Source of the DNA: Deltaproteobacteria bacterium
GTDB taxonomy: Bacteria; Myxococcota_A; UBA796; GCA-2862545
DNA: 64,000 nt
Direction: 5' to 3'
Assembly: GCA_007693595.1 (NCBI GenBank)
Contig: REDI01000039.1
Span: 124,001-188,000 of the forward strand
In this document: positions 1 through 64,000 of the stretch, piece by piece
How the letters are laid out: each line of letters begins with the position of its first letter
Position numbering within the stretch: position 1 is the stretch's first letter
Made by a program: the position numbers and the translations under genes
The notes under the pieces: generated by a model
What the model was told of the DNA's origin: nothing
Databases searched by the model: none
The model's input: only the letters and a program-made list of their open reading frames with translations

Positions 1-2798
1 TCGTCTTCGCCGCCGGCAACCTCCTGGCGCTCGCCGAAGGGAGCGCGGAGCCGCACGCCGCCTTCCCGATGAAGGGGGTCAAGGTCACCGAGGAAGAGCT
101 CGACGGGCTCCACGTCTGGGTCTACGAGCTTCCCGAAGTTCGTGGCACCACCCGGGTCATCGCGACGATTAATCCGTTGCTTCCCAATGATGGGGGTCGT
201 ATCCACTTCGACGCTCGCTTGAACACCTCGCGGCGCATGGCGCAGCTTCGGTCGGCCCTCGCGTGGCTTCGCGCGCAGCATGGTGACAACCTTACGATGG
301 TCGTCGCCCCCGCCGGTTACTTCGGTTTCAAGAACCGCATCCCTGTGTGGACCGAGGACTCCGATGAGAACGTGGTCGAGGGGCGGGGCGAGCTCGTCGA
401 CACCACTGTCGGTCGTGTCCTGTTCTACCAGATCGTGCCGCGGGAACTTCCCTTCCACCTCGTCGATCGCCCTATGTCCAAGAAGGCTCTTGGCGAGATC
501 ATCGACCGTTGCTACCGCAAAGCTGGCGCCAAGGCTACCGTGCTCTTCGCCGACGGCCTGATGCAGCTCGGCTTCCGCATGGCCGCCGAGGCTGGGGTGT
601 CGATCTGTCTGGATGACATGAAGATCCCCGACAGCAAGCAGTCGATGCTCGACGCCGCGCACGGCGAGGTTCAAGAGACCGAGACCCAGTACAGCGAAGG
701 CCTGATCACGCCGCGCGAGAAGTACAATAAGGTGGTCGACATCTGGTCCAAGGTCACCGCCCAGCTCTCCGAGGAGCTGCTCAGCAGCATCTCGACCGAG
801 GTCGTCCACGGCCCCAACGGCGAGAGCGCCGAGCAAGACAGCTTCAACTCCGTCTTCATGATGGTCGACTCGGGCGCTCGTGGCTCGCCTACTCAGGTGC
901 GTCAGCTCGCCGGGATGCGCGGCCTGATGGCCAAGCCGTCGGGTGAGATCATCGAGACCCCTATTACCGCGAACTTCCGTGAGGGGCTGTCGGTCCTTCA
1001 ATACTTCACGTCCACCCACGGTGCGCGAAAGGGTCTAGCCGACACTGCCCTGAAGACTGCGAACTCTGGTTATCTGACCCGGCGCCTGGTCGACGTGGTC
1101 CAAGACACCATCGTCACGGCGATCGACTGTGGCACCACCGAAGGTCTCGAGATCCAATCCTTGATCGAGGGGGGCGAGATCATCGAGCACCTCGGCGAGC
1201 GGGTCCTGGGCCGGGTCGCGGCCGAGGACGTTCTCGATCCCTACTCCGACGAGATCCTCGTCACTCGCGGCGAGCTCCTCGACGAGCGAGCGGTCGAGCG
1301 GGTCGTGCAGGCGGGCGTTGAGCGCATCAAGATCCGCTCGGTCCTCACTTGCGAGATGCGCTGGGGCGTATGCTCCAAGTGCTACGGGCGTGACCTCGCG
1401 CGCGGCAACCTCGTCAACATCGGTGAGGCTGTGGGCGTCATCGCCGCGCAGTCCATCGGTGAGCCGGGGACGCAGCTCACGATGCGTACCTTCCACATTG
1501 GGGGTACGGCGACCTCCAAGGTGGCGGAGTCCACCCTCGAGCTTCGCACCACCGGCACCCTGCGCTACTCCGAGACGCTGATTACCGCGTTGAACCGGAA
1601 TGGCGAGATCGTGGTCATGTCCCGCAACGGCGAGGTCACAGTCGAAGACGCGAAGGGTCGGGAGCGCGAGCGCTACGCGGTGCCTTACGGTGCCACCCTG
1701 CTGGTCGAAGATGGCAAGAAGGTCGCAGCGAAGATGAAGATCGCGCAGTGGGACCCGTTCAACATGCCGATCCTCAGCACCATGGATGGCGAAGCCATCT
1801 TCGAGGATCTCGTGGATGGCAAATCCGTTCGCGAGGACGTCGACGTCACGGGCATCGCGCGGCTGGTCATCACCGACTTCAAGAACACGGATCTCAAACC
1901 GCGTGTCGTCATTCAAGATGAGACAGGCCACACTCAGCGGTACTTCCTGCCGGTGAACGCCTACGTCATGGCGAAGTCGGGCTCGCAGATCAAGGTGGGC
2001 GATGTCCTGGCCAAGATCCCTCGCGAGACCACCAAGACCAAGGACATCACGGGTGGTCTGCCCCGAGTGGCTGAGCTCTTCGAAGCGCGCAAGCCCAAGG
2101 AGGTCGCAATCATCACCGAGATCGACGGTACGGTCTCGTTTGGCAAGGACACGAAGGGCAAACGTCGCGTGGTGGTCACCACCGAGGAAGGCCTGTCCGA
2201 GGAGTACCTCATCCCCAAGGGCAAGAACATCACCGTCAACGAAGGGGACTTCGTTCGCGCGGGAGAAGCCCTCATGGATGGTGCGGCCAACCCGCACGAC
2301 ATCCTGAAGATCCAGGGTGAGGAGGCGCTCGCGCGCTACCTGCTCGACGAGATCCAGGAGGTCTACCGCCTGCAGGGTGTCAAGATCAACGACAAGCACA
2401 TCGAGGTCATCGTGCGTCAGATGCTGCGGCGGGTTCGGGTGCGCAAGGTTGGTGACACCGACTTCTTGGTGGACGAGGTGGTGGACAAGCATCGCTTCGA
2501 CGAGGTCAACCGCCACATCATCGCCATGGGCGGTATCCCGGCGGACAAGGAGCCCCTGCTCCTCGGTATCACCAAGGCCAGTCTGTCAACGGACTCCTTC
2601 CTCTCGGCGGCCTCCTTCCAAGAGACCACCCGCGTGCTTACGGAGGCGGCCATCAAGGGCCAGGTCGACGAGCTGCGGGGCTGCAAAGAGAACGTGATCA
2701 TGGGCCGACTGATCCCGGCTGGCACGGGCTTCGCTGCCTACAGCAAGCTGGGCATGAGTTTCCTCGATAAGTCCGAAGCGGACTCCGAGGCGCTCTAG
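1..2798 (+). CDS. rpoC: RNA polymerase subunit beta' (RpoC), C-terminal part, 5' end outside window
   Basis: This is the beta' subunit of RNA polymerase, and the reading frame is open from base 3. From about base 390 (DTTVGRV...) to the stop the protein follows bacterial RpoC closely. All four cysteines of the second zinc site are present (DCGTTEG, then [16 protein letters not shown]), as is the trigger loop ([20 protein letters not shown]). The C-terminal GRLIPAGTG region is followed by a short acidic tail. About 130 residues upstream of that point, as far as the window edge, do not resemble the usual RpoC sequence leading into this region; see findings. The catalytic NADFDGD motif lies off the window. 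rpsL follows after 167 bases, the usual rpoBC-rpsL order. Confidence 0.95.
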
Positions 2799-2885
2799 AC
2801 AGGATCCGCCCCCTTCTCTCTAGGCTGTTCCAGAGGGGAGGGGCCACACCCGCGCTCCGCTGCAGGGCGGATCGCCCGCGAGGGC

Positions 2886-2912
2886 TTGACAGGAGGCTCT
2901 CGCATCTATAAA
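2886..2912 (+). promoter_or_regulatory. candidate sigma-70 promoter for rpsL
   Basis: A perfect -35 (TTGACA, 2886-2891) is followed 15 bases later by TATAAA (2907-2912) in the rpoC-rpsL gap. Transcription would start near 2919, about 45 bases before the rpsL ATG. The 15-base spacer is shorter than the usual 17. Just upstream (about 2811-2846) is an imperfect inverted repeat of pyrimidine- and purine-rich arms that could end rpoC transcripts. Confidence 0.5.
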
Positions 2913-2965
2913 CCGCAGCGTCGCCGACGGAGCCGGGCTGCTCCGACGGACACAGAGGATTTCGT

Positions 2966-3340
2966 ATGCCGACCATCAACCAGCTTATCCGCAAGGGCCG
3001 CAAGCGCGTTCACAAAAAGTCGACCGCGCCCGCCCTCAAGGGCTCGCCTCAGAAGCGCGGGGTCTGCACCCGCGTGTACGCGACCACCCCCAAGAAGCCG
3101 AACTCAGCGCTCCGTAAGGTCGCGCGCGTCCGGCTGACCAATGGGATCGAGGTTACGTCGTACATCCCTGGTGAGGGCCACAACCTTCAAGAGCACAGCT
3201 CGGTGCTGATCCGTGGCGGCCGCGTCAAGGACCTTCCCGGCGTGCGCTACCACATCATTCGCGGCACCCTCGACAGCCAGGGTGTCAATGCTCGCCGCCA
3301 GCGCCGCTCCAAGTACGGCGCTAAGCGTCCGAAGAAGTAG
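2966..3340 (+). CDS. rpsL: 30S ribosomal protein S12
   Basis: S12 is the decoding-centre protein of the 30S subunit. The 124-residue product has normal length and carries the conserved decoding loop [12 protein letters not shown] and the [10 protein letters not shown] and [13 protein letters not shown] blocks. The lysine that is mutated in streptomycin-resistant strains elsewhere (in KKPNSALRK) is the wild-type residue. The ATG is preceded by AGAGGA. rpsG follows after 9 bases, so the two are co-transcribed. Confidence 0.98.
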
Positions 3341-3349
3341 GAACGTACC

Positions 3350-3820
3350 ATGCCTCGTCGTCGCGAAGTACCCAAGCGTCAGATCCTGCCGGATCCCCGC
3401 TACAACGACCTCCTGGTCGCCAAGTTCATGAACGTGCTCATGCTTGATGGCAAGAAGGCCGTAGCCGAGAAGATCGTCTACGGTGCCTTCGACATCGTCG
3501 AAGAGCGCACCAAAGAGGATCCCCTCCTCTTGTTCCGCAAGGCGGTCGAGAACGTCGAGCCGGTGGTCGAGGTCAAGAGCCGCCGGGTGGGTGGCTCGAC
3601 CTACCAGGTTCCGGTCGAGGTTCGCCCCTCGCGTCGTACCGCGCTCGCGATCCGCTGGATCATTCAGCACGCGCGCAACCGCGGCGGCAAAACCATGAAC
3701 GACAAGCTCGCCAACGAGCTCATCGAAGCCTCGCACCAGCGAGGCGGCGCGGTCAAGAAGAAGGACGACGTCCATCGCATGGCCGAAGCCAACAAGGCCT
3801 TCTCGCATTACCGCTGGTAG
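3350..3820 (+). CDS. rpsG: 30S ribosomal protein S7
   Basis: S7 nucleates assembly of the 30S head and contacts E-site tRNA. The 156-residue product begins [10 protein letters not shown] as in most bacteria and keeps the [14 protein letters not shown] and [21 protein letters not shown] blocks. It sits directly behind rpsL. The gene normally next in the str operon (fusA, then tuf) is absent; only 166 non-coding bases separate it from rpsJ. Confidence 0.98.
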
Positions 3821-3986
3821 GCTGCTCGGCAGCGTCGCTGCCACCCTTCACTCGTATACGTAGCGGAAAGGCGCACAACGAGGCGCTCTGGCCGCCCAGG
3901 GGCCTCTCCGGGCCATCTCTCGCTGTCCGCGCTCTGCGGGCCGCACCCTCTCGACTCTGACCTGATTGCAGGTCCCCGAGGTTACC

Positions 3987-4301
3987 ATGTCGTCGAGCAA
4001 CAAGATCAGAATCCGACTCAAGGCGTACGACCACAAGCTTCTCGACAAGTCTGCGCGAGAGATCGTCGAGACCGCCAAGCGGACCGGCGTCGATATTCGC
4101 GGCCCGTTCCCGCTTCCTACCACCATCAACCGGTGGACGGTGCTCCGTGGTCCCCACGTCGACAAGAAGTCGCGTGAGCAGTTCGAGCGCCGTACCCATC
4201 ACCGTCTGCTCGACATCCTCGAGCCCACCCAAGCCACGGTCGACGCGCTCATGAAGCTCGACCTGTCTGCGGGTGTGCACGTCGACATCGACCTGTCCTA
4301 G
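3987..4301 (+). CDS. rpsJ: 30S ribosomal protein S10
   Basis: S10 is a 30S head protein and, in the NusE role, part of transcription antitermination complexes. The start is the ATG at 3987, giving 104 residues ([19 protein letters not shown]), the family length. An in-frame TTG at 3966 would add seven unconserved residues. The C-terminal [14 protein letters not shown] is typical. It opens the S10 block, but the next gene is rplD, not rplC; only 18 bases lie between. Confidence 0.97.
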
Positions 4302-4319
4302 AGCAGCGCGGAGGATCCC

Positions 4320-4943
4320 ATGCCGACCATCGACGTCTACAACAAGAACCGCGAGAAGGTCTCGGAGCTCAACCTCAGCGATGAGGTCTTTGGAGCACCA
4401 ATCCGCGAAGACCTCATCCACGCCGTCGTGCGCTATCAGCGTGCCAAGGCTCGCCAAGGGACCCACAAGGTCAAGGGGCGCGCCGAGGTTCGTGGTGGTG
4501 GCCGCAAGCCCTGGAAGCAGAAGGGTACGGGACGTGCGCGTCAAGGCACCATTCGCGCCCCCCAGTGGCGGGGCGGTGGCGTGGTGCACGGCCCTACGCC
4601 TCGTAGCTACGCCTTCAAGCTCAACAAGAAGGTCCGGCGCGCCGCCCTCCGAGGGGCGCTCTCGCAGCGGGTCTCGACCGGGGCCATCATCGTGCTCGAC
4701 GAGCTCGACCTCCCCGAGATCAAGACTCGCCAAGTAGCGGACCTGCTCAAGACCTTCGAGGTCAAGGACGCGCTCCTCGTGCTCCCCGAGAAGAACGACA
4801 ATGTTCAGCTCAGCGCGCGGAACCTGCCCAACGTCACCACCCTCCTCGTCGAGGGCGTCAACGTGCGCGATGTCTTGCATCGCGGCAATCTCATCTTGAC
4901 CCGAGCCGCCATCGAGGCGCTCGCTCAACGTCTCGGGGGCTGA
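4320..4943 (+). CDS. rplD: 50S ribosomal protein L4
   Basis: L4 lines the peptide exit tunnel and in enterobacteria represses its own operon. The 207-residue product contains the tunnel loop ([19 protein letters not shown], then [14 protein letters not shown]) and the ARNLPNV / [10 protein letters not shown]-terminal blocks. GGAGGATCCC precedes the ATG. It follows rpsJ directly because rplC is missing here. rplW begins 1 base after its stop, indicating translational coupling. Confidence 0.97.
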
Positions 4944-4944
4944 C

Positions 4945-5229
4945 ATGGAACTCAAAGACATCCTGGTGCGTCCCATCGTCACCGAGAAGACCACGGTCCA
5001 CCTTGGGAACGACAATACCTATGCCTTCGAGGTCAACCTCAAGGCCAATAAGAATCAGGTCAAGCACGCGATCGAGCAGTACTACGGCGTGTCAGTCGCC
5101 GACGTGCGCACGCTCGTCATGCGCGGAAAGGTCAAGCGGTTTGGGCGCCATCACTCTAAGCGCTCCAACTGGAAGAAGGCCTACGTGACCCTCGCCGACG
5201 GCGAGTCCATCAACATCTTCGAGGCCTGA
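4945..5229 (+). CDS. rplW: 50S ribosomal protein L23
   Basis: L23 sits at the tunnel exit and is the docking site for trigger factor and SRP. The 94-residue product starts with the family signature [14 protein letters not shown] and contains [19 protein letters not shown] and [17 protein letters not shown]. The ATG lies one base downstream of the rplD stop, and rplB follows after 8 bases. Confidence 0.97.
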
Positions 5230-5237
5230 GGTACGTC

Positions 5238-6059
5238 ATGGGCAACAAGAAGTACAAGCCGACCTCCGCTGGCCGCCGCGGCATGACCGTGTCGGACTTC
5301 GCAGAGATCACGACCAGCAAGCCGGAGCGTTCGCTCCTGGCGCCTGCGCCGAAGTCTGGCGGCCGGAACAACCGGGGCCGGATCACGGTGCGGCACCGGG
5401 GCGGCGGGCATAAGCGGCGCTATCGCATCATCGACTTCCGCCGCGACAAAGAGAACGTCCCGGGTAAGGTTGCGACGATCGAGTACGATCCCAACCGATC
5501 CGCGCGCATCGCGCTCATCCACTTTGCAGATGGCGAGAAGCGTTACATCTTGCACCCCTTGGGGCTCGAAGTCGGGGATACCGTCATCACCCAAGATGGT
5601 GCCGATGTGAAGCCCGGCAACGCGATGCGGTTGCGTGCCATCCCGCTCGGGACCTGGGTCCACAACGTCGAGCTCACCCACGGGCGGGGCGGACAGCTCT
5701 GTCGCTCGGCGGGCTCCTACGCGCAGGTCATGGCCAAGGAAGGGAAGTACGTGCTTCTCCGCCTTCCGTCCGGTGAGCTTCGTCAGGTCTTCGCCGAGAA
5801 CCGCGCGACTATCGGCCAGGTGGGCAACACCTCGCACGAGAACGTGGTGGTCGGGAAGGCTGGCCGGACCCGCTGGAAGGGGATTCGCCCCACGGTTCGA
5901 GGCACGGCCATGAACCCGGTCGACCACCCCCATGGTGGTGGTGAGGGCCGGTCCAAGGGGCGCCACCCGGTGACCCCATGGGGCAAGCCCACGAAGGGCT
6001 ACCGCACCCGCAACAAGCGGAAGGGTTCCTCCCGCTTCATCGTCAAGCGTCGTAACTAA
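5238..6059 (+). CDS. rplB: 50S ribosomal protein L2
   Basis: L2 is required for subunit association and peptidyl-transferase centre architecture. The 273-residue product matches the family length exactly and contains [20 protein letters not shown], and near the C terminus the [14 protein letters not shown] loop with the histidine important for peptidyl transfer. The C-terminal basic tail ends [10 protein letters not shown]. Confidence 0.98.
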
Positions 6060-6073
6060 GAGGAGGTTCCACA

Positions 6074-6349
6074 ATGGCGCGTTCTATTTACAAGGGCCCG
6101 TTCGTCGACCCCTCTCTTCGCAAGAAGGTGGTGCGGGCGCGCGAGGCTGATAGTCACAAGGTCATCAAGACCTGGAGTCGCCGGTCCACGATCGTCCCCG
6201 ACATGATCGGGCTCACGTTTGCAGTTCACAACGGAAGGCAGTTCATCCCGGTCTATGTGACCGAGCAGATGATCGGTCACAAGCTTGGCGAATTCGCTCC
6301 CACGCGCACCTTCAAGGGGCACGCTGCGGATCGAAAGGCCAAGCGGTAG
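6074..6349 (+). CDS. rpsS: 30S ribosomal protein S19
   Basis: S19 pairs with S13 in the 30S head. The 91-residue product begins [12 protein letters not shown] and contains [18 protein letters not shown] and the [20 protein letters not shown] core. AGAGGAGG lies just before the ATG, one of the strongest ribosome-binding sites in the block. rplV starts 10 bases after the stop. Confidence 0.98.
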
Positions 6350-6359
6350 AGGCCAAGTC

Positions 6360-6707
6360 ATGATCAGCAATGCAAAGCTCAAGTTCGCTCGCGTCTCGGC
6401 ACAGAAGGCTCGCCTGGTGGCGGATCTCGTCCGTGGTCGCCAAGTGCCCGAGGCCATCGAGGTCCTGACGTTCACGCAGAAGAAGTCTGCGCCGATGATC
6501 AAGAAGTTGGTCGAGTCGGCGGTCGCCAATGCGGAGCAGAAGGCCAGTCGCGATGGCGATCCCATCGACATCGACGACCTCTTCATCGAGAGCATTACCG
6601 TCGATCAGGGCCCGAGCCTGCGGCGTTTCCGCCCGCGTGCTCAAGGGCGTGCGACCCGAATTCTCAAGAAGACCAGCCATATCAGCGTCGTACTCGGCGA
6701 GCGGTGA
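6360..6707 (+). CDS. rplV: 50S ribosomal protein L22
   Basis: L22 forms part of the exit-tunnel constriction. Starting at the ATG at 6360 gives 115 residues ([22 protein letters not shown]), close to the usual 110. The longer in-frame extension to 6285 overlaps rpsS and is not conserved. The tunnel beta-hairpin region ([20 protein letters not shown]) is intact, as is the C-terminal HISVVLGER. Confidence 0.97.
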
Positions 6708-6714
6708 GGACACC

Positions 6715-7359
6715 ATGGGACAAAAGATCAATCCAATCGGCTTCCGCGTAGGGGTTACCCGCGACTGGGACTCCAAGTGGTTCGCCGAGAAAGACTATAG
6801 CCGGTTCCTCGAGGAAGACCTCAAGATCCGCAAGCATGTTCACGACAAGCTCAAGAGCGCCGGGGTGTCCCGTGTCGTGATCGAGCGCGCGGCGAACAAG
6901 GCCAAAGTCTTTGTTCATGCAGCGAAGCCGGGAATCATTCTCGGCAAGCGCACCTCGGGACTGGACCAGCTTCGGGCTGAGCTGCAAGAGCTCGTCTCGA
7001 CCGATGTCTACGTGACCGTCATGGAAGTTCGCAAGGTCGACACCGACGCGGTCCTGGTCGCCGAGAACATCGCGCAGCAGCTCGTCAAGCGCGTGAGCTT
7101 CCGCCGCGCCATGAAGAAGGCGCTCCAGCAAGCGCGACGTGGTGGCGCGAAGGGCATCAAGGTTATGTGTGCGGGCCGACTCGGCGGAGCAGAGATGTCC
7201 CGTACCGAGTGGTACCACGAGGGCCGCGTGCCCCTGCACACTCTCCGTGCAGATGTTGACTACGGCCTTGCAGAGGCCAAGACGACCTACGGCGTCATCG
7301 GCGTCAAGGTCTGGATCTTCAAGGGTGAGATCATGCCCGGCGAACAACGCCAGGGCTGA
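6715..7359 (+). CDS. rpsC: 30S ribosomal protein S3
   Basis: S3 forms the mRNA entry channel. The ATG at 6715 begins [21 protein letters not shown], the canonical S3 N terminus, giving 214 residues. The KH domain with [15 protein letters not shown] (the GxxG loop is GKRT) and the C-terminal [20 protein letters not shown] are present. The end ([13 protein letters not shown]) stops soon after the core and lacks the longer tail of E. coli S3. Confidence 0.97.
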
Positions 7360-7376
7360 CCCAAAGGGAGTAAACC

Positions 7377-7796
7377 ATGCTTTCGCCAAAGCGCGTTCGG
7401 CACCGTAAAGTCCAGAAGGGCCGTATGAAGGGCCTGGCCTATCGTGGCAGTGATGTCTCGTTCGGCGACTTCGGGCTTCAGGCCACCACCTGTGGCCGTG
7501 TCACGAGTCGGCAGATCGAGGCTGCGCGTATCGCCATGACCCGTCACGTAAAGCGTGGTGGTAAGGTCTGGATCCGCGTCTTCCCCGACAAGCCGATTTC
7601 TAAGAAGCCCGCTGAGACCCGGATGGGTAAAGGCAAGAGCGGCCCAGATCACTGGGTCGCCGTCGTCAAGCCAGGCCGGATCCTCTACGAACTCGACGGC
7701 GTGCCCGAAGACGTGGCGCGAGAGGCCTTCCGCCTCGCGGGCCACAAGCTCGCTGTCAGGACTCGCTTCGTCAAGCGCGGCGAGGAGGTGCTGTAA
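7377..7796 (+). CDS. rplP: 50S ribosomal protein L16
   Basis: L16 helps position A-site tRNA. The 139-residue product starts [19 protein letters not shown] and has the [20 protein letters not shown] block. The arginine before MGKGK corresponds to the residue hydroxylated in E. coli L16. AAAGGGAG precedes the ATG. The TAA stop shares its last A with the rpmC ATG, so rpmC is translationally coupled. Confidence 0.97.
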
Positions 7797-8116
7797 TGGC
7801 CGAGACTATCAAGTCCATGTCCGATGAGTCGCTGACCCATCGCCTCGTCGAGGCGGAGCGTGAGCTGGTTCATCGCCGGTTCGCGCACAGCCAGGGCGCG
7901 CTCGAGAACACCGCCTCCTTGAGGGAGCTCCGCAAGGAGATCGCTCGCATCAAGACCGAGGCGGGTCGTCGGGAGTCGCAGCAGGGCCTCCCCCGCGACG
8001 CGATCTTTAACAAGTACCGTAAAACCCTCGGTAAGAGTCAGCCCAAGGCCGCCTCTGAAGAGTCCAAGGGTGGCTTCTTGCAAGGGATCGTTGACAAGCT
8101 GACCGGCAACGAGTAA
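7796..8116 (+). CDS. rpmC: 50S ribosomal protein L29, with long C-terminal extension
   Basis: L29 lies near the tunnel exit. The first 62 or so residues are recognisable L29 (SDESLTHRLVEAERELVHRR, then LENTASLRELRKEIARIKTE). The protein then continues with about 40 extra residues (through DAIFNKYRKTLGKSQPKAAS to the end GFLQGIVDKLTGNE), making 106 residues against the usual 60-70. The extension is charged and ends in a short amphipathic-looking segment. The start overlaps the rplP stop by one base. Confidence 0.93.
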   Translation: MAETIKSMSDESLTHRLVEAERELVHRRFAHSQGALENTASLRELRKEIARIKTEAGRRESQQGLPRDAIFNKYRKTLGKSQPKAASEESKGGFLQGIVDKLTGNE

Positions 8117-8284
8117 GAGGCGGGGCCGGCGCAAGTCGGTCTCAGGTGGCACTGGCCGCTTCATGCGGCGAGTGCTGGCACGAGCCATGTCGTGGAGCGT
8201 CCTGCCTCGGTAGGAGACCTCTGCGCTATCACTTTCCGAACCGAATCGAGCCGCTCCGCTGGAGTGGTACAACGAGAGGGTCCA

Positions 8285-8545
8285 ATGGCGACCGAAGAAA
8301 GCAACAGCGGCCGTCGTGTGCTCGTAGGGCGCGTTGTTTCCGACAAGATGGACAAGACGGTCACCGTCGAGGTCACGCGTCGGATCAAGCACGCGCGCTA
8401 CCACAAGTACATTACCCGTCGAAAGAACTATAAGGCCCATGATGCCGAGAATGCCTGTAAGGTCGATGATACTGTCGTCATTCAGGAATCCCGTCCTCTC
8501 TCCCGCACCAAGCGGTGGGTCGTCATCGAGCGTCGCGCCACCTGA
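8285..8545 (+). CDS. rpsQ: 30S ribosomal protein S17
   Basis: S17 is an OB-fold 16S rRNA-binding protein. The ATG at 8285 ([20 protein letters not shown]) gives 86 residues, the usual length. GAGAGG lies 6-10 bases upstream. The [16 protein letters not shown] and [16 protein letters not shown] segments are diagnostic. Unusually, 168 bases separate it from rpmC, whereas most genes in this block are 1-20 bases apart. Confidence 0.96.
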
Positions 8546-8576
8546 GCTGCGCTGACCTCTCCGCAGGAGTTTCGTC

Positions 8577-8945
8577 ATGATTCAGACTGAAAGCGTGCTC
8601 GATGTAGCCGACAACTCCGGGGCCAAGCGCGTCAAGTGCGTCAAGGTTCTCGGGGGTTCCAAGCGTAAGTACGCTGGGATCGGTGATGTGATCGTCGTCT
8701 CCATCAAGGATGCGGCGCCGAACGGCAAGGTCAAGAAGGGTCAGGTAGCCCGCGCCGTCATCGTGAGGACCCGCAAGGAAGTCCGTCGCGTCGATGGCAG
8801 CTACATCCGTTTCGACACCAACAGTGCCGTACTCGTAGACAAGGAGAACGAGCCCATCGGAACCCGTATTTTCGGGCCGGTGGCGCGCGAGCTCCGCGGC
8901 AAGAACTTCATGCGCATCGTCTCGCTGGCGCCTGAGGTCCTGTAG
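8577..8945 (+). CDS. rplN: 50S ribosomal protein L14
   Basis: L14 forms inter-subunit bridges and is a docking site for silencing and initiation factors. The 122-residue product begins [20 protein letters not shown] and includes [20 protein letters not shown] and the C-terminal [27 protein letters not shown] precedes the ATG. Confidence 0.98.
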
Positions 8946-8960
8946 GACCTGGAGGAAGAG

Positions 8961-9290
8961 ATGTCCAAGGCCAAGAGCCGCATCCGCTCAGGTGACACCG
9001 TCGTGGTCGTCGCCGGCAAGTATAAAGGAACCCGCGGCAAGGTGCTGCGCGTCATGCCCGACGATGCCAAGGTGGTCGTCGAAGGTGTGCATCGCGTCAA
9101 GCGCCACCAGAAGCCCGTCGGCGATCAGCCAGGCGGAATCATCGAGAAGGAAATGCCCTTCTCGATCTCGAATGTCGCGTTGTGGATTGGTGGAACCGAC
9201 GGCCGAAAGGTCAAGGTCGGCTTCGAGATCCGCGATGGCAAGAAGATCCGCGTCGATCGAAAGACCGGCGCACCGATCGACAACGTGTGA
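8961..9290 (+). CDS. rplX: 50S ribosomal protein L24
   Basis: L24 is an assembly-initiator protein with a KOW motif ([20 protein letters not shown]). The 109-residue product is standard and includes the [13 protein letters not shown] block and the C-terminal [27 protein letters not shown] precedes the ATG. rplE begins 8 bases after the stop. Confidence 0.97.
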
Positions 9291-9298
9291 GGCAGACA

Positions 9299-9850
9299 AT
9301 GGAAGGATACAGCCCACGGATCAAGGCGTTGTACCGCGAGCAGGTCGCCCCGCGTATGCTCGAGGAGTTCAGCTACTCCAACGTCATGCAGGTCCCCCGT
9401 CTCTCCAAGATCGTGGTCAACACCTCGATCAAGGACGCTATCCAGAACGTCAAGCTTCTGGAGAAGGCCGCCGAGGAGCTCACGCTCATCACGGGGCAGA
9501 AGGCGGTCATCACCCGTGCTCGTCGCTCGATCGCGGGCTTCCGTCTGCGTGAGGGCATGCCCATTGGGGCGCGAGTGACCTTGCGGAATGACCACATGTG
9601 GGAGTTCTTCGACCGTCTCGTCACGGTCGCGATCCCACGTATTCGTGACTTTCGCGGCGTGAACCCCAAGGCCTTCGACGGCCGCGGCAACTACTCTCTC
9701 GGTATTACCGAGCAGATCGTCTTTCCAGAGATTGAGTACGACAAGGTACAGCGGATCACTGGTATGAACATCGCGTTCGTTACGACGGCGCAATCCGACG
9801 AGGAAGGCCGAGCCCTCCTCAAGCACCTCGGGATGCCCTTTGCGTCCTGA
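9299..9850 (+). CDS. rplE: 50S ribosomal protein L5
   Basis: L5 binds 5S rRNA in the central protuberance. Starting at 9299 gives 183 residues ([20 protein letters not shown]). The [14 protein letters not shown] block, the [19 protein letters not shown] block and the [20 protein letters not shown] block are all present. The gene that normally follows, rpsN, is absent: only 54 bases separate the L5 stop from rpsH. Confidence 0.97.
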
Positions 9851-9904
9851 GCGCGAGACGTTCCAACGCCCGGCTTTGGCCGGCGCGCCTAGCGGAGAAT
9901 TTCC

Positions 9905-10303
9905 ATGGGTATGACCGACCCCGTAGCGGACATGCTGACGCGAATCAGGAACGGCCAGATGGCTGGTCACGCTCGCGTGACCATCCCGCGTTCCAACCTC
10001 AAGTCAGCCATCGTTCGTATTCTTAAGAGCGAAGGTTTCATCAAGGACTTCGTCGAGGTTCCTGGCCGTGTCAACGGCCGGATTACCGTCGAGCTGAAGT
10101 ACGACGAGGACAGCCAAGGCATCATTCGCGGTATCGACCGCGTCAGTAAGCCTGGTCGTCGCGTCTACGTCGGCAAGGACGACATTCCGCGCGTGCGGAA
10201 CGGTCTCGGCGTCGCAATCCTCACCACCCCGCGCGGGGTCATCACCGACCATCAGGCTCGAGAAGCCGGTGTGGGCGGTGAGATCCTGTGCAAGGTCTGG
10301 TGA
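9905..10303 (+). CDS. rpsH: 30S ribosomal protein S8
   Basis: S8 binds helix 21 of 16S rRNA and in E. coli represses the spc operon. The 132-residue product begins MGMTDPVADMLTRIRNGQMA and has the RIYVG-type loop (here RRVYVGKDDIPRVRNGLGVA) and the C-terminal TPRGVITDHQAREAGVGGE motif. GCGGAGAA precedes the ATG. Confidence 0.98.
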   Translation: MGMTDPVADMLTRIRNGQMAGHARVTIPRSNLKSAIVRILKSEGFIKDFVEVPGRVNGRITVELKYDEDSQGIIRGIDRVSKPGRRVYVGKDDIPRVRNGLGVAILTTPRGVITDHQAREAGVGGEILCKVW

Positions 10304-10315
10304 TCGGAGGACCCC

Positions 10316-10849
10316 ATGTCTCGTATCGGACGCCTTCCCATTCCAGTGCCCTCGGGCGTGACCGTCAAGATCGACGGAGACACGGTCGTGGTCAAGGGTC
10401 CCAAGGGCGAGCTCAGCTCCAATCTGCCCGAGTATACCGACGCTGCCGTCGAGGGCTCTGAGATCCTCATCACCCGTTCTAGCGATCTGCGTCAGGCTCG
10501 CGCCAACCATGGGCTGGCCCGCGCGTTGATCAACAACATGGTGGTTGGGGTGTCTCAGGGCTTTCAGAAGTCGCTCGAGGTGATCGGCATCGGCTACCGT
10601 GCCGACGTCAAGGGCAACCAGTTGGTTCTCAATCTCGGCTATTCTCACCTTGTGGAGTATCCTATCCCCGACGGCATCTCGATCTCGGTCGACAAGCAGA
10701 ACAAGGTCACCGTGGAAGGGATCGACAAGCAACAGGTCGGGCAGGTCGCGGCGGTCATCCGGGGCTTCCGCAAGCCTGATCATTATAAGGGCAAGGGTGT
10801 TCGCTACAGCGGCGAGCACGTTCGGCTCAAGGCCGGCAAGTCCGCCTAG
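10316..10849 (+). CDS. rplF: 50S ribosomal protein L6
   Basis: L6 sits near the GTPase-associated centre. The 177-residue product is exactly family length, beginning SRIGRLPIPVPSGVTVKIDG, with VKGPKGELS and the C-terminal KPDHYKGKGVRYSGEHVRLK signature. A CGGAGG ribosome-binding site lies 7 bases before the ATG. Confidence 0.98.
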   Translation: MSRIGRLPIPVPSGVTVKIDGDTVVVKGPKGELSSNLPEYTDAAVEGSEILITRSSDLRQARANHGLARALINNMVVGVSQGFQKSLEVIGIGYRADVKGNQLVLNLGYSHLVEYPIPDGISISVDKQNKVTVEGIDKQQVGQVAAVIRGFRKPDHYKGKGVRYSGEHVRLKAGKSA

Positions 10850-10861
10850 TAGGAGTTCGTC

Positions 10862-11227
10862 ATGGGTAAGGTCAACACCTCTCGGCTTGGCCGCATTCGT
10901 CGTAAGAAGCACATCCGCAAGTCTGTCGTCGGCACCGCCGAGCGGCCGCGGCTCTGCGTCTTCCGGAGTGCCAAGCACATCTACGCACAGATCATCGACG
11001 ATGACAGCGGCGTGACCTTGGCTTCCGCCTCCTCGCTGAGCCCAGAGCTCCGGAGCGAGGTGTCGGGTGGCAACAAGGGCGGCGCCGAGGTCGTCGGCCG
11101 CAAGCTCGCTGAGCTTGCGAAGGCGAAGGGCGTGGAGCACGTCGTCTTCGATCGTAATGGATATCGGTACCATGGCCGCGTCGCTGCGCTCGCAGACGGC
11201 GCCCGTGAAGCCGGCCTGAAGTTCTAG
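10862..11227 (+). CDS. rplR: 50S ribosomal protein L18
   Basis: L18 binds 5S rRNA with L5. The 121-residue product has an arginine/lysine-rich N terminus ([20 protein letters not shown]), the [20 protein letters not shown] block and the C-terminal [20 protein letters not shown] signature. TAGGAG precedes the ATG. Confidence 0.98.
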
Positions 11228-11250
11228 GCTGCACCACAGCCGGAGGAATC

Positions 11251-11802
11251 ATGAGCAAGATGAACCGTAGCCGTCGCCAGCGTGACGAGGAAGATTCCTC
11301 CCACGTCGAGAAGGTGATCTACATCAATCGGGTCGCCAAAGTCGTCAAGGGTGGCCGCCGTTTCAGCTTCTCGGCCATCGTGGTGGTCGGGGATCTGCAG
11401 GGGTCCGTCGGGTTTGGCTTCGGCAAGGCCAACGAGGTTCCTGAGGCGATCCGCAAGGCGACGGAGAAGGCCCGCCGGAACATGAAGGAGTATCCCCTCG
11501 TCGGCTCGACCATCTCACACGAGATCGAAGGCCACTACGGCGCAGGGCATGTGCTCCTCAAGCCGGCCTCTCCGGGTACCGGCGTTATCGCGGGTCCTGC
11601 CGTACGCGCCATCATGGACAGCCTCGGTGTCGCCGATGTGCTGACCAAGAGCCTTGGTAGCAGCAACCCGCACAACATGGTTCGCGCCACCTTCGATGCG
11701 CTCGATCGCCTCGAGTCGGCCGAACAGTATGCGATCCGCACCGGCAAGGACCTCGACGAGGTCAAAGCGAACTACACCGTTCGCATCCAGCCGGTCGGCT
11801 AA
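11251..11802 (+). CDS. rpsE: 30S ribosomal protein S5
   Basis: S5 is a fidelity protein at the mRNA entry tunnel. The 183-residue product is slightly longer than E. coli S5 because of a charged N-terminal stretch ([20 protein letters not shown]). It has [38 protein letters not shown] and the [19 protein letters not shown] block. CCGGAGGAATC precedes the ATG. Confidence 0.98.
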
Positions 11803-11813
11803 GGGAGAACATC

Positions 11814-12005
11814 GTGTCCAGCCACATCAAGGTGACCCTCCGACACAGCGCCATCGGCCGACCCGCGCGTCAGCTCGAGACCATCAAGGGGCTCGGACTG
11901 CGCAAGATCGGCTCTTCGCGCGTGCTCGAGAACACACCGGCCGTCCGCGGCATGGTCAAAAAGATCCTCCACCTCGTGGAGGTTGAAGAGGTGAAACATG
12001 GCTGA
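11814..12005 (+). CDS. rpmD: 50S ribosomal protein L30
   Basis: L30 is a small 50S protein. The product is 63 residues from a GTG start ([20 protein letters not shown]), with the [20 protein letters not shown] signature. AAGGGAGAA precedes the GTG. The last 8 bases overlap the start of rplO. Confidence 0.96.
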
Positions 12006-12471
12006 CGAGCTCTCCAAGCTCAAGGTCCTCCCTTGGGAGTCTAACTCCAACGGCAAGCGCAAGCAGCGGACCCGCTTGGGTCGTGGCGAGGGCTCTGGCA
12101 AGGGTACGACCGCGGGTCGTGGTCAGAAGGGCCAGATGTCCCGCTCCGGTTCCGGTCGTCGCTGGGGCTTCGAGGGTGGACAGATGCCGCTGCATCGCCG
12201 CCTTCCCAAGAAGGGCTTCACCAACATCTTCGCGAAGGACTTCGAGGTCCTCAACGTCAGCAAGCTCGCTGGCTTGGCTGCTGGCTCGGTGGTCACCGCC
12301 GAGACGCTGCGCGAGGCGGGCATCATCAGCCGGATCGGCAAGGATGGCGTCAAGGTTCTTGGTGGCGGTGACCTCGAGGTTGCCCTTCATGTTCGCGTGG
12401 CCAAGCTTAGCGCCTCCGCCGCCGAGAAGATCGTCGCGGCTGGCGGCACCATCGAGGGCGACCTGCCTTAG
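11998..12471 (+). CDS. rplO: 50S ribosomal protein L15
   Basis: L15 is a late-assembly 50S protein. The 157-residue product has the glycine-rich N-terminal region typical of the family ([20 protein letters not shown], then [20 protein letters not shown]) and a C-terminal domain ending GGTIEGDLP. The ATG lies inside the end of rpmD (8-base overlap), so the two are translationally coupled. Confidence 0.97.
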
Positions 12472-12500
12472 CAAGGCCGCCTGGCGCACTCGGAGTATCC

Positions 12501-13853
12501 GTGGCGAACATCTTTAGCCGCATCTGGGAGATGAAGGACCTTCGAAATCGGGTCCTATTCACCCTCGCGATGCTGGGTGTCTACCGCCTCGGCATCTTTG
12601 TGCCGGTCCCAGGGGTCAACCGCGAAGAGCTGGGCAAGTTCTTTGCGGGTCAGTCCGATACGCTCTTTGGACTGTACGACATGTTCTCGGGTGGAGCGCT
12701 GATGCAGTTCAGCGTGTTCGTGCTGGGGATCATGCCGTACATCACGGCCTCCATCATCATGCAGCTCATGGGGCGCATGGTGCCCACCCTTGAGCGCATC
12801 CAGAAGGAAGGGCAGCAGGGTCGGAACCGTATGACCCAATACACCCGCTACCTCACCATCGCCATTGCTGTTGTGCAGTCCTACGGGATGGCCTTCGCGC
12901 TGGAGCAGATGAGTGGGCAGGGCGGGAGTATCGTCATCCAGCCCGGCTGGGGGTTCCGTCTCATGACCGTGCTCACGGTCACGGCGGGCTCCTGCTTCCT
13001 CATGTGGCTAGGTGAGCAGATGTCGGAGCGTGGAGTCGGTAACGGCGCCTCAATCCTCATCACTGCTGGCATCATCGCCACCTTCCCGAGCGACGTCTTC
13101 GCCGTCTTCCGGCTCGTCGGCCTTGGGGAGATGAATTTGCTGCAGGCGGTCTTGTTGTTCGCATTCCTCTTCGCGGTCGTCATGGCGATCGTCTTCGTGG
13201 AGCGAGGTCAGCGCAGGGTTCCGCTGCAGTACGCCAAGCGGGTGCTCGGGCGCCGAGTCTACCAGGGCGAGACCACCTATCTTCCCCTCAAGGTGAACAT
13301 CTCGGGGGTCATTCCCCCGATCTTTGCGAGCTCTCTGCTGATGCTCCCCAGCACGGTGGGGGCGTTCGCAGACATCCCCTTCCTCGACTGGCTGTCCGGT
13401 CAGTTCTTCCCCGGAAGTTGGCTGTATAACGTCACCTTTGGTGCGCTGGTCATCTTCTTCGCCTTCTTCTACACCGCGATCACCTTCAGCCCGGTCGACG
13501 TGGCGGAGAACCTCAAGAAGCAGGCGGCGTTCATCCCGAGGGTTCGCCCTGGCAGCGAAACCATCGACTACCTCGACTGGTTGCTCACGCGCCTGACAAC
13601 CGGCGGCGCGGTCTACCTGGCGGTCGTCTGTGTGGCACCCACCATTCTTGCGTCGCAGACGGGGCTCAACATCTTCTTCAACTTCGGAGGAACGGGTGTG
13701 CTCATTCTGGTTGGCGTCTCGCTCGACACGGTCGCCCAGATCGAAGCTAAACTCGCCGAGAAAGAGTACGATGCGAGCAACCCGGGTCCTGGGGGCGGCA
13801 AGAAGGCGCGGGGGCGCCGTCGTCGCGCAGGCGGCCAGGCGGGGATGTTCTGA
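12501..13853 (+). CDS. secY: Sec translocase channel subunit SecY
   Basis: SecY is the inner-membrane protein-conducting channel. The product is 450 residues from a GTG start (ANIFSRIWEMKDLRNRVLFT). It shows about ten hydrophobic segments, with the plug/TM2 region containing FSVFVLGIMPYITASIIMQL and the cytoplasmic ERGQRRVPLQYAKR loop. The C terminus is basic (GGGKKARGRRRRAGGQ). It ends the spc block; adk, map, infA and rpmJ, often found behind secY, are not here. Confidence 0.97.
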   Translation: MANIFSRIWEMKDLRNRVLFTLAMLGVYRLGIFVPVPGVNREELGKFFAGQSDTLFGLYDMFSGGALMQFSVFVLGIMPYITASIIMQLMGRMVPTLERIQKEGQQGRNRMTQYTRYLTIAIAVVQSYGMAFALEQMSGQGGSIVIQPGWGFRLMTVLTVTAGSCFLMWLGEQMSERGVGNGASILITAGIIATFPSDVFAVFRLVGLGEMNLLQAVLLFAFLFAVVMAIVFVERGQRRVPLQYAKRVLGRRVYQGETTYLPLKVNISGVIPPIFASSLLMLPSTVGAFADIPFLDWLSGQFFPGSWLYNVTFGALVIFFAFFYTAITFSPVDVAENLKKQAAFIPRVRPGSETIDYLDWLLTRLTTGGAVYLAVVCVAPTILASQTGLNIFFNFGGTGVLILVGVSLDTVAQIEAKLAEKEYDASNPGPGGGKKARGRRRRAGGQAGMF

Positions 13854-14196
13854 GTTCGGACCTGCGAGCCCCCTCATCTGGCTCTTCGCTGAAGAGGAGC
13901 TACGCCAGCGACGCGCTGGCGCTTGACGCCGACGGCCTCAGGCTGTATAGGGGCGTCGCTTCGTCATCTCGTACCACGCTGGCCACTGGCCGACCTTCAC
14001 GGGTCCATGGGTGCAGCGTGGTTGTGGCAGCCTTCAGCCGCTCGGTGCAGCGCATCGGGTGGTGGTCTCATCGACCGCAGGCTGACTTCTCTCTTGAACC
14101 ATCAGTTGTCGTGGAGCCTTCGGGCTCTAGTGGAAGGGGCCTCTTGGCCGGTTCCGCGCGGCGGCTGCGAACCCTTCGGGGTTGTTGAGGACTACC
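13854..14196 (+). other. 343-base gap between secY and rpsM: hairpins and a promoter, no gene
   Basis: I looked for rpmJ, infA, map and adk in all frames and see none. The gap begins with two small perfect hairpins (13882-13896 and 13903-13921, stems of 6 and 7 bp) without T tracts. They are followed at once by a promoter-like sequence (13923-13951) and then about 245 bases of untranslated leader before rpsM. The gap divides the r-protein genes into two transcription units. Confidence 0.6.
13923..13951 (+). promoter_or_regulatory. candidate promoter for rpsM-rpsK-rpoA-rplQ
   Basis: TTGACG (13923-13928) and TATAGG (13946-13951) are separated by exactly 17 bases. The predicted start (about 13958) would give a leader of roughly 240 bases before rpsM. 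The 7-bp hairpin at 13903-13921 ends one base before the -35 box. Confidence 0.5.
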
Positions 14197-14562
14197 GTGG
14201 CACGTATTGAAGGCGTTGACCTCCCGCGCAACAAGCCGATCTGGATTGCGCTCACCTATATCTACGGCATTGGGCGTACCTCGGCGAAGAAGATCGTCGC
14301 CGAGGCCGAGCTCGATCCCATGACTCGGGTGTACCAGCTCACCGATCACGAGGTCGCGCGCCTGCGCGACGTCATCCTCAACGGCTACCAGGTCGAAGGT
14401 GATCTCCGCAAGCAGGTCACCATGAACATCAAGCGGCTGGTCGATCTGGGGGCGTACCGTGGCCTTCGTCACCGTCGCGGTCTCCCCAGCCGTGGTCAGC
14501 GTACGCACACCAACGCGCGAACCCGTAAGGGGCCCCGTCGCGCTGTGGCTCGTCGCAAGTAG
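14197..14562 (+). CDS. rpsM: 30S ribosomal protein S13
   Basis: S13 is a head protein forming bridges to the 50S subunit. The GTG at 14197 with GTTGAGGA upstream gives 121 residues starting [20 protein letters not shown]. The [11 protein letters not shown] helix and the C-terminal [20 protein letters not shown] segment with [11 protein letters not shown] are canonical. It heads the alpha-type unit. Confidence 0.97.
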
Positions 14563-14610
14563 TCCTTCACCTGCTCGGCGGTCGCGTCCGCCTACCCATT
14601 GAGGTTTCCC

Positions 14611-14997
14611 ATGCCTTCTCGCAAGCCGACCAAGCGTCGCGTTCGCAAGAACATTCCCGCCGGCGTGGCCTACATTCAGGCCACCTTCAACAACACGATC
14701 ATCACGATCACCGACATGAACGGCAACGCGGTCGCTTGGTCGTCTTCGGGTGTGCTTCGCTTCAAGGGCTCTCGTAAGAGCACGCCCTTCGCCGCGCAGC
14801 TCGTCGCCGAGGATGCGGCCCGCAAGGCGATGGAGCACGGTATGCGCTCCGTCGGCGTCTTCGTGAAGGGGCCTGGCACAGGGCGCGAGTCTGCGCTTCG
14901 TGCGATCGCCAACTCCGGCCTAAAGATCACGCACATCAAAGATGTGACCCCGATCCCGCACAATGGCTGCCGTCCGCCCAAGCGTCGGCGCGTCTGA
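14611..14997 (+). CDS. rpsK: 30S ribosomal protein S11
   Basis: S11 is a platform protein contacting mRNA near the Shine-Dalgarno helix. The ATG at 14611 gives 128 residues, with [36 protein letters not shown] and the C-terminal [20 protein letters not shown] signature. TTGAGG lies upstream. rpsD, which normally follows, is absent; 124 non-coding bases lead to rpoA. Confidence 0.98.
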
Positions 14998-15121
14998 CCT
15001 TTTCGGCTCGCGGTCGGCCTGTCCGACCCTTTTCTCACCGGCCTCGGTCGGTCTCATCAACCGGCGAAGGGGAGAGCCTGCGAGCCCTCTCATCCGAAGC
15101 CGTTGATCCTAGGATGACACC

Positions 15122-16129
15122 ATGAGCGACATCGTACCCGCGAACTGGCGTGCCCTGATCCGACCCCGTCGGGTCGAGCGCGATCAGCGCAGCAGCAGCA
15201 CCTATGGCAAGTTCACCATTCGCCCTCTCGAGCGCGGGTTTGGAACGACCATCGGCAACTCCCTCCGACGCATCCTGCTGTCTTCCCTGCAGGGCGCGGC
15301 CATCACCTCCGTTCGCATTGAGGGCGTGCTCCACGAGTTCACCTCGGTCTCTGGCGTGGTCGAAGACGTCACCGACATCGTCTTGAACTTCAAGGGCGTC
15401 TTGCTCCGCGTCTCGACCAACGAGACGGTCAAGGGGCACGTCAAGATCTCGGGTCAAGCGAACGCCGTCACCGTGGTACGCGCTAGGGACCTCACGTTTG
15501 ACGCGGCGGTCGAGGTGCTCAACCCTGAGCACCCCATCGCGACGCTCACCGACGCGGCCGACTTCGAGGCCTTTGTCACGGTCAACGTCGGCAAGGGCTA
15601 CGTGCCCTCGAGCCAGAACAAGACCGAGGATCAGCCCGTGGGTACCATCCCCATCGACGCGATCTTCTCGCCGATCAAGCGGGTTCGATACCAAGTGACC
15701 AACGCCCGAGTCGGCAACCGCACCGACTACGACAAGCTCGTGATCGAGCTGTGGACGGACGGCTCTGTGGTGCCCGAGGATGCGCTCGCCTTCGCGGCCA
15801 AGATCCTCAAGGAGCAGCTCCAGGTCTTCATCAACTTCACCGAAGAAGACGAGCCCGAGCTTGAGACCGAAGAAGAGCAAGAGCAGGAGTACAACGAGAA
15901 CCTGTTCAAGCGCGTCGATGAGCTGGAGCTCTCGGTCCGGTCGCAGAATTGTCTTCAAAACGCGGGCATCGAGCACATCTATCAGCTCGTCGAGAAGTCC
16001 GAAGCCGAGATGCTCAAGACCAAGAACTTCGGTCGTAAGAGCCTAAACGAGATCAAGGAGATTCTCTCGGATCTCGGTCTCTCCCTCGGCATGAAGCTCC
16101 ACAACTTCCCCAAGCATAAGGTCGGCTGA
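15122..16129 (+). CDS. rpoA: RNA polymerase subunit alpha
   Basis: The alpha subunit is the assembly platform of RNA polymerase and contacts UP elements and activators. The 335-residue product has the N-terminal dimerisation domain ([20 protein letters not shown], residues about 38-57), an acidic linker rich in Glu near 240-255, and the C-terminal domain with [15 protein letters not shown], whose arginine corresponds to the DNA-contacting R265 of E. coli. Confidence 0.98.
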
Positions 16130-16168
16130 GCCGGGGACCCTCCCCAGGCATCGTCGCAGGAGAACGCT

Positions 16169-16642
16169 ATGCGTCACCGTAAATCAGGACGTAAGCTCGG
16201 TCGGAACAGCAGCCATCGCAAGGCCATGTTCCGTAACATGGTCACTTCGCTGCTTCGTTACGAGCAGATCCGCACCACCGAGGCCAAGGCCAAGGAGCTC
16301 CGCGGCTACGTCGAGCGAGTCATCACCCTCGCGCGTCGCGCACCGTCGGTCGCGCAGATTGAGGCGCTCTCGGGTGAAGAGCAGAGCAAGGCCCGTGCTG
16401 CTCGGGTGCACGCCATTCGTCGGGCTCGGCTCTGGGTCAATGACCGCGAGGTCCTTCGACGTCTCTTTGGTGACTATGCCGATCGTTTCGCGGATCGTCC
16501 GGGTGGCTACACCCGCGTCATCAAGGCGGGCCGTCGTCCGGGCGACAACGCGCCGATGGCCATCATCGAGTTGGTCGAGGCAGTCGCTGCTTCGGTTGCG
16601 TCGGTCGAGGAGCCTGTCTCCGAAGAAGTCACCGCCGAGTAG
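16169..16642 (+). CDS. rplQ: 50S ribosomal protein L17
   Basis: L17 lies beside the exit tunnel. The N-terminal 120 residues are canonical ([20 protein letters not shown], then [20 protein letters not shown], and [20 protein letters not shown]). A C-terminal tail rich in Ala, Val and Glu (ending [13 protein letters not shown]) brings it to 157 residues. CAGGAGAA precedes the ATG. It closes the alpha-type unit. Confidence 0.97.
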
Positions 16643-16670
16643 TTGCGCCTCTGACTGGGCGAGTCCGTAG

Positions 16671-16689
16671 GCGTCCTGATTCAGGGCGC
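16671..16689 (+). terminator. hairpin after rplQ, probable operon terminator
   Basis: An 8-bp stem (16671-16678 with 16682-16689, one G-U pair, 3-base loop) begins 29 bases after the rplQ stop. The downstream tract is only moderately T-containing (TTGCGT), so a Rho-independent mechanism is plausible but not certain. Confidence 0.5.
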
Positions 16690-16775
16690 TTGCGTACTGC
16701 GTTCGTCCTCCGCTCGCTCGGGTGCGGTTCCCGGCAGAGAGGTTAGTCCCCCTTCACTTCGCAAGAGGTGAGGTT

Positions 16776-16810
16776 CCCCAGCGGACGCCGCTGGGGGCCT
16801 GAGCGCCCCC
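16776..16810 (+). promoter_or_regulatory. two mutually exclusive hairpins upstream of fur
   Basis: A perfect 9-bp stem with a 3-base loop spans 16776-16796. Its right arm (the G run at 16793-16797) can instead pair with the C run at 16806-16810 to form a second stem of 6 bp. Only one can form at a time, and both end before the fur ribosome-binding site (about 16824-16829). The element could be a terminator for upstream transcription or a leader switch. Confidence 0.4.
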
Positions 16811-16834
16811 TATGCGACGCAGGACGGAGGTCGA

Positions 16835-17293
16835 ATGTCGGAACAAGCGGCGGAGCTCGTCCAGCGGTTTCGGGACTATCTCTCCCGAGAGGGGCTGAAG
16901 TGCACGCGCCAGCGTGAGGCGATCGCTTCGGTCGTCTTCTCGTCGGAAGGTCACTTGACGTTGAACGATATCCATGTACGTGCGCAGCAGGTTCAGCCGT
17001 CCGTTGGATTCGCGACCGTCTATCGCACGATGAAGCTCCTCTCTGAGGCTGGTCTTGCGACGCAGCACCGCTTTGACGATGGGCAGTCTCGCTTCGAGCG
17101 AGCCGACGAGGATCACCACGATCACATCATCTGTTCTCGGTGTGGACGGATCGTAGAGTTCGAGGCACCCGAGATCGAGGTCCGCCAAGAGCGGATCGCG
17201 CTCGGTTTGGGATTTAAGGTCGTCTCCCACCGCCACGAGATCTACGGGGAGTGTATGCTCCCCTGTCGCTACGGTGAGGAGCCCAGCGCCTAG
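16835..17293 (+). CDS. fur: Fur-family metalloregulator
   Basis: This is a ferric-uptake-type repressor that binds DNA when loaded with metal. The 152-residue product has the winged-helix region (KCTRQREAIASVVFSS, then SVGFATVYRTMKLLSEAGLA) and the metal/dimerisation domain with HHDHIICSRCGRIVEFE. The CX2C zinc pair there is matched by a C-terminal pair (ECMLPC), as in structural-zinc Fur proteins. Fur, Zur and PerR are hard to separate by eye; the HHDH motif favours Fur. No classical AT-rich Fur box is visible in the GC-rich flanks. Confidence 0.85.
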   Translation: MSEQAAELVQRFRDYLSREGLKCTRQREAIASVVFSSEGHLTLNDIHVRAQQVQPSVGFATVYRTMKLLSEAGLATQHRFDDGQSRFERADEDHHDHIICSRCGRIVEFEAPEIEVRQERIALGLGFKVVSHRHEIYGECMLPCRYGEEPSA

Positions 17294-17421
17294 GGGTCAG
17301 GGGTCCTCGGCGGTGTGCAACCGGCTCCCAGGGGCACAGGCACGCGAGTCACCCGGATCCAGCTTGGAGCGGCCCCGTACACCACGATCGGTTACCCCCC
17401 TGGCCACTTGCCGAGGAACCC

Positions 17422-17790
17422 ATGTATCTGTTCGTTACTGTCCTCCACATCATCCTCAGCATCTTCCTGGTGCTCATTATCCTTCTTCAGCCGGGTAAGG
17501 GTGCTGATGTAGGAGCTGCCTTCGGCGGAGGCGGCGGTGGCGGCATGTTCGGGCCACGCGGTCCCGCGACGCTGTTGTCGCGCGCCACCACGGGGGTTGC
17601 CGTTCTGTTCATGGTCACCTCGGTTAGCTTGGCGCTCATGTCGGACCAGACCTTGCTCAGCGATGCCGAGCTCGACCGTCTCCTTGGCGAGGTCGACGAG
17701 ACGGACTACGCCATGCCGTCCAACGACGACGACGACGACGACGATGTCGACGACCTCACGCCGCCTGACGGCCCCTCGGTCGGGGACTAG
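17422..17790 (+). CDS. secG: Sec translocase subunit SecG
   Basis: SecG is the small inner-membrane subunit of SecYEG. The 122-residue product has TM1 at about residues 3-22, the signature LLQPGKGADVGAAFGGG followed by a glycine run, and TM2 at about 55-75. The C-terminal tail is strongly acidic, including a run of seven aspartates encoded by a GAC repeat (about 17724-17744). It stands alone between fur and the convergent glycolytic operon. Confidence 0.93.
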   Translation: MYLFVTVLHIILSIFLVLIILLQPGKGADVGAAFGGGGGGGMFGPRGPATLLSRATTGVAVLFMVTSVSLALMSDQTLLSDAELDRLLGEVDETDYAMPSNDDDDDDDVDDLTPPDGPSVGD

Positions 17791-17837
17791 CGCCGGGCAG
17801 TCCGTGGCGGCTCTGCGGGGAGCTGGGGCTGAAGCCC

Positions 17838-18599
17838 TCAGGCGCTCGCAGCTTGGACGATCGCTCGGAAGCTGTCGGCCTTCAGGCTCGCTCCGCCCAC
17901 CAAGGCTCCGTCGATGTCGGGCTGTCCGAGCAGTTCCGCGGCGTTGGCTGGCTTGACCGAGCCCCCGTAGAGGATCCTGGTCTGTTCCGCGACGAAGGCG
18001 GGGTAGCGGTCGCGGAGCCAGGCGCGCAGCGCGGCGTGGACCTCTTGGGCCTGCTCGGGGCTTGCGGTGCGGCCCGTGCCGATGGCCCAGATGGGCTCGT
18101 AGGCGATGGCCACCGTGACCGCCTCGTCGGGTCGAAGGGTGCCGAGGGCGGCAGAGAGCTGGCGGGTGACGACGGCGTGCACCTGACCCGCGTCCCGCTG
18201 TTCGAGGGTTTCACCGATACAGACCATGGGGAGCAGCCCGGCCTGAAGGGCGGCGCGCGCCTTTCGGCCCACCGCCTCGTCGGTCTCGGCGAAGAGCTGC
18301 CGACGCTCAGAATGCCCGATGAGAGCCCAGGTGCAACCCGCTTCTCGGGCGAAGTGCGCGGAGTTTGTGCCGGTATAGGCGCCTGTGTCCTTGTCGTGGA
18401 TCTCCTGCACGCCCACGGTGATCCCGCTGCCCTTTACGGCGCCGAGGACCGCTGGGATCGAGAGGGCGGTGGGAAAGATCGCGACCTCGGTGTCTCGGCG
18501 GTCCGCGAGGGCCTGCGCGAGCTCGGCACCGAGGGCTCGCGCTTGGGAGGGGCCTAAGTTGAGCTTCCAGTTGCCTGCGATGAGTGGGATCCGGGTCAT
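17838..18599 (-). CDS. tpiA: triosephosphate isomerase
   Basis: The enzyme interconverts dihydroxyacetone phosphate and glyceraldehyde 3-phosphate. Starting at the ATG at 18599 gives 253 residues. Catalytic elements are visible: the lysine in AGNWKLN, the histidine in IGHSERRQLFAETD, the glutamate in AYEPIWAIGTGRTA and the phosphate loop ILYGGSVKPANAAELL. The ATG overlaps the pgk stop by one base and has AGGAGGCG in front, so it is the third, coupled gene of gap-pgk-tpiA. A longer upstream reading frame lies inside pgk and is not real. Confidence 0.97.
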   Translation of the reverse strand: MTRIPLIAGNWKLNLGPSQARALGAELAQALADRRDTEVAIFPTALSIPAVLGAVKGSGITVGVQEIHDKDTGAYTGTNSAHFAREAGCTWALIGHSERRQLFAETDEAVGRKARAALQAGLLPMVCIGETLEQRDAGQVHAVVTRQLSAALGTLRPDEAVTVAIAYEPIWAIGTGRTASPEQAQEVHAALRAWLRDRYPAFVAEQTRILYGGSVKPANAAELLGQPDIDGALVGGASLKADSFRAIVQAASA

Positions 18600-19783
18600 C
18601 AACGCCTCCTGATGGCGTGCAGTCCAGGGAGCTCGCCCCGTTCGAGGAACTCGAGTGAAGCGCCACCGCCCGTGGAGACGTGGGTCATCTGGTCGGCCAA
18701 GCCGAAGCGCGCCACCGCCGCGGCCGAGTCTCCGCCTCCTACGACCGTGGTGCCGGTAGAGGCCGCCAGAGCCTTGGCGATAGCGCGTGTTCCCCCGGAG
18801 AAGGGCTCCCACTCGAAGACGCCCAACGGGCCGTTCCAGAAGATCGTGCGGCACTCTTGGAGCCCAGCCTGCCAAGCTTCAGCGGTGGCAGGCCCGATGT
18901 CGAGGCCGAGCTGCCCGTCTTGGATGGTCTGAACGACCGTGGCGGGCGCGTTCTCGTCGAAGGAGGGCGCGACGACGTGGTCGTGAGGCAGGTGGACCTG
19001 GACGTTGTGGGTCGAGCAGAGCTCGATGAGGCGAAGCGCGAGATCGAGGGCATCGTCTTCGGTGCGGGAGCTGCCTGTGGGGACCCCTTGAGCCTTGAGG
19101 AAGGTATAGGCCATGGCCCCGCCGATGTAGAGCCGGTCGATGCGGGGGGCGAGGCTCTCGATCACGCCGATCTTGTCTGCGACCTTCGCGCCGCCAAGGA
19201 TCGCGGCGTAGGGACGAGCTGCCACGCGGGTGAGGGCGCTGAGGGCCTCGACCTCGGCCTGGACCAGCAGGCCCGCTGCGCTCGGCAGGTGCTTGGGTAC
19301 GCCGGTGACCGAGGCGTGAGCCCGGTGCATGGCGCCGAAGGCGTCGAGGACGAAGGCATCGGCAAGGCGCGCCAGGTCGCGGGCGAACTCGTCATCGCCC
19401 TTGGTCTCTCGGGGGTCGAAGCGGAGGTTCTCAAGGACGATCACGCCGCGCTCAGGAAGCTCCCGGACGAGCTGGAGGACCTCGTCGCCGACGGTGTCGT
19501 GGGCGAAGACGACCTCGTCTTCGATCAGCTCCGCGAGCCGGGCGGCGACGGGTAGGAGGCTCAGGGCGGGGTCTCGGGTGCCTTTTGGGCGTCCAAGGTG
19601 GCTACACAGAACCACCTTGAGCCCCCGCTCGCGGAGCCAATAGAGGGTGGGCAAGGCTGCACGGATGCGGGTGTCATCCCCAACTTCGCCTTCGTGAAGC
19701 GGCACGTTGAAGTCAACGCGGCAGAGTACGGCACCGACCTTGTCGAGGTTGAGGTCCTCGAGGGTGTGGATCTTGAGGCTCAT
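18599..19783 (-). CDS. pgk: phosphoglycerate kinase
   Basis: It transfers phosphate from 1,3-bisphosphoglycerate to ADP. Starting at 19783 gives 394 residues, normal for bacteria. RVDFNVPLHEGEVGDDTRIR, the SHLGRPKG substrate loop, the GGAKVADKI nucleotide-site block and the C-terminal GGGDSAAAVARFG and STGGGASLEFLERGELPGL motifs are all present. It starts 5 bases after the gap stop. Confidence 0.97.
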   Translation of the reverse strand: MSLKIHTLEDLNLDKVGAVLCRVDFNVPLHEGEVGDDTRIRAALPTLYWLRERGLKVVLCSHLGRPKGTRDPALSLLPVAARLAELIEDEVVFAHDTVGDEVLQLVRELPERGVIVLENLRFDPRETKGDDEFARDLARLADAFVLDAFGAMHRAHASVTGVPKHLPSAAGLLVQAEVEALSALTRVAARPYAAILGGAKVADKIGVIESLAPRIDRLYIGGAMAYTFLKAQGVPTGSSRTEDDALDLALRLIELCSTHNVQVHLPHDHVVAPSFDENAPATVVQTIQDGQLGLDIGPATAEAWQAGLQECRTIFWNGPLGVFEWEPFSGGTRAIAKALAASTGTTVVGGGDSAAAVARFGLADQMTHVSTGGGASLEFLERGELPGLHAIRRR

Positions 19784-19788
19784 CGGGA

Positions 19789-20796
19789 TCAGGCCCCCAT
19801 GATCTTGCGGGCAAGATCCAGCATACGACAAGAAAAACCCCACTCGTTATCATACCATGTGATGATCTTGACGAGGTTGCCGCCACTGACCTGGGTGAGT
19901 GAGAGATCCACGATGGAGCTGGCGCTGTTCCCGATCAGGTCCGAGGACACCACCGGCTCATCGGTGGTGGCGAGCACTCCCTGGAGCGGTCCGTTGGCGG
20001 CCGCGATCAGGGCGTCGTTGAGCTCTTGGACGCTGGTGTCGCGGCTGGCAGTGAAGACCAGGTCGACCACCGAGACGTTCGGCGTAGGAACCCGGATCGC
20101 CATGCCATTCAGCTTGCCCGCGAGCTCTGGCAGCACGAGGCCGATGGCCTTAGCCGCGCCTGTAGAGGTGGGGACCATGTTCTGAGCGGCGGCCCGCGCG
20201 CGACGGAACTTTCCACCCCGATGGGGTGCGTCGAGCAAGTTTTGGTCCATCGTGTAGGCGTGGATCGTGGTCATGAGTCCCTTGACGATGCCCACGGACT
20301 CGTGGAGGACCTTGGCCGGGGGGGCCAGACAGTTGGTGGTGCACGAGGCATTGCTGACGATGTGGTGGGTGGAAGGATCGAGCTGGTCATCGTTGACCCC
20401 GACGACGAAGGTTCCGTCGACGTCGGTGCCTGGAGCGGAGATAATCACCTTCTTGGCACCGGCCGTGAGGTGCGCTCGGGCTTTGGGGCCCGAGGTGAAG
20501 GCGCCGGTGCACTCGAGCACGACATCGACGCCCTTCTCGGCCCAGGGGAGGTGCTCGGGGTCGCGCTCAGAGCTGGTCGAGACGACCTTGCCCTCGATCG
20601 AGAGCCCTCCATCGACCGCGCGAATGTCGGTGCCCCAGGTCCCGTGTACGGTATCGCGGCGCAGGAGGTAGGCGAGCATCTCGTCGGAGGTGAGGTCGTT
20701 GATATGGACGATCTCGACGTCGTCAAGGTGCCAGGCCGCGCGCAGGACGTTGCGCCCGATCCGTCCAAAGCCGTTGATGCCGATTCGCAGGGTCAT
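19789..20796 (-). CDS. gap: glyceraldehyde-3-phosphate dehydrogenase
   Basis: It oxidises glyceraldehyde 3-phosphate with NAD and phosphate. The 335-residue product begins TLRIGINGFGRIGRNVLRAA. The active-site cysteine lies in SNASCTTNCLAP, the NAD fold has the usual GxGxxG, and the C-terminal WYDNEWGFSCRMLDL is diagnostic. It is the first gene of the gap-pgk-tpiA operon and is divergent from the flavoprotein gene at 20904. Confidence 0.97.
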   Translation of the reverse strand: MTLRIGINGFGRIGRNVLRAAWHLDDVEIVHINDLTSDEMLAYLLRRDTVHGTWGTDIRAVDGGLSIEGKVVSTSSERDPEHLPWAEKGVDVVLECTGAFTSGPKARAHLTAGAKKVIISAPGTDVDGTFVVGVNDDQLDPSTHHIVSNASCTTNCLAPPAKVLHESVGIVKGLMTTIHAYTMDQNLLDAPHRGGKFRRARAAAQNMVPTSTGAAKAIGLVLPELAGKLNGMAIRVPTPNVSVVDLVFTASRDTSVQELNDALIAAANGPLQGVLATTDEPVVSSDLIGNSASSIVDLSLTQVSGGNLVKIITWYDNEWGFSCRMLDLARKIMGA

Positions 20797-20903
20797 GAGG
20801 TTCCTCGGGGAATGGGGTGGTGGGGGGCGTAACCTGACCCTTGGGGGGGGCAACCGCGCACCGGACCCGCTCGATCTCGTTATGGGGCGCGCTGGAGGTC
20901 CCG

Positions 20904-22499
20904 GTGGCGCTGTTGGTGAGCAACGTGCCCTTGGTTGACGCGGAGGCCGACCCAGCGCCGCAGATCGCCGAGAGGCTGAAGATCCCTGTCGAGCGGATCC
21001 GATCGTTTGAGCTGGTCAAGAAGAGTTTGGATGCCCGGCACGGGCGGCAGTCGTGGCGGGCCGTCTTTCGGGTGGAGGTCGACGATGAGCGCGCCGTGCT
21101 CGCCTCGGAGCCCCCGTCGGTTCGGAGCTGGACCACCCGCGATGCAGGTCGGTATGGGCTCGACGCGCAGGGGCCCACGCGCCGGTCCTGGCCAACCTCG
21201 GTGCGACCCGTCGTGGTGGGGGCGGGGCCGGCAGGCTTGTTCGCCGCGCTCTACCTCGCCGAGGCGGGTGCGGAGGTCCTTCTCCTGGAGCGGGGAGGTC
21301 CCACTGCGGAGCGAGTGGCGGCGGTCAACGGCCACTGGCGCCGCCGCAGGCCCCTGGATCCCGAGAACAATATCGTCTTTGGTGAGGGGGGCGCCGGCAC
21401 CTTCAGCGATGGAAAGATCTACACGCGCCGGCGGGACGGCGAGCTGGGCTTCATCTTTCGTCGTTTGGCGGACTTCGGGGCCGACCCCCAGGTCCTCCGC
21501 GAGGCCTGGGCGCACCTGGGAACGGACAAGGTGCGCGAGATCCTGCCGGTCATGCGGAACCGCCTGCGTGAGCTGGGGGTCGAGGTCCGCTTTCACGCGA
21601 AGGTCGAGTCGCTGATCGTCGAGCAGGGTCGGTGCGTAGGGGTAGACCTCTCGGACGGTGAGGAGATCCGTCGTTCGCCCGTCCTGATGGCGACGGGGCA
21701 CTCCGCTCGCGATAGCGCCGCGATGATGGTCCGAGCAGGCGCGGCGGCCCAGGCCCGGGGCATCGCCATTGGGGCCCGAATCGAGCACCCCCAAGCCCTG
21801 ATCAACCGCGCGCAGTATGGTAAAGAGACCCTGGAAGATCTGCCAGCGGCCTCCTATCGGCTCACCCATTCGCCCCAAGACGGGCGCAAGGTCCACACCT
21901 TCTGCATGTGCCCTGGTGGCGTCGTGGTGCCCGCTTCTAACCATCCTGGCCGTGTGGTGGTCAACGGGATGAGCTTCTCGGCACGGCGGGCTTTCTGGGC
22001 CAACAGCGCCGTCATCGTCGAGGTCTCCCCGAAGGACTATGGGGCCAGCGATCCCATGGCGGGCTTTCGCTGGCAAGACGCCATCGAGCGGGCGGCCTGC
22101 GCGCTCACCGAGGGCACCGAAGAGGCACCCGCCCAGCGCTTCGTCGATCTGCTCAAGGGGCAGCCCAGCGAGCAGCTTCCCCGAACGAGCTACGCCCATG
22201 GAGTGCGCCCCGTGGATCTCCGCGCGCTCCTGCCGGCCCCGGTGGTCGCCGGCATGATCGACGCGGTGATGCGCTGGGATGGCAAGCTGCACGGCTTCGC
22301 GGGCCCGGATGCCGTCCTTATCGCCCCCGAGACCCGCACCACCTCACCCATTCGCTTCGAGCGGACCGAAGAAGGCGAGAGCACCTCGCTCCCTGGGGTC
22401 TTTCCGGTGGGCGAAGGGGCGGGCTACGCGGGGGGGATCGTCAGCAGCGCCTTGGATGGGCTCCGCGCCGCCCGCGCCCTGGTGGCGCGACGGGGCTGA
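20904..22499 (+). CDS. COG2509-type FAD-dependent dehydrogenase
   Basis: The protein is a predicted flavoprotein of the uncharacterised COG2509 family. The GTG at 20904, with GGAGGT 5 bases upstream, gives 531 residues. A short N-terminal domain (about residues 1-90, ending near the SVRSWTTRD segment) precedes the FAD-binding loop VVVGAGPAGLFAALYLAEAG. The family blocks NNIVFGEGGAGTFSDGKIYT, TFCMCPGGVVVPASNHPGR and the C-terminal VGEGAGYAGGIVSSALDG are present. The substrate is unknown. It is divergent from gap and ends at the bidirectional terminator at 22507. Confidence 0.82.
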   Translation: MALLVSNVPLVDAEADPAPQIAERLKIPVERIRSFELVKKSLDARHGRQSWRAVFRVEVDDERAVLASEPPSVRSWTTRDAGRYGLDAQGPTRRSWPTSVRPVVVGAGPAGLFAALYLAEAGAEVLLLERGGPTAERVAAVNGHWRRRRPLDPENNIVFGEGGAGTFSDGKIYTRRRDGELGFIFRRLADFGADPQVLREAWAHLGTDKVREILPVMRNRLRELGVEVRFHAKVESLIVEQGRCVGVDLSDGEEIRRSPVLMATGHSARDSAAMMVRAGAAAQARGIAIGARIEHPQALINRAQYGKETLEDLPAASYRLTHSPQDGRKVHTFCMCPGGVVVPASNHPGRVVVNGMSFSARRAFWANSAVIVEVSPKDYGASDPMAGFRWQDAIERAACALTEGTEEAPAQRFVDLLKGQPSEQLPRTSYAHGVRPVDLRALLPAPVVAGMIDAVMRWDGKLHGFAGPDAVLIAPETRTTSPIRFERTEEGESTSLPGVFPVGEGAGYAGGIVSSALDGLRAARALVARRG

Positions 22500-22506
22500 T
22501 GCAGAA

Positions 22507-22533
22507 GACCCCTCCTCGAAGCGAGGAGGGGTC
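22507..22533. terminator. bidirectional terminator between flavoprotein gene and tRNA-Gly genes
   Basis: A perfect 12-bp inverted repeat (22507-22518 with 22522-22533) has a 3-base loop. It lies 7 bases after the flavoprotein stop (+) and 3 bases beyond the 3' end of the first tRNA-Gly in the window (-). On the minus strand it is followed by a short T-rich stretch, so it probably ends the tRNA transcript and may serve both directions. Confidence 0.75.
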
Positions 22534-22536
22534 AGC

Positions 22537-22611
22537 TGGAGCGGGTGATGGGATTTGAACCCACGACAACCACGTTGGCAACGTGGAGCTCTACCACTGA
22601 GCTACACCCGC
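22537..22611 (-). tRNA. tRNA-Gly(GCC), copy 3 in transcript order
   Basis: On the minus strand the 75-base sequence folds as a tRNA: acceptor GCGGGTG/CACCCGC, D arm with AGCTC, anticodon stem CCACG/CGTGG around loop TTGCCAA (anticodon GCC), T arm with GTTCAAATC, discriminator T and encoded CCA. It is identical to the two following copies. Confidence 0.95.
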
Positions 22612-22622
22612 AGGAGGCAGGC

Positions 22623-22697
22623 TGGAGCGGGTGATGGGATTTGAACCCACGACAACCACGTTGGCAACGTGGAGCTCTACCACTGAGCTACACCCGC
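22623..22697 (-). tRNA. tRNA-Gly(GCC), middle copy
   Basis: This copy is identical in all 75 bases to the flanking ones, with the same GCC anticodon and encoded CCA. It is separated from each neighbour by the same 11-base spacer, consistent with one polycistronic tRNA precursor. Confidence 0.95.
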
Positions 22698-22708
22698 AGG
22701 AGGCAGGC

Positions 22709-22783
22709 TGGAGCGGGTGATGGGATTTGAACCCACGACAACCACGTTGGCAACGTGGAGCTCTACCACTGAGCTACACCCGC
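22709..22783 (-). tRNA. tRNA-Gly(GCC), first copy in transcript order
   Basis: This is the promoter-proximal copy on the minus strand, identical to the others. The 70 bases upstream, up to the pyrD stop at 22854, contain only a weak promoter-like TTGCCA. The tRNAs may be read from pyrD or from their own promoter. Confidence 0.95.
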
Positions 22784-22853
22784 ATGCCCAAAGGGCCTGC
22801 CCTCAAGCAACGCGTGGTTAACCGGGCGCGCGCACCTGGCAAGATCGAATCGC

Positions 22854-23897
22854 TCAGCTTGCCGTCGACCCCGAGGCGCGGTGGGCGAGGGCGCGATTGA
22901 TTCGACTCGGCAGGCCCGGTCCTTCGAAGATGAGGCCGGTGTAGATCTGGACGGCGACGCAGCCAGCGGTCAAGAGTTCTTCGACCTGTTCGGTCGTGTG
23001 GATACCCCCGCAGCCGATGATGGGGACCCGTCCTGCGGCGGTGTCGAGGGCGGTCTGGATCCGGGAGCGTGCCAGCGGCCAGAGCGGGCGACCGGAGAGG
23101 CCACCTCGTTCGTTGGGATCCCGCCTGAGTCCGTCGCGGGTCACCGTGGTGTTGGTGGCGATGATGCCAGCGACGCCTTCGGCGATGGCTAGCTCGACCG
23201 CTTCGGCTAGCGCGGCGGGGGCGAGGTCGGGCGCCAGCTTGAGCAACACGGGGCGGCCTGAGGCGCGCTTGAGCACGGCTCCGAGGATCCCTTGGAGCGC
23301 AGCTGGTTCCTGCAAGCTGCGCAGACCGGGTGTGTTGGGGGAAGAGACGTTGACGGTAAACCAGTCGACCAGCGGGGCGAGGCGCTCGGTCGAGGTCGCG
23401 TAGTCTTGGGGGGCTTGGTCGAGCGGGGTGATCTTGCTCTTGCCGATGTTCGCGCCGACGGGCACGGACGGCCAGCGACCGGCCTGATGGAGAGCCCGAA
23501 GCCGGTCGGCGAGGGCTTGGCTTCCGCCGTTGTTGAAGCCCATGCGGTTGATGAGGGCTCCGTCGGCGGGCAGCCGGAAGAGGCGCGGCTGAGGGTTTCC
23601 GGGCTGAGGGTGGGCCGTGACGGTGCCGACCTCGATGAAGCCGAAGCCAAGAGAGGGCCAGAAGGTGGTGGCAACTCCGTTTTTGTCGAGTCCAGCCGCC
23701 AGCCCCACCGGCCCTCCGAGCCTGAGCCCGAAGGCATCGACGCCTAGCGAGGGGTCGGGGGGACCCTGGGTGGTACGGGCGAGCCCCGAGACCAGGCGCG
23801 GGGCGCGGGCGAGGGTACGCAGTGTGAGCTCGTGGGCACGTTCAGCCGAGAGCTGAAAGAGCAAGGGGCGCACGAGCGGCCAGGTGAGGTCGAGCAC
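22854..23897 (-). CDS. pyrD: dihydroorotate dehydrogenase, class 2 (quinone-linked)
   Basis: It oxidises dihydroorotate to orotate at the inner membrane using quinone. The 347-residue product has the class 2 N-terminal helices (PLVRPLLFQLSAERAHELTL), FMN-binding GLAAGLDKNG, IEVGTVTAHPQPGNPQPRLF, the catalytic serine in VNVSSPNTPGLR, and IGCGGIHTTEQVEELLTAGC near the C terminus. It starts 3 bases after the preceding phosphatidyltransferase stop. Confidence 0.96.
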   Translation of the reverse strand: MLDLTWPLVRPLLFQLSAERAHELTLRTLARAPRLVSGLARTTQGPPDPSLGVDAFGLRLGGPVGLAAGLDKNGVATTFWPSLGFGFIEVGTVTAHPQPGNPQPRLFRLPADGALINRMGFNNGGSQALADRLRALHQAGRWPSVPVGANIGKSKITPLDQAPQDYATSTERLAPLVDWFTVNVSSPNTPGLRSLQEPAALQGILGAVLKRASGRPVLLKLAPDLAPAALAEAVELAIAEGVAGIIATNTTVTRDGLRRDPNERGGLSGRPLWPLARSRIQTALDTAAGRVPIIGCGGIHTTEQVEELLTAGCVAVQIYTGLIFEGPGLPSRINRALAHRASGSTAS

Positions 23898-23900
23898 CGA

Positions 23901-24491
23901 TCACTCCGAAGGTTCGCGCGCCCACGCGGCCCGGAGCACAGGCCAGGCACCGTAGAGGTAGTCGAAGAAGGAGGCGCCGGTCACCAGGGTGACAACGAGC
24001 ATGATCCACCATGGCGCTTCGAGTGCCCAGGCTGGCGCTTCGATCAGCGGCAGAGTGGCCAGGAGCAGCAGGATGGCGTTCACGCCGATCGCTTGCACGA
24101 TGGCCTTGATCTTGCCGGTCGGTCGCGCCGCCATCACTTGACGCCGGGTCGCAGCGACGCTTCGGAAGAAGCTGATCCCGCTGTCTCGGTAGAAGATCAC
24201 AAGTATCATCCAAAGATCTGCGGCTCCGACGGCATAGAGCCCCAAGAAGAGGGTGAAGCGCGAGAAGGCATCGGAGAAGGGGTCGAAGAGCTTGCCGAAG
24301 TCCGAGACGACCTGGTAGCGCCGCGCGACGTAGCCATCGAGGGCGTCGGTGGCCTCGAGCAGGAGCGAGAGTCCGAGCGCGATGGCCGGGCCTTGGGGGG
24401 CATCGAGGACCACGAGGAAGGCGAGCGCGACCGGCGCGAGCGGAAGTCGCAAGAGCGTGATCAGGTTGGGGTCGACGGGAGGCCTGCTCAT
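23901..24491 (-). CDS. CDP-alcohol phosphatidyltransferase (PgsA-like), second of a tandem pair
   Basis: It is a membrane enzyme that moves a phosphatidyl group from CDP-diacylglycerol to an alcohol. The 196-residue product carries the full signature DX2DGX2ARX8GX3DX3D (D-A-L-D-G...F-D-P-F-S-D, about residues 48-73) and several hydrophobic helices. It overlaps its upstream neighbour by 4 bases. The usual substrate for such proteins is glycerol-3-phosphate (phosphatidylglycerophosphate synthase), but which of the pair does that cannot be told from sequence. Confidence 0.88.
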   Translation of the reverse strand: MSRPPVDPNLITLLRLPLAPVALAFLVVLDAPQGPAIALGLSLLLEATDALDGYVARRYQVVSDFGKLFDPFSDAFSRFTLFLGLYAVGAADLWMILVIFYRDSGISFFRSVAATRRQVMAARPTGKIKAIVQAIGVNAILLLLATLPLIEAPAWALEAPWWIMLVVTLVTGASFFDYLYGAWPVLRAAWAREPSE

Positions 24492-25057
24492 GGTCGGGCA
24501 CCTACCCCGGCTCGCTTCGAGGAGCCGCCAGGGTTTGTGGCTTGCAAGACCTCATGAAGGTGCAGGAGCGCAGATGCGATGGCCAAGAGAAGGGCGAAGA
24601 CGCCCAGAACCAGACCCACGCTAGGCCAGTGGACGCCGAGCCACTCTTGCCGAAAGAGCAAGATGGGCAGAGCCACGCCTTCAAACGAGACTTTGAGACG
24701 ACCTGTCATGGTCGCCCGGGGTGTGGGGCGCCCCAGCCCGAGCCAGCCTAACCCGACAGCGAGATCCCGCGCGAGCATGGTTCCCGCGAGCCACCAAGGG
24801 GCCCAGCCGGCCAGTCCGACCGTGAGCCAGGTCGCGGCGATCAAGGCCTTGTCGGATAGCGGATCGAGCAGGCGCCCGAGCTGGGACTCCGCGCGGAGCC
24901 AGCGGGCGAGCGTGCCATCGACGAGATCCGTCAGAATCGCTCCGAGGAAGACCCAGAAGGCGACGAAGGGCGCGTGCAGTCCGAGCACCAGGACGATCAC
25001 GGCCGGACCCGCTAGGCCGCGGCCCACGGTCAACAGGTTTGGTATGGCTCGAATCAC
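24488..25057 (-). CDS. CDP-alcohol phosphatidyltransferase, first of a tandem pair
   Basis: The 189-residue membrane protein has an intact CDP-alcohol signature (D-L-V-D-G...L-D-P-L-S-D, about residues 44-69), N-terminal IPNLLTVGRGLAGP, and four or five further hydrophobic segments. It is only distantly similar to the gene directly downstream, which overlaps it by 4 bases (ATGA). The pair is followed by pyrD, suggesting one operon read away from nadB. Confidence 0.88.
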   Translation of the reverse strand: MIRAIPNLLTVGRGLAGPAVIVLVLGLHAPFVAFWVFLGAILTDLVDGTLARWLRAESQLGRLLDPLSDKALIAATWLTVGLAGWAPWWLAGTMLARDLAVGLGWLGLGRPTPRATMTGRLKVSFEGVALPILLFRQEWLGVHWPSVGLVLGVFALLLAIASALLHLHEVLQATNPGGSSKRAGVGARP

Positions 25058-25132
25058 GAGGGCTGCCTATCGCGCCGTTTGCCTCCCGTCGCGGCCGCGC
25101 AGACCGGGTATGAGGGGCTGGAGAGGTGTACC

Positions 25133-26749
25133 GTGGATCGATCCACTCCCGTTCTCGTCATCGGATCTGGTGTCGCTGGCATGTGGCTGGCCCTTAAGCT
25201 CGCGAAGCACCAGCGGGTGACCTTGGTTACCAAGGCGATACCAAAGGAATCCAACAGTCGCTACGCCCAGGGCGGGATCGCTGCGGTCTGGAATGCGACC
25301 GATAGCTATGATAACCACGTTCGAGACACGATGATCGCTGGTGCTGGGCTCTGTCGTCGCGAGGCGGTCGAGGTCACGGTTCGAGAGGGGCCCGATCGGG
25401 TCCGTGAGCTGATCGATCTCGGCGCTCAGTTTACTCGCAGCCACGACGATCCCAACGACTATGACCTGCACCGCGAAGGGGGCCACAGCCACCGGCGGAT
25501 CCTCCACGCCGCAGACATGACCGGGGCCGAGATCGTGCGCGCCTTGGGCGTGGCGTGTGCCCAGGATCCCAACATCGAGATCTTGGATCACCGCATGGCG
25601 GTGGACTTGGTGACTCGCTCTTGGCTCGCGCGCCGTCGCGGCGACATTCCACCGGAACCTGACGAGGATGAGGTCGTCGGAGCCTATGTGCTCGACCTAC
25701 GGACCGGAGAGGTCGAGGCCTGGGCCGCCGAGGTGGTCGCCTTGGCGACGGGCGGGGCCGGCAAGGTCTACAACTATACGACAAACCCTGATATTGCGAC
25801 AGGTGACGGTGTCGCGATGGGGTGGCGCGCAGGCGCCAGGATCGCCAATATGGAGTTTGTGCAGTTCCATCCCACCTGTCTCTTTCACCCCAAAGAGAAG
25901 AGCTTTCTCATCTCCGAGGCCCTGCGCGGCGATGGCGGTCGACTGATCACCCCCGAAGGAGAGCGCTTCATGCCCCGCTATGATCCCCGGGGTGAGCTCG
26001 CGCCTCGAGACATTGTCGCGCGAGCGATCGACGCCGAGATCAAGCGTCGGGGCTTGGACTGTGTCTATCTCGATATGCGCCATCTCTCCGAAGAGGAGCT
26101 CACGCGAAGGTATCCGAACATTCATGGTCGACTCGCGGAGCTGGGGATCGACATCGCCAAGGAGCCCATCCCGGTGGTTCCAGCCGCACACTACGCCTGT
26201 GGGGGCGTACAGACGGATCTTCACGGCGAGAGCTCGGTCCGCAACCTCTTCGCCATCGGCGAGACGGCATGCACGGGGCTGCACGGAGCGAACCGGCTGG
26301 CTTCGAACTCCCTCCTCGAGGCCCTCGTCTTCGCTCACCGGGCTGCGGAGCGGATCGTCCCTCGGATCGGTGTGGAAGAGCTGCCTGCGATCCCCGCCTG
26401 GGACGCGGGTCGGGCGGTAGACAGCGATGAGCTGGTCGTCGTTCGCCACACCTGGACCGAGATCCGGCGCTTCATGTGGAACTATGTCGGCATCGTTCGA
26501 ACGCACCTCCGCATGAAACGGGCCCGTCGCCGCGTCGCGATGGTTCGAGACGAGATCGAGACCTACTACTGGGACTTCAAGCTGACCGGAGATCTCGTTG
26601 AGTTGCGTAACTTGGCCACGGTGGCTGACATTATCGTTCGGAGCGCCCTCAAGCGGCGCGAGAGCCGAGGGCTTCACTACACTGTGGACTTTCCTGAGTC
26701 TGATGACCGCTTCATTGGCGATACGGTGGTCCGCCGCTGGGAGGGCTGA
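25133..26749 (+). CDS. nadB: L-aspartate oxidase
   Basis: It oxidises L-aspartate to iminoaspartate, the first step of NAD synthesis. The GTG at 25133 with GGAGAGG upstream gives 538 residues, the usual length. An in-frame TTG at 25079 would add 18 poorly conserved residues. FAD loop IGSGVAGMWLALKLA, substrate segments NSRYAQGGIAAVWNATDSYD and HREGGHSHRRILHAADMTG, PVVPAAHYACGGVQTDLHGE and GLHGANRLASNSLLEALVFA identify it against fumarate reductase. nadA and nadC are not adjacent. Confidence 0.93.
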   Translation: MDRSTPVLVIGSGVAGMWLALKLAKHQRVTLVTKAIPKESNSRYAQGGIAAVWNATDSYDNHVRDTMIAGAGLCRREAVEVTVREGPDRVRELIDLGAQFTRSHDDPNDYDLHREGGHSHRRILHAADMTGAEIVRALGVACAQDPNIEILDHRMAVDLVTRSWLARRRGDIPPEPDEDEVVGAYVLDLRTGEVEAWAAEVVALATGGAGKVYNYTTNPDIATGDGVAMGWRAGARIANMEFVQFHPTCLFHPKEKSFLISEALRGDGGRLITPEGERFMPRYDPRGELAPRDIVARAIDAEIKRRGLDCVYLDMRHLSEEELTRRYPNIHGRLAELGIDIAKEPIPVVPAAHYACGGVQTDLHGESSVRNLFAIGETACTGLHGANRLASNSLLEALVFAHRAAERIVPRIGVEELPAIPAWDAGRAVDSDELVVVRHTWTEIRRFMWNYVGIVRTHLRMKRARRRVAMVRDEIETYYWDFKLTGDLVELRNLATVADIIVRSALKRRESRGLHYTVDFPESDDRFIGDTVVRRWEG

Positions 26750-26917
26750 CTCGGAGCCGTCTTCGCTGTCTGTAGCGCACCCTTCAGCCGCGTCGCTTGT
26801 CCAGAGAACACCCCGTGTTGCCTCGTCGTCTCTCACAGGCTCCAGCATGCTCCGCCCTGGTTCCTGGCTGGAAACCACGGGCCGACGCGGCGCACGGTCC
26901 CTACGCGCTACAGCCTG

Positions 26918-27364
26918 CTAGGCGTCATCCGCTCGTTTAGGAGGGCGCACACGGTGTACGGGGAAGGGGATGACCTTGCCCATCTGGGGTGGGCTGTGCT
27001 CTCCTCCGATCACCCGTTCGGAGCGAAAGCCACATATTTCGCAGGCTTCGGCGACCTTCACCGAGCCATCTTCGAGTCGCATGCACGGAGTGCGGAGCGA
27101 GCGATTAAGGCAGGAGGGGCAGTAGGCGAAGCGAGATTTGTGGCCGTGAACCAAGGTCGCCGCGTTGGAGCACTGCTCGCAGACCAAGACTTCGTAGGAA
27201 GGCTTCTCGCTTCCTGGCATCGTGTCCGTCAAGGTCCTCATGGGCTCCGCGCAGCCAGGGCAGTTGCGCTGACGTCGCAGGGACCAGAGCGATCCTGCGA
27301 GCAGGACCAGCCCGAGCAAGATCGCAGGGAGGAGCCAGAGGAGCACGTGACTGGCCATGCTCAT
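26918..27364 (-). CDS. single-pass membrane protein with multi-cysteine zinc-ribbon region
   Basis: The 148-residue product has an N-terminal membrane segment (about residues 5-27) and a cytoplasmic region with four cysteine pairs or near-pairs: CPGC, CEQC, CPSC and CEIC, plus a single C in RTPCMRL. These would form two zinc ribbons. The start at 27364 overlaps the upstream aminopeptidase stop by 4 bases (ATGA). Function is unknown; I do not recognise a named family. It is the last gene of a run that begins at pyrE or earlier. Confidence 0.75.
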   Translation of the reverse strand: MSMASHVLLWLLPAILLGLVLLAGSLWSLRRQRNCPGCAEPMRTLTDTMPGSEKPSYEVLVCEQCSNAATLVHGHKSRFAYCPSCLNRSLRTPCMRLEDGSVKVAEACEICGFRSERVIGGEHSPPQMGKVIPFPVHRVRPPKRADDA

Positions 27365-28749
27365 CGCAGCCTCTGGGCGACGGTCGGTCCCGCGCCCACG
27401 AGGGGCAGGAGCTGGTCGGGATCTTTGGGGATGGCCGCGGTGAGGTTGTCGGGGCCGTCGGGGGTGACGTGGATATCGTCTTCGATCCGGACCCCGCCGA
27501 AGCCGATCCACGACGCGGCACGGTCCCAGTCCACGCGATCGCCCAAGGTCTGGCGTAGCGTGGGGTCTTCGAGGATGGCAGGGACGAGGTAGAGCCCCGG
27601 CTCGACGGTGACGACCCAGCCGGCCTCGAGGGGCAGGTCGAGGCGCAGGTTCCGGGTGCCGAACTGGCTGGGTCGGCTTGCACCGGGCGCGTAAGAGCTT
27701 CGATCGCCGAAGTTCTCGAGGTCATGGACGTCTAAGCCGAGGTGGTGGCCGGTCCCGTGAGGGTAGAAGATCCCGTGGGCTCCGGTCTCTATGGCCTCGT
27801 CGGCCGAGCACCGAAGTAGCTTCTCGTCTTGAAGGAAGCGGATCAGCGCTCGGCAGGCGGTGTCGTGCACCTCGCGGTAGCGCACCCCGATCCGGCAGCG
27901 CTCGATGGCGGCCTGCTGGCTGGACAGTACGGCGTCGTAGACGGCGCGCTGCCTGGGATCGAAGCGCCCGCTGACAGGCCAGGTACGGGTGACGTCGACC
28001 CCGTAGCCGCTCGCGACCTCGGCGCCGGCGTCGAGAAGGAGGAGCTGCCCCGCACGCAACGTGTGGTCGTAGCAATGGTTGTGGAGGATCTCGCCGTGGA
28101 CGGTGAGGATGGGGTCATACCCGGTGGTCGCGCCCTCGGCCCCGAGCACCGCGCGCAGCAAGGCGAGCAGCTCGCGCTCGGAGGTGTGCTCATGGGTCGA
28201 TGCGATCACGGCGCGAAAGGCCCGATCTGTGAGGGTGGCCGCTTTGCGCATCTGGTCGATCTCTTCGGGCTCCTTGACCCGCCTCATCGCGATGAGGGCG
28301 TCGACCAGCTCTAGATCGCCGAGCTGGCAGCCGAAACGCAGGGCCTTGCCCGTGAGCTCTGAGAGGGCTCGGTTCTTGGCGGAGTCGGCTACGGCGATGG
28401 TGACGACGTCCCGCCCCTGGACGGCCTCGGCGAGCGCGGAGAAGGGCTGGATCTGCTCGATCCCCAGACGGTCCGAGATGGCTTCACGTGGCGTCGCAGG
28501 GCCGTGCCAGAGGGCATCGTCGGAGGGGAGCTCAGGCAGGAAGAGGGTGGAACCCGACTCATCGAGCAGGTACGCCGCGTCGGGGCCCTCGTAGCCGCAG
28601 ACGTAGAGGAAGCTGCTGTCTTGGCGAAAGGGGAGCGCGTTCATGGGGAGGTTCCGCGCCCGCTGGCCGTGGCCGAAGAGCAAGATCGGTCGGCCGACCC
28701 TCTGAAGCAGGGCAGAGCGTCGGGCGCGGAGGGTCGCGGCGTGCATCAT
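27361..28749 (-). CDS. pepP: Xaa-Pro aminopeptidase (M24 family)
   Basis: It removes N-terminal residues preceding proline. The 462-residue product has the aminopeptidase P N-terminal domain (RRSALLQRVGRPILLFGHG, PFRQDSSFLYVCGYEGPDAA) and the pita-bread fold with metal ligands in LLLLDAGAE, YGVDVTRTWPVSG, FYPHGTGHHLGLDVHD, VTVEPGLYL and RIEDDIHVT. A second ATG one codon later (28746) is an equal start candidate. It overlaps the zinc-ribbon gene. Confidence 0.92.
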   Translation of the reverse strand: MMHAATLRARRSALLQRVGRPILLFGHGQRARNLPMNALPFRQDSSFLYVCGYEGPDAAYLLDESGSTLFLPELPSDDALWHGPATPREAISDRLGIEQIQPFSALAEAVQGRDVVTIAVADSAKNRALSELTGKALRFGCQLGDLELVDALIAMRRVKEPEEIDQMRKAATLTDRAFRAVIASTHEHTSERELLALLRAVLGAEGATTGYDPILTVHGEILHNHCYDHTLRAGQLLLLDAGAEVASGYGVDVTRTWPVSGRFDPRQRAVYDAVLSSQQAAIERCRIGVRYREVHDTACRALIRFLQDEKLLRCSADEAIETGAHGIFYPHGTGHHLGLDVHDLENFGDRSSYAPGASRPSQFGTRNLRLDLPLEAGWVVTVEPGLYLVPAILEDPTLRQTLGDRVDWDRAASWIGFGGVRIEDDIHVTPDGPDNLTAAIPKDPDQLLPLVGAGPTVAQRLR

Positions 28750-28821
28750 GCAGACAGTGTAGCGGCTCCGAGCGCCTCACGCAGGCCCGATGACGGAGGA
28801 CGACGGGGGGTCCAGGCTTTG

Positions 28822-29388
28822 CTACTTACGCCGTTTCCAACGAAGCTCCCCGTTGCCGAAGCCCGAGCCGATGTGCAGTACGACTTCTTCGGGCTCCTTC
28901 ACCGTCTTCGCGAAGCGAGCGATCCAGAGCTTGGACCATACGTTGAGGTGGGGGTAGAGCTCTTGGTGAAGGGGAGAGGGGCGCCGCACCCGTTCGACCG
29001 AGACCATCTCCTCGCGGGTGCCGTCGGCCTCGAGCCAGAGGACCCATCCGGCGTCGCTCTCGCCAAAAGTCCTGGCGTTGGGCATGGGAGAAGAAGCTGA
29101 GAAGACGATGTCGTGGAAGCGCTCGTAGTCGTCGGACATGCGCTCCAAGAAGGCGCTGTGGTTCTGGTCGTTGGGGTTGATCAGGCGCTTTCGCTCTTCG
29201 GCGAGGGCGGTGCGCATGGGACGGTCGAGGAGGGTGCCTCGCAGGATCAACGCGGTGTCAAAGCCGCGGTAGATCTTGAGCTCCTCGGTGGCTTGGTCGA
29301 CATCGCGCAGGTAGGCACGGCGGGGGTTGGCTGCGACCAGACACAGCGCGGCGAGGGTGAGCCCGATCACGCTCCAGCGACGGATCAT
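28822..29388 (-). CDS. secreted protein of unknown function
   Basis: The 188-residue product has an N-terminal signal peptide (IRRWSVIGLTLAALCLVAAN). The mature part is charged and without cysteines in its core, and has no motif I recognise. The start overlaps the pyrE stop by 4 bases, so it is translationally coupled to pyrE. No function can be assigned. Confidence 0.7.
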   Translation of the reverse strand: MIRRWSVIGLTLAALCLVAANPRRAYLRDVDQATEELKIYRGFDTALILRGTLLDRPMRTALAEERKRLINPNDQNHSAFLERMSDDYERFHDIVFSASSPMPNARTFGESDAGWVLWLEADGTREEMVSVERVRRPSPLHQELYPHLNVWSKLWIARFAKTVKEPEEVVLHIGSGFGNGELRWKRRK

Positions 29389-29936
29389 GTGGACACCAGA
29401 TCGGCGCGGGTGGTGAGGGCCTGGAGCTGGTAGCCTGCCGCGCCCAGACGCTCCGCTGCGCCCTCTTGACGGTCGACCACGGTCATGACTTGCACCACCC
29501 GGAGCCCGGACTCGACCGCGCGCTCGATGGCGGTCAGCAAGGATCCGCCGGTCGTGGTGGTGTCTTCGACCATACAGACTGGGGCTCCATCGGGGAGGGC
29601 CTCACGACCCACGACGTAAGAGCCGACTCCGTGCCCCTTGGGCTCCTTGCGGATGAGGAAGCCGTGCACCGGCCGTCCCACCGTGGTCGACAAGGCGGTC
29701 GCCGAGCAGGCGAGCGGGTCCGCGCCCAGGGTCATGCCGCCGATCGCCACCGCGCGCGGGTCGAGTCTTTTGAGGAGTAGCTGCCCGATAAGCCAGGACC
29801 CCTCTGGGTGGAGGCTGGTCTGCCGCACGTCGACGTAGAGGTCGGAGACTCGGCCGCTGGCGAGGGTGAAGGTCCCCGTCCGGACCGAGCGCTCACGCAA
29901 CATCGCGATCAACCGTTGTCGGAGGTCGTCAGACAT
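29385..29936 (-). CDS. pyrE: orotate phosphoribosyltransferase
   Basis: It joins orotate to PRPP in pyrimidine synthesis. The 183-residue product has GTFTLASGRVSDLYVDVRQT, the GGMTLGADPLA block, LIRKEPKGHGVG and the PRPP loop CMVEDTTTTGGSLL. GAGGAG lies 4 bases before the ATG. It starts 39 bases after the QM permease stop and may be read with it; pyrD is 5.5 kb away on the same strand. Confidence 0.96.
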   Translation of the reverse strand: MSDDLRQRLIAMLRERSVRTGTFTLASGRVSDLYVDVRQTSLHPEGSWLIGQLLLKRLDPRAVAIGGMTLGADPLACSATALSTTVGRPVHGFLIRKEPKGHGVGSYVVGREALPDGAPVCMVEDTTTTGGSLLTAIERAVESGLRVVQVMTVVDRQEGAAERLGAAGYQLQALTTRADLVST

Positions 29937-29975
29937 GGACTCCTCATCACCGGGGCGCTCGCCTGCGTCAAGCGC

Positions 29976-32900
29976 TCATGGGATCAGGTGGATCGGCAAG
30001 CGGACGTCGGTGGGCTCGATGTCGCGACCTTCAAGGGGGTCGAACGTGAGCCCTTCAAGCACCCGACGGAGGCAGCCCGCGGTGTTGTTGCCGGGAAGGT
30101 TGTCGTCCGAGACTGACATCTCGATGACCGAGCCGTCGGCCTGGACGATGAACTCGAAGGTCGCCCCGCCGCGACGATCGAGATCGGAGGGAGCACAGCC
30201 GCGGAGATCCGCCATGCTGAGGCGAGTCCGTCCACCGATCTCGCGGGCGCTGCGCGGCCCATCGGTGGTGACCGTCCCAAGTTGTGTCTCGATGAGGGCG
30301 GGCAAACCTGGGATGGCGCCGATGCTGCTGTGGAGCCATCGAGGCACCCACACAATGATGGCGAGACAGACGAGCATGAGGATCAAGAAGGGGAAGACCC
30401 CTTGGATCACCTTGACCACGTTTCGCTTGAAGGTGGTGCTCGCCACGAAGAGGTTGATGCCCATCGGCGGGGTCAGGTAGCCGAGCTCCAGGTTCACGAT
30501 GAACATGATGCCAAAGTGGATCGGGTGGATCCCGTACTGGGCTGCGATGGGGGTAAGGAGCGGGGCTACGATCAGGATCGCCGAGACGATATCCATCACC
30601 GTACCCAGTAACAGCAAGAAAATATTGACGAGTAACAGGAAGGTGAAGGGATCGTCGGCCCACGCGAGCAGCCCCTCTGCGGCCATCTGAGGCACTTCGA
30701 GGCCTGCGAGCAGCTTGTTGAGCGAGATCGCGATCACGAGGATCAAGAAGAGGCTGCCGATCATCGTCGCGGTCTCGATGCAGACCTTGGGCACCTGCGA
30801 GAACTTGAGCTCTCGGTGGATCAACAGCTCCACCACCAGCGCGTAGACGACGGCGAAGGCAGCGGCCTGGGTGACATCGAGGGTGAAGGGGCTGCCGAAC
30901 ATGTGGCCGTAGATGCCTCCTAGGACAAGGATGGGCAGCATCAGGCTCGCGATGCCTCGCAGGAAGGTGACGCGCAGATCTCGGGTGTAGTTCCCGGAGA
31001 GCGAGTCGTCGGGGTCTTCTCCGGGCTTGAGCGGTCCCCCCTTCTGTCCAGGCCGGGGCCAGTTGACGTAGAGGGTGTAGGCGATGAGGGCGCCCGCCAC
31101 GAGCGCGCCAGGTGCGAAGCCGCCGAGGAAGAGCTCGGTGGGTGAGACGATGCCCACAATGCCGCCCGGGTTCGACACCATGACCGCGAAGATGATCATG
31201 GGGACGGACGGCGGGATGATGATGCCCAGACCGCCCGATGTGGTCAGGAGGCCAAGGCCGAACTTCTCGGAGTAGCCTTGCTTCACCAACATGGGGAAGA
31301 GGATGGTCCCGATCGCGATGACGGTCGCGGGGGACGATCCCGAGATGGCTGCGAAGATCGCACAGGCGACGACGCCGGCGACGCCCAGGCCACCGGGGAG
31401 CGGCCCGACGACGGCGCGCGCGAAGTCGATCAGGCGCCGGGCGATCGAGCCGTGGGTCATCAGGTTGCCGGCGAGGACGAAGAAGGGGATAGCGATGATC
31501 TCCTGCTTCTTCGTGGCCTCGAACATGTCCTTCACCAAACTCTCGGCGGAGGTCTCTTGAATGAGCATCCAGCCGGCGAGCGTACCGACGCCTACGCCGA
31601 TGAAGAGAGGTGCGCCCATGAAGACGAGCAACAAGCTCGCGACGATGATCATCCAGCCTTGCCCGAGCCAGACGGCAAGCCCGAGGGTGATCAGCGCGCC
31701 GGGGAAGGCGCCGGCGAGGATGACATCGACGGGTTTGCGTGTGCCGGGCTTGACCTTCTTGGGGAGGAGCGGGACCTCTTGGCCTGGGGGCGAGGCGGCG
31801 AAGACCGCGAAGCGGATCCCCATCACGACGAAGGTGACGAAGAGGATCAGCAGCGGGAGCCAGAGCGGGAAGGACGACCCGATCCCTACGGTCTGATAAG
31901 CCGTCCCATAGGGCCAAGAGAGGCCTTGTTCGATCATCGCGGCTTCCCAAGCCGACCGGCTGGGGTAGGTACCGCCGGGGCCATAGGTGTCGCCAGGCAT
32001 GAGCCGCGTGAGCAGGTTGATCGGCTCGACGAGCCACCACCAGACCTTCGCTCCAGGGAAGGTGTCGCCGCTGCCCTTGGGCGAGGTGATGAGCTCCCAG
32101 GTCGCGCCCGCCATCAACAGGGTGAACCCCGCCGCCGCGAGCGAGGTCAACCGCTTGACGAGCTTGGCAGGGGCCGGAGAGAGGATCCGGTCGACGGCGT
32201 CGACGGAGAGGTGGTTGCGATCCTGCGTGGCGACCGAGGCACCCAGGAACCCGAGGGCGACCATCAGCATGAGGGCGAAGTTCATCTGACCTTCGCCTTT
32301 CCAGGGGTTCCACCAACCCGAGTCGGGCAAGCACTGCCACGTCCGCCCGTTGCAGCGCAGGTGGATCGTGGAGGCCCCTTCGTCGACGCGCAGCGAGCCT
32401 GCGGTGCGACCTTCGTGCTCCCCGAAGTCGGCGAGCACGATGTAGGAGCCTGGAGGAACCGCGCCGGGTAGCTCGATCGTGTCGATCCCAACGGCGCGAT
32501 GGTTCTTGCCGCCGCCCCGAATGTTGACCTGCACAGGTTCGGTGGGCTCGGCGTCGACCGCTTCTTGGGCGGCGGGGGCTTCGGCTGCCGCCACGCTGGG
32601 CGTCTTCAGCGCCTCGAGGGTCGAGGGACGGGGCTCACGGGTGCGGCAGGACTCGGCGAAGGAGTCGCACTTGAGCTCGATGAGTCCCGGTTCGATGAGC
32701 TCGAACTCCCCGGCCTCGAGGGGCTCGTCGTATCCGGGGAAGGTGGCGGAGGCGGTGTAGGTGCCCGGTTGGACCTGGTCGGGCATGGGGAAGGTCTCGC
32801 CCGCCTCGTTGGTGAGGGAGACCTCCTCAGCGTCGCCGGTGAGCAGCACCCGGACCATGCCCTCGGTGACGGCGAGGGGATCGGCGGCAGGGGCAGGGGG

Positions 32901-33923
32901 TGGCGCGGCGGCGGCCTCGCGTGCGGCGTCGAGCGCGCGTTGACGGGGCTCACGGGTACGGCAGGACTCGGCGAAGGAGTCGCACTTGAGCTCGATGAGT
33001 CCCGAGTCGACGAGCTCGAACTCCCCGGCGTCGAGGGGCTCGTCGTATCCGGGGAAGGTGGCGGCGGCGGTGTAGGTCCCCGGCTGGACCTGGTCGGGCA
33101 TGGGGAAGGTCTCGCCCGCCTCGTTGGTGAGGGAGACCTCCTCAGCGTCGCCGGAGAGCAGCACGCGGATCAACCCCTCGGTGACGGCGAGGGGGTCTGC
33201 GGTCTGGGCGGCATCGCCCGACGGATCGGGGCTGGGCGCGCTGGACGCTGCCTTGAGGGCGGCCTTGGAGGGCTGGCGAGACCGACAGGACTCGGCGAAG
33301 GAGTCGCACTTGAGCTCAATGAGACCGGGTTCGAGCAGCTCGAAGCTGCCAGCGTCCAAGGGCTCGTCGTAGCCCGGAAAGCTCGCCGCAGAGCTGTAGG
33401 TGCCTGGAGAAACCTCGGCGGGCAGCTCGACCGTCGCGCCATCGTCGCCGGTGAGGGTGACCTTGTCGGCGTCGCCGGTGAGCAGCACGCGGACCATGCC
33501 CTCGGTGAACGAGACCTCGGCGGGAACGGACTCTGTCGGCTGGGGCGTGCGAGCTGCCTCGTCGGGATCGGCCGGTTCCGGTGCGGCGGGCTCTGGGGTG
33601 GAGGGGTCTTCTACGGGGGCTGAGGTGGTGGCCCACTTGTCGAAGACCGAGGCTTGCTCGATGAGGTAGGTGTTGAAGACCAGGGCGGTCATGCCTAGCG
33701 TGACCACGACGATGAGCGCGCGCTCGGCCCAGCCGATCCCTCGGTCGATCCATCGCCAGACGGCTCCCACCACGACCACGATCCCGGTGAGGACGAGCAC
33801 GAGGTAGAAGATCAGCCCTTGAAGCGGACCCTCCGTGAGCTGGCGGACTCCGTTGACCGCGTTCGTGACCAGCCCACGAAAGAAGCTGTCGATCGCGCCG
33901 AGCATCGCGCCGATGCCTTCCAT
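29976..33923 (-). CDS. fused TRAP permease (QM) with periplasmic repeat insertion and AgmX/TonB-C-like tail
   Basis: The 1315-residue protein is a TRAP permease with additions. An extra N-terminal membrane helix (about 38-56) precedes the Q part, whose TM1 is about 67-88. Before TM2 (about 547-563) comes an insertion of about 450 residues: an acidic Pro-rich linker, three near-identical 83-residue units (about 138-219, 246-327, 350-432) and a fourth divergent one (464-533). Each unit ends in a CX6C pair. Q resumes with DRNHLSVDAVDRIL and TM3/TM4. The M part (about 760-1192) has IPFFVLAGNLMTHGSIARRL, FAAISGSSPATVIAIGTILF, GGLGIIIPPSVPMII and LELGYLTPPMGINLF. The tail (about 1225-1315) resembles AgmX/TonB C-terminal domains (FEFIVQADGSVIEMSVSDDN). 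It is the third gene after tatT and tatP, and transports an unknown organic anion. Confidence 0.88.
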   Translation of the reverse strand: MEGIGAMLGAIDSFFRGLVTNAVNGVRQLTEGPLQGLIFYLVLVLTGIVVVVGAVWRWIDRGIGWAERALIVVVTLGMTALVFNTYLIEQASVFDKWATTSAPVEDPSTPEPAAPEPADPDEAARTPQPTESVPAEVSFTEGMVRVLLTGDADKVTLTGDDGATVELPAEVSPGTYSSAASFPGYDEPLDAGSFELLEPGLIELKCDSFAESCRSRQPSKAALKAASSAPSPDPSGDAAQTADPLAVTEGLIRVLLSGDAEEVSLTNEAGETFPMPDQVQPGTYTAAATFPGYDEPLDAGEFELVDSGLIELKCDSFAESCRTREPRQRALDAAREAAAAPPPAPAADPLAVTEGMVRVLLTGDAEEVSLTNEAGETFPMPDQVQPGTYTASATFPGYDEPLEAGEFELIEPGLIELKCDSFAESCRTREPRPSTLEALKTPSVAAAEAPAAQEAVDAEPTEPVQVNIRGGGKNHRAVGIDTIELPGAVPPGSYIVLADFGEHEGRTAGSLRVDEGASTIHLRCNGRTWQCLPDSGWWNPWKGEGQMNFALMLMVALGFLGASVATQDRNHLSVDAVDRILSPAPAKLVKRLTSLAAAGFTLLMAGATWELITSPKGSGDTFPGAKVWWWLVEPINLLTRLMPGDTYGPGGTYPSRSAWEAAMIEQGLSWPYGTAYQTVGIGSSFPLWLPLLILFVTFVVMGIRFAVFAASPPGQEVPLLPKKVKPGTRKPVDVILAGAFPGALITLGLAVWLGQGWMIIVASLLLVFMGAPLFIGVGVGTLAGWMLIQETSAESLVKDMFEATKKQEIIAIPFFVLAGNLMTHGSIARRLIDFARAVVGPLPGGLGVAGVVACAIFAAISGSSPATVIAIGTILFPMLVKQGYSEKFGLGLLTTSGGLGIIIPPSVPMIIFAVMVSNPGGIVGIVSPTELFLGGFAPGALVAGALIAYTLYVNWPRPGQKGGPLKPGEDPDDSLSGNYTRDLRVTFLRGIASLMLPILVLGGIYGHMFGSPFTLDVTQAAAFAVVYALVVELLIHRELKFSQVPKVCIETATMIGSLFLILVIAISLNKLLAGLEVPQMAAEGLLAWADDPFTFLLLVNIFLLLLGTVMDIVSAILIVAPLLTPIAAQYGIHPIHFGIMFIVNLELGYLTPPMGINLFVASTTFKRNVVKVIQGVFPFLILMLVCLAIIVWVPRWLHSSIGAIPGLPALIETQLGTVTTDGPRSAREIGGRTRLSMADLRGCAPSDLDRRGGATFEFIVQADGSVIEMSVSDDNLPGNNTAGCLRRVLEGLTFDPLEGRDIEPTDVRLPIHLIP
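32325..33512 (-). repeat. intragenic repeats: three near-identical 250-base units plus a divergent fourth
   Basis: Units lie at about 33267-33512, 32943-33188, 32628-32876 and (divergent) 32325-32534. Units two and three are almost identical in DNA over long stretches; for example the 60 or so bases following 32780 recur from about 33091. Unit one is similar in protein but more diverged in DNA. Each encodes a TEGxxRVLL-type start, a PGTY and a FPGYDEPL segment, and ends LIELKCDSFAESCR. Confidence 0.9.
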
Positions 33924-34052
33924 TACGAACCTCCTCGCAGCCGCTCACCTTAGTCCAAGAGATCTCGCAGAGGGGATGTCGCGCCGATGGGGATTGGACG
34001 AACCGGCGCCGGGCGCCGGATTCTTGGTGTTTTTCCATGCCTAAGACAAGAA

Positions 34053-34081
34053 CGAGACCTCCGGGCTAGCCCGAGGTCTCG
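34053..34081 (-). terminator. terminator hairpin between tatP and the QM permease gene
   Basis: On the minus strand a long inverted repeat (CGAGACCT / AGGTCTCG outer arms with an inner CGGG/CCCG stem) is followed by TTCTTGTCTT. It starts 33 bases after the tatP stop and about 130 bases before the permease ATG. It should partly stop transcription, giving more binding protein than permease. Confidence 0.75.
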
Positions 34082-34114
34082 AGGCGCTATCGCGCGGTGC
34101 GGTCGTGCGCGTGG

Positions 34115-35131
34115 CTACTTGCCGCGCTCTGCGATCTTGGCGCGGATCTCTTTGAGCAGCTCTGGACCGCCGTCGATGCCGGCTGCGAAGGAGTCGTGCA
34201 TGCCCCTGGCGGGCTTGGCGAAGGCTTCGCGCTGCTGGGCGTTGAGCTCGATGACCTCGACCCCGAAGAACTCCCAGTTGTCCATCATGGCGCCCTCTTC
34301 GGCACGGATCATGCGGCGACCCTTGGCGCTCAGGTCATCGACATCCATGACGATCTCTTGAAGATCGGCGGGGAGCTTATCGAACCATGCCTTGGAGTAT
34401 AGGATCGCGGCAGGCTGGTAGATGTGCCGGCTCAGGGTGAAGTACTTGAGCGGCTCACCCAGGCCACCGGCCTGCATGAAGAGGGCGGTGTTGTCGAGCC
34501 CGTCGAGCACGTTGCTGTTCAGGCCCGTCAGGACCTCGGTCATCGGCTTCTCGACCGCCGTGGCCCCATACATACGGTACATCGCCATATGGACGTCGGA
34601 CTCCTGAGCCCGCATCTTGAGGCCCTTGAGGTCTTCGGGGGTGCGGATGGCCTTGGACTTGGTGCCGAAGGAACGCCAGCCGTTCTCGCTCCAGATGGCG
34701 AGCTTGAAGCCGCGACGCTCCAGGATAGATCCCATGGTGCCCTTCAGGCCGTCTAGAACGAAGTCTGCCTCGGCGTTGTTCCGAAAGAGGAAGGGGAGCT
34801 CCACGAGCTGCATGGTTGGCACGTTGCCGCCCTGCGCGATGGCCGCTGTGGTGACGCCGCAGGCTTGGAGGCGCTCCCCCTTGCGGGTCTCTTGGACCAT
34901 CTCGACCTCGCCCATGAAGCCCGCCGGACGGAGCGCCACGCGCAGACGGTTGCCGGACTTCTCTTCGAAGCGCTCCTTCACTTCGCGAAGGAGCTTACGC
35001 CAAGGGGAGCCCTCGGGTGCGAGGCTGCCGACGGCGAGCTCAATCGGGCTGTTGGCCTCGACCACGGTGGAGGTGGTCGCGACGGTCAGCGCGGTGACGG
35101 CCGCGAGGGCGAGAGAGAGGGTGCGCTTCAT
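34115..35131 (-). CDS. TRAP solute-binding protein (DctP/TatP type)
   Basis: It is the periplasmic binding protein of the TRAP system. Starting at 35131 (GGAG 8 bases upstream) gives 338 residues with a Sec signal peptide (KRTLSLALAAVTALTVATTS). Family landmarks are LAPEGSPWRKLLREVKERFE, GVTTAAIAQGGNVPTMQLVE, the RTPEDLKGLKMRAQESDVH strand with the usual ligand-coordinating arginine, and EVLTGLNSNVLDGLDN. It lies between tatT and the permease gene, as in TPAT loci. Confidence 0.92.
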   Translation of the reverse strand: MKRTLSLALAAVTALTVATTSTVVEANSPIELAVGSLAPEGSPWRKLLREVKERFEEKSGNRLRVALRPAGFMGEVEMVQETRKGERLQACGVTTAAIAQGGNVPTMQLVELPFLFRNNAEADFVLDGLKGTMGSILERRGFKLAIWSENGWRSFGTKSKAIRTPEDLKGLKMRAQESDVHMAMYRMYGATAVEKPMTEVLTGLNSNVLDGLDNTALFMQAGGLGEPLKYFTLSRHIYQPAAILYSKAWFDKLPADLQEIVMDVDDLSAKGRRMIRAEEGAMMDNWEFFGVEVIELNAQQREAFAKPARGMHDSFAAGIDGGPELLKEIRAKIAERGK

Positions 35132-35187
35132 GCGAATGCTCCGTTGTTGACGAGGACTCAATCAGGCTAAAACCCGTGACGCAGGGT

Positions 35188-36075
35188 TCATTCCCCTGCA
35201 GCTTGCAGGGCCTTTTTATCGAAGAGCTCGGCCCGCTGGTCGAGGACCTTTCGCGCCTTGACTTGCTCCCGCGTGTTCTCGGGCTCGAGGTCGGGCACAC
35301 TGCTCACGTCGAACTCGAGGACGAGCTTGAGATCGCGGTCGAACATGGCGACGTCTTGCAGGCCGACCGCCAAGTTCTCGGCGCGCAGTACGTAGGAGCC
35401 GAGGTAGCTCGGTGATCCGCTCAGGGTGTCTTCGAAGTAGCTGGCGCTCTTCTCGAGGTCGCGTCCGGCGAAGCCGGGGATCACGGAGTAGTAGGCTCCC
35501 CAGTAGCGAGCGGGCGCGTGGTAGAAGTAATTGGGGTCGAGCTCCTCGACGCGCCCGACGTAGGCCTTGACGGTGCCGAGGTGCTTGATGCTCTTGGCGA
35601 TACCGCTGGCCTTGGCCCACTTACCCAGCGACGAGGCCGTCCAGTAAACGCAGGGGACGTCGTCTTTGGTGAGGACATCGACGGCGTCGCGCTCCTTCGT
35701 ACCGCTGTTGACCTTGCTCGCGAAGGCCTCGTTGATGGCCATGCAGCGCTTGCCCCACTCGATGGCCTTCAGGTAGGTCTCGATCTGCTGATCGGGGTCG
35801 TCGGTCCAGGCATCGGCCAGGAAGTACCAACCCCGCGTGGCCTTGGCATGGACTTCGCGGTCGCTCGGGTTGGCCTCCGCGAGACGCTCGTAGGCGGCGA
35901 TGGCTTCTTTGAGCTTGTTGACATCGCCCCGCTGGCCCCAAAGGTCGTCGGCCTCCTTTCGCGCCGCGGCATCGGTCGCGCCTGCACCGCCGAGGGTCTC
36001 GTAGGCGCCGGGGTTCTTGCCGCCGCAAGCCGCGAGGGTGAGGGCGCTGAGGATGAGAGCTGAACGAAACGACAT
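35188..36075 (-). CDS. TatT-type tetratricopeptide lipoprotein associated with TRAP transporter
   Basis: The 295-residue lipoprotein has signal peptide SFRSALILSALTLAACGG with lipobox LAAC. The mature part is helical and matches the TatT family (LKEAIAAYERLAEANPSDRE, then RGWYFLADAW, VPCVYWTASSLGKWAKASGI, and YYSVIPGFAGRDLEKSASYF near the C terminus). In Treponema pallidum, TatT binds the cognate binding protein and is proposed to pass hydrophobic ligands. It is the first gene of the operon. Confidence 0.88.
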   Translation of the reverse strand: MSFRSALILSALTLAACGGKNPGAYETLGGAGATDAAARKEADDLWGQRGDVNKLKEAIAAYERLAEANPSDREVHAKATRGWYFLADAWTDDPDQQIETYLKAIEWGKRCMAINEAFASKVNSGTKERDAVDVLTKDDVPCVYWTASSLGKWAKASGIAKSIKHLGTVKAYVGRVEELDPNYFYHAPARYWGAYYSVIPGFAGRDLEKSASYFEDTLSGSPSYLGSYVLRAENLAVGLQDVAMFDRDLKLVLEFDVSSVPDLEPENTREQVKARKVLDQRAELFDKKALQAAGE

Positions 36076-36122
36076 GGGATTCCTCCGTGGGGGTGGGCTG
36101 GCGTACCTTGCCCTGAACGATG

Positions 36123-36151
36123 CGTGTACAGGATAGGGGGAGCGATGTCAA
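36123..36151 (-). promoter_or_regulatory. candidate promoter of the tatT-tatP-QM operon
   Basis: On the minus strand a perfect TTGACA (36151-36146) is followed after 17 bases by TACACG (36128-36123). The start would lie about 40 bases before the tatT ATG. The -10 is weak, but it closely resembles the one proposed upstream of the Nfs/Glt-like cluster. Confidence 0.5.
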
Positions 36152-36265
36152 TGGTGGGGCTGGTAGAGGGGCGGCAACATCCGGCCCCTCTGGGGTCATT
36201 GCGGCCTATCCCGCCCCAGGCTACGGCTCCGCCTGCCCCGGCGTGACGCCGATCGGGCTGCGTGA

Positions 36266-37759
<1,494 letters not shown>

Positions 37760-37786
37760 ATTGGGTGAGAGCCCGGCGGAGGAGCC

Positions 37787-38482
37787 ATGGACAAAGTGGT
37801 GGCGTCGGCGGCCGAGGCGGTCGCCGACCTTTTTGACGGCGCGGTGCTGATGGCTGGAGGCTTCGGCCTCTGTGGCATCCCTTCGAGCCTGATCGCGGCG
37901 GTCCGCGACCACGGAGCGCGCGACCTGACCTTCATCTCGAACAACGCCGGGGTTGACCAGGCGGGCTTGGGGATCCTCCTTCAGTCGCGGCAGGTCAAGA
38001 AGATGCTCTCGTCTTACGTCGGCGAGAATAAAGAGTTTGAGCGACAGTTTCTCTCGGGAGAGCTCGAGGTCGAGCTCGTGCCTCAGGGCACCCTGGCTGA
38101 GCGGATCCGAGCGGGTGGTGCGGGGATTCCCGCCTTCTACACCCCCACGGGCTACGGCACCCGTGTCGCCGAAGGCAAGGATGTGCGCTACTTCAACGGG
38201 CGCCCCTTCATTCTCGAGGAGGCCCTGAAGGCGGACTTTGCGCTGGTCAAGGCCTATAGAGCCGACCGGGCGGGTAACCTCGTCTTCCGAAAGACAGCCC
38301 GCAACTTCAATCCGATCATGGCGACCGCAGCCAAGATCACGATCGCCGAGGTCGAAGAGATCGTCGAGGTTGGGGAGCTGGATCCCGACTCCGTCCATAC
38401 CTCGGGCGTCTTTGTGCAGCGAGTTATCCTCGCCACCCAGACGCACAAGCACATCGAGCAACGCACCACGCGGGAGGCCTGA
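37787..38482 (+). CDS. 3-oxoacid CoA-transferase, subunit A
   Basis: The alpha subunit of a family I CoA-transferase (succinyl-CoA:3-ketoacid or acetoacetyl-CoA type). The 231-residue product has [35 protein letters not shown] and the [20 protein letters not shown] block, all typical. GGAGGAGCC precedes the ATG. The B subunit begins 1 base after the stop. The substrate (acetoacetate, or another oxoacid) is inferred from family. Confidence 0.9.
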
Positions 38483-38483
38483 G

Positions 38484-39128
<645 letters not shown>

Positions 39129-39150
39129 CTTGCCGCGGGGGTCAGGCCTC

Positions 39151-39196
39151 GCCCCGAGGACTCTCGGTGCTTCACGTGCCCGAAGAGTCCTGGGGC
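39151..39196. terminator. long hairpin between convergent scoB-type gene and rplC
   Basis: Nested inverted repeats occupy the 116-base gap: GCCCC/GGGGC (39151-39155 with 39192-39196) around GGACTCT/AGAGTCC (39158-39164 with 39184-39190). An outer pair, GGGTCAGG-type near 39139 and CCTGACCC near 39232, can extend it. It probably stops transcription from both sides. Confidence 0.6.
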
Positions 39197-39244
39197 GATC
39201 TTGAGGAGAGAGGCCCGTGGTTCATCACGGACCTGACCCAGCCT

Positions 39245-39904
39245 CTACTTCGTGCTCTTGACGGCGTCGCGCAGGATGACCAAGCCGCCGTTGGGGCCGG
39301 GTACGCCGCCGCGAACCATGATCAGGTTGCGCTCTTCGTCGATCCGCTCGACCGCGAGGTTCTGCACGGTGGTCTTTACGTTGCCCATGTGACCTGGCAT
39401 CTTCTTGCCCTTGAGGACCATGCCAGGGGTCAGGCGGGTGCCGATGGAGCCCCCATGACGGAAGAACTCGTGGGTACCGTGAGTACGGATAAACCCGGCG
39501 AAGTGGTAGCGCTTCATGACGCCCGCGAAGCCGCGGCCCTTGCTCGTGCCGGTGACGTCGACCCGCTGGCCGACCTCGAAGATGTCGCTGACCTTGAGGG
39601 TCTGCCCGCGCTCGACAGAGGAAGCCTTGTCCTTCGAGACGCGGATCTCTTTGACGGCGCGCTTGACGCTGACCCCCGCCTTGTCGAAGTGACCCTTCTC
39701 GGGCTTGTTGATTCGATGCTCTTTCTGGTCGCCAAAGCCGAGCTGCACCGCATTGTAGCCGTCGCTGCCGTCTTCGGTCTTGACCTGGAGCACGGGGCAG
39801 GGCCCCGCCTCGATGAGGGTAACGGCGACCACTTCGCCGTCGTCGCGGAAGAACTGAGTCATGCCGAGCTTGCGGCCGAGCAGTCCCATCGATTCATTTG
39901 CCAT
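39245..39904 (-). CDS. rplC: 50S ribosomal protein L3, displaced from the S10 block
   Basis: L3 is an assembly-initiator protein close to the peptidyl-transferase centre. Starting at 39904 (GAGGT 5 bases upstream) gives 219 residues: SMGLLGRKLGMTQFFRDDGE, GTSKGRGFAGVMKRYHFAG, the tip loop GGSIGTRLTPGMVLKGKKMP and GHMGNVKTTVQNL. It is complete and intact. It is monocistronic and opposite in strand to the r-protein block, whose expected rplC slot between rpsJ and rplD is only 18 bases. A longer upstream reading frame is not conserved. Confidence 0.96.
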   Translation of the reverse strand: MANESMGLLGRKLGMTQFFRDDGEVVAVTLIEAGPCPVLQVKTEDGSDGYNAVQLGFGDQKEHRINKPEKGHFDKAGVSVKRAVKEIRVSKDKASSVERGQTLKVSDIFEVGQRVDVTGTSKGRGFAGVMKRYHFAGFIRTHGTHEFFRHGGSIGTRLTPGMVLKGKKMPGHMGNVKTTVQNLAVERIDEERNLIMVRGGVPGPNGGLVILRDAVKSTK

Positions 39905-40230
39905 GTGGACCTCGCATAGGACGACCTCGTGGGACGTCGTACGGGTAGGGGTGAGGCCGGGCGACCCGAAGGGGGGACCGGCTGTGGAGAGACGCCGCGT
40001 CGTAGCGCGCCGCTGGGGGAGAAGCAAGGGCATCCGATGATGCGGTACGGCTGCGGGGCGTGGTCGCCGTCGTTCCTGTCTGCGAGTCCAGGGCCAACGC
40101 GCTGGAGGAGCAGGAGCCGCTGGATGGTGGCGTCTTGGATGGCAGGACGCAGAGTGTACCGGGGTGCGGAAGCGACCGAGGGGAGGGATCGCGGGGTCCG
40201 TCGGGCGACGGGAGCTCGCCCGTCTGAGGG
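39905..40230. other. 326-base gap upstream of rplC: no gene, weak hairpin near the 3' end
   Basis: I see no coding region in either strand. It should contain the rplC promoter and leader (minus strand), but no clear -35/-10 pair stands out. A 6-bp hairpin at 40207-40224 (GACGGG/CCCGTC) lies 6 bases after the beta-barrel gene stop on the minus strand and may end the envelope cluster transcript; it has no T tract. Confidence 0.45.
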
Positions 40231-40977
40231 CTAGAAGGTGTACTTCATGAAGCCGGTGGCGTTGAACCCGAAGTCGAAGCCGATGGCGTAGGTGAAGTCG
40301 GTGTCGATGCCGATCGAGAAGTGAGACAGCTTGGTGTAGTACTCGACCGTGGGTCCCGCGAACAAAGGAAAGTGTGGGGTGCGGTGAACATCGGGGTTAT
40401 TTCCGCCCCAGGCGGGTACCACGGTGTTGTCCCAGCTACCCTTCTCGACCAAGAGGGGCGTGAACATGACGCCAGCGCCAACCTGGAACCCAAGCCCCAA
40501 GCGGCGGGTCGGGTAGGCGGCGAATCGGTAGGACGCGAGCAAGGAGAAGGTTCGTGTGTCGCCCTGAATGTTGCGGTTGGGCGGCACGCCGTTGAGCGCC
40601 TGCACGTCGTAGGGCATGCCGTTGTGCACGCCCTGCTGGAAGGTGAACTGGTAGGACATGCTGCGGTTCGGCTCGTCGACGAAGTCGTTGCCGACCGAGA
40701 AGGCGACCAGCGAGCCCATCTGGAGCAGACCCCCGCCGAAGCGCCCGACCCAGTCCGCCACCCCACCGTTGGCCTTGAAATACCACCCGCGCTCGATCTC
40801 ACGGATGATCTCGTCGTCGGAGAGGACGGGCGAGCGCTCTTCCTTGGTCTTCTTCTTCTTCTTGTCTTTCTTGCCGGAGTCGGAGTCGAGATCCTCGATG
40901 TCGACGGCAAGGGCCGCGGTGTTGCCCAAGAGGGGCGCGGCCAAGCTGAGGGAGAGCAGGAGGCAGAAGCGCTGCAT
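40231..40977 (-). CDS. outer-membrane beta-barrel protein (GltH/NfsH or CglE-like), last gene of the envelope cluster
   Basis: The 248-residue product has a signal peptide (QRFCLLLSLSLAAPLLGNTA) and a charged linker with a lysine run (about residues 36-47). The rest shows alternating hydrophobic strands, ending in an aromatic-terminated strand (ATGFMKYTF), the usual signal for outer-membrane insertion. Position 8 of 8 in the cluster corresponds to the H barrel of Myxococcus Glt/Nfs. The assignment rests on order and architecture. Confidence 0.65.
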   Translation of the reverse strand: MQRFCLLLSLSLAAPLLGNTAALAVDIEDLDSDSGKKDKKKKKTKEERSPVLSDDEIIREIERGWYFKANGGVADWVGRFGGGLLQMGSLVAFSVGNDFVDEPNRSMSYQFTFQQGVHNGMPYDVQALNGVPPNRNIQGDTRTFSLLASYRFAAYPTRRLGLGFQVGAGVMFTPLLVEKGSWDNTVVPAWGGNNPDVHRTPHFPLFAGPTVEYYTKLSHFSIGIDTDFTYAIGFDFGFNATGFMKYTF

Positions 40978-41240
40978 CGACCATTCCTCGAGAAGAAGAA
41001 GTGAGAGGGGTGGACCGAGGTGGAGCCCGAGGTCCCGCGGGGTGTACCACGTCTAGGGTTGGCCCGAAAGCGAAAAAGGTGACAAGCTCGTCTGAGTCGT
41101 CGCGAACCGAGGATACCGCGCGTCAAGATTGTGTCGGTCAGGCACCCCGGGATGAGCTCCCGCGGGAGGGCGCCGACCAAGGGAACGGCCCCCACCAAGT
41201 CTATCGGTGAGGGCCTCGCTCGCTCGGCGACGCGGGACGA

Positions 41241-43274
41241 TCAGCCCGCGGTGAAGATGAAGGGGTAGCTGACGATGACGATGCCGCCGCCCTTGGGCTC
41301 GGGGAACTGCATGTTCATGAAGCGGCTGACCACGCAGTTCTCGACCGTGGGGGTGTTGAGCGTGGTCGACTTGGTGTTCGCTGACGAGACCGATCCATCT
41401 TTGGCGATGACGAACTTGATGACCAGCTTGCCCTGCAAGGAGGGGTTCTTGGTGAGCTCGCGCTGGTAGCAGTAGCGGATCTGGTTCATGTGGCGCTTGA
41501 TGACCGCATCGATGAGGGCGCGGTCGAGCGCTCCGAGGATGATGGGATCTCCACCGACAGCACCGATGTTGCCTTCGCCCTTCGCGCCGAAGTCACCGCC
41601 GCCGCGACCGTAGCCCGAGGCGCCGGAGCCCACGCCCTTGGTACCGAGTCCACCGAGGCCATCGGCCGAACCTCCGCCACCGAGCCCCGAGCCACGCGAG
41701 CCGAGGCCGCCTGAGCCGACCTGCGTGCCCTTGGCCCCGATGAGGCCACCGATCCCGCCCAGCATCTCGGCGTCGACGCCGCCGCCAAAGCCGTCCATCA
41801 TGCCGCCGTCGCGGAGGGCGCCAAGGACGCCCGCGTCTTCGGCGATCTGCTTGTCGAGTTGGGCCTTCTGGATCTCAACCTTGTTGCCCTTGGCCTTCTC
41901 CATCTTGGCGTCTTTCTTGCCGACCTTGCCCTCTTCGCGCTTGGCCTTGGCCCCTTCGCCCGCGTCAGGGTTGGCCTGAGGCTTCTTGTCTTGCTTCTCT
42001 TCGCGCTTTTCTTGCTTCTCGAGCAGCATGTCGATGAAGCGATCATCGAGGTCCTTGAAGCTGGTCTCGGGGGGGGAGGGCAGGAAGAGCACCAGCAGAA
42101 GGAAGAGCATCCCGATGAAGGCGAAGAGCGACAGGATCCCCAAGAAGAAGGCTTCGGCGATCAGGGTCAGGATCATCAGGGTCAGGAAGCCGGCACCGAC
42201 CTTGCGGCTCGGGTAGGTCTGCTGCGCGACGAAGATGGTCTCGTTGGCCTCGATCAACAGCTTCATGTCGTCTTCGAGGGGGATGTTCAGCCCGCCGTCG
42301 CCGGACTTCTCGGCCTTGCCTTGGGCGACCAGGTCGTCGAAGCTGAGCTTGTCATCGCCGATGAGCGCGAAGCCGCCCCAGTTCTTGGCGATCCGAGCGA
42401 CGTGTTTCCCACCCTTATTGACGAAGAGGTCGTACTCATCACCGGATGGAAGCGCCGTCTCGGGGATGTAGAAGTCGTTCTTGTACCGGGTCGAGACCTC
42501 GGACCATAGCGGAGGCGTAAAAGGCAAAATCATGGCCAGTGGGGCGGGGACCCACGCCAGCTCAATGCCGATAAAGCTCCAGCGGTAGCCGCTCTTCGAG
42601 CCGATGTTCACGGAGCGGCTATTGCTGCGGTAGTGCTTCGTGTCGAGGACGATGTTGTCCCAGACTTGGTGGACCTCGAGCACCTTGGGACGGTTCCGGT
42701 TCTCACCCGCGGCGCTGCTGGAGCTACCTCCGCGCAACACGAAGGTGAGCACGTCTTCGGTGCGGACCTCGGTCTCGTCGGCGCGGTCCTCGCTGGGCGC
42801 GGCCGGTGTCGGGGCGTTGCCGACGCCAGGATCGGTGCTCGCGACGTCGATGCTCCCTGGATCCGTAGGATCGTCAACCATCTCGCCTGCTGCCGCTGCG
42901 GCGAGCAGCTCCTGTGGCATGGTCATGACGTGGGTCGCTTCTTCGTCGTCGTCGAAGGTCGTGGGCTCGAAACGGACCACGACGCGGAGCTCGCCAAGCG
43001 TGAAGGCGTCGCCTGGGCGGACCTCGGCGTTGGTGATCTTCTCGCCGTCCTTCAAGACGCCGCCCTCGACGCCCAGGTCGAGGATGTGCACGGTGCCGTC
43101 ATCTTCGATGTTGAAGACGGCGTGGAGCTCGGCGAGGGAGGGGTCGTCGACGGCGAGGAGCGCGTCGGAGCCGCTCCCGATGGTGACGCTCTCTTCGCGA
43201 AACTCTCCAGTCTTGAGGAGGGTGTCGCCTCGGTAGACTTCGAAGCTGAGCGCTGGACGATCGTTACTGGCCAT
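41241..43274 (-). CDS. FHA domain - transmembrane - AgmX/PglI C-terminal domain protein (GltG/NfsG-like)
   Basis: The 677-residue inner-membrane protein begins with an FHA domain (about 27-98; VTIGSGSDALLAVDDPSLAE), followed by an acidic Ala/Pro linker and a second folded region (about 195-350). Two closely spaced membrane segments follow (about 362-398), then a Lys/Glu coiled region (410-475), a glycine-rich stretch (487-577) and an AgmX/PglI/TonB-type domain (about 578-675; IRYCYQRELTKNPSLQGKLV, ending GGGIVIVSYPFIF). This matches PglI/GltG and NfsG, which link the cytoplasm to the cell envelope. The FHA domain would bind a phosphothreonine partner. Confidence 0.82.
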   Translation of the reverse strand: MASNDRPALSFEVYRGDTLLKTGEFREESVTIGSGSDALLAVDDPSLAELHAVFNIEDDGTVHILDLGVEGGVLKDGEKITNAEVRPGDAFTLGELRVVVRFEPTTFDDDEEATHVMTMPQELLAAAAAGEMVDDPTDPGSIDVASTDPGVGNAPTPAAPSEDRADETEVRTEDVLTFVLRGGSSSSAAGENRNRPKVLEVHQVWDNIVLDTKHYRSNSRSVNIGSKSGYRWSFIGIELAWVPAPLAMILPFTPPLWSEVSTRYKNDFYIPETALPSGDEYDLFVNKGGKHVARIAKNWGGFALIGDDKLSFDDLVAQGKAEKSGDGGLNIPLEDDMKLLIEANETIFVAQQTYPSRKVGAGFLTLMILTLIAEAFFLGILSLFAFIGMLFLLLVLFLPSPPETSFKDLDDRFIDMLLEKQEKREEKQDKKPQANPDAGEGAKAKREEGKVGKKDAKMEKAKGNKVEIQKAQLDKQIAEDAGVLGALRDGGMMDGFGGGVDAEMLGGIGGLIGAKGTQVGSGGLGSRGSGLGGGGSADGLGGLGTKGVGSGASGYGRGGGDFGAKGEGNIGAVGGDPIILGALDRALIDAVIKRHMNQIRYCYQRELTKNPSLQGKLVIKFVIAKDGSVSSANTKSTTLNTPTVENCVVSRFMNMQFPEPKGGGIVIVSYPFIFTAG

Positions 43275-43319
43275 ATCACTGGCCTCCGATGGGAGAGGGG
43301 AGGAGAGGGGGGAGGGGCC

Positions 43320-43586
43320 TTACTTGACCTCGTTGATCGACTCACGCATCTCGGGCTTGAAGTCGGTGCGGAGGCGGATCATGGGGTTGAACTGGGCCTT
43401 TTTACGGTCGACGAGGAGGGAGCCCGACGGCTTGACCAGCTCACCGGAGACGTCGACCCCTTCGAAGTCGATCTCGGTGCGCTCCTTGTACTTGACCTGA
43501 CGATCCCCATCGTCCTGCGCGAGGGCTGAGGTAGAGACCAGGGCGCCGAGGGCGAGGGCTGCGAGGGGGAGAGAGCGGCGAAGCAT
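43320..43586 (-). CDS. small secreted protein (CglF/GltF/NfsF position)
   Basis: The 88-residue product has a signal peptide (LRRSLPLAALALGALVSTSA, cleavage near LAQ) and a short mature part (EIDFEGVDVSGELVKPSGSL, then NPMIRLRTDFKPEMRESINE). I recall this type of sequence from proteins annotated CglF/GltF in myxobacteria, but that is memory and not a search. It lies 46 bases upstream of the FHA gene, in the F slot of the cluster. Confidence 0.65.
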   Translation of the reverse strand: MLRRSLPLAALALGALVSTSALAQDDGDRQVKYKERTEIDFEGVDVSGELVKPSGSLLVDRKKAQFNPMIRLRTDFKPEMRESINEVK

Positions 43587-43952
43587 GGGACCTCCGTTCG
43601 GTCGAGACGATGTGCTGACGGTTGGGTTCAGACGAGCACACGAGCCGCGGTAGTGTGCCCTCTTGAGGGCCTTCCTACAAGGCGCGGGGGGTCATGTTCC
43701 CGTCAACCCCTATGACACGGGCTCAGAGTCCTGGTTCCCCCGAAACGTCAAGGGGGTGCAAAGGAGAACCGCGCAGCTCAGGGCTTCGGGGATGGCTCCT
43801 CGCGTGCTCAGGAGCTCTGGCAGCCGAGCGAAGGTTCGAGCCGAACCCAGGTCGAAGCTCTCGGCAGACGACGGCGGCCGCGAACCCGAAGAGGGGGCGC
43901 GGCCGCAACCGTTGGGAAGTCTGAACGGGCTGGACTTGGGACGGTTCGCACC
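43587..43952. other. 366-base gap inside the envelope cluster: terminator-like hairpin, no gene
   Basis: No coding region is visible. A hairpin (43907-43946; AACCGT/ACGGTT outer and AAGTC/GACTT inner stems) starts a few bases after the stop of the TPR lipoprotein gene on the minus strand and may reduce read-through into the F-G-H genes. I found no convincing promoter for the downstream genes, although two TTGACG boxes (minus strand, near 43748 and 43698) lack a good -10 at the right spacing. Confidence 0.45.
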
Positions 43953-45386
43953 CTACTCGGGCGCCTCTCCCCCATCCTCGGCTTCAGCGGGATCTCCGCC
44001 GACGCAGACGTCGAGCATGCCGTTCGCCTCGTCTACGAAGGTCTTGAGATCGCCAGCCATCGACGGGTCATCCATGCTCATCTTGATCTGCTCGATGTAC
44101 ATGCCCGCCATCTCGACGACGTCGGCGTCGTCGCACTTGCTCAGGCGAGCCTCGGTCTTGTCGACCTCGCTCTTGAGCTCCGCGAGCAGGCGCTTGTTGC
44201 GCTCTTCGCGCTCCTTGCGCTCCCGCTCGGCGGCTGCGAGGGCTTCTTGGCGTTTGCGCTCCTCTTCCATGGAGGCCTGGATGCGTTGCTTGCGCTCATA
44301 GACTTCGTGGCTCGGGCTGAGCTCGCCGACGTGTGCCGCGATGAAGTCATCGAGGTATTTCTCGGCCGCCTTGAAGTTGCGGGTGTACTTCTCGTGGAGG
44401 GTACTCCCGTTGAAGTAAGCCGGCTGGAACTTGGGATCAGACTTGAGGATCTCGCGGTAGATCTTGTCGGCTCCGTCGAGATCCCCCGTGCCTCGCAGCG
44501 CGACGGCGAGGCCGAGCCGGGCGTCGCGGCTGGAGCTGTCGGTCTGGTTCGCAGCTCGGAAACTGCCGAGGGCCAAGTTATAATCCCCAGAGTCGAGCGC
44601 GATGAACCCGAGGTTCATGTTGGCTTCGAAGTTCTTGGGGTCGAGCTTGACCGCCTTCTGAAAGCGCTCGATCGCGCGCTCGGTGTCCTTCTGAAGAATG
44701 TAGGTCACGCCCATGTTATTGTAGATGCCGGGCTCTCCGTCGTTGAGCTCCAGTGCCTTCTCGTTGCACAGCTGCGCCATGCCCAAGCGGCCCTGAGCGA
44801 AGTACATCGAGGAGAGGGCGCGGTAGGCCCCTGCGTTCTCGGGGTCCTGCCGAAGGATCTCGCGAGCGTGCTGCTCGGCGTCTTCGTAGCGCTCCAGGTC
44901 GGTCAGAGCTTGCATGAGGTCGTAGCGGACGTCGACCCGCTCAGGGTTGGCGTCGACCAGCTTCTGGTAGATCTCGACCGCCTCTTCGGGCTTTTTGTTG
45001 GCACGGAGGATCCGGGTCAACGAGAAGATGGCCGCCTCGTAGTTCGGGTCGCCCTCGTAGGCGCGTCGGTAGTGCTTCTCGGCCCTTTGGAGGTCGCCGA
45101 TACGCTCTGCCGTCCAGCCCGCGTTGAACGAGGTCTTCGGGTTCGCCCGCAGCTCGGCGGAGCGGCTGAAGTGATCGTAGGCTTCGGCGTAGTCAATCTC
45201 GCCGGTCTTTGGATCGGGGGTCTTGAGGAAGCGAACGCCCTGCTGGAAGAGCGCGATCGGATCGCTGGCTTGCTCTTCGGTCAGGGCTTCGACCGCCGGC
45301 CCCTTCTTGCAGCCGGTCGACAGCGCGACGGGTGCAGCGAGGAGCGCGACGAGGAGTGGCAGGCGTAGGATCTTGGTCATGGTCAT
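43953..45386 (-). CDS. TPR lipoprotein (GltE/AglT or NfsE-like)
   Basis: The 477-residue product has a lipoprotein signal peptide (MTKILRLPLLVALLAAPVAL, then lipobox STGC with Lys at +2). About ten tetratricopeptide-like units follow (for example DLQRAEKHYRRAYEGDPNYE, and IERFQKAVKLDPKNFEANMN), then a Lys/Glu/Arg coiled region (about 370-420) and a C-terminal segment with two cysteines. GAGGGG lies 6 bases before the ATG at 45386, which is 8 bases after the upstream stop. It corresponds to the E component of the Myxococcus system. Confidence 0.78.
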   Translation of the reverse strand: MTMTKILRLPLLVALLAAPVALSTGCKKGPAVEALTEEQASDPIALFQQGVRFLKTPDPKTGEIDYAEAYDHFSRSAELRANPKTSFNAGWTAERIGDLQRAEKHYRRAYEGDPNYEAAIFSLTRILRANKKPEEAVEIYQKLVDANPERVDVRYDLMQALTDLERYEDAEQHAREILRQDPENAGAYRALSSMYFAQGRLGMAQLCNEKALELNDGEPGIYNNMGVTYILQKDTERAIERFQKAVKLDPKNFEANMNLGFIALDSGDYNLALGSFRAANQTDSSSRDARLGLAVALRGTGDLDGADKIYREILKSDPKFQPAYFNGSTLHEKYTRNFKAAEKYLDDFIAAHVGELSPSHEVYERKQRIQASMEEERKRQEALAAAERERKEREERNKRLLAELKSEVDKTEARLSKCDDADVVEMAGMYIEQIKMSMDDPSMAGDLKTFVDEANGMLDVCVGGDPAEAEDGGEAPE

Positions 45387-45394
45387 CGTGCCCC

Positions 45395-48300
45395 TCACAG
45401 CTCGGACTCGAAGTTGAAGGTGCGGGTCTTGGACGAGACGTAGTTGGGCTCGAGGATGGTCTCTTCGAGGCCGGGATAGTCGTCGGGGGCCAGGTCGCCG
45501 AGCCGGCGGGTCGCGAAGGCGGTGTCTTCGTTGTAGAGCGTGAGCTCGTAGGCCTTCTCAAGCGCGGCCTGGTAGAGTTGGATGGCGGCCTGGGTGCGCG
45601 GATAGGCTCGGTCCTGCATGCCCATGCGATAGATCTCGGCTTGATCTTGGGTCAGGTAGTAAGGGATGTCGCCTTCGAGCAGCGTATCTGCCATGTTTTC
45701 TTGGGCCTTGCCCAGCGAGACCAGGGCCGCCAGAGCCCATGGACCCGAGCCGGTCTTGATGATCTCTTTGAAGCTCTCTTCGACCTTCTTGATCTCGTCC
45801 TGCTTGGCCTTGAGCTGAGCCGTCATGTGGCGGTCTTCGGTTTTCCGGCCGCCACCCTTCTTCGACGTGATCTTGAGCCCGAGATACTTCTCGAGCGCGG
45901 GTTGCGCGAGGATGTACATCATCTCGGCGACGTGCTCGGTGTGCTCTCCGGGCTCTCCGCCCTTCTTGAGGAAGTCCTCGTACTCGTCGATAGTCTTCTT
46001 GTAGAGGGCGTGGGCCTCGCGGGTCTTGCCCTGACTCTCGAGGATCTTGCCGTGGTGAAGCTTGGCGAAGGTGAGGTACGGCATGGGCGTGTCTTTGGGC
46101 GCCTTGCTGTAGAACTGCACGTACTCATTGGCGGCCTTGGCCTTGTCGCCGCGGTCTTCGTAGATCCGCGCGATGGTGATCTTGACGTCGTTGATGCGGC
46201 CATCGTCGGATCGGCTCTTGGCCGCCTCGTCGAGGAAGAGACGGTAGTTGGCGATCGCCTTGTCGTGCTCATCGCCGGCCCGGCGGAACACTGCGGCCGA
46301 GTAGATCGCGTCTAGGGCCAGATCGGTCATCTGGCTTGCCTTCTCGGCGTCGTCCTTGGCGACTTTGTCGCGCTCCTTGGGGTAGAGCGAGAACAGCTTC
46401 TCGTAGAAGAAGGCGGACTGATCGAAGGCTGCGACGTTCTCGTAGGCGAAGCCGAGCGCTTCGATGGTCTTATAGTAGTACTTGGTCTTGTCACCGAACT
46501 TCGGATCATCCACGAGGATGTGCCGAATGCGCATGGCGTCGGTGTGTCGCTTGACCTCGCTGTAGTAGACCGCCGCATTGTTCAAGGCCGTAGCGAGCAC
46601 GTCGGTCTCGGCATTGTCCTTGAACTCCTCGTAGAAGGCCACATAGGCGTCGGCAGCCTTGGACTTGTCGTTGTCGCTCTTGAGGTTCTCGGCGATGAGT
46701 TGGAAGCTCGCACGCTGGTAGATATTGTAGACGTCGTTCTTGAACTTTCTGGATCCAAGGCCCTCTTGGTCGTAGTAGAACTTGGCGTTCTTTTTGAGGT
46801 TCGCGTAGTCTTCGCGGATCGCGAAGCTGTCGAGGATCAGGTTGGCCGCTTGCTCGGCTTCGCGGGACTTGGGATCCATCTTGATGACGAGGTTGAACTG
46901 CTCGGCCGCCTCGGCGAATCGGTACTTATTGTAGAGCAGATAGCCCGACTTATAGATCGCGTTCTTGGTCTTCTGCGTGCCAGGGTAGAGCTTGGCGAAC
47001 TGGGCGCAGGCGTCGATCAGCTTCTGCTCGTTGGCGGTGAGCTCCATGGGCTGCACATCTTTGTCGACCTTACCCTTCGCGCGGGAGGTCTCGGATCCAC
47101 CGTCGGCCTTGATGAGTTCCTCGGCGGCGAAGATCGCGGACTCGGCGCAGAACCGGCTGTGCTTGCCGTTGGGGTCGAGCTGCACAACCTTCATGTACTG
47201 TTCGTAGGCCTCTGCGAAGTTCTTGAGCTTGTAGAGCAGCTCGCCAAAGGCATATCGCACGTCGTAGGTGTGCTTGTTGTCGGGGAACTCATCGAGATAG
47301 ACGCGGTAGGCTTTCTCGGCCAAGTTGTAGGCCTCAAGGCCTTCCTTGTGAGGCCCGAGCTTGCGCGCCTCGTTGTGGTACTCGACCGCCACCTGACGCA
47401 GGTTCTTCTCGATCGCGCTCTGGGCATCCTTGACCGCTTCTTGGTTCGAGGCGTTTGCCCGCGCCCAGGCCGATTTGCTGCCGTAGGTCTTCCGGAGCTT
47501 CTCGATCTCTTCGAAGGTCACTTGGCGCTTGCCCATCTTCTTGGCGGCCTTGATGATCTCGGACTGATACTCAGGGTTGTCGGGTGCCTGCGGGTTCTCG
47601 GTGATGAGGCGACGGTAGGTGTGGATGGTCTGCTCGAACTTGCCCTGTTCGAAATACATGCTCGCGAGCTGCTTGAGCATCGCGCGGATGAGGTCGTCTT
47701 TTCCGAGCTTCTTGAAGTAGTCGTAGGCCTCGTTCATCTCGCCCGCGTCGGCGAAGAACCGAACGAGGTCCCGCAGGGCTTCATCTTGAAGCTGGATCGC
47801 CTTGCCTTCCTGGCCTTGGGTCTGGGTGTAGGCGACGACCGACTTCATGGTACGGATGGCGTTGTCGTATTCGCCGACGTTGAAGTAACACCACGCGAGC
47901 TTGTAGAGCGCGAAGCTGTACTTGGGGCTGTCGCGGAAGGAGGCGGCCCGCTTGTAGGCTTGTAGCGCCTTGTAGGCGTTGTTGTCGTCGAAGTAGTACT
48001 CACCGATGTTGACGTAGGTGTCGGGGACGTAGCTGGACTCCGGGTACTGCTTGACCAGCTTGATGAACTGTTGGACAGCATCACTGCGCCGGCCGGTGTC
48101 TTGGAGGGCCATGCCCAGGTAGAAGGTGGCCTCGTCGGCACGACGGTAGCGTGGATAATTCCTTAGGATCTGCTCGTAGAGTCGGATAGAGCGCTGCTGC
48201 CAGTCCGCGGAGCCCGAAGTGTCGGGGCCCTTGTCGAACATGGCTTGATCGTCGCACCGCTCGTCTTGCTGGCAGGCCTGCCACTTCTCGTCGAAGATCT

Positions 48301-48616
48301 CGTTCTCTTCCAGGTAGAGCCAGCGGCCCTCTTGGAAGTAGAGGTCGGCCAGACGCAGCATCATCTCGGCCTTCTGATCGCCCTGCGCATCGCCCCTCGC
48401 GAGGAGGTCCTTGAGCATATCGATCGACCGGAGTCGTTTTTCACGCGCCTGTCGAGCGTATTCGGAGCGTGGGTCCTCGGAGACGTCCATGTCGCGGGCT
48501 GAGAGGCGCCGCCGATCATCGTCGGCTTGGGCGCTGTCCGTCAGCGCGGAGGTCCCAGCGGTGCCCGCGAGCAGGAGGGCGAGGGTGGCGGCGGTGGGCT
48601 TGAAGAGCCGGTTCAT
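45395..48616 (-). CDS. large periplasmic TPR protein (GltD/AgmU or NfsD-like)
   Basis: The 1073-residue product has a signal peptide (NRLFKPTAATLALLLAGTAG) and then TPR-type helical repeats over most of its length, such as QQRSIRLYEQILRNYPRYRR, LYKLAWCYFNVGEYDNAIRT and NLAEKAYRVYLDEFPDNKHT. No catalytic motif is visible. Its size and position between the C and E genes match the D component, a periplasmic scaffold in Myxococcus. The stop is 8 bases before the next gene. Confidence 0.76.
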   Translation of the reverse strand: MNRLFKPTAATLALLLAGTAGTSALTDSAQADDDRRRLSARDMDVSEDPRSEYARQAREKRLRSIDMLKDLLARGDAQGDQKAEMMLRLADLYFQEGRWLYLEENEIFDEKWQACQQDERCDDQAMFDKGPDTSGSADWQQRSIRLYEQILRNYPRYRRADEATFYLGMALQDTGRRSDAVQQFIKLVKQYPESSYVPDTYVNIGEYYFDDNNAYKALQAYKRAASFRDSPKYSFALYKLAWCYFNVGEYDNAIRTMKSVVAYTQTQGQEGKAIQLQDEALRDLVRFFADAGEMNEAYDYFKKLGKDDLIRAMLKQLASMYFEQGKFEQTIHTYRRLITENPQAPDNPEYQSEIIKAAKKMGKRQVTFEEIEKLRKTYGSKSAWARANASNQEAVKDAQSAIEKNLRQVAVEYHNEARKLGPHKEGLEAYNLAEKAYRVYLDEFPDNKHTYDVRYAFGELLYKLKNFAEAYEQYMKVVQLDPNGKHSRFCAESAIFAAEELIKADGGSETSRAKGKVDKDVQPMELTANEQKLIDACAQFAKLYPGTQKTKNAIYKSGYLLYNKYRFAEAAEQFNLVIKMDPKSREAEQAANLILDSFAIREDYANLKKNAKFYYDQEGLGSRKFKNDVYNIYQRASFQLIAENLKSDNDKSKAADAYVAFYEEFKDNAETDVLATALNNAAVYYSEVKRHTDAMRIRHILVDDPKFGDKTKYYYKTIEALGFAYENVAAFDQSAFFYEKLFSLYPKERDKVAKDDAEKASQMTDLALDAIYSAAVFRRAGDEHDKAIANYRLFLDEAAKSRSDDGRINDVKITIARIYEDRGDKAKAANEYVQFYSKAPKDTPMPYLTFAKLHHGKILESQGKTREAHALYKKTIDEYEDFLKKGGEPGEHTEHVAEMMYILAQPALEKYLGLKITSKKGGGRKTEDRHMTAQLKAKQDEIKKVEESFKEIIKTGSGPWALAALVSLGKAQENMADTLLEGDIPYYLTQDQAEIYRMGMQDRAYPRTQAAIQLYQAALEKAYELTLYNEDTAFATRRLGDLAPDDYPGLEETILEPNYVSSKTRTFNFESEL

Positions 48617-48674
48617 GGTAGAACCTCCCGAGCGAAACGCTCGTTCTCAGGCTAGCGAAGGGCAGGCAGGGTGA

Positions 48675-50537
48675 TCAGTTGCAGGCGCTCGACTCGGAGT
48701 ATTGGTAGTAGCCGAGCTCGTCGGCCCAGAACTCCCCGTTGAACGGCCAGTAGATGATCTCTTTGGAGACGGCGAAGTCGACGGTGGCGGCGTCGGTCTC
48801 GCCGAGGATCGGAGTGTCGCGAGAGGCCTTGGCCTCGAGGTCGATACGCTGCGCGTCGACGATCTCGAACCGGATGATCTGGGACTGGCTCAGCAGATCG
48901 CCGAGCTTGCGGTTCTGGTTGTCGAGCTCTTGGATGAGCACCACGCCCGCTCGCTGCTTGTAGCGCTGGCGGTCTTGCTCCATGACGCGCTTGATGTGCG
49001 CTCCGACGGAGTCACGCCACACCGACTTCTGATCGTTGATCACCTTGGCTTCCTCATCCATCATGTCGAGGTGATCGACAATGCTGGCGAGGTCGCGGTT
49101 CTGTAAAACCTTATACAAGAGCTGACGACTGAGCATGCTGTTGGCCGCACCACCCTCGAAGTATTGCTCATACGCCTTGTCTGCGAGCTTGATGCCATCG
49201 GGGGTATTGTATTGCGCCAAGAAGTCCTTGAGCTCGCCCCGCATGGGCTGGAAGCTGCGCTCAAACTGCACGAGGATCCTGTTCGCCTCTTGGTATTCGC
49301 ACAGGTAGAAGAAGGTGAGCGCCCGGAGGATGTCGCTGTCGGGCAGATGCTCGAACGAGGTGAAGTGCGGCGCGCGCGGGGTGAGCAGCAGGCCGAGGGT
49401 GTCGTTCAGGCGCGTGAGCATGAAGTTCGCCCAGGCGCGCTCGAAGAGGCTCTGCGTCCACTGCTCGCTCTGCCGGTCGACCATGGCGTAGTAGGCGTCG
49501 GCGTTGTCGAAGCGCTCAAGCTCGTAGTAGATTCGCGCGATGTTCATCAGGGAGAGCGTGCGAAGCCGAGCATGCTCGCGCGCCTCGCGGGCGTCGGACG
49601 CGGGATAGTCGCTGTCGTAGACTTCCTTGAAGGCCTTGACGGCGCTCTGGAGCTTCTCGCGCTCGTAAGAGATGACCCCTTCGAAGTATTTTGACTGCAG
49701 ATACAGGTTGGACTTGCTGCTGATCTGCTGGAAGTACTTGGCCGAACGAGAGAGGTTGCCCTTGTCGTACTCGCGCCGACCCATCAGGTAGAAGAGGTGG
49801 TTCTGCGCTTGACGGGGGAAGGCGTTGGCCGGGATCCGGTGAACGATGCGCATCAGCTCGGTCTCGTTCCCGGTATACTCGGCGATGGCCACCAATCGAG
49901 GCAGGGCGTACTTGAAGTAGGGGTCGCGGGGACCGCGCCTGACCGCTTGCATATAGTAGTACTGAGCGCCGTGATACATGCCGAGATCATCGAGGCTCTT
50001 TGCCATGTAGTAGAACAGCTTGGAGCGCTGCTCAGGGAACTCGTCGGCCTCGAGCATGTCGAAGAAGCACTTGGAGGACGTGAGGGCTTTGCCTGCGCGG
50101 TACAGCTCGATGCACTCGCGGACCAAGCGCGGGTCCGTTCCGCCGTCGTCACCCTCTTCAGGCAGGTCCGACAGGTCGTCGGGCATGCTCGGGAAGGTGC
50201 CCCCGCCGAGAGGATCTTTGTCTTCGGGCTCGGGTTCGGGCTCACGGGTCGGCGCGGGTGCCGCGACGTCGTCGGCCTTGAGCTCGCGAGCGGTCTGAAC
50301 GACGTCGCCTGGCGCACCTTGCTCGACCAGGCACTGGATCTCGTCGGGCTTGTACGTCTTTCCAGAGCTCTTCATGGTCTGGACCGTGATCGATGAAGGG
50401 ACGCCTGCGTTGAGCATGCCCATGATCTGATCGCAGTCCACCGCGAGAGCCGGGGTGGCGAGGAGCGACAGACCTCCGACGAGTCCGGCCCGGGCATAGG
50501 CGCTGATGCGCGACGTGCCGAGGAAGGGGTTGCGCAT
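48675..50537 (-). CDS. periplasmic TPR protein (GltC/NfsC-like)
   Basis: The ATG at 50537 overlaps the stop of the B barrel gene by one base (TGATG). The 620-residue product has a signal peptide (about 1-32), an N-terminal helical domain with two cysteines (DCDQIMGMLNAGVPSSITVQ...QCLVEQG), an acidic Pro/Glu linker (about 100-130), then TPR-like helices to the end, where a final GEFWADELGYYQYSESSACN segment carries a terminal cysteine. It matches the C component by order and architecture. Confidence 0.76.
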   Translation of the reverse strand: MRNPFLGTSRISAYARAGLVGGLSLLATPALAVDCDQIMGMLNAGVPSSITVQTMKSSGKTYKPDEIQCLVEQGAPGDVVQTARELKADDVAAPAPTREPEPEPEDKDPLGGGTFPSMPDDLSDLPEEGDDGGTDPRLVRECIELYRAGKALTSSKCFFDMLEADEFPEQRSKLFYYMAKSLDDLGMYHGAQYYYMQAVRRGPRDPYFKYALPRLVAIAEYTGNETELMRIVHRIPANAFPRQAQNHLFYLMGRREYDKGNLSRSAKYFQQISSKSNLYLQSKYFEGVISYEREKLQSAVKAFKEVYDSDYPASDAREAREHARLRTLSLMNIARIYYELERFDNADAYYAMVDRQSEQWTQSLFERAWANFMLTRLNDTLGLLLTPRAPHFTSFEHLPDSDILRALTFFYLCEYQEANRILVQFERSFQPMRGELKDFLAQYNTPDGIKLADKAYEQYFEGGAANSMLSRQLLYKVLQNRDLASIVDHLDMMDEEAKVINDQKSVWRDSVGAHIKRVMEQDRQRYKQRAGVVLIQELDNQNRKLGDLLSQSQIIRFEIVDAQRIDLEAKASRDTPILGETDAATVDFAVSKEIIYWPFNGEFWADELGYYQYSESSACN

Positions 50538-51436
50538 CACTTGCCTCCGGTACTGAAGAAGAACGTAGCAGACGCTTGAATGATGAAGTTGTTCTTCATC
50601 TCGAGTGAGGTCCCGTTCAGCGTCTCGATGAAGGACAGCGAGCGACCCTCGATGCGGGTGGCGAACCGATCGCTGAAGGCGACGCGGAAGCCACCGCCCA
50701 GGGTCGTGGTGGGGTGAACCTGGTTGGCGGTGAGGACGCACGGGGTGCCCTCGATGCCGGCGCACTGGATCGCCTCGAGGTCATCTCGGGTGCCGGTGAT
50801 CCCCATGCCGAAGAGCCCGTAGATGTCGAAGATGATGATCTGGCCACCGAGGATGGCGATCTTACCGTAGATGGGTGCGAATTGCGCGGTGGCGTTCACC
50901 GCCCAGATGATCTTGGAGATGTCAGGAGAGACTTTGTTGTTCTCGATGATCTGGCGGGTGATGGGCTTCCAGTCGCCCTCGCCGAAGTCTGGCGAGAAGG
51001 ATCCCGAGAGCTCGGCCGAGAGGACCTCGGTGAAGTGGTAGCCGACGTTGCCGCCGACGATGTATCGGTTGATGAAGGGGTCGTTGCTGACGAAGCCGAG
51101 GTGCCCGCCCGCTTCGACCTTGCCGATCTTGAGGAAGTTCTTCTTTTGGAGGACCTTGATGGGGGGACGGTCCTCGCGCTCCTCGAGGAGCTCTTCGTCG
51201 TCGTCGCGCTGTCCGATCACATCGGAGTCGCCACGTTCGAGAGAGCGCCTCTCTTCGGCTGTGCTGCGCTCGCGGTCCCCGAGACCGAGGATGTCGTCGA
51301 GATCGTCGTCCTCTTGGGCGAGCCCGTCGTCTGAGCCCCCGCTCACCCCCAGCGCGGGGATGGGCTCCGGCGCCGCGTGGGCGAGCGTGGCCGTGAAGGC
51401 GATGACGGCCGCCAGTGTCCAGACCTTAGTAGACAT
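50537..51436 (-). CDS. outer-membrane beta-barrel (GltB/NfsB-like)
   Basis: Starting at 51436 gives 299 residues: signal peptide (STKVWTLAAVIAFTATLAHA), an acidic Asp/Glu/Arg region (about 45-95), then a barrel domain (FLKIGKVEAGGHLGFVSNDP, FINRYIVGGNVGYHFTEVLS) ending IIQASATFFFSTGGK. Its barrel is similar in layout to the upstream gene (both have an NPF/DPF...GGxxGYHF segment), so the pair looks like an old duplication. The start overlaps the end of the A gene by 11 bases. Confidence 0.75.
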   Translation of the reverse strand: MSTKVWTLAAVIAFTATLAHAAPEPIPALGVSGGSDDGLAQEDDDLDDILGLGDRERSTAEERRSLERGDSDVIGQRDDDEELLEEREDRPPIKVLQKKNFLKIGKVEAGGHLGFVSNDPFINRYIVGGNVGYHFTEVLSAELSGSFSPDFGEGDWKPITRQIIENNKVSPDISKIIWAVNATAQFAPIYGKIAILGGQIIIFDIYGLFGMGITGTRDDLEAIQCAGIEGTPCVLTANQVHPTTTLGGGFRVAFSDRFATRIEGRSLSFIETLNGTSLEMKNNFIIQASATFFFSTGGK

Positions 51437-52244
51437 CGGCGCGCTCCTGCATCTTGGGGAAGAAGATAGCGACGCCACCCGAGGTGACGAAGTTGTTGTA
51501 GAGCCGGTTGCCCGCAGCCGGGATGTTCGGGTCGTACTGCGGTTGCTCGTCGATGAAGAAGTTCATGCGTGCGTCGATCTTGAGGGCGACGGACTGGGTG
51601 AGGAAGAAGTTGAAGCCCATGCCCAGGGTTGGCCCGAAGACCGCTTCGTTCCCCGCGGGTGCGAGCCCGATGGGGCTGCCTGGGTCGTTCGGGGTGTCTA
51701 GGCGCGCGAAGTAGTTGGTCTTGCTGCTCACGTGCAGCCCCGCCACGAAGTACAGGTCGAAGTTCAGGATAGTCTCGCCAAGGAGATTGATCTTGCCGTA
51801 GAGCGGCGCCCACACGGCGTTGGCCGCGAAGCTGATCGTGACCTTGTCCAGGGGCTGCTGGAACCCGGCCTCGTTGGCGACCGCGGCGATCCGGAGCAAG
51901 GTGCGGGTCAGACCCTTCAGGTCATTCTGACCCAGATCGGGGCTGTAGCTGACCATCCCTTGGAGCGCGAAGGACTCGGAAAAGTGGTAGCCACCCGCCA
52001 CACCGCCGACAAAGCGCTGTGCGAAGGGGTTGTTCGGCACATAGCCGAACATGGGCGACAGCTCGAAGCGCTTGGTCTTGGTGAAGAAGCGGTTGTCGAT
52101 CGAAGGGCGGGGTGGAGGTCCCTCGCGGTGCAGTTCGATCGCTTCGCCACCTGGGCCGGTCGGTCCGGCCGCGAGGGCAGCGGACGAGCCGCTGAGGGCC
52201 ATTGCGGCGGCCGCGGTGGTGAGGAGAGGCTTGAGGTAGGCCAT
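51426..52244 (-). CDS. outer-membrane beta-barrel (GltA/NfsA-like), first gene of the cluster
   Basis: The ATG at 52244, with GGGAGA 7 bases upstream, gives 272 residues; the ATG at 52259 lacks a ribosome-binding site. A signal peptide (about 1-26) precedes a barrel domain with FELSPMFGYVPNNPFAQRFV and GGVAGGYHFSESFALQGMVS. The last barrel strand is NNFVTSGGVAIFFPKMQ. It is the promoter-proximal gene of the eight-gene cluster. Confidence 0.75.
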   Translation of the reverse strand: MAYLKPLLTTAAAAMALSGSSAALAAGPTGPGGEAIELHREGPPPRPSIDNRFFTKTKRFELSPMFGYVPNNPFAQRFVGGVAGGYHFSESFALQGMVSYSPDLGQNDLKGLTRTLLRIAAVANEAGFQQPLDKVTISFAANAVWAPLYGKINLLGETILNFDLYFVAGLHVSSKTNYFARLDTPNDPGSPIGLAPAGNEAVFGPTLGMGFNFFLTQSVALKIDARMNFFIDEQPQYDPNIPAAGNRLYNNFVTSGGVAIFFPKMQERADVY

Positions 52245-52388
52245 CCGGTTGTCTCCCATGGGGGAAGGTGCGAAGGATGCCGAGGTCGGCTTGGACGGTC
52301 AGTGGGGTCAGACTAGAGACGGGGACGGTTATCACGCTGGCTAGGCGATGGGACAGCCCAATCTCTGCGAAGACACCAAAGCCGGCGA

Positions 52389-52418
52389 GGTGTACCCGCT
52401 GACTCCCTCGCATGTCAA
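52389..52418 (-). promoter_or_regulatory. candidate promoter of the envelope cluster
   Basis: On the minus strand TTGACA (52418-52413) is followed after 18 bases by TACACC (52394-52389). The leader to the first barrel gene would be about 135 bases. The -35 is perfect and the -10 resembles that upstream of tatT. The neighbouring hairpin (52454-52473) would insulate it from the lipoprotein gene. Confidence 0.45.
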
Positions 52419-52453
52419 CTCGGTTGAAGGCGCTCACAACCAGGGAGAGCGGT

Positions 52454-52473
52454 AGGTCGTCTTCGCTCGACCT
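52454..52473 (-). terminator. hairpin after the lipoprotein gene
   Basis: A perfect 6-bp stem (AGGTCG/CGACCT) with an 8-base loop begins about 55 bases after the lipoprotein stop on the minus strand, and flanking GGT/ACC can extend it. There is no T tract. It fits the boundary between the receptor operon and the envelope cluster. Confidence 0.35.
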
Positions 52474-52528
52474 CCCACCGGGTCACTTCGCTCGTCAAGA
52501 TAGTGTTGAGAGTGGTCGACCCGAAGCC

Positions 52529-53413
52529 TCAGCGTGTCCGCCAGGGGACCTCGACCCACGAGATCCCCCCCCGGCGGTCCTTGAGCACCACCCACCATCG
52601 CCCCTCGATGTCGGAGGCTGCAGGAGCCAGCCAGCGACTGTACAAGAAGGGGTGGATCGTCGTGGCGCGTCGGACCTGCCCGCCGCTCGCGTACCACTCG
52701 GCGAAGGGTTGTTCTTCGCGCTCCTCCCACTCCCCGTCGGCGTTGAGATAGTCGTAGGTCTCGATAGCGTCCTCGGCGAGCTCCACGTCCAACTCATAGA
52801 TCTCGCCGGGATCGACCAGCACCGTCTGCCCGGCCTCGATGGGGTGGGAGTCCACTAGAAAACGGACGATGCCTGGGTTCTGATTGGTCTCTCGCGTGGT
52901 GATCATGGCCCGCTTGAAGCCGACACGGAGCTGGTTGAAGTCGAGGCTTTCATCGTCCTCGAGTCCCTCGCGAGGCAGGGCGAGGGCGGTGACCGTGTAG
53001 GGACGGCCACGCAGCGCACTGCGTTCGTCGAGCGAGTCCAGGTAGTCTTCGGGGGCGGTGACCCGCGGGGGGAGGCCAGGCTCGATCCCTATCACCCCCG
53101 CGGCGTCGAGGTCTTCGGGGGTTGGGTCCCCGCCGAGGACTGAAGGATCGGGTGCGCAGCCGAAGCTCGTGGTCTCTTCGTCGGAGCAGCCGAACCAGAT
53201 CACCGTGCCGAGCTCGTCGTCGGGGTCGACGAAGAGCGCGCGCACCTCGGCGGTCTCGCCAGGGAGGAGGTCCGGGGGTTCGACCTGGATCGCCAGGAGG
53301 CGAGGGCGGTCCGCGAGCCAGCTCGGATCGAGGTCCCGCGGGCGGGGGTAGCGCTCGCTCTGGATCACGCAGGAGGTGAGGAGGAGCGCTGAGCTGACGA
53401 AGCGGAGGATCAT
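52529..53413 (-). CDS. lipoprotein of unknown function paired with TonB-dependent receptor
   Basis: The 294-residue product has a short lipoprotein signal peptide (ILRFVSSALLLTSC). The mature part is acidic and tryptophan-rich with two further cysteines (WFGCSDEETTSFGCAPDP) and beta-type sequence, including an ETAEVRALFVDPDDELG stretch that looks like an immunoglobulin-like or surface fold. I do not recognise a family. Its start overlaps the receptor stop by 4 bases, suggesting it works with the receptor as a surface-exposed or periplasmic partner. Confidence 0.75.
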   Translation of the reverse strand: MILRFVSSALLLTSCVIQSERYPRPRDLDPSWLADRPRLLAIQVEPPDLLPGETAEVRALFVDPDDELGTVIWFGCSDEETTSFGCAPDPSVLGGDPTPEDLDAAGVIGIEPGLPPRVTAPEDYLDSLDERSALRGRPYTVTALALPREGLEDDESLDFNQLRVGFKRAMITTRETNQNPGIVRFLVDSHPIEAGQTVLVDPGEIYELDVELAEDAIETYDYLNADGEWEEREEQPFAEWYASGGQVRRATTIHPFLYSRWLAPAASDIEGRWWVVLKDRRGGISWVEVPWRTR

Positions 53414-56031
53414 CGGCGCACCTTGGCCTCGAAGCCGATGTTCGGGATGAAGGGAAGCCCTCGCACATAGGCGAAGTCAGAGTAGTCGTAGTTGTAGACG
53501 GTGAACTCGGGGTTTACCCCGCGGATTGTGTTGAGAAGATCGACGTATAAGGACAGCTCCCAGCTTCGGAAGGTGAACCTACGGTCGACGCGGAAGCTGG
53601 TCTGGAAGAAGAAGGGTAGCCGGCTGTCGTTGCGCGGGCCGACGCGGAAGCCGCTGTAGGAGCCTCCGTCGACATCGAAGACACCGGCGTTGAGCACGCT
53701 CTGGGGGTTCCCTGAGACGAGCTGGATCTGCATCGAGACCCCGATATGATAGGGCAGGTCGTAGCCACCTTGTGCGGAGAGGATGTGCGTCTGGTCGAAG
53801 TCGAAGGGCACCCACTCGGCGTCGGGGTTGGCTTTGCGCTCCGAGCGCGAGAGGGTGTAGCTCAGCCAGCCGAAGAACCGACCCACCGGCTGATGTCGAA
53901 CGATCAGCTCGGCCCCGTAGGCCCTCCCGAAGCCGATATTCATAAAGGGGGAGCTCCCGAACCCGGTGAAGTTCGGGTCGGTGTCGATCAGGTTCCACAT
54001 GTCGCGCCAGAACAGGTCGAGCTCCCACTGCACGGCCGGGCTGATGGTGTGCTCCAGGCCGATGGAGCTGTTCCAGGCACGCTCGAAGGCGAGATCCGGG
54101 GTGACGCCCAAGCCGATGGACTGCTGGGGCTGGGGGGGCTGGTGGTACAGGCCGCTGCTTCCCTTCAGGGCGAACCCATCGGTCAGCTCGAACCATCCTG
54201 AGAAGCGTGGGTCGATGGCCTGTCTGCGGTAGGGGGCCGCACCTTGGGCGACGGACCCGCCGTAGGTGATGGTGGCCGAGTTGACGCGAACGCTCGGCGT
54301 GAGTCGCAAGCGGTCCCGGTCCTGCAGGGGGCTGAGGTCCATGCGCAGCCAGGCGTCGGGATACCAAGCGGTGCCTTGGCCGCCGAACGCTACGGGGTCG
54401 CGCTCGCTGAGGGGGTTGTCGAGATCGGCGATGCGGAAGGGGGACACGAAGTCGAAAGACCAGGCTCCCCCGAGGAAGTCAAAGCCTGGGGTGATCGTTA
54501 TGGCGGGGTGGGGGCGGTATTCCAGTTCGGACCGGAAGTGGACGTTGGTGGTGCCGCCGCTGAAGGTCAAAGCCTGGCCGACCCCGAAGATGGTTCGGTC
54601 GACCCCGAAGCTTGGGGTGACGCGGAGCGTCAGGTCGTCTCCGAGCTTCTCGGTCCACCGGATCACCGCTCGGTGGGAGAGGTACCGGGTGAGCAGATCG
54701 CCTTGGGTGTCTCGATCGCTGCCTTGGGCGGTGTCGGAGGGCGTCGAGATCGAGAGAAGGTCCTCGAAGCCATAGACGAAGGCAGAGAGCGTGCGATGCT
54801 CCGGGGTCGGGGCGACGACCTTGAACTGGTAGTCCCAGTACCGAGGCTTGATGGCAAAGTCGCTTCCGTCGAGAAAGAGCGGGAGGAAGGCATCGATGTA
54901 GCTTCGGCGGAAGCCCGCGGCCACGCCGATCTTGCGGTCTTCGTCGCCGCCGACGGGGATCGAGGTCTGGGCATAGACCTGGGCGTCGAGCACGTCGGCG
55001 CCTCCGGAGATGATGGTCTCGTCGAAGCGATCCTTGGTCGTGACATCGATCACGCCCGCCATCTTTCGACCGAACTTGCCACTGTAGCCGCCGGGCAGGT
55101 AGTCGACCGACTCGACGAACTCGGGTTGGATGACGCTCGTGGTGCCGGTGAGGTGGTAGATGAGGGGAACCTCGATGCCGTCGACGTAGACCCCCGAGTC
55201 CTGCGGGTTTGCGCCTCGGATGATCAGCAGCCCGGTCCCGAAGGGGGAGCGGGCAGCCCCAGGCAGGGTCTGGATGACCTTGACCGGATCGCCGAAGGTC
55301 CCTGGAATGCGGCGGATCTCTTCGTTGGAGAGGGTGCGGCGGGTGACCTCGGGGGTCTTGGGGCGCTCGCCGAAGACCGTGATCTCGTTGGCCGAGAGGT
55401 TGTCTTCGGTGACCCAGAGACGGATCTCGGTGACCTCATCGGGCTCGATGGTGAGCGTCTCGGTCGCAGGGCGGTGGCCTGGCCCTGAGACACGGATCCG
55501 GTACTCTCCCGGGGGGAGGCCACGGACCGAGAACGTGCCGTCGCCTTCGGTCACGAGCTCCGTGCGTTCGATCTCTCGACCATCCGAAGGCTCGATCTCA
55601 AGGAAGGCCCCGCCGACGGGGGCTCGGGTGCCGTTCTCGCGCACGCGGCCTTCGAGGGTGATGGGGACCTCGATCTCTTGCTCCGGATCTTCCGTGAGTT
55701 CAAAGGAGTACCCGAAGTCGAAGGTCGAAGGGACCGGACCTTCACGAGTCTCGGCAGGGGAGAACCGCATCCTCAAGACAGCGTCCTTGGCCTCCCAGGC
55801 AAAGCCGTACGGGTCGTCCTCGAGAGGCTGGGCATCGGTCACGCGGCCTTGCTCGTCGAGGGAGACCCGAAGCGTGACCTTGAAGGAGGTGATGTCCTCA
55901 TCGGCAGCGGCCGAGGGGAAATCGGCATCGACCCACTCCAGCACCGCAGGCATGACGACGATCGCTTCGGGGGGCTCGCTCGGTGCAGCCAGGGACAAGG
56001 ACGCCCACACCAAGAGCAGGACCAGGCTCAT
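53410..56031 (-). CDS. TonB-dependent receptor with N-terminal TonB-C-like and carboxypeptidase-regulatory domains
   Basis: The 873-residue outer-membrane protein starts with a signal peptide (about 1-16). A TonB-C/AgmX-like domain follows (about 20-115; LEWVDADFPSAAADEDITSF, VTLRVSLDEQGRVTDAQPLE), then a CarboxypepD_reg-like domain (about 125-210; TLEGRVRENGTRAPVGGAFL), a plug (RRIPGTFGDPVKVIQTLPGA, then LIIRGANPQDSGVYVDGIEV) and a barrel ending FIPNIGFEAKVRR. No classical TonB box is obvious. Its ligand is unknown. It is the first gene of a pair with the overlapping lipoprotein. Confidence 0.88.
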   Translation of the reverse strand: MSLVLLLVWASLSLAAPSEPPEAIVVMPAVLEWVDADFPSAAADEDITSFKVTLRVSLDEQGRVTDAQPLEDDPYGFAWEAKDAVLRMRFSPAETREGPVPSTFDFGYSFELTEDPEQEIEVPITLEGRVRENGTRAPVGGAFLEIEPSDGREIERTELVTEGDGTFSVRGLPPGEYRIRVSGPGHRPATETLTIEPDEVTEIRLWVTEDNLSANEITVFGERPKTPEVTRRTLSNEEIRRIPGTFGDPVKVIQTLPGAARSPFGTGLLIIRGANPQDSGVYVDGIEVPLIYHLTGTTSVIQPEFVESVDYLPGGYSGKFGRKMAGVIDVTTKDRFDETIISGGADVLDAQVYAQTSIPVGGDEDRKIGVAAGFRRSYIDAFLPLFLDGSDFAIKPRYWDYQFKVVAPTPEHRTLSAFVYGFEDLLSISTPSDTAQGSDRDTQGDLLTRYLSHRAVIRWTEKLGDDLTLRVTPSFGVDRTIFGVGQALTFSGGTTNVHFRSELEYRPHPAITITPGFDFLGGAWSFDFVSPFRIADLDNPLSERDPVAFGGQGTAWYPDAWLRMDLSPLQDRDRLRLTPSVRVNSATITYGGSVAQGAAPYRRQAIDPRFSGWFELTDGFALKGSSGLYHQPPQPQQSIGLGVTPDLAFERAWNSSIGLEHTISPAVQWELDLFWRDMWNLIDTDPNFTGFGSSPFMNIGFGRAYGAELIVRHQPVGRFFGWLSYTLSRSERKANPDAEWVPFDFDQTHILSAQGGYDLPYHIGVSMQIQLVSGNPQSVLNAGVFDVDGGSYSGFRVGPRNDSRLPFFFQTSFRVDRRFTFRSWELSLYVDLLNTIRGVNPEFTVYNYDYSDFAYVRGLPFIPNIGFEAKVRR

Positions 56032-56134
56032 GCTTGAGCCGAGGTCAGGGAGGCGTGGCTACGAGCAGGGGGTGCGAGCATGGTCCCATCTCCGCGCGCT
56101 GAAGAGAGGTAAGGTTCTGGCCTGCGCCACGCAA

Positions 56135-56172
56135 GAACGCCCCCGACGCTTGCGAGGCGTTCGAGGGCGTTC
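56135..56172 (-). terminator. hairpin downstream of tRNA-Cys
   Basis: On the minus strand GAACGCCC and GGGCGTTC arms (8 bp, with further inner pairing) follow the tRNA 3' end by about 5 bases and are trailed by TTGC. It probably ends the tRNA transcript and keeps it from entering the receptor gene. Confidence 0.55.
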
Positions 56173-56177
56173 GAGGG

Positions 56178-56253
56178 TGGAGGCGCCGACCGGATTCGAA
56201 CCGGTGAATGGAGGTTTTGCAAACCTCTCCCTTAACCACTTGGGTACGGCGCC
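56178..56253 (-). tRNA. tRNA-Cys(GCA)
   Basis: On the minus strand the 76-base sequence has acceptor GGCGCCG/CGGCGCC, a D arm with AAGTGGTTAAGGG, anticodon stem GAGGT/ACCTC around TTGCAAA (anticodon GCA), T arm CCGGTTCGAATCCGG, discriminator T and encoded CCA. It lies between the receptor gene and the divergent glycosyltransferase gene. Confidence 0.95.
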
Positions 56254-56307
56254 ACATCTTGACCCGACGCGGCTTAACGGATCGTCCATCCGCGTCAAGG
56301 AGCGCGC

Positions 56308-57042
56308 GTGCTCACGCTGGCCGTCATCACCCTCAACGAAGTCGACCGCCTCGAAGCATGTCTCAGGTCGGTCCCTTTCGCCGACGAGGTCTTGGTGCTC
56401 GACAGCGGCTCGACCGACGGCACCCTCGAGCTGGCTCGCGGGCTCGGGGCGCGGGTCGTCTCGACCGACTGGCCGGGGCACGTGGCCCAGAAGAACCGCG
56501 CCTTGGCGATGGCTTCAGGCGACTGGATCCTCTCGCTCGATGCCGATGAGCGGCTGTCGGAGCGCGCGGGGCAGGTTCTCCAGCGCGCGCTCCGCTCGCC
56601 GGGGGAACACGCGGGCTTCGGGCTTCGGCGATGCAGTCGGTGGCAGGGGCGATACATTCGTCACGGCAAGTGGTATCCCGACCGAAAGCTACGGATCGTG
56701 CGTCGCGGTCTGGGTCGATGGGGAGGGGACGATCCGCACGACACCCTTCGGATCGACGGCCCGGTGAGATGGCTTGACGCCGACATCCTGCACGAGCCTT
56801 ATCGAGACTACCGAGAACATCTTGGAACCATCGAGCGCTACACCAGCGCCAGCGCGCGCTCCCTCCACGAGCGCGGGGTACGAGCCCGGTGCTTCGATCT
56901 CTGCGTCCGTCCGCCGCTACATTTCATAGATGCCTTGCTCCTTCGAGTAGGTTTCCTCGACGGATGGCGGGGCGTCGCCCTCGCGGGGCTGGGGGCGTGG
57001 TATGTTTGGTTGAAGTGGTCCAAGCTGCGTGGGATGTCGTGA
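56308..57042 (+). CDS. family 2 glycosyltransferase (WaaE/KdtX-like)
   Basis: The GTG at 56308, with AAGGAG 5 bases upstream, gives 244 residues. It has the GT2 start TLAVITLNEVDRLEACLRSV, VLDSGSTDGTLELA and the metal-binding LSLDADERLS motif, then GKWYPDRKLRIVRRG and a C-terminal hydrophobic stretch. It resembles the lipopolysaccharide core beta-glycosyltransferase WaaE/KdtX. The donor and acceptor cannot be told from sequence. The next gene overlaps its stop by 4 bases. Confidence 0.85.
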   Translation: MLTLAVITLNEVDRLEACLRSVPFADEVLVLDSGSTDGTLELARGLGARVVSTDWPGHVAQKNRALAMASGDWILSLDADERLSERAGQVLQRALRSPGEHAGFGLRRCSRWQGRYIRHGKWYPDRKLRIVRRGLGRWGGDDPHDTLRIDGPVRWLDADILHEPYRDYREHLGTIERYTSASARSLHERGVRARCFDLCVRPPLHFIDALLLRVGFLDGWRGVALAGLGAWYVWLKWSKLRGMS

Positions 57043-58064
57043 AGATCTTCTTTGTCGGAGATCGCTGGGGAGTGGGGGGAGGTACGAGCGGCCAGCTCCT
57101 CCTCGCCGCCCGAGGGCTCGCGGCGCGAGGGCACGAGCTCACCGTCGCGGTTCGGCGCGTCGATGCCCCCGAAGAAGCTGGGATCGTCGTCCGTCAGATC
57201 CCCTGGGCTCTTCCGCGCTTGGGACGAGGGTTCTTGGACGGCTACCTGGAGCGTCTCCGCCGACCGACCCGAGCGGTGATGAGCTGGATCCGGGGTCCGA
57301 GCCTCCCCGGCTGGCGCGCCGGCGGAGGAGCGCACGAGGCGTGGATCGAGGCGCGCGATGGCGTGGTCCGACGTCGGGATCGACACGAGCTGGCGCGGGA
57401 GCGCCGTAGCGCCGACAGGGCGTCGATCGTGGTCGTGAACTCCGCCTTGGCCGCGCAGGACGTCCTGACGCACCTCGGAGTGTCGAAGGCCCGCATCCGG
57501 CTGGTCCGCAACGGGGTCGATCTCGACCGTTTCCACCCGAGCCGTGCCCGCTCGGCTTCGGGCCGCGTCGTGATCTTCGTCGGGCAGGGCTGGCGCAGGA
57601 AGGGGCTTCGGACGGCGATCCATGCCTTCGAGCTCGCGGCTAGCTCACGGGATGTGCTCTGGGTCGTCGCGTCTGCGGCGGACCTCGCTTCCGCTCTCGC
57701 GGGCCGCTCCGCGCCCGATCAGCTCCGTCACATCGAGCCCAGTCCCGACCTTCCCCTGTGGCTGGAGCGTGCCGATGTGCTTCTTCACCCGACCCTCTAC
57801 GACAGCAGCGCGAACGTCGTGCTCGAGGCGATGGCCTGTGGGGTCGTGCCGATCACGTCGGCTCGCGACGGCTCCACGGAACAGGTGGACGACCCTGCTC
57901 TCGTCCTCTCCGATCCCACAGATCTGGCGAGCGTCGTGGAGCGACTGCGCTATGGACTGGCCCAGGCGGAGCCGGAGCGATGGCGCGCGGTGGCGGAGCG
58001 TTGGCCCGCTTCTCGCATGGTAGAGGGCATCGAGGACGCGATGAGGGAGCTGGAGCATGGCTGA
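57039..58064 (+). CDS. family 4 glycosyltransferase
   Basis: The GTG at 57039 overlaps the previous stop (GTGA). The 341-residue product has an N-terminal Rossmann half with KIFFVGDRWGVGGGTSGQLL, the domain junction RLVRNGVDLDRFHP and the C-terminal donor site VFVGQGWRRKGL-type strand and SSANVVLEAMACGVVPITS, containing the conserved glutamate. Similar enzymes act in lipopolysaccharide core or exopolysaccharide assembly. It also overlaps the next gene by 8 bases. Confidence 0.85.
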   Translation: MKIFFVGDRWGVGGGTSGQLLLAARGLAARGHELTVAVRRVDAPEEAGIVVRQIPWALPRLGRGFLDGYLERLRRPTRAVMSWIRGPSLPGWRAGGGAHEAWIEARDGVVRRRDRHELARERRSADRASIVVVNSALAAQDVLTHLGVSKARIRLVRNGVDLDRFHPSRARSASGRVVIFVGQGWRRKGLRTAIHAFELAASSRDVLWVVASAADLASALAGRSAPDQLRHIEPSPDLPLWLERADVLLHPTLYDSSANVVLEAMACGVVPITSARDGSTEQVDDPALVLSDPTDLASVVERLRYGLAQAEPERWRAVAERWPASRMVEGIEDAMRELEHG

Positions 58065-61000
58065 CGTCACGACCCCACGACCTGCGAGGCGCTGGGGACG
58101 GATCTTCTTGCGGCTGCTAATCGTAGCGGTCGGGGTTCTGCTCTTGGCGGCCGTCGCCGGCGCCGTCACGCTGGCGTATCTCTACGACCGTCACATCGCT
58201 AAGGAGCCGGGGCCGCACCTGGAGCGCGCGCATATCATGGCGGTCATCGCCGAAGAGTCGCCCGTCACCTACCGAGACGGCACCACGCGGCTCGGGGTGT
58301 TCTTTCAGGATGAGCACCGCAGCTACGTGGGATGGAGTGATCTACCGCCTGCCTACGTCGCCTCGATCGTCGCGGCCGAAGACGGCGACTTCTGGTCGCA
58401 CTCGGGGGTCAGCCCGAAGCACATCGTTCGGGCCTTGATCGACAACTTTCGCGCTGGACGCACGGTGTCGGGAGGGTCCACGCTCACGCAACAGACGGCC
58501 AAGAATCTCTACTACCGTCCAGATCGAAGCCTAAACAGCAAGGTGCAGGAGCTCCTCAACGCGCTGCGCCTCGAAGCCCACTACGACAAGTCCGAGATCC
58601 TGACCTTCTACGTCAACCAGTTCCACGTCTCGGGCAATGGGCGCGGGTTGGGGATCGCCGCACGGTACTTCTTCGACGCCGAGGTCGGGGATCTCGATCT
58701 CCTCCAGGCTGCCTTCCTCGCGGGTCTGGTCAAGGGGCCGAGCTACTACGATCCCTTTCTGGGGGATCAGGTCCGGCGCGAGCGGTCGACCGAGCGGGCC
58801 GTGAAGCGCACCCGATACGTGCTCCAGCGGATCGTCGACATGCCCGAGGCCGAGCTCGTGGGGCCCTGGCCCGTGGAAGGTCTGGCGGGCGAGGCGGCCC
58901 ACGCGGCGCGGCTAGCTCAGGTTCGCTCCTATAAGGCCGAGGCCGAACGGCTCCTTGATGAAGGCTTCGAGCTTCCCTTTCAGCGAGGTCAGTTTCGCTA
59001 CGACAGCAACGCGGTCCTCGACGAGGTGCGGCGTCGCCTCTCCCAGCCCCCCTTCGACGAGGTCTTACGCAAGGCGGGGGTCGACGAACCCAATCGCGCC
59101 GGGTTGGTGGTCGTCACGACCCTCGACGCGCAGGTTCAGCGCGAGGCGACCTATGCGCTCTGGCACCACCTCACCGAGGTGGGAGCTTGGCTCGAGAAGC
59201 CTGATCCGACCGACTTCATCCGAGCCGACAGCGCCGGACCTCGCTACGACCCCTTCCGCAGCCCTCAGCCTCACGAGTTTCGTTTGGCGAAGGTGGTGGA
59301 TCGTCCTCAGGTCAACGGTCGGACCACGCTCCGACTCGATCTCGGAGGCCACGACTGCGCGGTGGACCGAGACGGGCTCATCCGCGCGGCCCTCGCCGTC
59401 GAGCGTGGCCGGACAAGCAATCGTTTCAGCCGGGTCCCCGGCGAGAAGGTCGACGCGTTCGCCGAGGCGCTGAAGGATGGGGCGGTCGTCTGGGTGAGCG
59501 TGCGTGAGATCGACGAGGAGGGTCGGGCGAGCTGCGATCTGGAGCGACGTCCTGAGCTCCAGGGCTCGGTGGTGGTCCTGCAAGATGGCCAGATCCGAGC
59601 GATGGTGGCGGGCAACGACAACCAGAACTTCAACCGGGCCACCGCGCGGCGCCAGTTCGGCTCGACCTGGAAGACGCTGATCTATCATGCAGCGATGCAG
59701 CTCGGCTGGGGTCCGGACGAACCCCTCGACAACCGGCGCAACGTCTTTCCGTTCTCGACCACGTTCTACTATCCTCGCCCCGATCACACGCCCGAGCCGG
59801 TGGTTTCGATGTCATGGGCTGGCGTACACTCCGAGAATCTGGCGAGCGTGTGGCTCTTGTACCATCTCACGGATCGGCTCGATGGGGCTCAAGTCGCCGA
59901 ACTGGCGCGTACCCTGGACCTGGCGAGGCGAGCGGATGAGTCTGAAGAGGACTACCGAACTCGCATCCAGAAGGCAGGGGTGCTGCCGACCCGCTCGCGG
60001 CTGCGGGAGTCGATGTTCCTCAAGGCCCGTCGAGAGGTGCTCTCCGAGATCGACCGTCTGGGTCACCCCGAGGACGCTTTGAGCGTAGCCTCGCTGCTCT
60101 ACGGCTGGGGGCACGCGGCCGAGCTGCGTCGCGTGACGCGGGAGCCCGCCGCCATCCGAAATCGCAAGTCGCGGTCTTTGTCCAATAGCTTTCTACACCT
60201 CGAGAGTCTGATCGAGCCTTGTCGTGCGCAGTACGACGCCTTGGTCGACGCCCTCGACGCCGGCACGCCCCCCCAAGCCAAGCGTGTCCCGGACCTCTGG
60301 GTCCGGATCACCGAGGAACACCTCGAGGTGGCCTGCGGCAGCGTACCCGAAGGCTACGTGCGCCCCGACGCGGAGGGGCTCGATGGCTTTGTTCCCGAGG
60401 AGCTCGAGGAGCTCGACGAGGAGCCGGAGTCGTCTCCCCAGGAACGACGACGCTCCATCGCGGATCGGTTGGGGGACCTCCTTCGACGCGATCGCGCTCG
60501 GACCGAGCCGGAGCCGACCGAGGGCTCAGAGCTCAAGTCGTCCAGGATCGCCCCTTGGGGTGACGTCCTCCTCGATGAGCGGCTGCACGTCTCGACCTTC
60601 GAGGCCATCGCCGGAGGCGTGAGCCGAAGGTCGGCTCTCATCGACGTCTCTGGAACGAGCGTGGATCTCTACGCGCCCGAGCACCTTTATTGGCACCAGG
60701 ACTTTCGGGTCTTGCTCGCCCTACGCTACGTCGAGGAGCTTGCCCGACAGTACGGGGTTCGAAGCAAGGTGCGGCCTGTGCTCGCCCTACCCCTGGGCGC
60801 GAATGAGCTGACCCTCGAAGAGGCGACCGCGCTGTACGCCGGCTTGATCACGGGTCAGGCCTGGGACTTCGAGGGCGAAGTGCAGTCCGGCGGTCTCGGG
60901 GGCTGGTCCTCGGTGGGCGCGCCGGTAGACCCTGCGCTGCTCATCGCCGAGATCCGAGACGTGGATGGTCGGATCCTCTATCGGGTCCGACCCGAAGCGC

Positions 61001-61731
61001 GCGAAGTGGCGGAGCAGCCTGTCCCGGCGCTAACGGCCGACATCCTTCGTAACGTCGTCCTCCACGGCACCGGCAGGCGGGCGCTCACCGCGATCCCGCT
61101 CGGACGAGGTCACGTCCCCGCGATGGGCAAGACCGGCACGACCAACGAGTATCGAAACGCTGCTTTTTTGGGGGCGGTCCCGGCTTGGTACGAAGGGGGA
61201 TGGGAGGTGGAGCGCGGGGCTGTCATCGGCGCCTACGTGGGGTACGACGACAACCGGCCGATGTCCGCCGGGCGGATCCGGCTGGCGGGCGCGAGCGGGG
61301 CTCTGCCACCTTGGATTGGTGCCGCGAACGGCATGTCGAACGTCGGCCTGCTCGGTGAGCCCGAGGAGTCCCCGCCCCCCACAGGATGGCGACTCCGCGC
61401 GCCCGAGGGCTTGGCCTACATCGAGGTCGACCCTGTCTCGGGCCTCGCTCTCGGTGAGCTTTCTTCCCCGATCTCCAAGAATGATGGGGCGCCGCTTGGC
61501 CCCGATGAGCCCCCGGTCGAAGAGGAGATCCCAGCGGAGCCCAAGGTCGCCGATCACGCGGTGCTGATCGCGCCGCGCTCCCGCCGCGAGGCTCCCCGCG
61601 CGGTGCCGCAGCTCGAGGTCGTGCACCGCCCCGAGCGCGTCGCCCCCTCCACCGAAGAGGCGCAGGACAGGGCACGGAAGCGGCGTGAGCTCCTGCAACA
61701 GCTAGACCGGCCTCAGGGCCTCTGGGACTGA
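58057..61731 (+). CDS. large class A penicillin-binding protein with unusual GT51 motif and long transpeptidase insertion
   Basis: The 1224-residue protein has one N-terminal membrane anchor (about 16-43). The glycosyltransferase (GT51) domain has the first catalytic glutamate (E108 in AAEDGDFWSHSG) and GGSTLTQQTAKNLY. The motif normally written NEXY reads YVNQFHVSGNGRGLG, so the second catalytic Glu is Gln188. The transpeptidase has SXXK at S536 (FGSTWK), SXN at S592 (SEN) and KTG at 1025-1027. The SXN-KTG distance, 431 residues, is far more than usual because of an insertion (about 620-870) rich in Arg and Glu. It follows two glycosyltransferases in one coupled operon. It is 300-400 residues larger than common class A PBPs. 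Confidence 0.87.
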   Translation: MADVTTPRPARRWGRIFLRLLIVAVGVLLLAAVAGAVTLAYLYDRHIAKEPGPHLERAHIMAVIAEESPVTYRDGTTRLGVFFQDEHRSYVGWSDLPPAYVASIVAAEDGDFWSHSGVSPKHIVRALIDNFRAGRTVSGGSTLTQQTAKNLYYRPDRSLNSKVQELLNALRLEAHYDKSEILTFYVNQFHVSGNGRGLGIAARYFFDAEVGDLDLLQAAFLAGLVKGPSYYDPFLGDQVRRERSTERAVKRTRYVLQRIVDMPEAELVGPWPVEGLAGEAAHAARLAQVRSYKAEAERLLDEGFELPFQRGQFRYDSNAVLDEVRRRLSQPPFDEVLRKAGVDEPNRAGLVVVTTLDAQVQREATYALWHHLTEVGAWLEKPDPTDFIRADSAGPRYDPFRSPQPHEFRLAKVVDRPQVNGRTTLRLDLGGHDCAVDRDGLIRAALAVERGRTSNRFSRVPGEKVDAFAEALKDGAVVWVSVREIDEEGRASCDLERRPELQGSVVVLQDGQIRAMVAGNDNQNFNRATARRQFGSTWKTLIYHAAMQLGWGPDEPLDNRRNVFPFSTTFYYPRPDHTPEPVVSMSWAGVHSENLASVWLLYHLTDRLDGAQVAELARTLDLARRADESEEDYRTRIQKAGVLPTRSRLRESMFLKARREVLSEIDRLGHPEDALSVASLLYGWGHAAELRRVTREPAAIRNRKSRSLSNSFLHLESLIEPCRAQYDALVDALDAGTPPQAKRVPDLWVRITEEHLEVACGSVPEGYVRPDAEGLDGFVPEELEELDEEPESSPQERRRSIADRLGDLLRRDRARTEPEPTEGSELKSSRIAPWGDVLLDERLHVSTFEAIAGGVSRRSALIDVSGTSVDLYAPEHLYWHQDFRVLLALRYVEELARQYGVRSKVRPVLALPLGANELTLEEATALYAGLITGQAWDFEGEVQSGGLGGWSSVGAPVDPALLIAEIRDVDGRILYRVRPEAREVAEQPVPALTADILRNVVLHGTGRRALTAIPLGRGHVPAMGKTGTTNEYRNAAFLGAVPAWYEGGWEVERGAVIGAYVGYDDNRPMSAGRIRLAGASGALPPWIGAANGMSNVGLLGEPEESPPPTGWRLRAPEGLAYIEVDPVSGLALGELSSPISKNDGAPLGPDEPPVEEEIPAEPKVADHAVLIAPRSRREAPRAVPQLEVVHRPERVAPSTEEAQDRARKRRELLQQLDRPQGLWD

Positions 61732-61755
61732 GCCGACGAAGAACACCGCGTGGGG

Positions 61756-61780
61756 GCCGCCCCCCTTCCGTCGGGGCGGC
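61756..61780. terminator. hairpin between convergent PBP and M16 peptidase genes
   Basis: An 8-bp stem (GCCGCCCC at 61756-61763 with GGGGCGGC at 61773-61780) with a 9-base loop lies 25 bases after the PBP stop. The opposite gene ends at 61837. No clear T run follows on either strand. Confidence 0.5.
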
Positions 61781-61836
61781 TGCCTTCGTGCGTCAGCGAA
61801 TCGACGAGTGGCCTTCCCACGGCGCGCGTGGAGGAC

Positions 61837-64000
61837 TCAGCTCTCGTCGCTGTCGTCGCTCTCGCCCTTCTTGGCCTTCTCTTTGGCCTTCTTCTTTTCG
61901 GCCTTCTCCTTCTTCTTCTGACGCTTGGCGAAGCCCTTGGGATCTGCAGCCTGGTGGACCTCTTCGCCGCGGGCCTCCCAGTCGACGATCTCGTAGTCGA
62001 AGCCCTTCTCCTTGAGCTGGGGCTCGATGACCTCCGCGGGCCCCTCGAGCGTGGTGATCGAGCGATCGTTGCAGCCCGAGACCAGCCGTTGAATCGAGGC
62101 GGCGTCGACCTTCGCGATGTCTCTGCCCGCGTCGAGGAGCATCGACCAGGGTTGTTCCCAGGTGAGCGCGCTCGTGAGCTTGGAAGTGAGCTGACGGGTA
62201 GACTGGGCTTCGACGCCGTGGCTGCGTGCGCGGCGCATCTTGTACATGGTGAGCGCTGAGTCGTCGGCCTCGCCCTTCTCGAGCTTGTCGGTGAGGTCGC
62301 GGAAGAACTCCAAGGTTCGACCGACGCCGATGTTCACGGCGAGCGAGGAGAAGGTCATCGATCCAGAGCCATCGGGTGAGACCGAGGCGAAGCCGCCCGG
62401 GCTGTAGGCGAGGGCTTCCTTGACCCGGAGCTGGGTGAAGGTCTGGTCGAAGATGTAGTTGCTCAGCACCGCGGCAGCCTGCATGTCCCGCACGCCCGAG
62501 GTGTTGAGGCGGCAGCTCCGCGTCACTTGGGTCTGGGTGCGCTTGGGGTTGTCGAAGACAAGCACCTTGTGCCCCTGGTTGAGCGGCCCAACCGTGCTGC
62601 GAGGCATCTTGCCGACCTCGGCTCCCTCACGTTGCTCCCACCCCGCGAAGTAGTCGACCGAGAGCCGAAGCGCCTCGTCGGCATCGACGTTCCCAACGAT
62701 GAGCAGGGTCGCGTTCTCGGGCTGGATCATGCGGGTGAGTGCGTCGTCGACATCGCGCTTTCGCCACTCCGACATGCGCTCGATGTCGTCGTGCTGCGTC
62801 ACCCACTTCTGCGAGTCGTCGGGGTAGACATGCTTGAAGGCCATGTCTTGCATGTGCCAGCTCCGGGAGTGGATGCTCCGGAAGAAGCTCTCGCGGCGTC
62901 GCTTGACGTAGGTGGGCCGCCCCGCCATGTCGGGGCTCTTCGTCTCCATCTCCTCGCGGAGGAACCAGAGCGCGGAGTCGAGGTTGCCCGCGGGAGCCCG
63001 GACGCCGCTGGACCAGTTGACCGACGTCGCGCCTCCCGTGCGCGTCGAGGCGACCTGCAAGGCGTGGTTGCCCGCGTTCGAGCCGGGCGACCTCCAGGCA
63101 TCGTCGGTAAAGCGGCTAAGATAGCTGAACATCCCCTTGGGTTCCATGCCGCTCCCGCCACCGACGACCAGGGTGGCCTGGACGAGGGGGGCGTCGCTGT
63201 GGGGCACGATGACGACGCGCATCCCGTTGCGCAGCTTGCGATCGACGAGACCGCCGAGCTGCGGCTTGACGTAGGACGCCTCGATCTCTTCGTCGGTCGC
63301 GGCTGTGGTGCGCCCGGTGTTCACGGCATCGGCGTCGGAGGCGCCGTGGTAGGAGCTGGTCTCGGCCGTACGGTCGACTTCGGTCGGGGGAATGGGGTCG
63401 ACGACCACGATCGCCGCACGATCGCGTTTGAGGTACTCATCTCCCATACCGATGACGTTGTACATCTCGATACGGTTGACCTCGTTCATCCGGTCGGTGT
63501 GGTAGAGCGCGGAGCCGGTCTGGTGGAAGTGGAAGCCGATGTCTTCGGCGCGACCACCGAAGTGCTGAGCGACGTCGTCGACCGACTGAAGGACGCCGGT
63601 GATCGTCTCGAGGCGGGCCTCGGCGAAGTTCATGTCGAGGAAGGGACTCTGCTCTTGATTGTTGAGGATCGAGAACTGATCAATCAGGATATCCGCCACC
63701 TTCTCGGGCTTGGGATACCGATCGAGGTCGGTCACTTCGACCGCGCACGCCAGCACGCTGTGGACCTTCATGGGCAGCACGAAGCAGCCGGGGTCCTTGA
63801 GGCCTCGGGGCTTGTTGGGGGTGTCGAGCAGACCGCGCTGACCTAGAGACCCTGCTACGACGTTGCTCGCGAGGAGGGCCAGGACGTTCATCTCGGTGTC
63901 GTTGCCGCGAAAGCCTCCGGGGAGCGCCCAGCCCACGAGCACGGTGCGGTTGTCGACGGCCGCCTTGTATTCCGCGATGGCTCCCTTCGGAGGCGGTGGC
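61837..64000 (-). CDS. M16 (pitrilysin/insulinase) family peptidase, C-terminal part, 5' end outside window
   Basis: The frame is open to base 64000, so the gene begins off the window; a GTG at 63942 is internal. The visible 720 residues cover the end of the first M16 unit (WALPGGFRGNDTEMNVLALL, then RMNEVNRIEMYNVIGMGDEY) and the whole second unit (LRNGMRVVIVPHSDAPLVQA, EALAYSPGGFASVSPDGSGS). The catalytic HXXEH belongs to the missing N-terminal part, so activity cannot be judged. The protein ends in a Lys/Glu tail (KRQKKKEKAEKKKAKEKAKK) and acidic DSDES. Confidence 0.87.
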   Translation of the reverse strand, partial: PPPPKGAIAEYKAAVDNRTVLVGWALPGGFRGNDTEMNVLALLASNVVAGSLGQRGLLDTPNKPRGLKDPGCFVLPMKVHSVLACAVEVTDLDRYPKPEKVADILIDQFSILNNQEQSPFLDMNFAEARLETITGVLQSVDDVAQHFGGRAEDIGFHFHQTGSALYHTDRMNEVNRIEMYNVIGMGDEYLKRDRAAIVVVDPIPPTEVDRTAETSSYHGASDADAVNTGRTTAATDEEIEASYVKPQLGGLVDRKLRNGMRVVIVPHSDAPLVQATLVVGGGSGMEPKGMFSYLSRFTDDAWRSPGSNAGNHALQVASTRTGGATSVNWSSGVRAPAGNLDSALWFLREEMETKSPDMAGRPTYVKRRRESFFRSIHSRSWHMQDMAFKHVYPDDSQKWVTQHDDIERMSEWRKRDVDDALTRMIQPENATLLIVGNVDADEALRLSVDYFAGWEQREGAEVGKMPRSTVGPLNQGHKVLVFDNPKRTQTQVTRSCRLNTSGVRDMQAAAVLSNYIFDQTFTQLRVKEALAYSPGGFASVSPDGSGSMTFSSLAVNIGVGRTLEFFRDLTDKLEKGEADDSALTMYKMRRARSHGVEAQSTRQLTSKLTSALTWEQPWSMLLDAGRDIAKVDAASIQRLVSGCNDRSITTLEGPAEVIEPQLKEKGFDYEIVDWEARGEEVHQAADPKGFAKRQKKKEKAEKKKAKEKAKKGESDDSDES

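Follow-up and report, generated by a model that had tools for sequence, protein, structure and literature searches.

The TRAP permease encoded in the window (the whole stretch of 64,000 nucleotides analysed here) carries, between helices Q1 and Q2, four copies of a domain that elsewhere in its bacterial order mostly ends Ser/Thr kinases, together with a putative TonB/TolA-like domain at its C-terminus. We propose that a kinase-tail domain was captured, expanded and acidified, and that with the C-terminal tail it may form a periplasmic docking platform lying outside the transport path; this reading is tentative, and we give it a probability of roughly 0.4. The anatomy beneath it (the gene, the site, the identity of the domain, its taxonomic restriction, its acidity and its constraint) is well supported, and a docking role and a partner for the insert and tail are what we infer from it by analogy. 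The features concerned are the following.

29976..33923, minus strand: TatQM-type fused TRAP permease, 1315 aa, with DctM, DctQ and TIGR00786 profile matches
33759..33815, minus strand: extra N-terminal hydrophobic helix (residues 37-55) ahead of Q1, common to the whole subgroup
33660..33716, minus strand: Q1 helix (residues 70-88), aligned with Q1 of 15 relatives
32286..33659, minus strand: Q1-Q2 loop holding the insert (residues 89-546), predicted periplasmic from alignment and topology
33270..33503, minus strand: domain unit 1 (residues 141-218)
32946..33179, minus strand: domain unit 2 (residues 249-326)
32631..32864, minus strand: domain unit 3 (residues 354-431), modelled with AlphaFold2
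32322..32543, minus strand: divergent unit 4 (residues 461-534), conserved in the sibling species
32229..32285, minus strand: Q2 helix (residues 547-565), from alignment
30336..31640, minus strand: M (elevator) domain (residues 762-1196)
29979..30281, minus strand: putative TonB/TolA-like (AgmX/PglI-type) domain (residues 1215-1315), from a weak NF033768 match and structural alignments
34115..35131, minus strand: TatP, DctP-family solute-binding protein, PF03480 at 179.9 bits (cut-off 23.4)
35188..36075, minus strand: TatT lipoprotein, PF16811 at 102.5 bits (cut-off 26.5), lipobox LAAC read from the sequence

The permease gene is a single open frame, as the first-pass annotation had called it, and its product belongs to the TRAP QM permeases by curated thresholds, matching the DctM profile at 319 bits (E 5.5e-95; Pfam cut-off 23.8), the DctQ profile at 39.3 bits (E 7e-10; Pfam cut-off 28.3) and TIGR00786, the dctM subfamily, at 372.5 bits (cut-off 268.45). 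When it was aligned with its sibling from the same genus and with 15 further fused QMs from the order, its M and Q cores proved conserved, and the insert of about 440 residues fell cleanly between Q1 (...NTYLIEQ) and Q2 (EGQMNFALML...). Core elevator transport is predicted to be ordinary. The Q1-Q2 connection is a short loop of about 13-25 residues in all 15 non-sibling relatives; in the named set, the other fused QMs have 29-36 residues separating the conserved motifs of Q1 and Q2. The earlier premise that Q loops are normally short stands for the aligned fused relatives, but it is not a rule among TPATs, since extra helices occupy this site in myxobacterial Q subunits that are not fused.

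TatT and TatP are encoded directly upstream of the permease, and because the order TatT-TatP-Q/QM is kept in most of the best 80 named loci, the window contains a TPAT-type locus; both profile scores and the gene order uphold the initial assignment. The same three components, a TatT lipoprotein, a DctP-family TatP and a fused QM, are encoded together in the TPAT of Treponema pallidum (Tp0956-0958), for which a TatT-TatP complex and a hydrophobic ligand are known (PMC5812351). Neither the TPATs described in the literature consulted nor the best 80 named loci, the sibling apart, combine a soluble tandem-domain Q1-Q2 insert with a TonB/TolA-like C-terminal domain. Solved fused TRAP permeases contain Q1-Q4 plus TM1-11 (PMC9352664) and have been assigned a cytoplasmic N-terminus and a periplasmic C-terminus (PMC11801797). 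HiSiaQM, FnSiaQM and the isethionate DctMQ share with the window permease Q1-Q4, the linking helix, the elevator M domain and the N-in, C-out arrangement; unlike it, they have short periplasmic Q loops, no extra N-terminal helix and no C-terminal domain. From the SiaQM topology, a periplasmic location is predicted by homology for the insert and for the C-terminal tail alike, and the charges around the helices obey the positive-inside rule if the insert lies outside, in agreement with the location first suggested for the loop.

At the DNA level, the insert is marked by three direct repeats of 268 nt in the 5′ third of the gene, with spacings of 315 and 324 nt; two of the copies match the reference copy at 93% and 73% identity. 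The repeated domain measures about 78 aa, rather than the 83 residues initially described, and recurs with a period of 105-108 aa. There are indeed four units, the fourth divergent (about 34% identity or less), but near-identity holds for units 2 and 3 alone (about 90%), unit 1 being about 70% identical; the exact number rests on a draft assembly. The motif CX6C closes all four, as had been noted, and recurs in 62 of the 64 domains collected. Since DsbA and VKOR genes are encoded in the genome, disulfides are feasible, and the earlier suggestion of them is plausible. AlphaFold2, run on five unit sequences from the window and the sibling, gave for the unit a model with pLDDT 89, eight strands and both cysteines on the last hairpin, from which the unit is predicted to be a beta-sandwich domain.

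Its best structural alignment is with the extracellular domain of PepT2 (Z 8.9, rmsd 2.4 A over 79 residues, 6% identity), the top rows comprising PepT2 and PepT1 extracellular domains (Z 8.9 to 7.0), HGSNAT, AlgF and transthyretins. Because a Foldseek search with the unit returned no match at E<=0.001 (the best, E 0.013, being to an entry other than PepT), the likeness to PepT is a common beta-sandwich arrangement and not proof of kinship; sequence searches gave no credible solved relative of the unit. With the CarboxypepD_reg/transthyretin-like beta-sandwich (PF13620), the units share weak matches, found in 14 of 24 domain members (best 1.6e-6), and a transthyretin among the structural rows; they differ in staying below the gathering score (17.9 bits for the window protein, cut-off 32.3) and in their terminal CX6C hairpin. 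A PEGA domain was rejected, as neither the 24 members nor the window protein matched PF08308.

Where else does this domain occur? Of 58 order genomes searched with a profile built from the units, 56 contain it, often in several copies, and so do 25/25 order genomes of a phylum sample (1 to 15 matches each); beyond the order, 117 other genomes of the phylum gave 2 borderline matches. The 61 non-redundant carriers comprise 42 kinases (called by the HRDxK motif, with Pfam Pkinase confirmed for the two carriers tested), 16 others and 3 QM pieces. Every kinase has one copy, at most 15 residues from the C-terminus; the 16 others are also single-copy and near C-terminal, several being truncated by contig ends. 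Carriers are mostly single-pass proteins, and because in the kinases inspected the domain follows a transmembrane segment and a Pro/Ala-rich linker, it should be extracytoplasmic there too. The window units are assigned to this order-specific domain by HMM and CX6C, and likewise have a Pro/Ala-rich linker ahead; they depart from the kinase pattern in being four, internal, acidic and in a permease, whereas the kinase tail is single, C-terminal and near-neutral. Tandem, internal copies occur in QM only.

The possibility that the repeat is peculiar to TatT-linked TRAP permeases had been raised, and this survey speaks against it: the repeat is a widespread kinase-tail domain of the order, and its status as a TRAP-specific module was rejected. 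It could also have turned out to be a known domain with an unrelated role, which is partly the case, in that it is widespread on kinases but has no Pfam family and is named in no library searched. The analysis exposes an order-specific extracytoplasmic domain absent by name from those libraries. It also shows that a transporter can reuse a tail domain of signalling kinases, and that large soluble modules can be accommodated in the Q domain, even though the periplasmic loops of Q are turned toward the binding protein.

Within the permeases, the canonical copies of the domain are strongly acidic. The three canonical window units have net charges of -9, -11 and -11, and the sibling units -7 and -7, against a mean of -0.17 (SD 2.2, n=42) for the kinase tails; window unit 4 has charge 0. 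The insert occurs in two of 63 genomes of the order, that of the window and its genus sibling, and the sibling is the only one of the best 80 TatQM/DctM loci in the named collection to share the domain, so the early impression that such an insertion is not a common TRAP architecture was sound. Although the sibling gene is split over two contigs, both broken inside the repeats, the presence of the insert in this second species means that more than one assembly contains it.

The first-pass annotation overlooked the C-terminal module. The AgmX/PglI model (NF033768) matches the window tail at 24.5 bits (E 2e-5), under its curated cut-off of 40, and the sibling tail at 22.5 bits (E 9e-5); it also matches an unrelated DctM in another genome (G056, E 9e-5). 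A two-sequence AlphaFold2 model of the tail, of low confidence (pLDDT 61), has a beta-beta-alpha-beta order, and in structural alignment its first 23 rows (Z 7.5 to 4.2) all belong to C-terminal domains of TonB/TolA type, the next row being unrelated (Z 3.5). What links the tail with AgmX/PglI and TonB/TolA C-terminal domains is a weak repeated sequence match, the modelled strand order and the top structural rows; it differs from them in its fusion to a TRAP permease and its score below the cut-off. Such a tail was found on QM in this genus only. It appears to be a better hint of envelope contact than the reach of the insert toward TatT/TatP or the outer membrane that had been suggested.

How might this permease have arisen? 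We propose that a TPAT permease captured the order's extracytoplasmic beta-sandwich domain, whose usual place is the end of a transmembrane Ser/Thr kinase. The domain would have entered the periplasmic Q1-Q2 loop and multiplied there in tandem, with Pro/Ala/Glu linkers between the copies, and the surface of the duplicated units would have turned strongly acidic. The C-terminal TonB/TolA-like domain would have been gained on the same branch. Both modules might then attract a partner from the periplasm or the outer membrane, conceivably a basic protein, and concentrate it at the permease, while elevator transport of the ligand delivered by TatT/TatP would stay unchanged. A precedent is provided by PepT1 and PepT2, in which two tandem Ig-like domains use acidic residues to recruit trypsin, an interaction sensitive to salt, and transport is not appreciably reduced when the domains are deleted (PMC4597091). 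These are acidic tandem beta-sandwiches inserted into a loop of a secondary transporter outside the cytoplasm, as the units of the window permease are predicted to be; the transporter fold is different, there is no sequence relation, and the partner is known for PepT but putative here. Counting against docking are the general character of the likeness to PepT, the neutrality of unit 4, the closed-loop form of the insert, which would limit its reach to about half its contour, the restriction to two carrier genomes, the charges of TatT and TatP, the low pLDDT of the tail model and its AgmX score under the curated cut-off. TatT has reportedly been proposed to pass lipids across the periplasm; if docking is true, the window permease would offer a handle on how TPATs bridge the inner and outer membranes.

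The foremost alternative, though an unlikely one, is an inert spacer with little function: a domain able to fold by itself would have been carried passively into a loop that tolerates it, and slippage would have expanded it. The Q1-Q2 and Q3-Q4 connections do tolerate insertions in other TPAT Q domains, units 2 and 3 were copied recently (dS 0.09), and the insert is confined to one genus. Against an inert spacer, the unit sequence is under constraint: dN/dS between units is 0.32-0.50, and about 0.33 for unit 1 against units 2 and 3, indicating purifying selection. Moreover, the retention of CX6C in all units, the shift to acidity common to both species, the conservation of divergent unit 4 in both, and the co-acquisition of the TonB/TolA-like tail are not what passive expansion would lead us to expect.

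Less likely than a spacer is a tether by which the insert directly holds TatP or TatT near the permease. The Q periplasmic loops of HiSiaQM face the P subunit (PMC9352664), and TatT and TatP are encoded beside QM; however, other TPATs with the same TatT and TatP lack the insert. Because TatT shares the acidity of the insert and TatP is about neutral, simple charge attraction to the insert is not indicated, and electrostatic capture of either protein was rejected. We consider it improbable that the permease itself extends toward the outer membrane as a trans-envelope TPAT, with the acidic arm and TonB/TolA-like tail engaging outer-membrane or peptidoglycan partners and a hydrophobic ligand passing from TatT at the outer membrane to TatP and on to the physically docked permease.

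Less likely than a tether is a transceptor, in which QM would display the sensor domain of the kinases, pair homotypically with kinase tails and report transport activity. The genome itself encodes two kinases with the same tail, and kinases predominate among the carriers, but the acidic QM units are unlike kinase tails, so homotypic binding is not indicated, and the named loci have no domain-bearing kinase gene near QM. An assembly or annotation artefact (a chimeric contig, or a collapsed or expanded repeat) is very improbable, for although both genomes are drafts (97 and 1330 contigs) and the sibling contigs break in the repeats, the frame is open throughout with similar GC3 (0.85 in the insert, 0.87-0.88 in the cores), both flanking junctions are independently present in the second species, and units 73-93% identical in DNA are no assembler duplicate.

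TPAT permeases of Myxococcota often have elaborated periplasmic parts, of which the window permease is an extreme case. Unfused TPAT Q subunits of this phylum have extra helices in the Q1-Q2 connection, and two loci (L008 and L077) have a different, beta-rich insert of about 100 aa in the Q3-Q4 loop, for which Pfam gave nothing certain in L008. Long M tails with tandem KSLQELM-type motifs were observed in 17 of the 80 loci, where shuffled tails would be expected to give none.

We found that the tail domain inserted in the QM permease of the window, a beta-sandwich domain with a CX6C motif, is also present on two kinases of the same genome:

G000:C73:84740-84940, kinase with the tail domain
G000:C5:87603-87776, kinase with the tail domain

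The same-family QM in loci L008 (genome G019) and L077 carries a different insert, of approximately 100 residues and rich in beta structure, which occupies the other periplasmic Q loop (Q3-Q4) and for which no confident Pfam match was found. Additional hydrophobic segments, mostly paired, were observed between Q1 and Q2 of unfused Myxococcota TPAT Q subunits (L097, L098, L100, L102, L110, L111, L122, L125, L133, L143 and L146).

An AgmX-like C-terminal domain was detected on the unfused DctM of L031 (genome G056; E 8.8e-5), where it was apparently gained independently, on a different TRAP M subunit.

Among the best 80 loci, 17 TPAT M subunits have a C-terminal tail containing two to four tandem short motifs such as KSLQELMREAK, whereas none would be expected in shuffled tails; the topology predicts that these C-terminal tails are periplasmic. 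We know of no description of such tails or of the related MTMEEMMKKAQ-type tails, which occur in L024-L031. The tandem motifs are found in the M subunits of:

L098-L101, L104, L108, L119, L133, L135, L137-L139, L141, L142, L144, L145 and L147

The gene order at L093 is different: the frame assigned to TatP overlaps the QM region instead of lying between TatT and QM, and the QM match is interrupted.

Follow-up and report, generated by a model that had tools for sequence, protein, structure and literature searches.

The locus described here raises the question of how an envelope machine resembling the Glt and Nfs complexes of Myxococcus xanthus, which serve myxobacteria in gliding and in the wrapping of spores, might be driven when no motor is encoded beside it. 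The window, meaning the whole 64,000-nucleotide stretch of DNA that was analysed, contains eight ORFs on the minus strand, which inspection placed at 40231-52244 in the transcription order A to H (Table 1). The composition and order proposed in an earlier note were borne out, with matches to Glt, Cgl or OMP_myx_plus models for seven of the eight products. The same note had seen no motor in this DNA, and indeed the whole 64 kb contains no ORF for a MotA/ExbB or ExbD protein, so a motor hidden in the window was rejected.

Table 1. The A-to-H operon, its neighbours, and the MotA/ExbB proteins of the same genome; positions are those of the window unless a contig or locus is given.
Gene	Predicted product or role	Position	Strand	Remarks
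A	Outer-membrane beta-barrel, GltA/NfsA position	51426..52244	-	272 aa; TIGR04565 OMP_myx_plus
B	Outer-membrane beta-barrel, GltB/NfsB position	50537..51436	-	299 aa; TIGR04565; paralogue of A
C	Predicted periplasmic TPR protein, GltC/NfsC relative	48675..50537	-	620 aa counted from ATG; NF033756
D	Large TPR protein, GltD/NfsD position	45395..48616	-	1073 aa; TPR_6 and YbgF-type models, position, length, D tree
E	TPR lipoprotein, GltE/NfsE relative	43953..45386	-	477 aa; NF033758; lipobox LSTGC by eye
F	Small secreted protein, CglF/GltF relative	43320..43586	-	88 aa; NF033764
G	FHA, transmembrane, AgmX/TonB-like tail; GltG/NfsG relative	41241..43274	-	677 aa; NF033760, NF033768, Pfam FHA
H	Outer-membrane beta-barrel, CglE/GltH relative	40231..40977	-	248 aa; NF033755
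L3	Ribosomal protein L3 gene, neighbour outside the machine	39245..40033	-	PF00297, 57.4 bits; ORF start over-extended
Upstream neighbour	Neighbour just upstream of A	52529..53413	-	294 aa; no Pfam match
TolQ		L019		Beside TolR
C89 ExbB		contig 89, L020		ExbB-ExbD-ExbD set adjoining TonB-like gene (PF03544)
Contig 61 ExbB		L022		Paired with ExbD-like ORF
AglR-type		contig 24		With two ExbD-like partners, inside second Glt-like cluster

Within the operon, the reading frames of A and B overlap, those of B and C share one base, and the start of E adjoins the end of D; the gaps between the remaining genes are 58 bp (C-D), 366 bp (E-F), 45 bp (F-G) and 263 bp (G-H), and A has an alternative start at 52259. 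That such an arrangement arose by chance is not credible. AlphaFold2 models built from alignments of class members gave eight-stranded barrels for both A and H (mean pLDDT 80 and 81, respectively). Scans for promoters and terminators returned no more than shuffled sequence did (0 promoters vs 1.5 expected; 8 terminators vs 9.2 expected). Homologues of the 294-residue protein encoded upstream of A were found, besides the window, in 3 of 60 fetched loci, where they also lie upstream (L112, L116 and L122).

Each product was compared with NCBIfam and Pfam models. Four of them scored above the cut-offs of the models that name them: A and B with OMP_myx_plus (92.3 bits, 3.1e-26, and 86.9 bits, 1.4e-24; cut-off 60), H with CglE (99.3 bits, 2.2e-28; cut-off 70), and the tail of G with AgmX/PglI (112 bits, 1e-32; cut-off 40), G also carrying a Pfam FHA domain at 32 bits, above its cut-off. 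The full-length Glt and Cgl models were matched at lower levels, with C at 251 bits to GltC (2.6e-74; cut-off 450), E at 114.6 bits to GltE (5.4e-33; cut-off 225), F at 54.5 bits to CglF (9.2e-15; cut-off 90) and G at 299 bits to GltG (7.1e-89; cut-off 650). Because these scores fall short of the cut-offs, we regard C, E, F and G as divergent relatives and do not assign them as Glt orthologues. The GltG cut-off was reached by none of 282 genomes in a phylum sample, 274 of which had some GltG match, and by none of 144 genomes of another class (that of G231), all 144 of which had one. This suggests that the cut-off singles out a narrow group, presumably the Myxococcaceae, and neither sample supplied a recognisable Myxococcaceae anchor for placing the operon as Glt or Nfs by tree.

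Protein D matched only TPR_6 and YbgF-type models and no Glt-specific one, so its place in a Glt/Nfs-type transducer comes from TPR content, position and length, while A, B, C, E, F, G and H are placed there by their matches. The comparison with Glt and Nfs models that the earlier note had proposed thus held for G and E, which excludes the refutation it named, and for D it yielded only the YbgF/TPR-type models. That such models rank best for D says little for a TPR protein. A system of the Tol/Bam type was rejected, since C, E, F, G and H match Glt or Cgl models. A search of PDB sequences found nothing for C, and for G only FHA domains and one weak match elsewhere. On these comparisons the description "Glt/Nfs-type" is supported, and "is Glt" or "is Nfs" is not.

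Known systems were then set beside the operon. The lengths of its A to H products (272/299/620/1073/477/88/677/248 aa) parallel those listed for M. xanthus Nfs (294/442/512/1202/499/94/682/200 aa; PMC2875238, Table 3) and Glt (256/275/673/1191/471/89/640/209 aa; PMC3169522, Table 1). As in the Nfs cluster (nfsA-H, MXAN_3371-3378), eight co-directional genes of similar length stand in A-to-H order, with sizeable E-F and G-H gaps and without motor, I, J or K genes. Unlike Nfs, the window locus continues into rplC and has a C-D gap of 58 bp rather than 214 bp, and it belongs to a different, uncultured class. With Glt (gltA-K) it shares the A-H homologues, a GltG-type FHA-TM-AgmX protein and scores above the CglE and OMP_myx_plus cut-offs. 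It differs from Glt in forming one cluster instead of two, in scoring below the GltC, GltE, CglF and GltG cut-offs, in lacking GltI at the locus, and in coming from a genome where an MglA-type GTPase was not found. The C, D, E and G families are also those of the Group B core complex, which Luciano 2011 describes as GltC, D, E and G with AglRQS (PMC3169522); in contrast to that complex, the window operon is devoid of motor genes but has A, B and H besides, and its G and D group separately from the core type. Luciano 2011 (PMC3169522) and Wartel 2013 report that deltaproteobacteria possess machineries of this sort in many configurations. Neither GltI nor GltJ is present at the locus, as had been claimed, although the genome (97 contigs, 4.9 Mb) does encode a GltJ-like protein with a zinc ribbon and an AgmX tail on contig 89 (L021:9590-11251; 38.9 bits to the GltJ model, against 450).

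Conservation was evaluated in 58 genomes, the window's own included, all 58 of which have a homologue of G. Around GltG matches, 60 stretches were fetched (36 from the order or class of the window and 24 from elsewhere in the phylum), giving 61 loci together with the window, and profiles built from the genes of the window were used to annotate them. Of the class loci, window included, 28 have 7.5 kb or more of sequence upstream, and 26 of these carry C, D, E and F ahead of G; the exceptions are L120, where C and E were not found, and L126, where G stands alone, as it also does in L129, which has shorter upstream sequence. All of A to F are upstream in 17/37 class loci, and many of the others are cut short by the end of the fetched stretch or of the contig. 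A script count puts H after G in 29 of 36 class loci, to which the annotation listing adds L122 and L139; H is missing in L126, L129, L130, L140 and L142. In 35 class loci the sequence continues for 3 kb or more downstream, and 28 of these have ribosomal protein L3 there. For loci of other classes, C-D-E-F was seen in 19/23 with enough sequence, and H and L3 in none of 24. In those other-class loci that were inspected, two TPR proteins come after G, a small one and a giant one of more than 2,400 residues, and the giant one may correspond to GltI. The counts show conservation of the operon throughout its class, which consists of uncultured bacteria of Deltaproteobacteria/Myxococcota type. Searches with seven motor queries from the window's genome (E 1e-3) found no MotA/ExbB or ExbD ORF in any of the 61 loci.

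Trees of G, D and the R-type motor proteins were built as quick searches and contain long branches. In the G tree (85 proteins), all 46 class rows, among them a second in-cluster G paralogue found in some members, are split off from the rest by a branch with support 100. For the core type, every second row and that of contig 24 were kept (15 of 29); these are set apart in the same way, again with support 100, and 23 of the 24 other-class rows group together, L148 sitting beside the class. The D tree (64 proteins, with 13 core rows retained by taking every second one that passed the filter and contig 24) returned the same three groups, with 32/32 class rows on one side of a branch. Since both trees give the same class grouping, the window operon is an inherited feature of its class.

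The earlier idea of a motor elsewhere was followed by a genome search for AglRQS, which found a complete AglR-ExbD-ExbD motor on contig 24. It lies inside a second Glt-like cluster with the order C-D-E-F-like-R-Q-S-G-barrel, a clear member of the Group B core complex with F-like and barrel genes in addition. Only one of the four MotA/ExbB proteins in the genome is of AglR type. In the R tree (45 R-type proteins), 29 core and 8 stand-alone AglR-type rows come together (37 rows, SH-aLRT 93), apart from TolQ and from both ExbB types. Across the 58 genomes, an AglR-type relative was found in 53 at E <=1e-38, the strong match being missing in G001, G024, G040, G042 and G044. The first of these is a sister species with an assembly of 1330 contigs, in which the core-cluster C gene is present.

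Around the motor genes, 40 stretches were fetched, 35 at AglR-type genes and 5 at C89-type ExbB. The core cluster, whole or cut by a contig end, is found in 28 of the 35 AglR-type stretches. Eight stand-alone R-Q-S operons were seen among the 40 loci (in G003, G004, G009, G016, G017, G049 and G054), one of which, L258, shares its stretch with a core cluster. These have the layout of M. xanthus aglRQS, carry no glt genes and, apart from a repeat-bearing protein in a few, have no shared neighbours. The C gene of the core cluster is strongly matched (E <=1.4e-28) in 54/58 genomes but not in G008, G017, G029 and G042; even so, a core cluster lies at the edge of a contig in G029 (L237). G008 and G017, of one genus, thus combine a window-type G and an AglR-type gene with no strong core-cluster C match, and the AglR-type gene of G017 is in a stand-alone operon. 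This pattern of a motor without a core cluster is suggestive only, in genomes that are 77 and 80% complete.

In core-cluster motors the two ExbD-like subunits differ at the position of the membrane Asp of ExbD proteins. In all 28 such motors that were read, this Asp is replaced in the first subunit, by Asn in 19 and by Ser in 9, and the contig 24 motor has Asn at this column. The second subunit keeps Asp in 36/36 motors read, and both subunits keep it in all eight stand-alone R-Q-S motors. An Asp-to-Asn change in M. xanthus AglQ is reported to abolish proton conductance, motility and sporulation and to paralyse the machine (PMC3858216). Either of the two ExbD-like subunits here could correspond to AglQ. 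It is tentatively conceivable, though we would not expect it, that the class transducer shares its drive with, or has handed it over to, this asymmetric three-subunit motor. If so, a heterodimeric axle with a single proton-carrying site would be still driving, or only gating, two different envelope machines.

We propose, with slightly better than even confidence, that the product of the operon is a Glt/Nfs-type transducer, passive in itself and spanning the envelope, which is driven in trans by the AglRQS-type motor of contig 24 and moves or holds cargo anchored in the outer membrane. G would be an inner-membrane protein whose FHA domain lies inside the cell and whose AgmX tail extends into the periplasm. 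The periplasm would be bridged by C, D, E and F, and A, B and H would form barrels in the outer membrane. The proton-powered motor from the contig 24 locus would drive the complex through an AglR-like subunit contacting G, and G would pull through the periplasmic proteins to move A, B and H along with whatever is attached at the surface. The cargo would most likely be an outer-membrane-anchored surface polysaccharide or adhesin, moved or held along the cell surface. The analysis shows the content and order of the genes, their homology, the barrel folds, the conservation through the class, the lack of a motor at the locus and the presence of one AglR-family motor in the genome; the drive by the contig 24 motor, the envelope placement of each part and the identity of what is moved are inferred.

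The coupling of G to an AglR-type motor is suggested by this anatomy together with M. xanthus, where one AglRQS motor is reported to serve both Glt and Nfs through binding of AglR to GltG and NfsG (PMC3858216). M. xanthus GltA and GltB are described as outer-membrane barrels that bind periplasmic GltC (PMC4488436), and Agl-Glt/Nfs transport as acting after polymer export (PMC3858216). In favour of this reading are the family matches of seven of the eight genes, the barrels of A and H, the separate grouping of the class G and D proteins in the trees, the absence of motor ORFs from all 61 loci, the single AglR-family motor of the genome, the presence of AglR-type genes in 53/58 genomes, the stand-alone R-Q-S operons and the pattern in G008 and G017. 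Against it, the contig 24 cluster carries a G of its own, the link from the motor to the window G is a hypothesis, and five of 58 genomes, the sister species G001 among them, have no strong AglR-type match. The Asn for Asp in the first ExbD-like subunit also counts against it, as does the C89 ExbB set being just as widespread (54/58). A second AglR homologue of M. xanthus, MXAN_3003, is further reported not to have bound GltG or NfsG (PMC3858216), so motors are selective. The contig 24 motor is nonetheless the best candidate drive in the genome.

The same transducer might instead be powered by another motor of the genome, TolQR or the C89 set of TonB-like protein, ExbB and two ExbD-like subunits, a reading we consider unlikely. 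Both ExbD-like subunits of that set carry Asp, and a C89-type ExbB is present in 54/58 genomes at E <=1e-38, including a copy of 68% identity in G001, where no AglR-type gene was found. Yet the set looks self-contained, since it includes a TonB-like protein (PF03544) and one of its ExbD proteins bears an AgmX tail, and the R tree groups its ExbB with TolQ and not with the AglR-type proteins. Still less probable is a static trans-envelope scaffold without any motor, serving surface display, envelope bracing or polymer export. Motor genes are absent from all 61 loci, and the position of the operon beside a housekeeping ribosomal gene may mean that it is expressed constitutively. However, G retains the FHA domain and the AgmX/TonB-like tail, features of force-coupled transducers, and an AglR-type motor coexists in 53/58 genomes. 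The static complex for polymer export suggested in the earlier note is not favoured, nor is a static role in general: the M. xanthus work places Agl-Glt/Nfs after export and reports that polymer is still exported in agl mutants (PMC3858216).

The least probable of these readings, and one we very much doubt, is a machine for genuine gliding, as in the A-motility of M. xanthus. It would agree with the scores above the CglE and OMP_myx_plus cut-offs and with the speculation of Luciano 2011 that AglRQS and GltA-G could suffice, as in Bdellovibrio (PMC3169522). It sits poorly with the GltG, GltE, GltC and CglF scores below cut-off, and with the lack of a GltI-like gene at the locus. An Arf-family GTPase of the MglA type was not found in the genome either: a search with PF00025, the Arf model that we take to cover MglA, gave no match there and was positive in 12/14 control genomes. 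The roadblock model PF03259 had one weak match in the genome (30.2 bits), and none of the neighbouring ORFs was recognised as a GTPase. This makes regulated gliding as in M. xanthus unlikely.

A literature search by title and abstract found no paper describing the A-H operon in this class. The kind of machine is already known, and the operon is another instance of it; to our knowledge, experiments on Nfs/Glt machines have mainly been confined to M. xanthus. The conservation of one A-H operon throughout an uncultured class, with GltI absent from the locus and no MglA-type GTPase found in this genome, suggests that the compact A-H machine is ancient, serves surface transport in general and is not peculiar to myxobacteria. 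The transducer is here cleanly separated from the motor, which in some relatives is a stand-alone three-gene operon and in others is found only inside a second machine. One motor serving two transducers thereby becomes testable by comparison.

The sole AglR-family motor of the genome lies inside a second Glt-like cluster on contig 24. For motors of this core-cluster type, the two ExbD-like subunits were read in the genome's own copy (stretch L017) and in its equivalents in relatives' stretches fetched around motor genes (L232-L250, L256, L257 and L261-L266). The membrane Asp of the first subunit was replaced by Asn or Ser in all of these core-cluster motors (28/28). Among stand-alone motors, which lack neighboring glt genes, it was present in both subunits in 8 of 8.

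Locations of the features described (L-numbered stretches are from the same genome as the window)
Feature	Location
Ribosomal protein L3 gene	window 39245-40033
Second Glt-like cluster, gene order C-D-E-F-R-Q-S-G-barrel	L016:10524 to L017:7067 (contig 24, about 155524-169067)
First ExbD-like subunit of the contig-24 core-cluster motor	L017:2023-2619
Additional GltC-like TPR gene with barrel	L018:11470-13685 (contig 69)
GltJ-like protein	L021:9590-11251 (contig 89)
TonB-dependent-receptor-like protein	window 53410-56031
TRAP transporter set	window 29976-36075

Loci from other classes of the phylum (L148-L171) mostly carry C-D-E-F-G followed by a small and a giant TPR protein, with A, B and H not found within the fetched stretch. 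In some members of the window's own class (L113, L114, L127, L132, L134, L135, L137, L140 and L142), a second, shorter G paralogue adjoins G, and this paralogue forms a separate branch of its own in the G tree. Lone GltG-like genes were observed in L126, L129, L152, L157, L161 and L171, with C-F and H not found nearby. A GltG-like gene with 48% identity to the window G was also observed in L062, a record titled Bifidobacterium breve; the bin under this title is probably mislabelled.

In most of the class, the ribosomal protein L3 gene adjoins the A-H operon. In its part of the window it is isolated from other ribosomal genes, in place of which CoA-transferase and IMP dehydrogenase genes lie downstream. 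Elsewhere in the window, the TonB-dependent-receptor-like protein contains plug and carboxypeptidase-like domains and matches TonB_C weakly at its N-terminus, and the TRAP transporter set includes a TAtT protein and a single 1315-residue ORF combining DctQ and DctM regions.

Further Glt-like pieces were identified in the same genome. The GltJ-like protein combines a zinc ribbon with an AgmX tail, and no GYF domain was detected in it. On contig 69, the additional GltC-like TPR gene adjoins one that encodes a relative of the A and B barrels, and this pair is a partial outer-membrane module.
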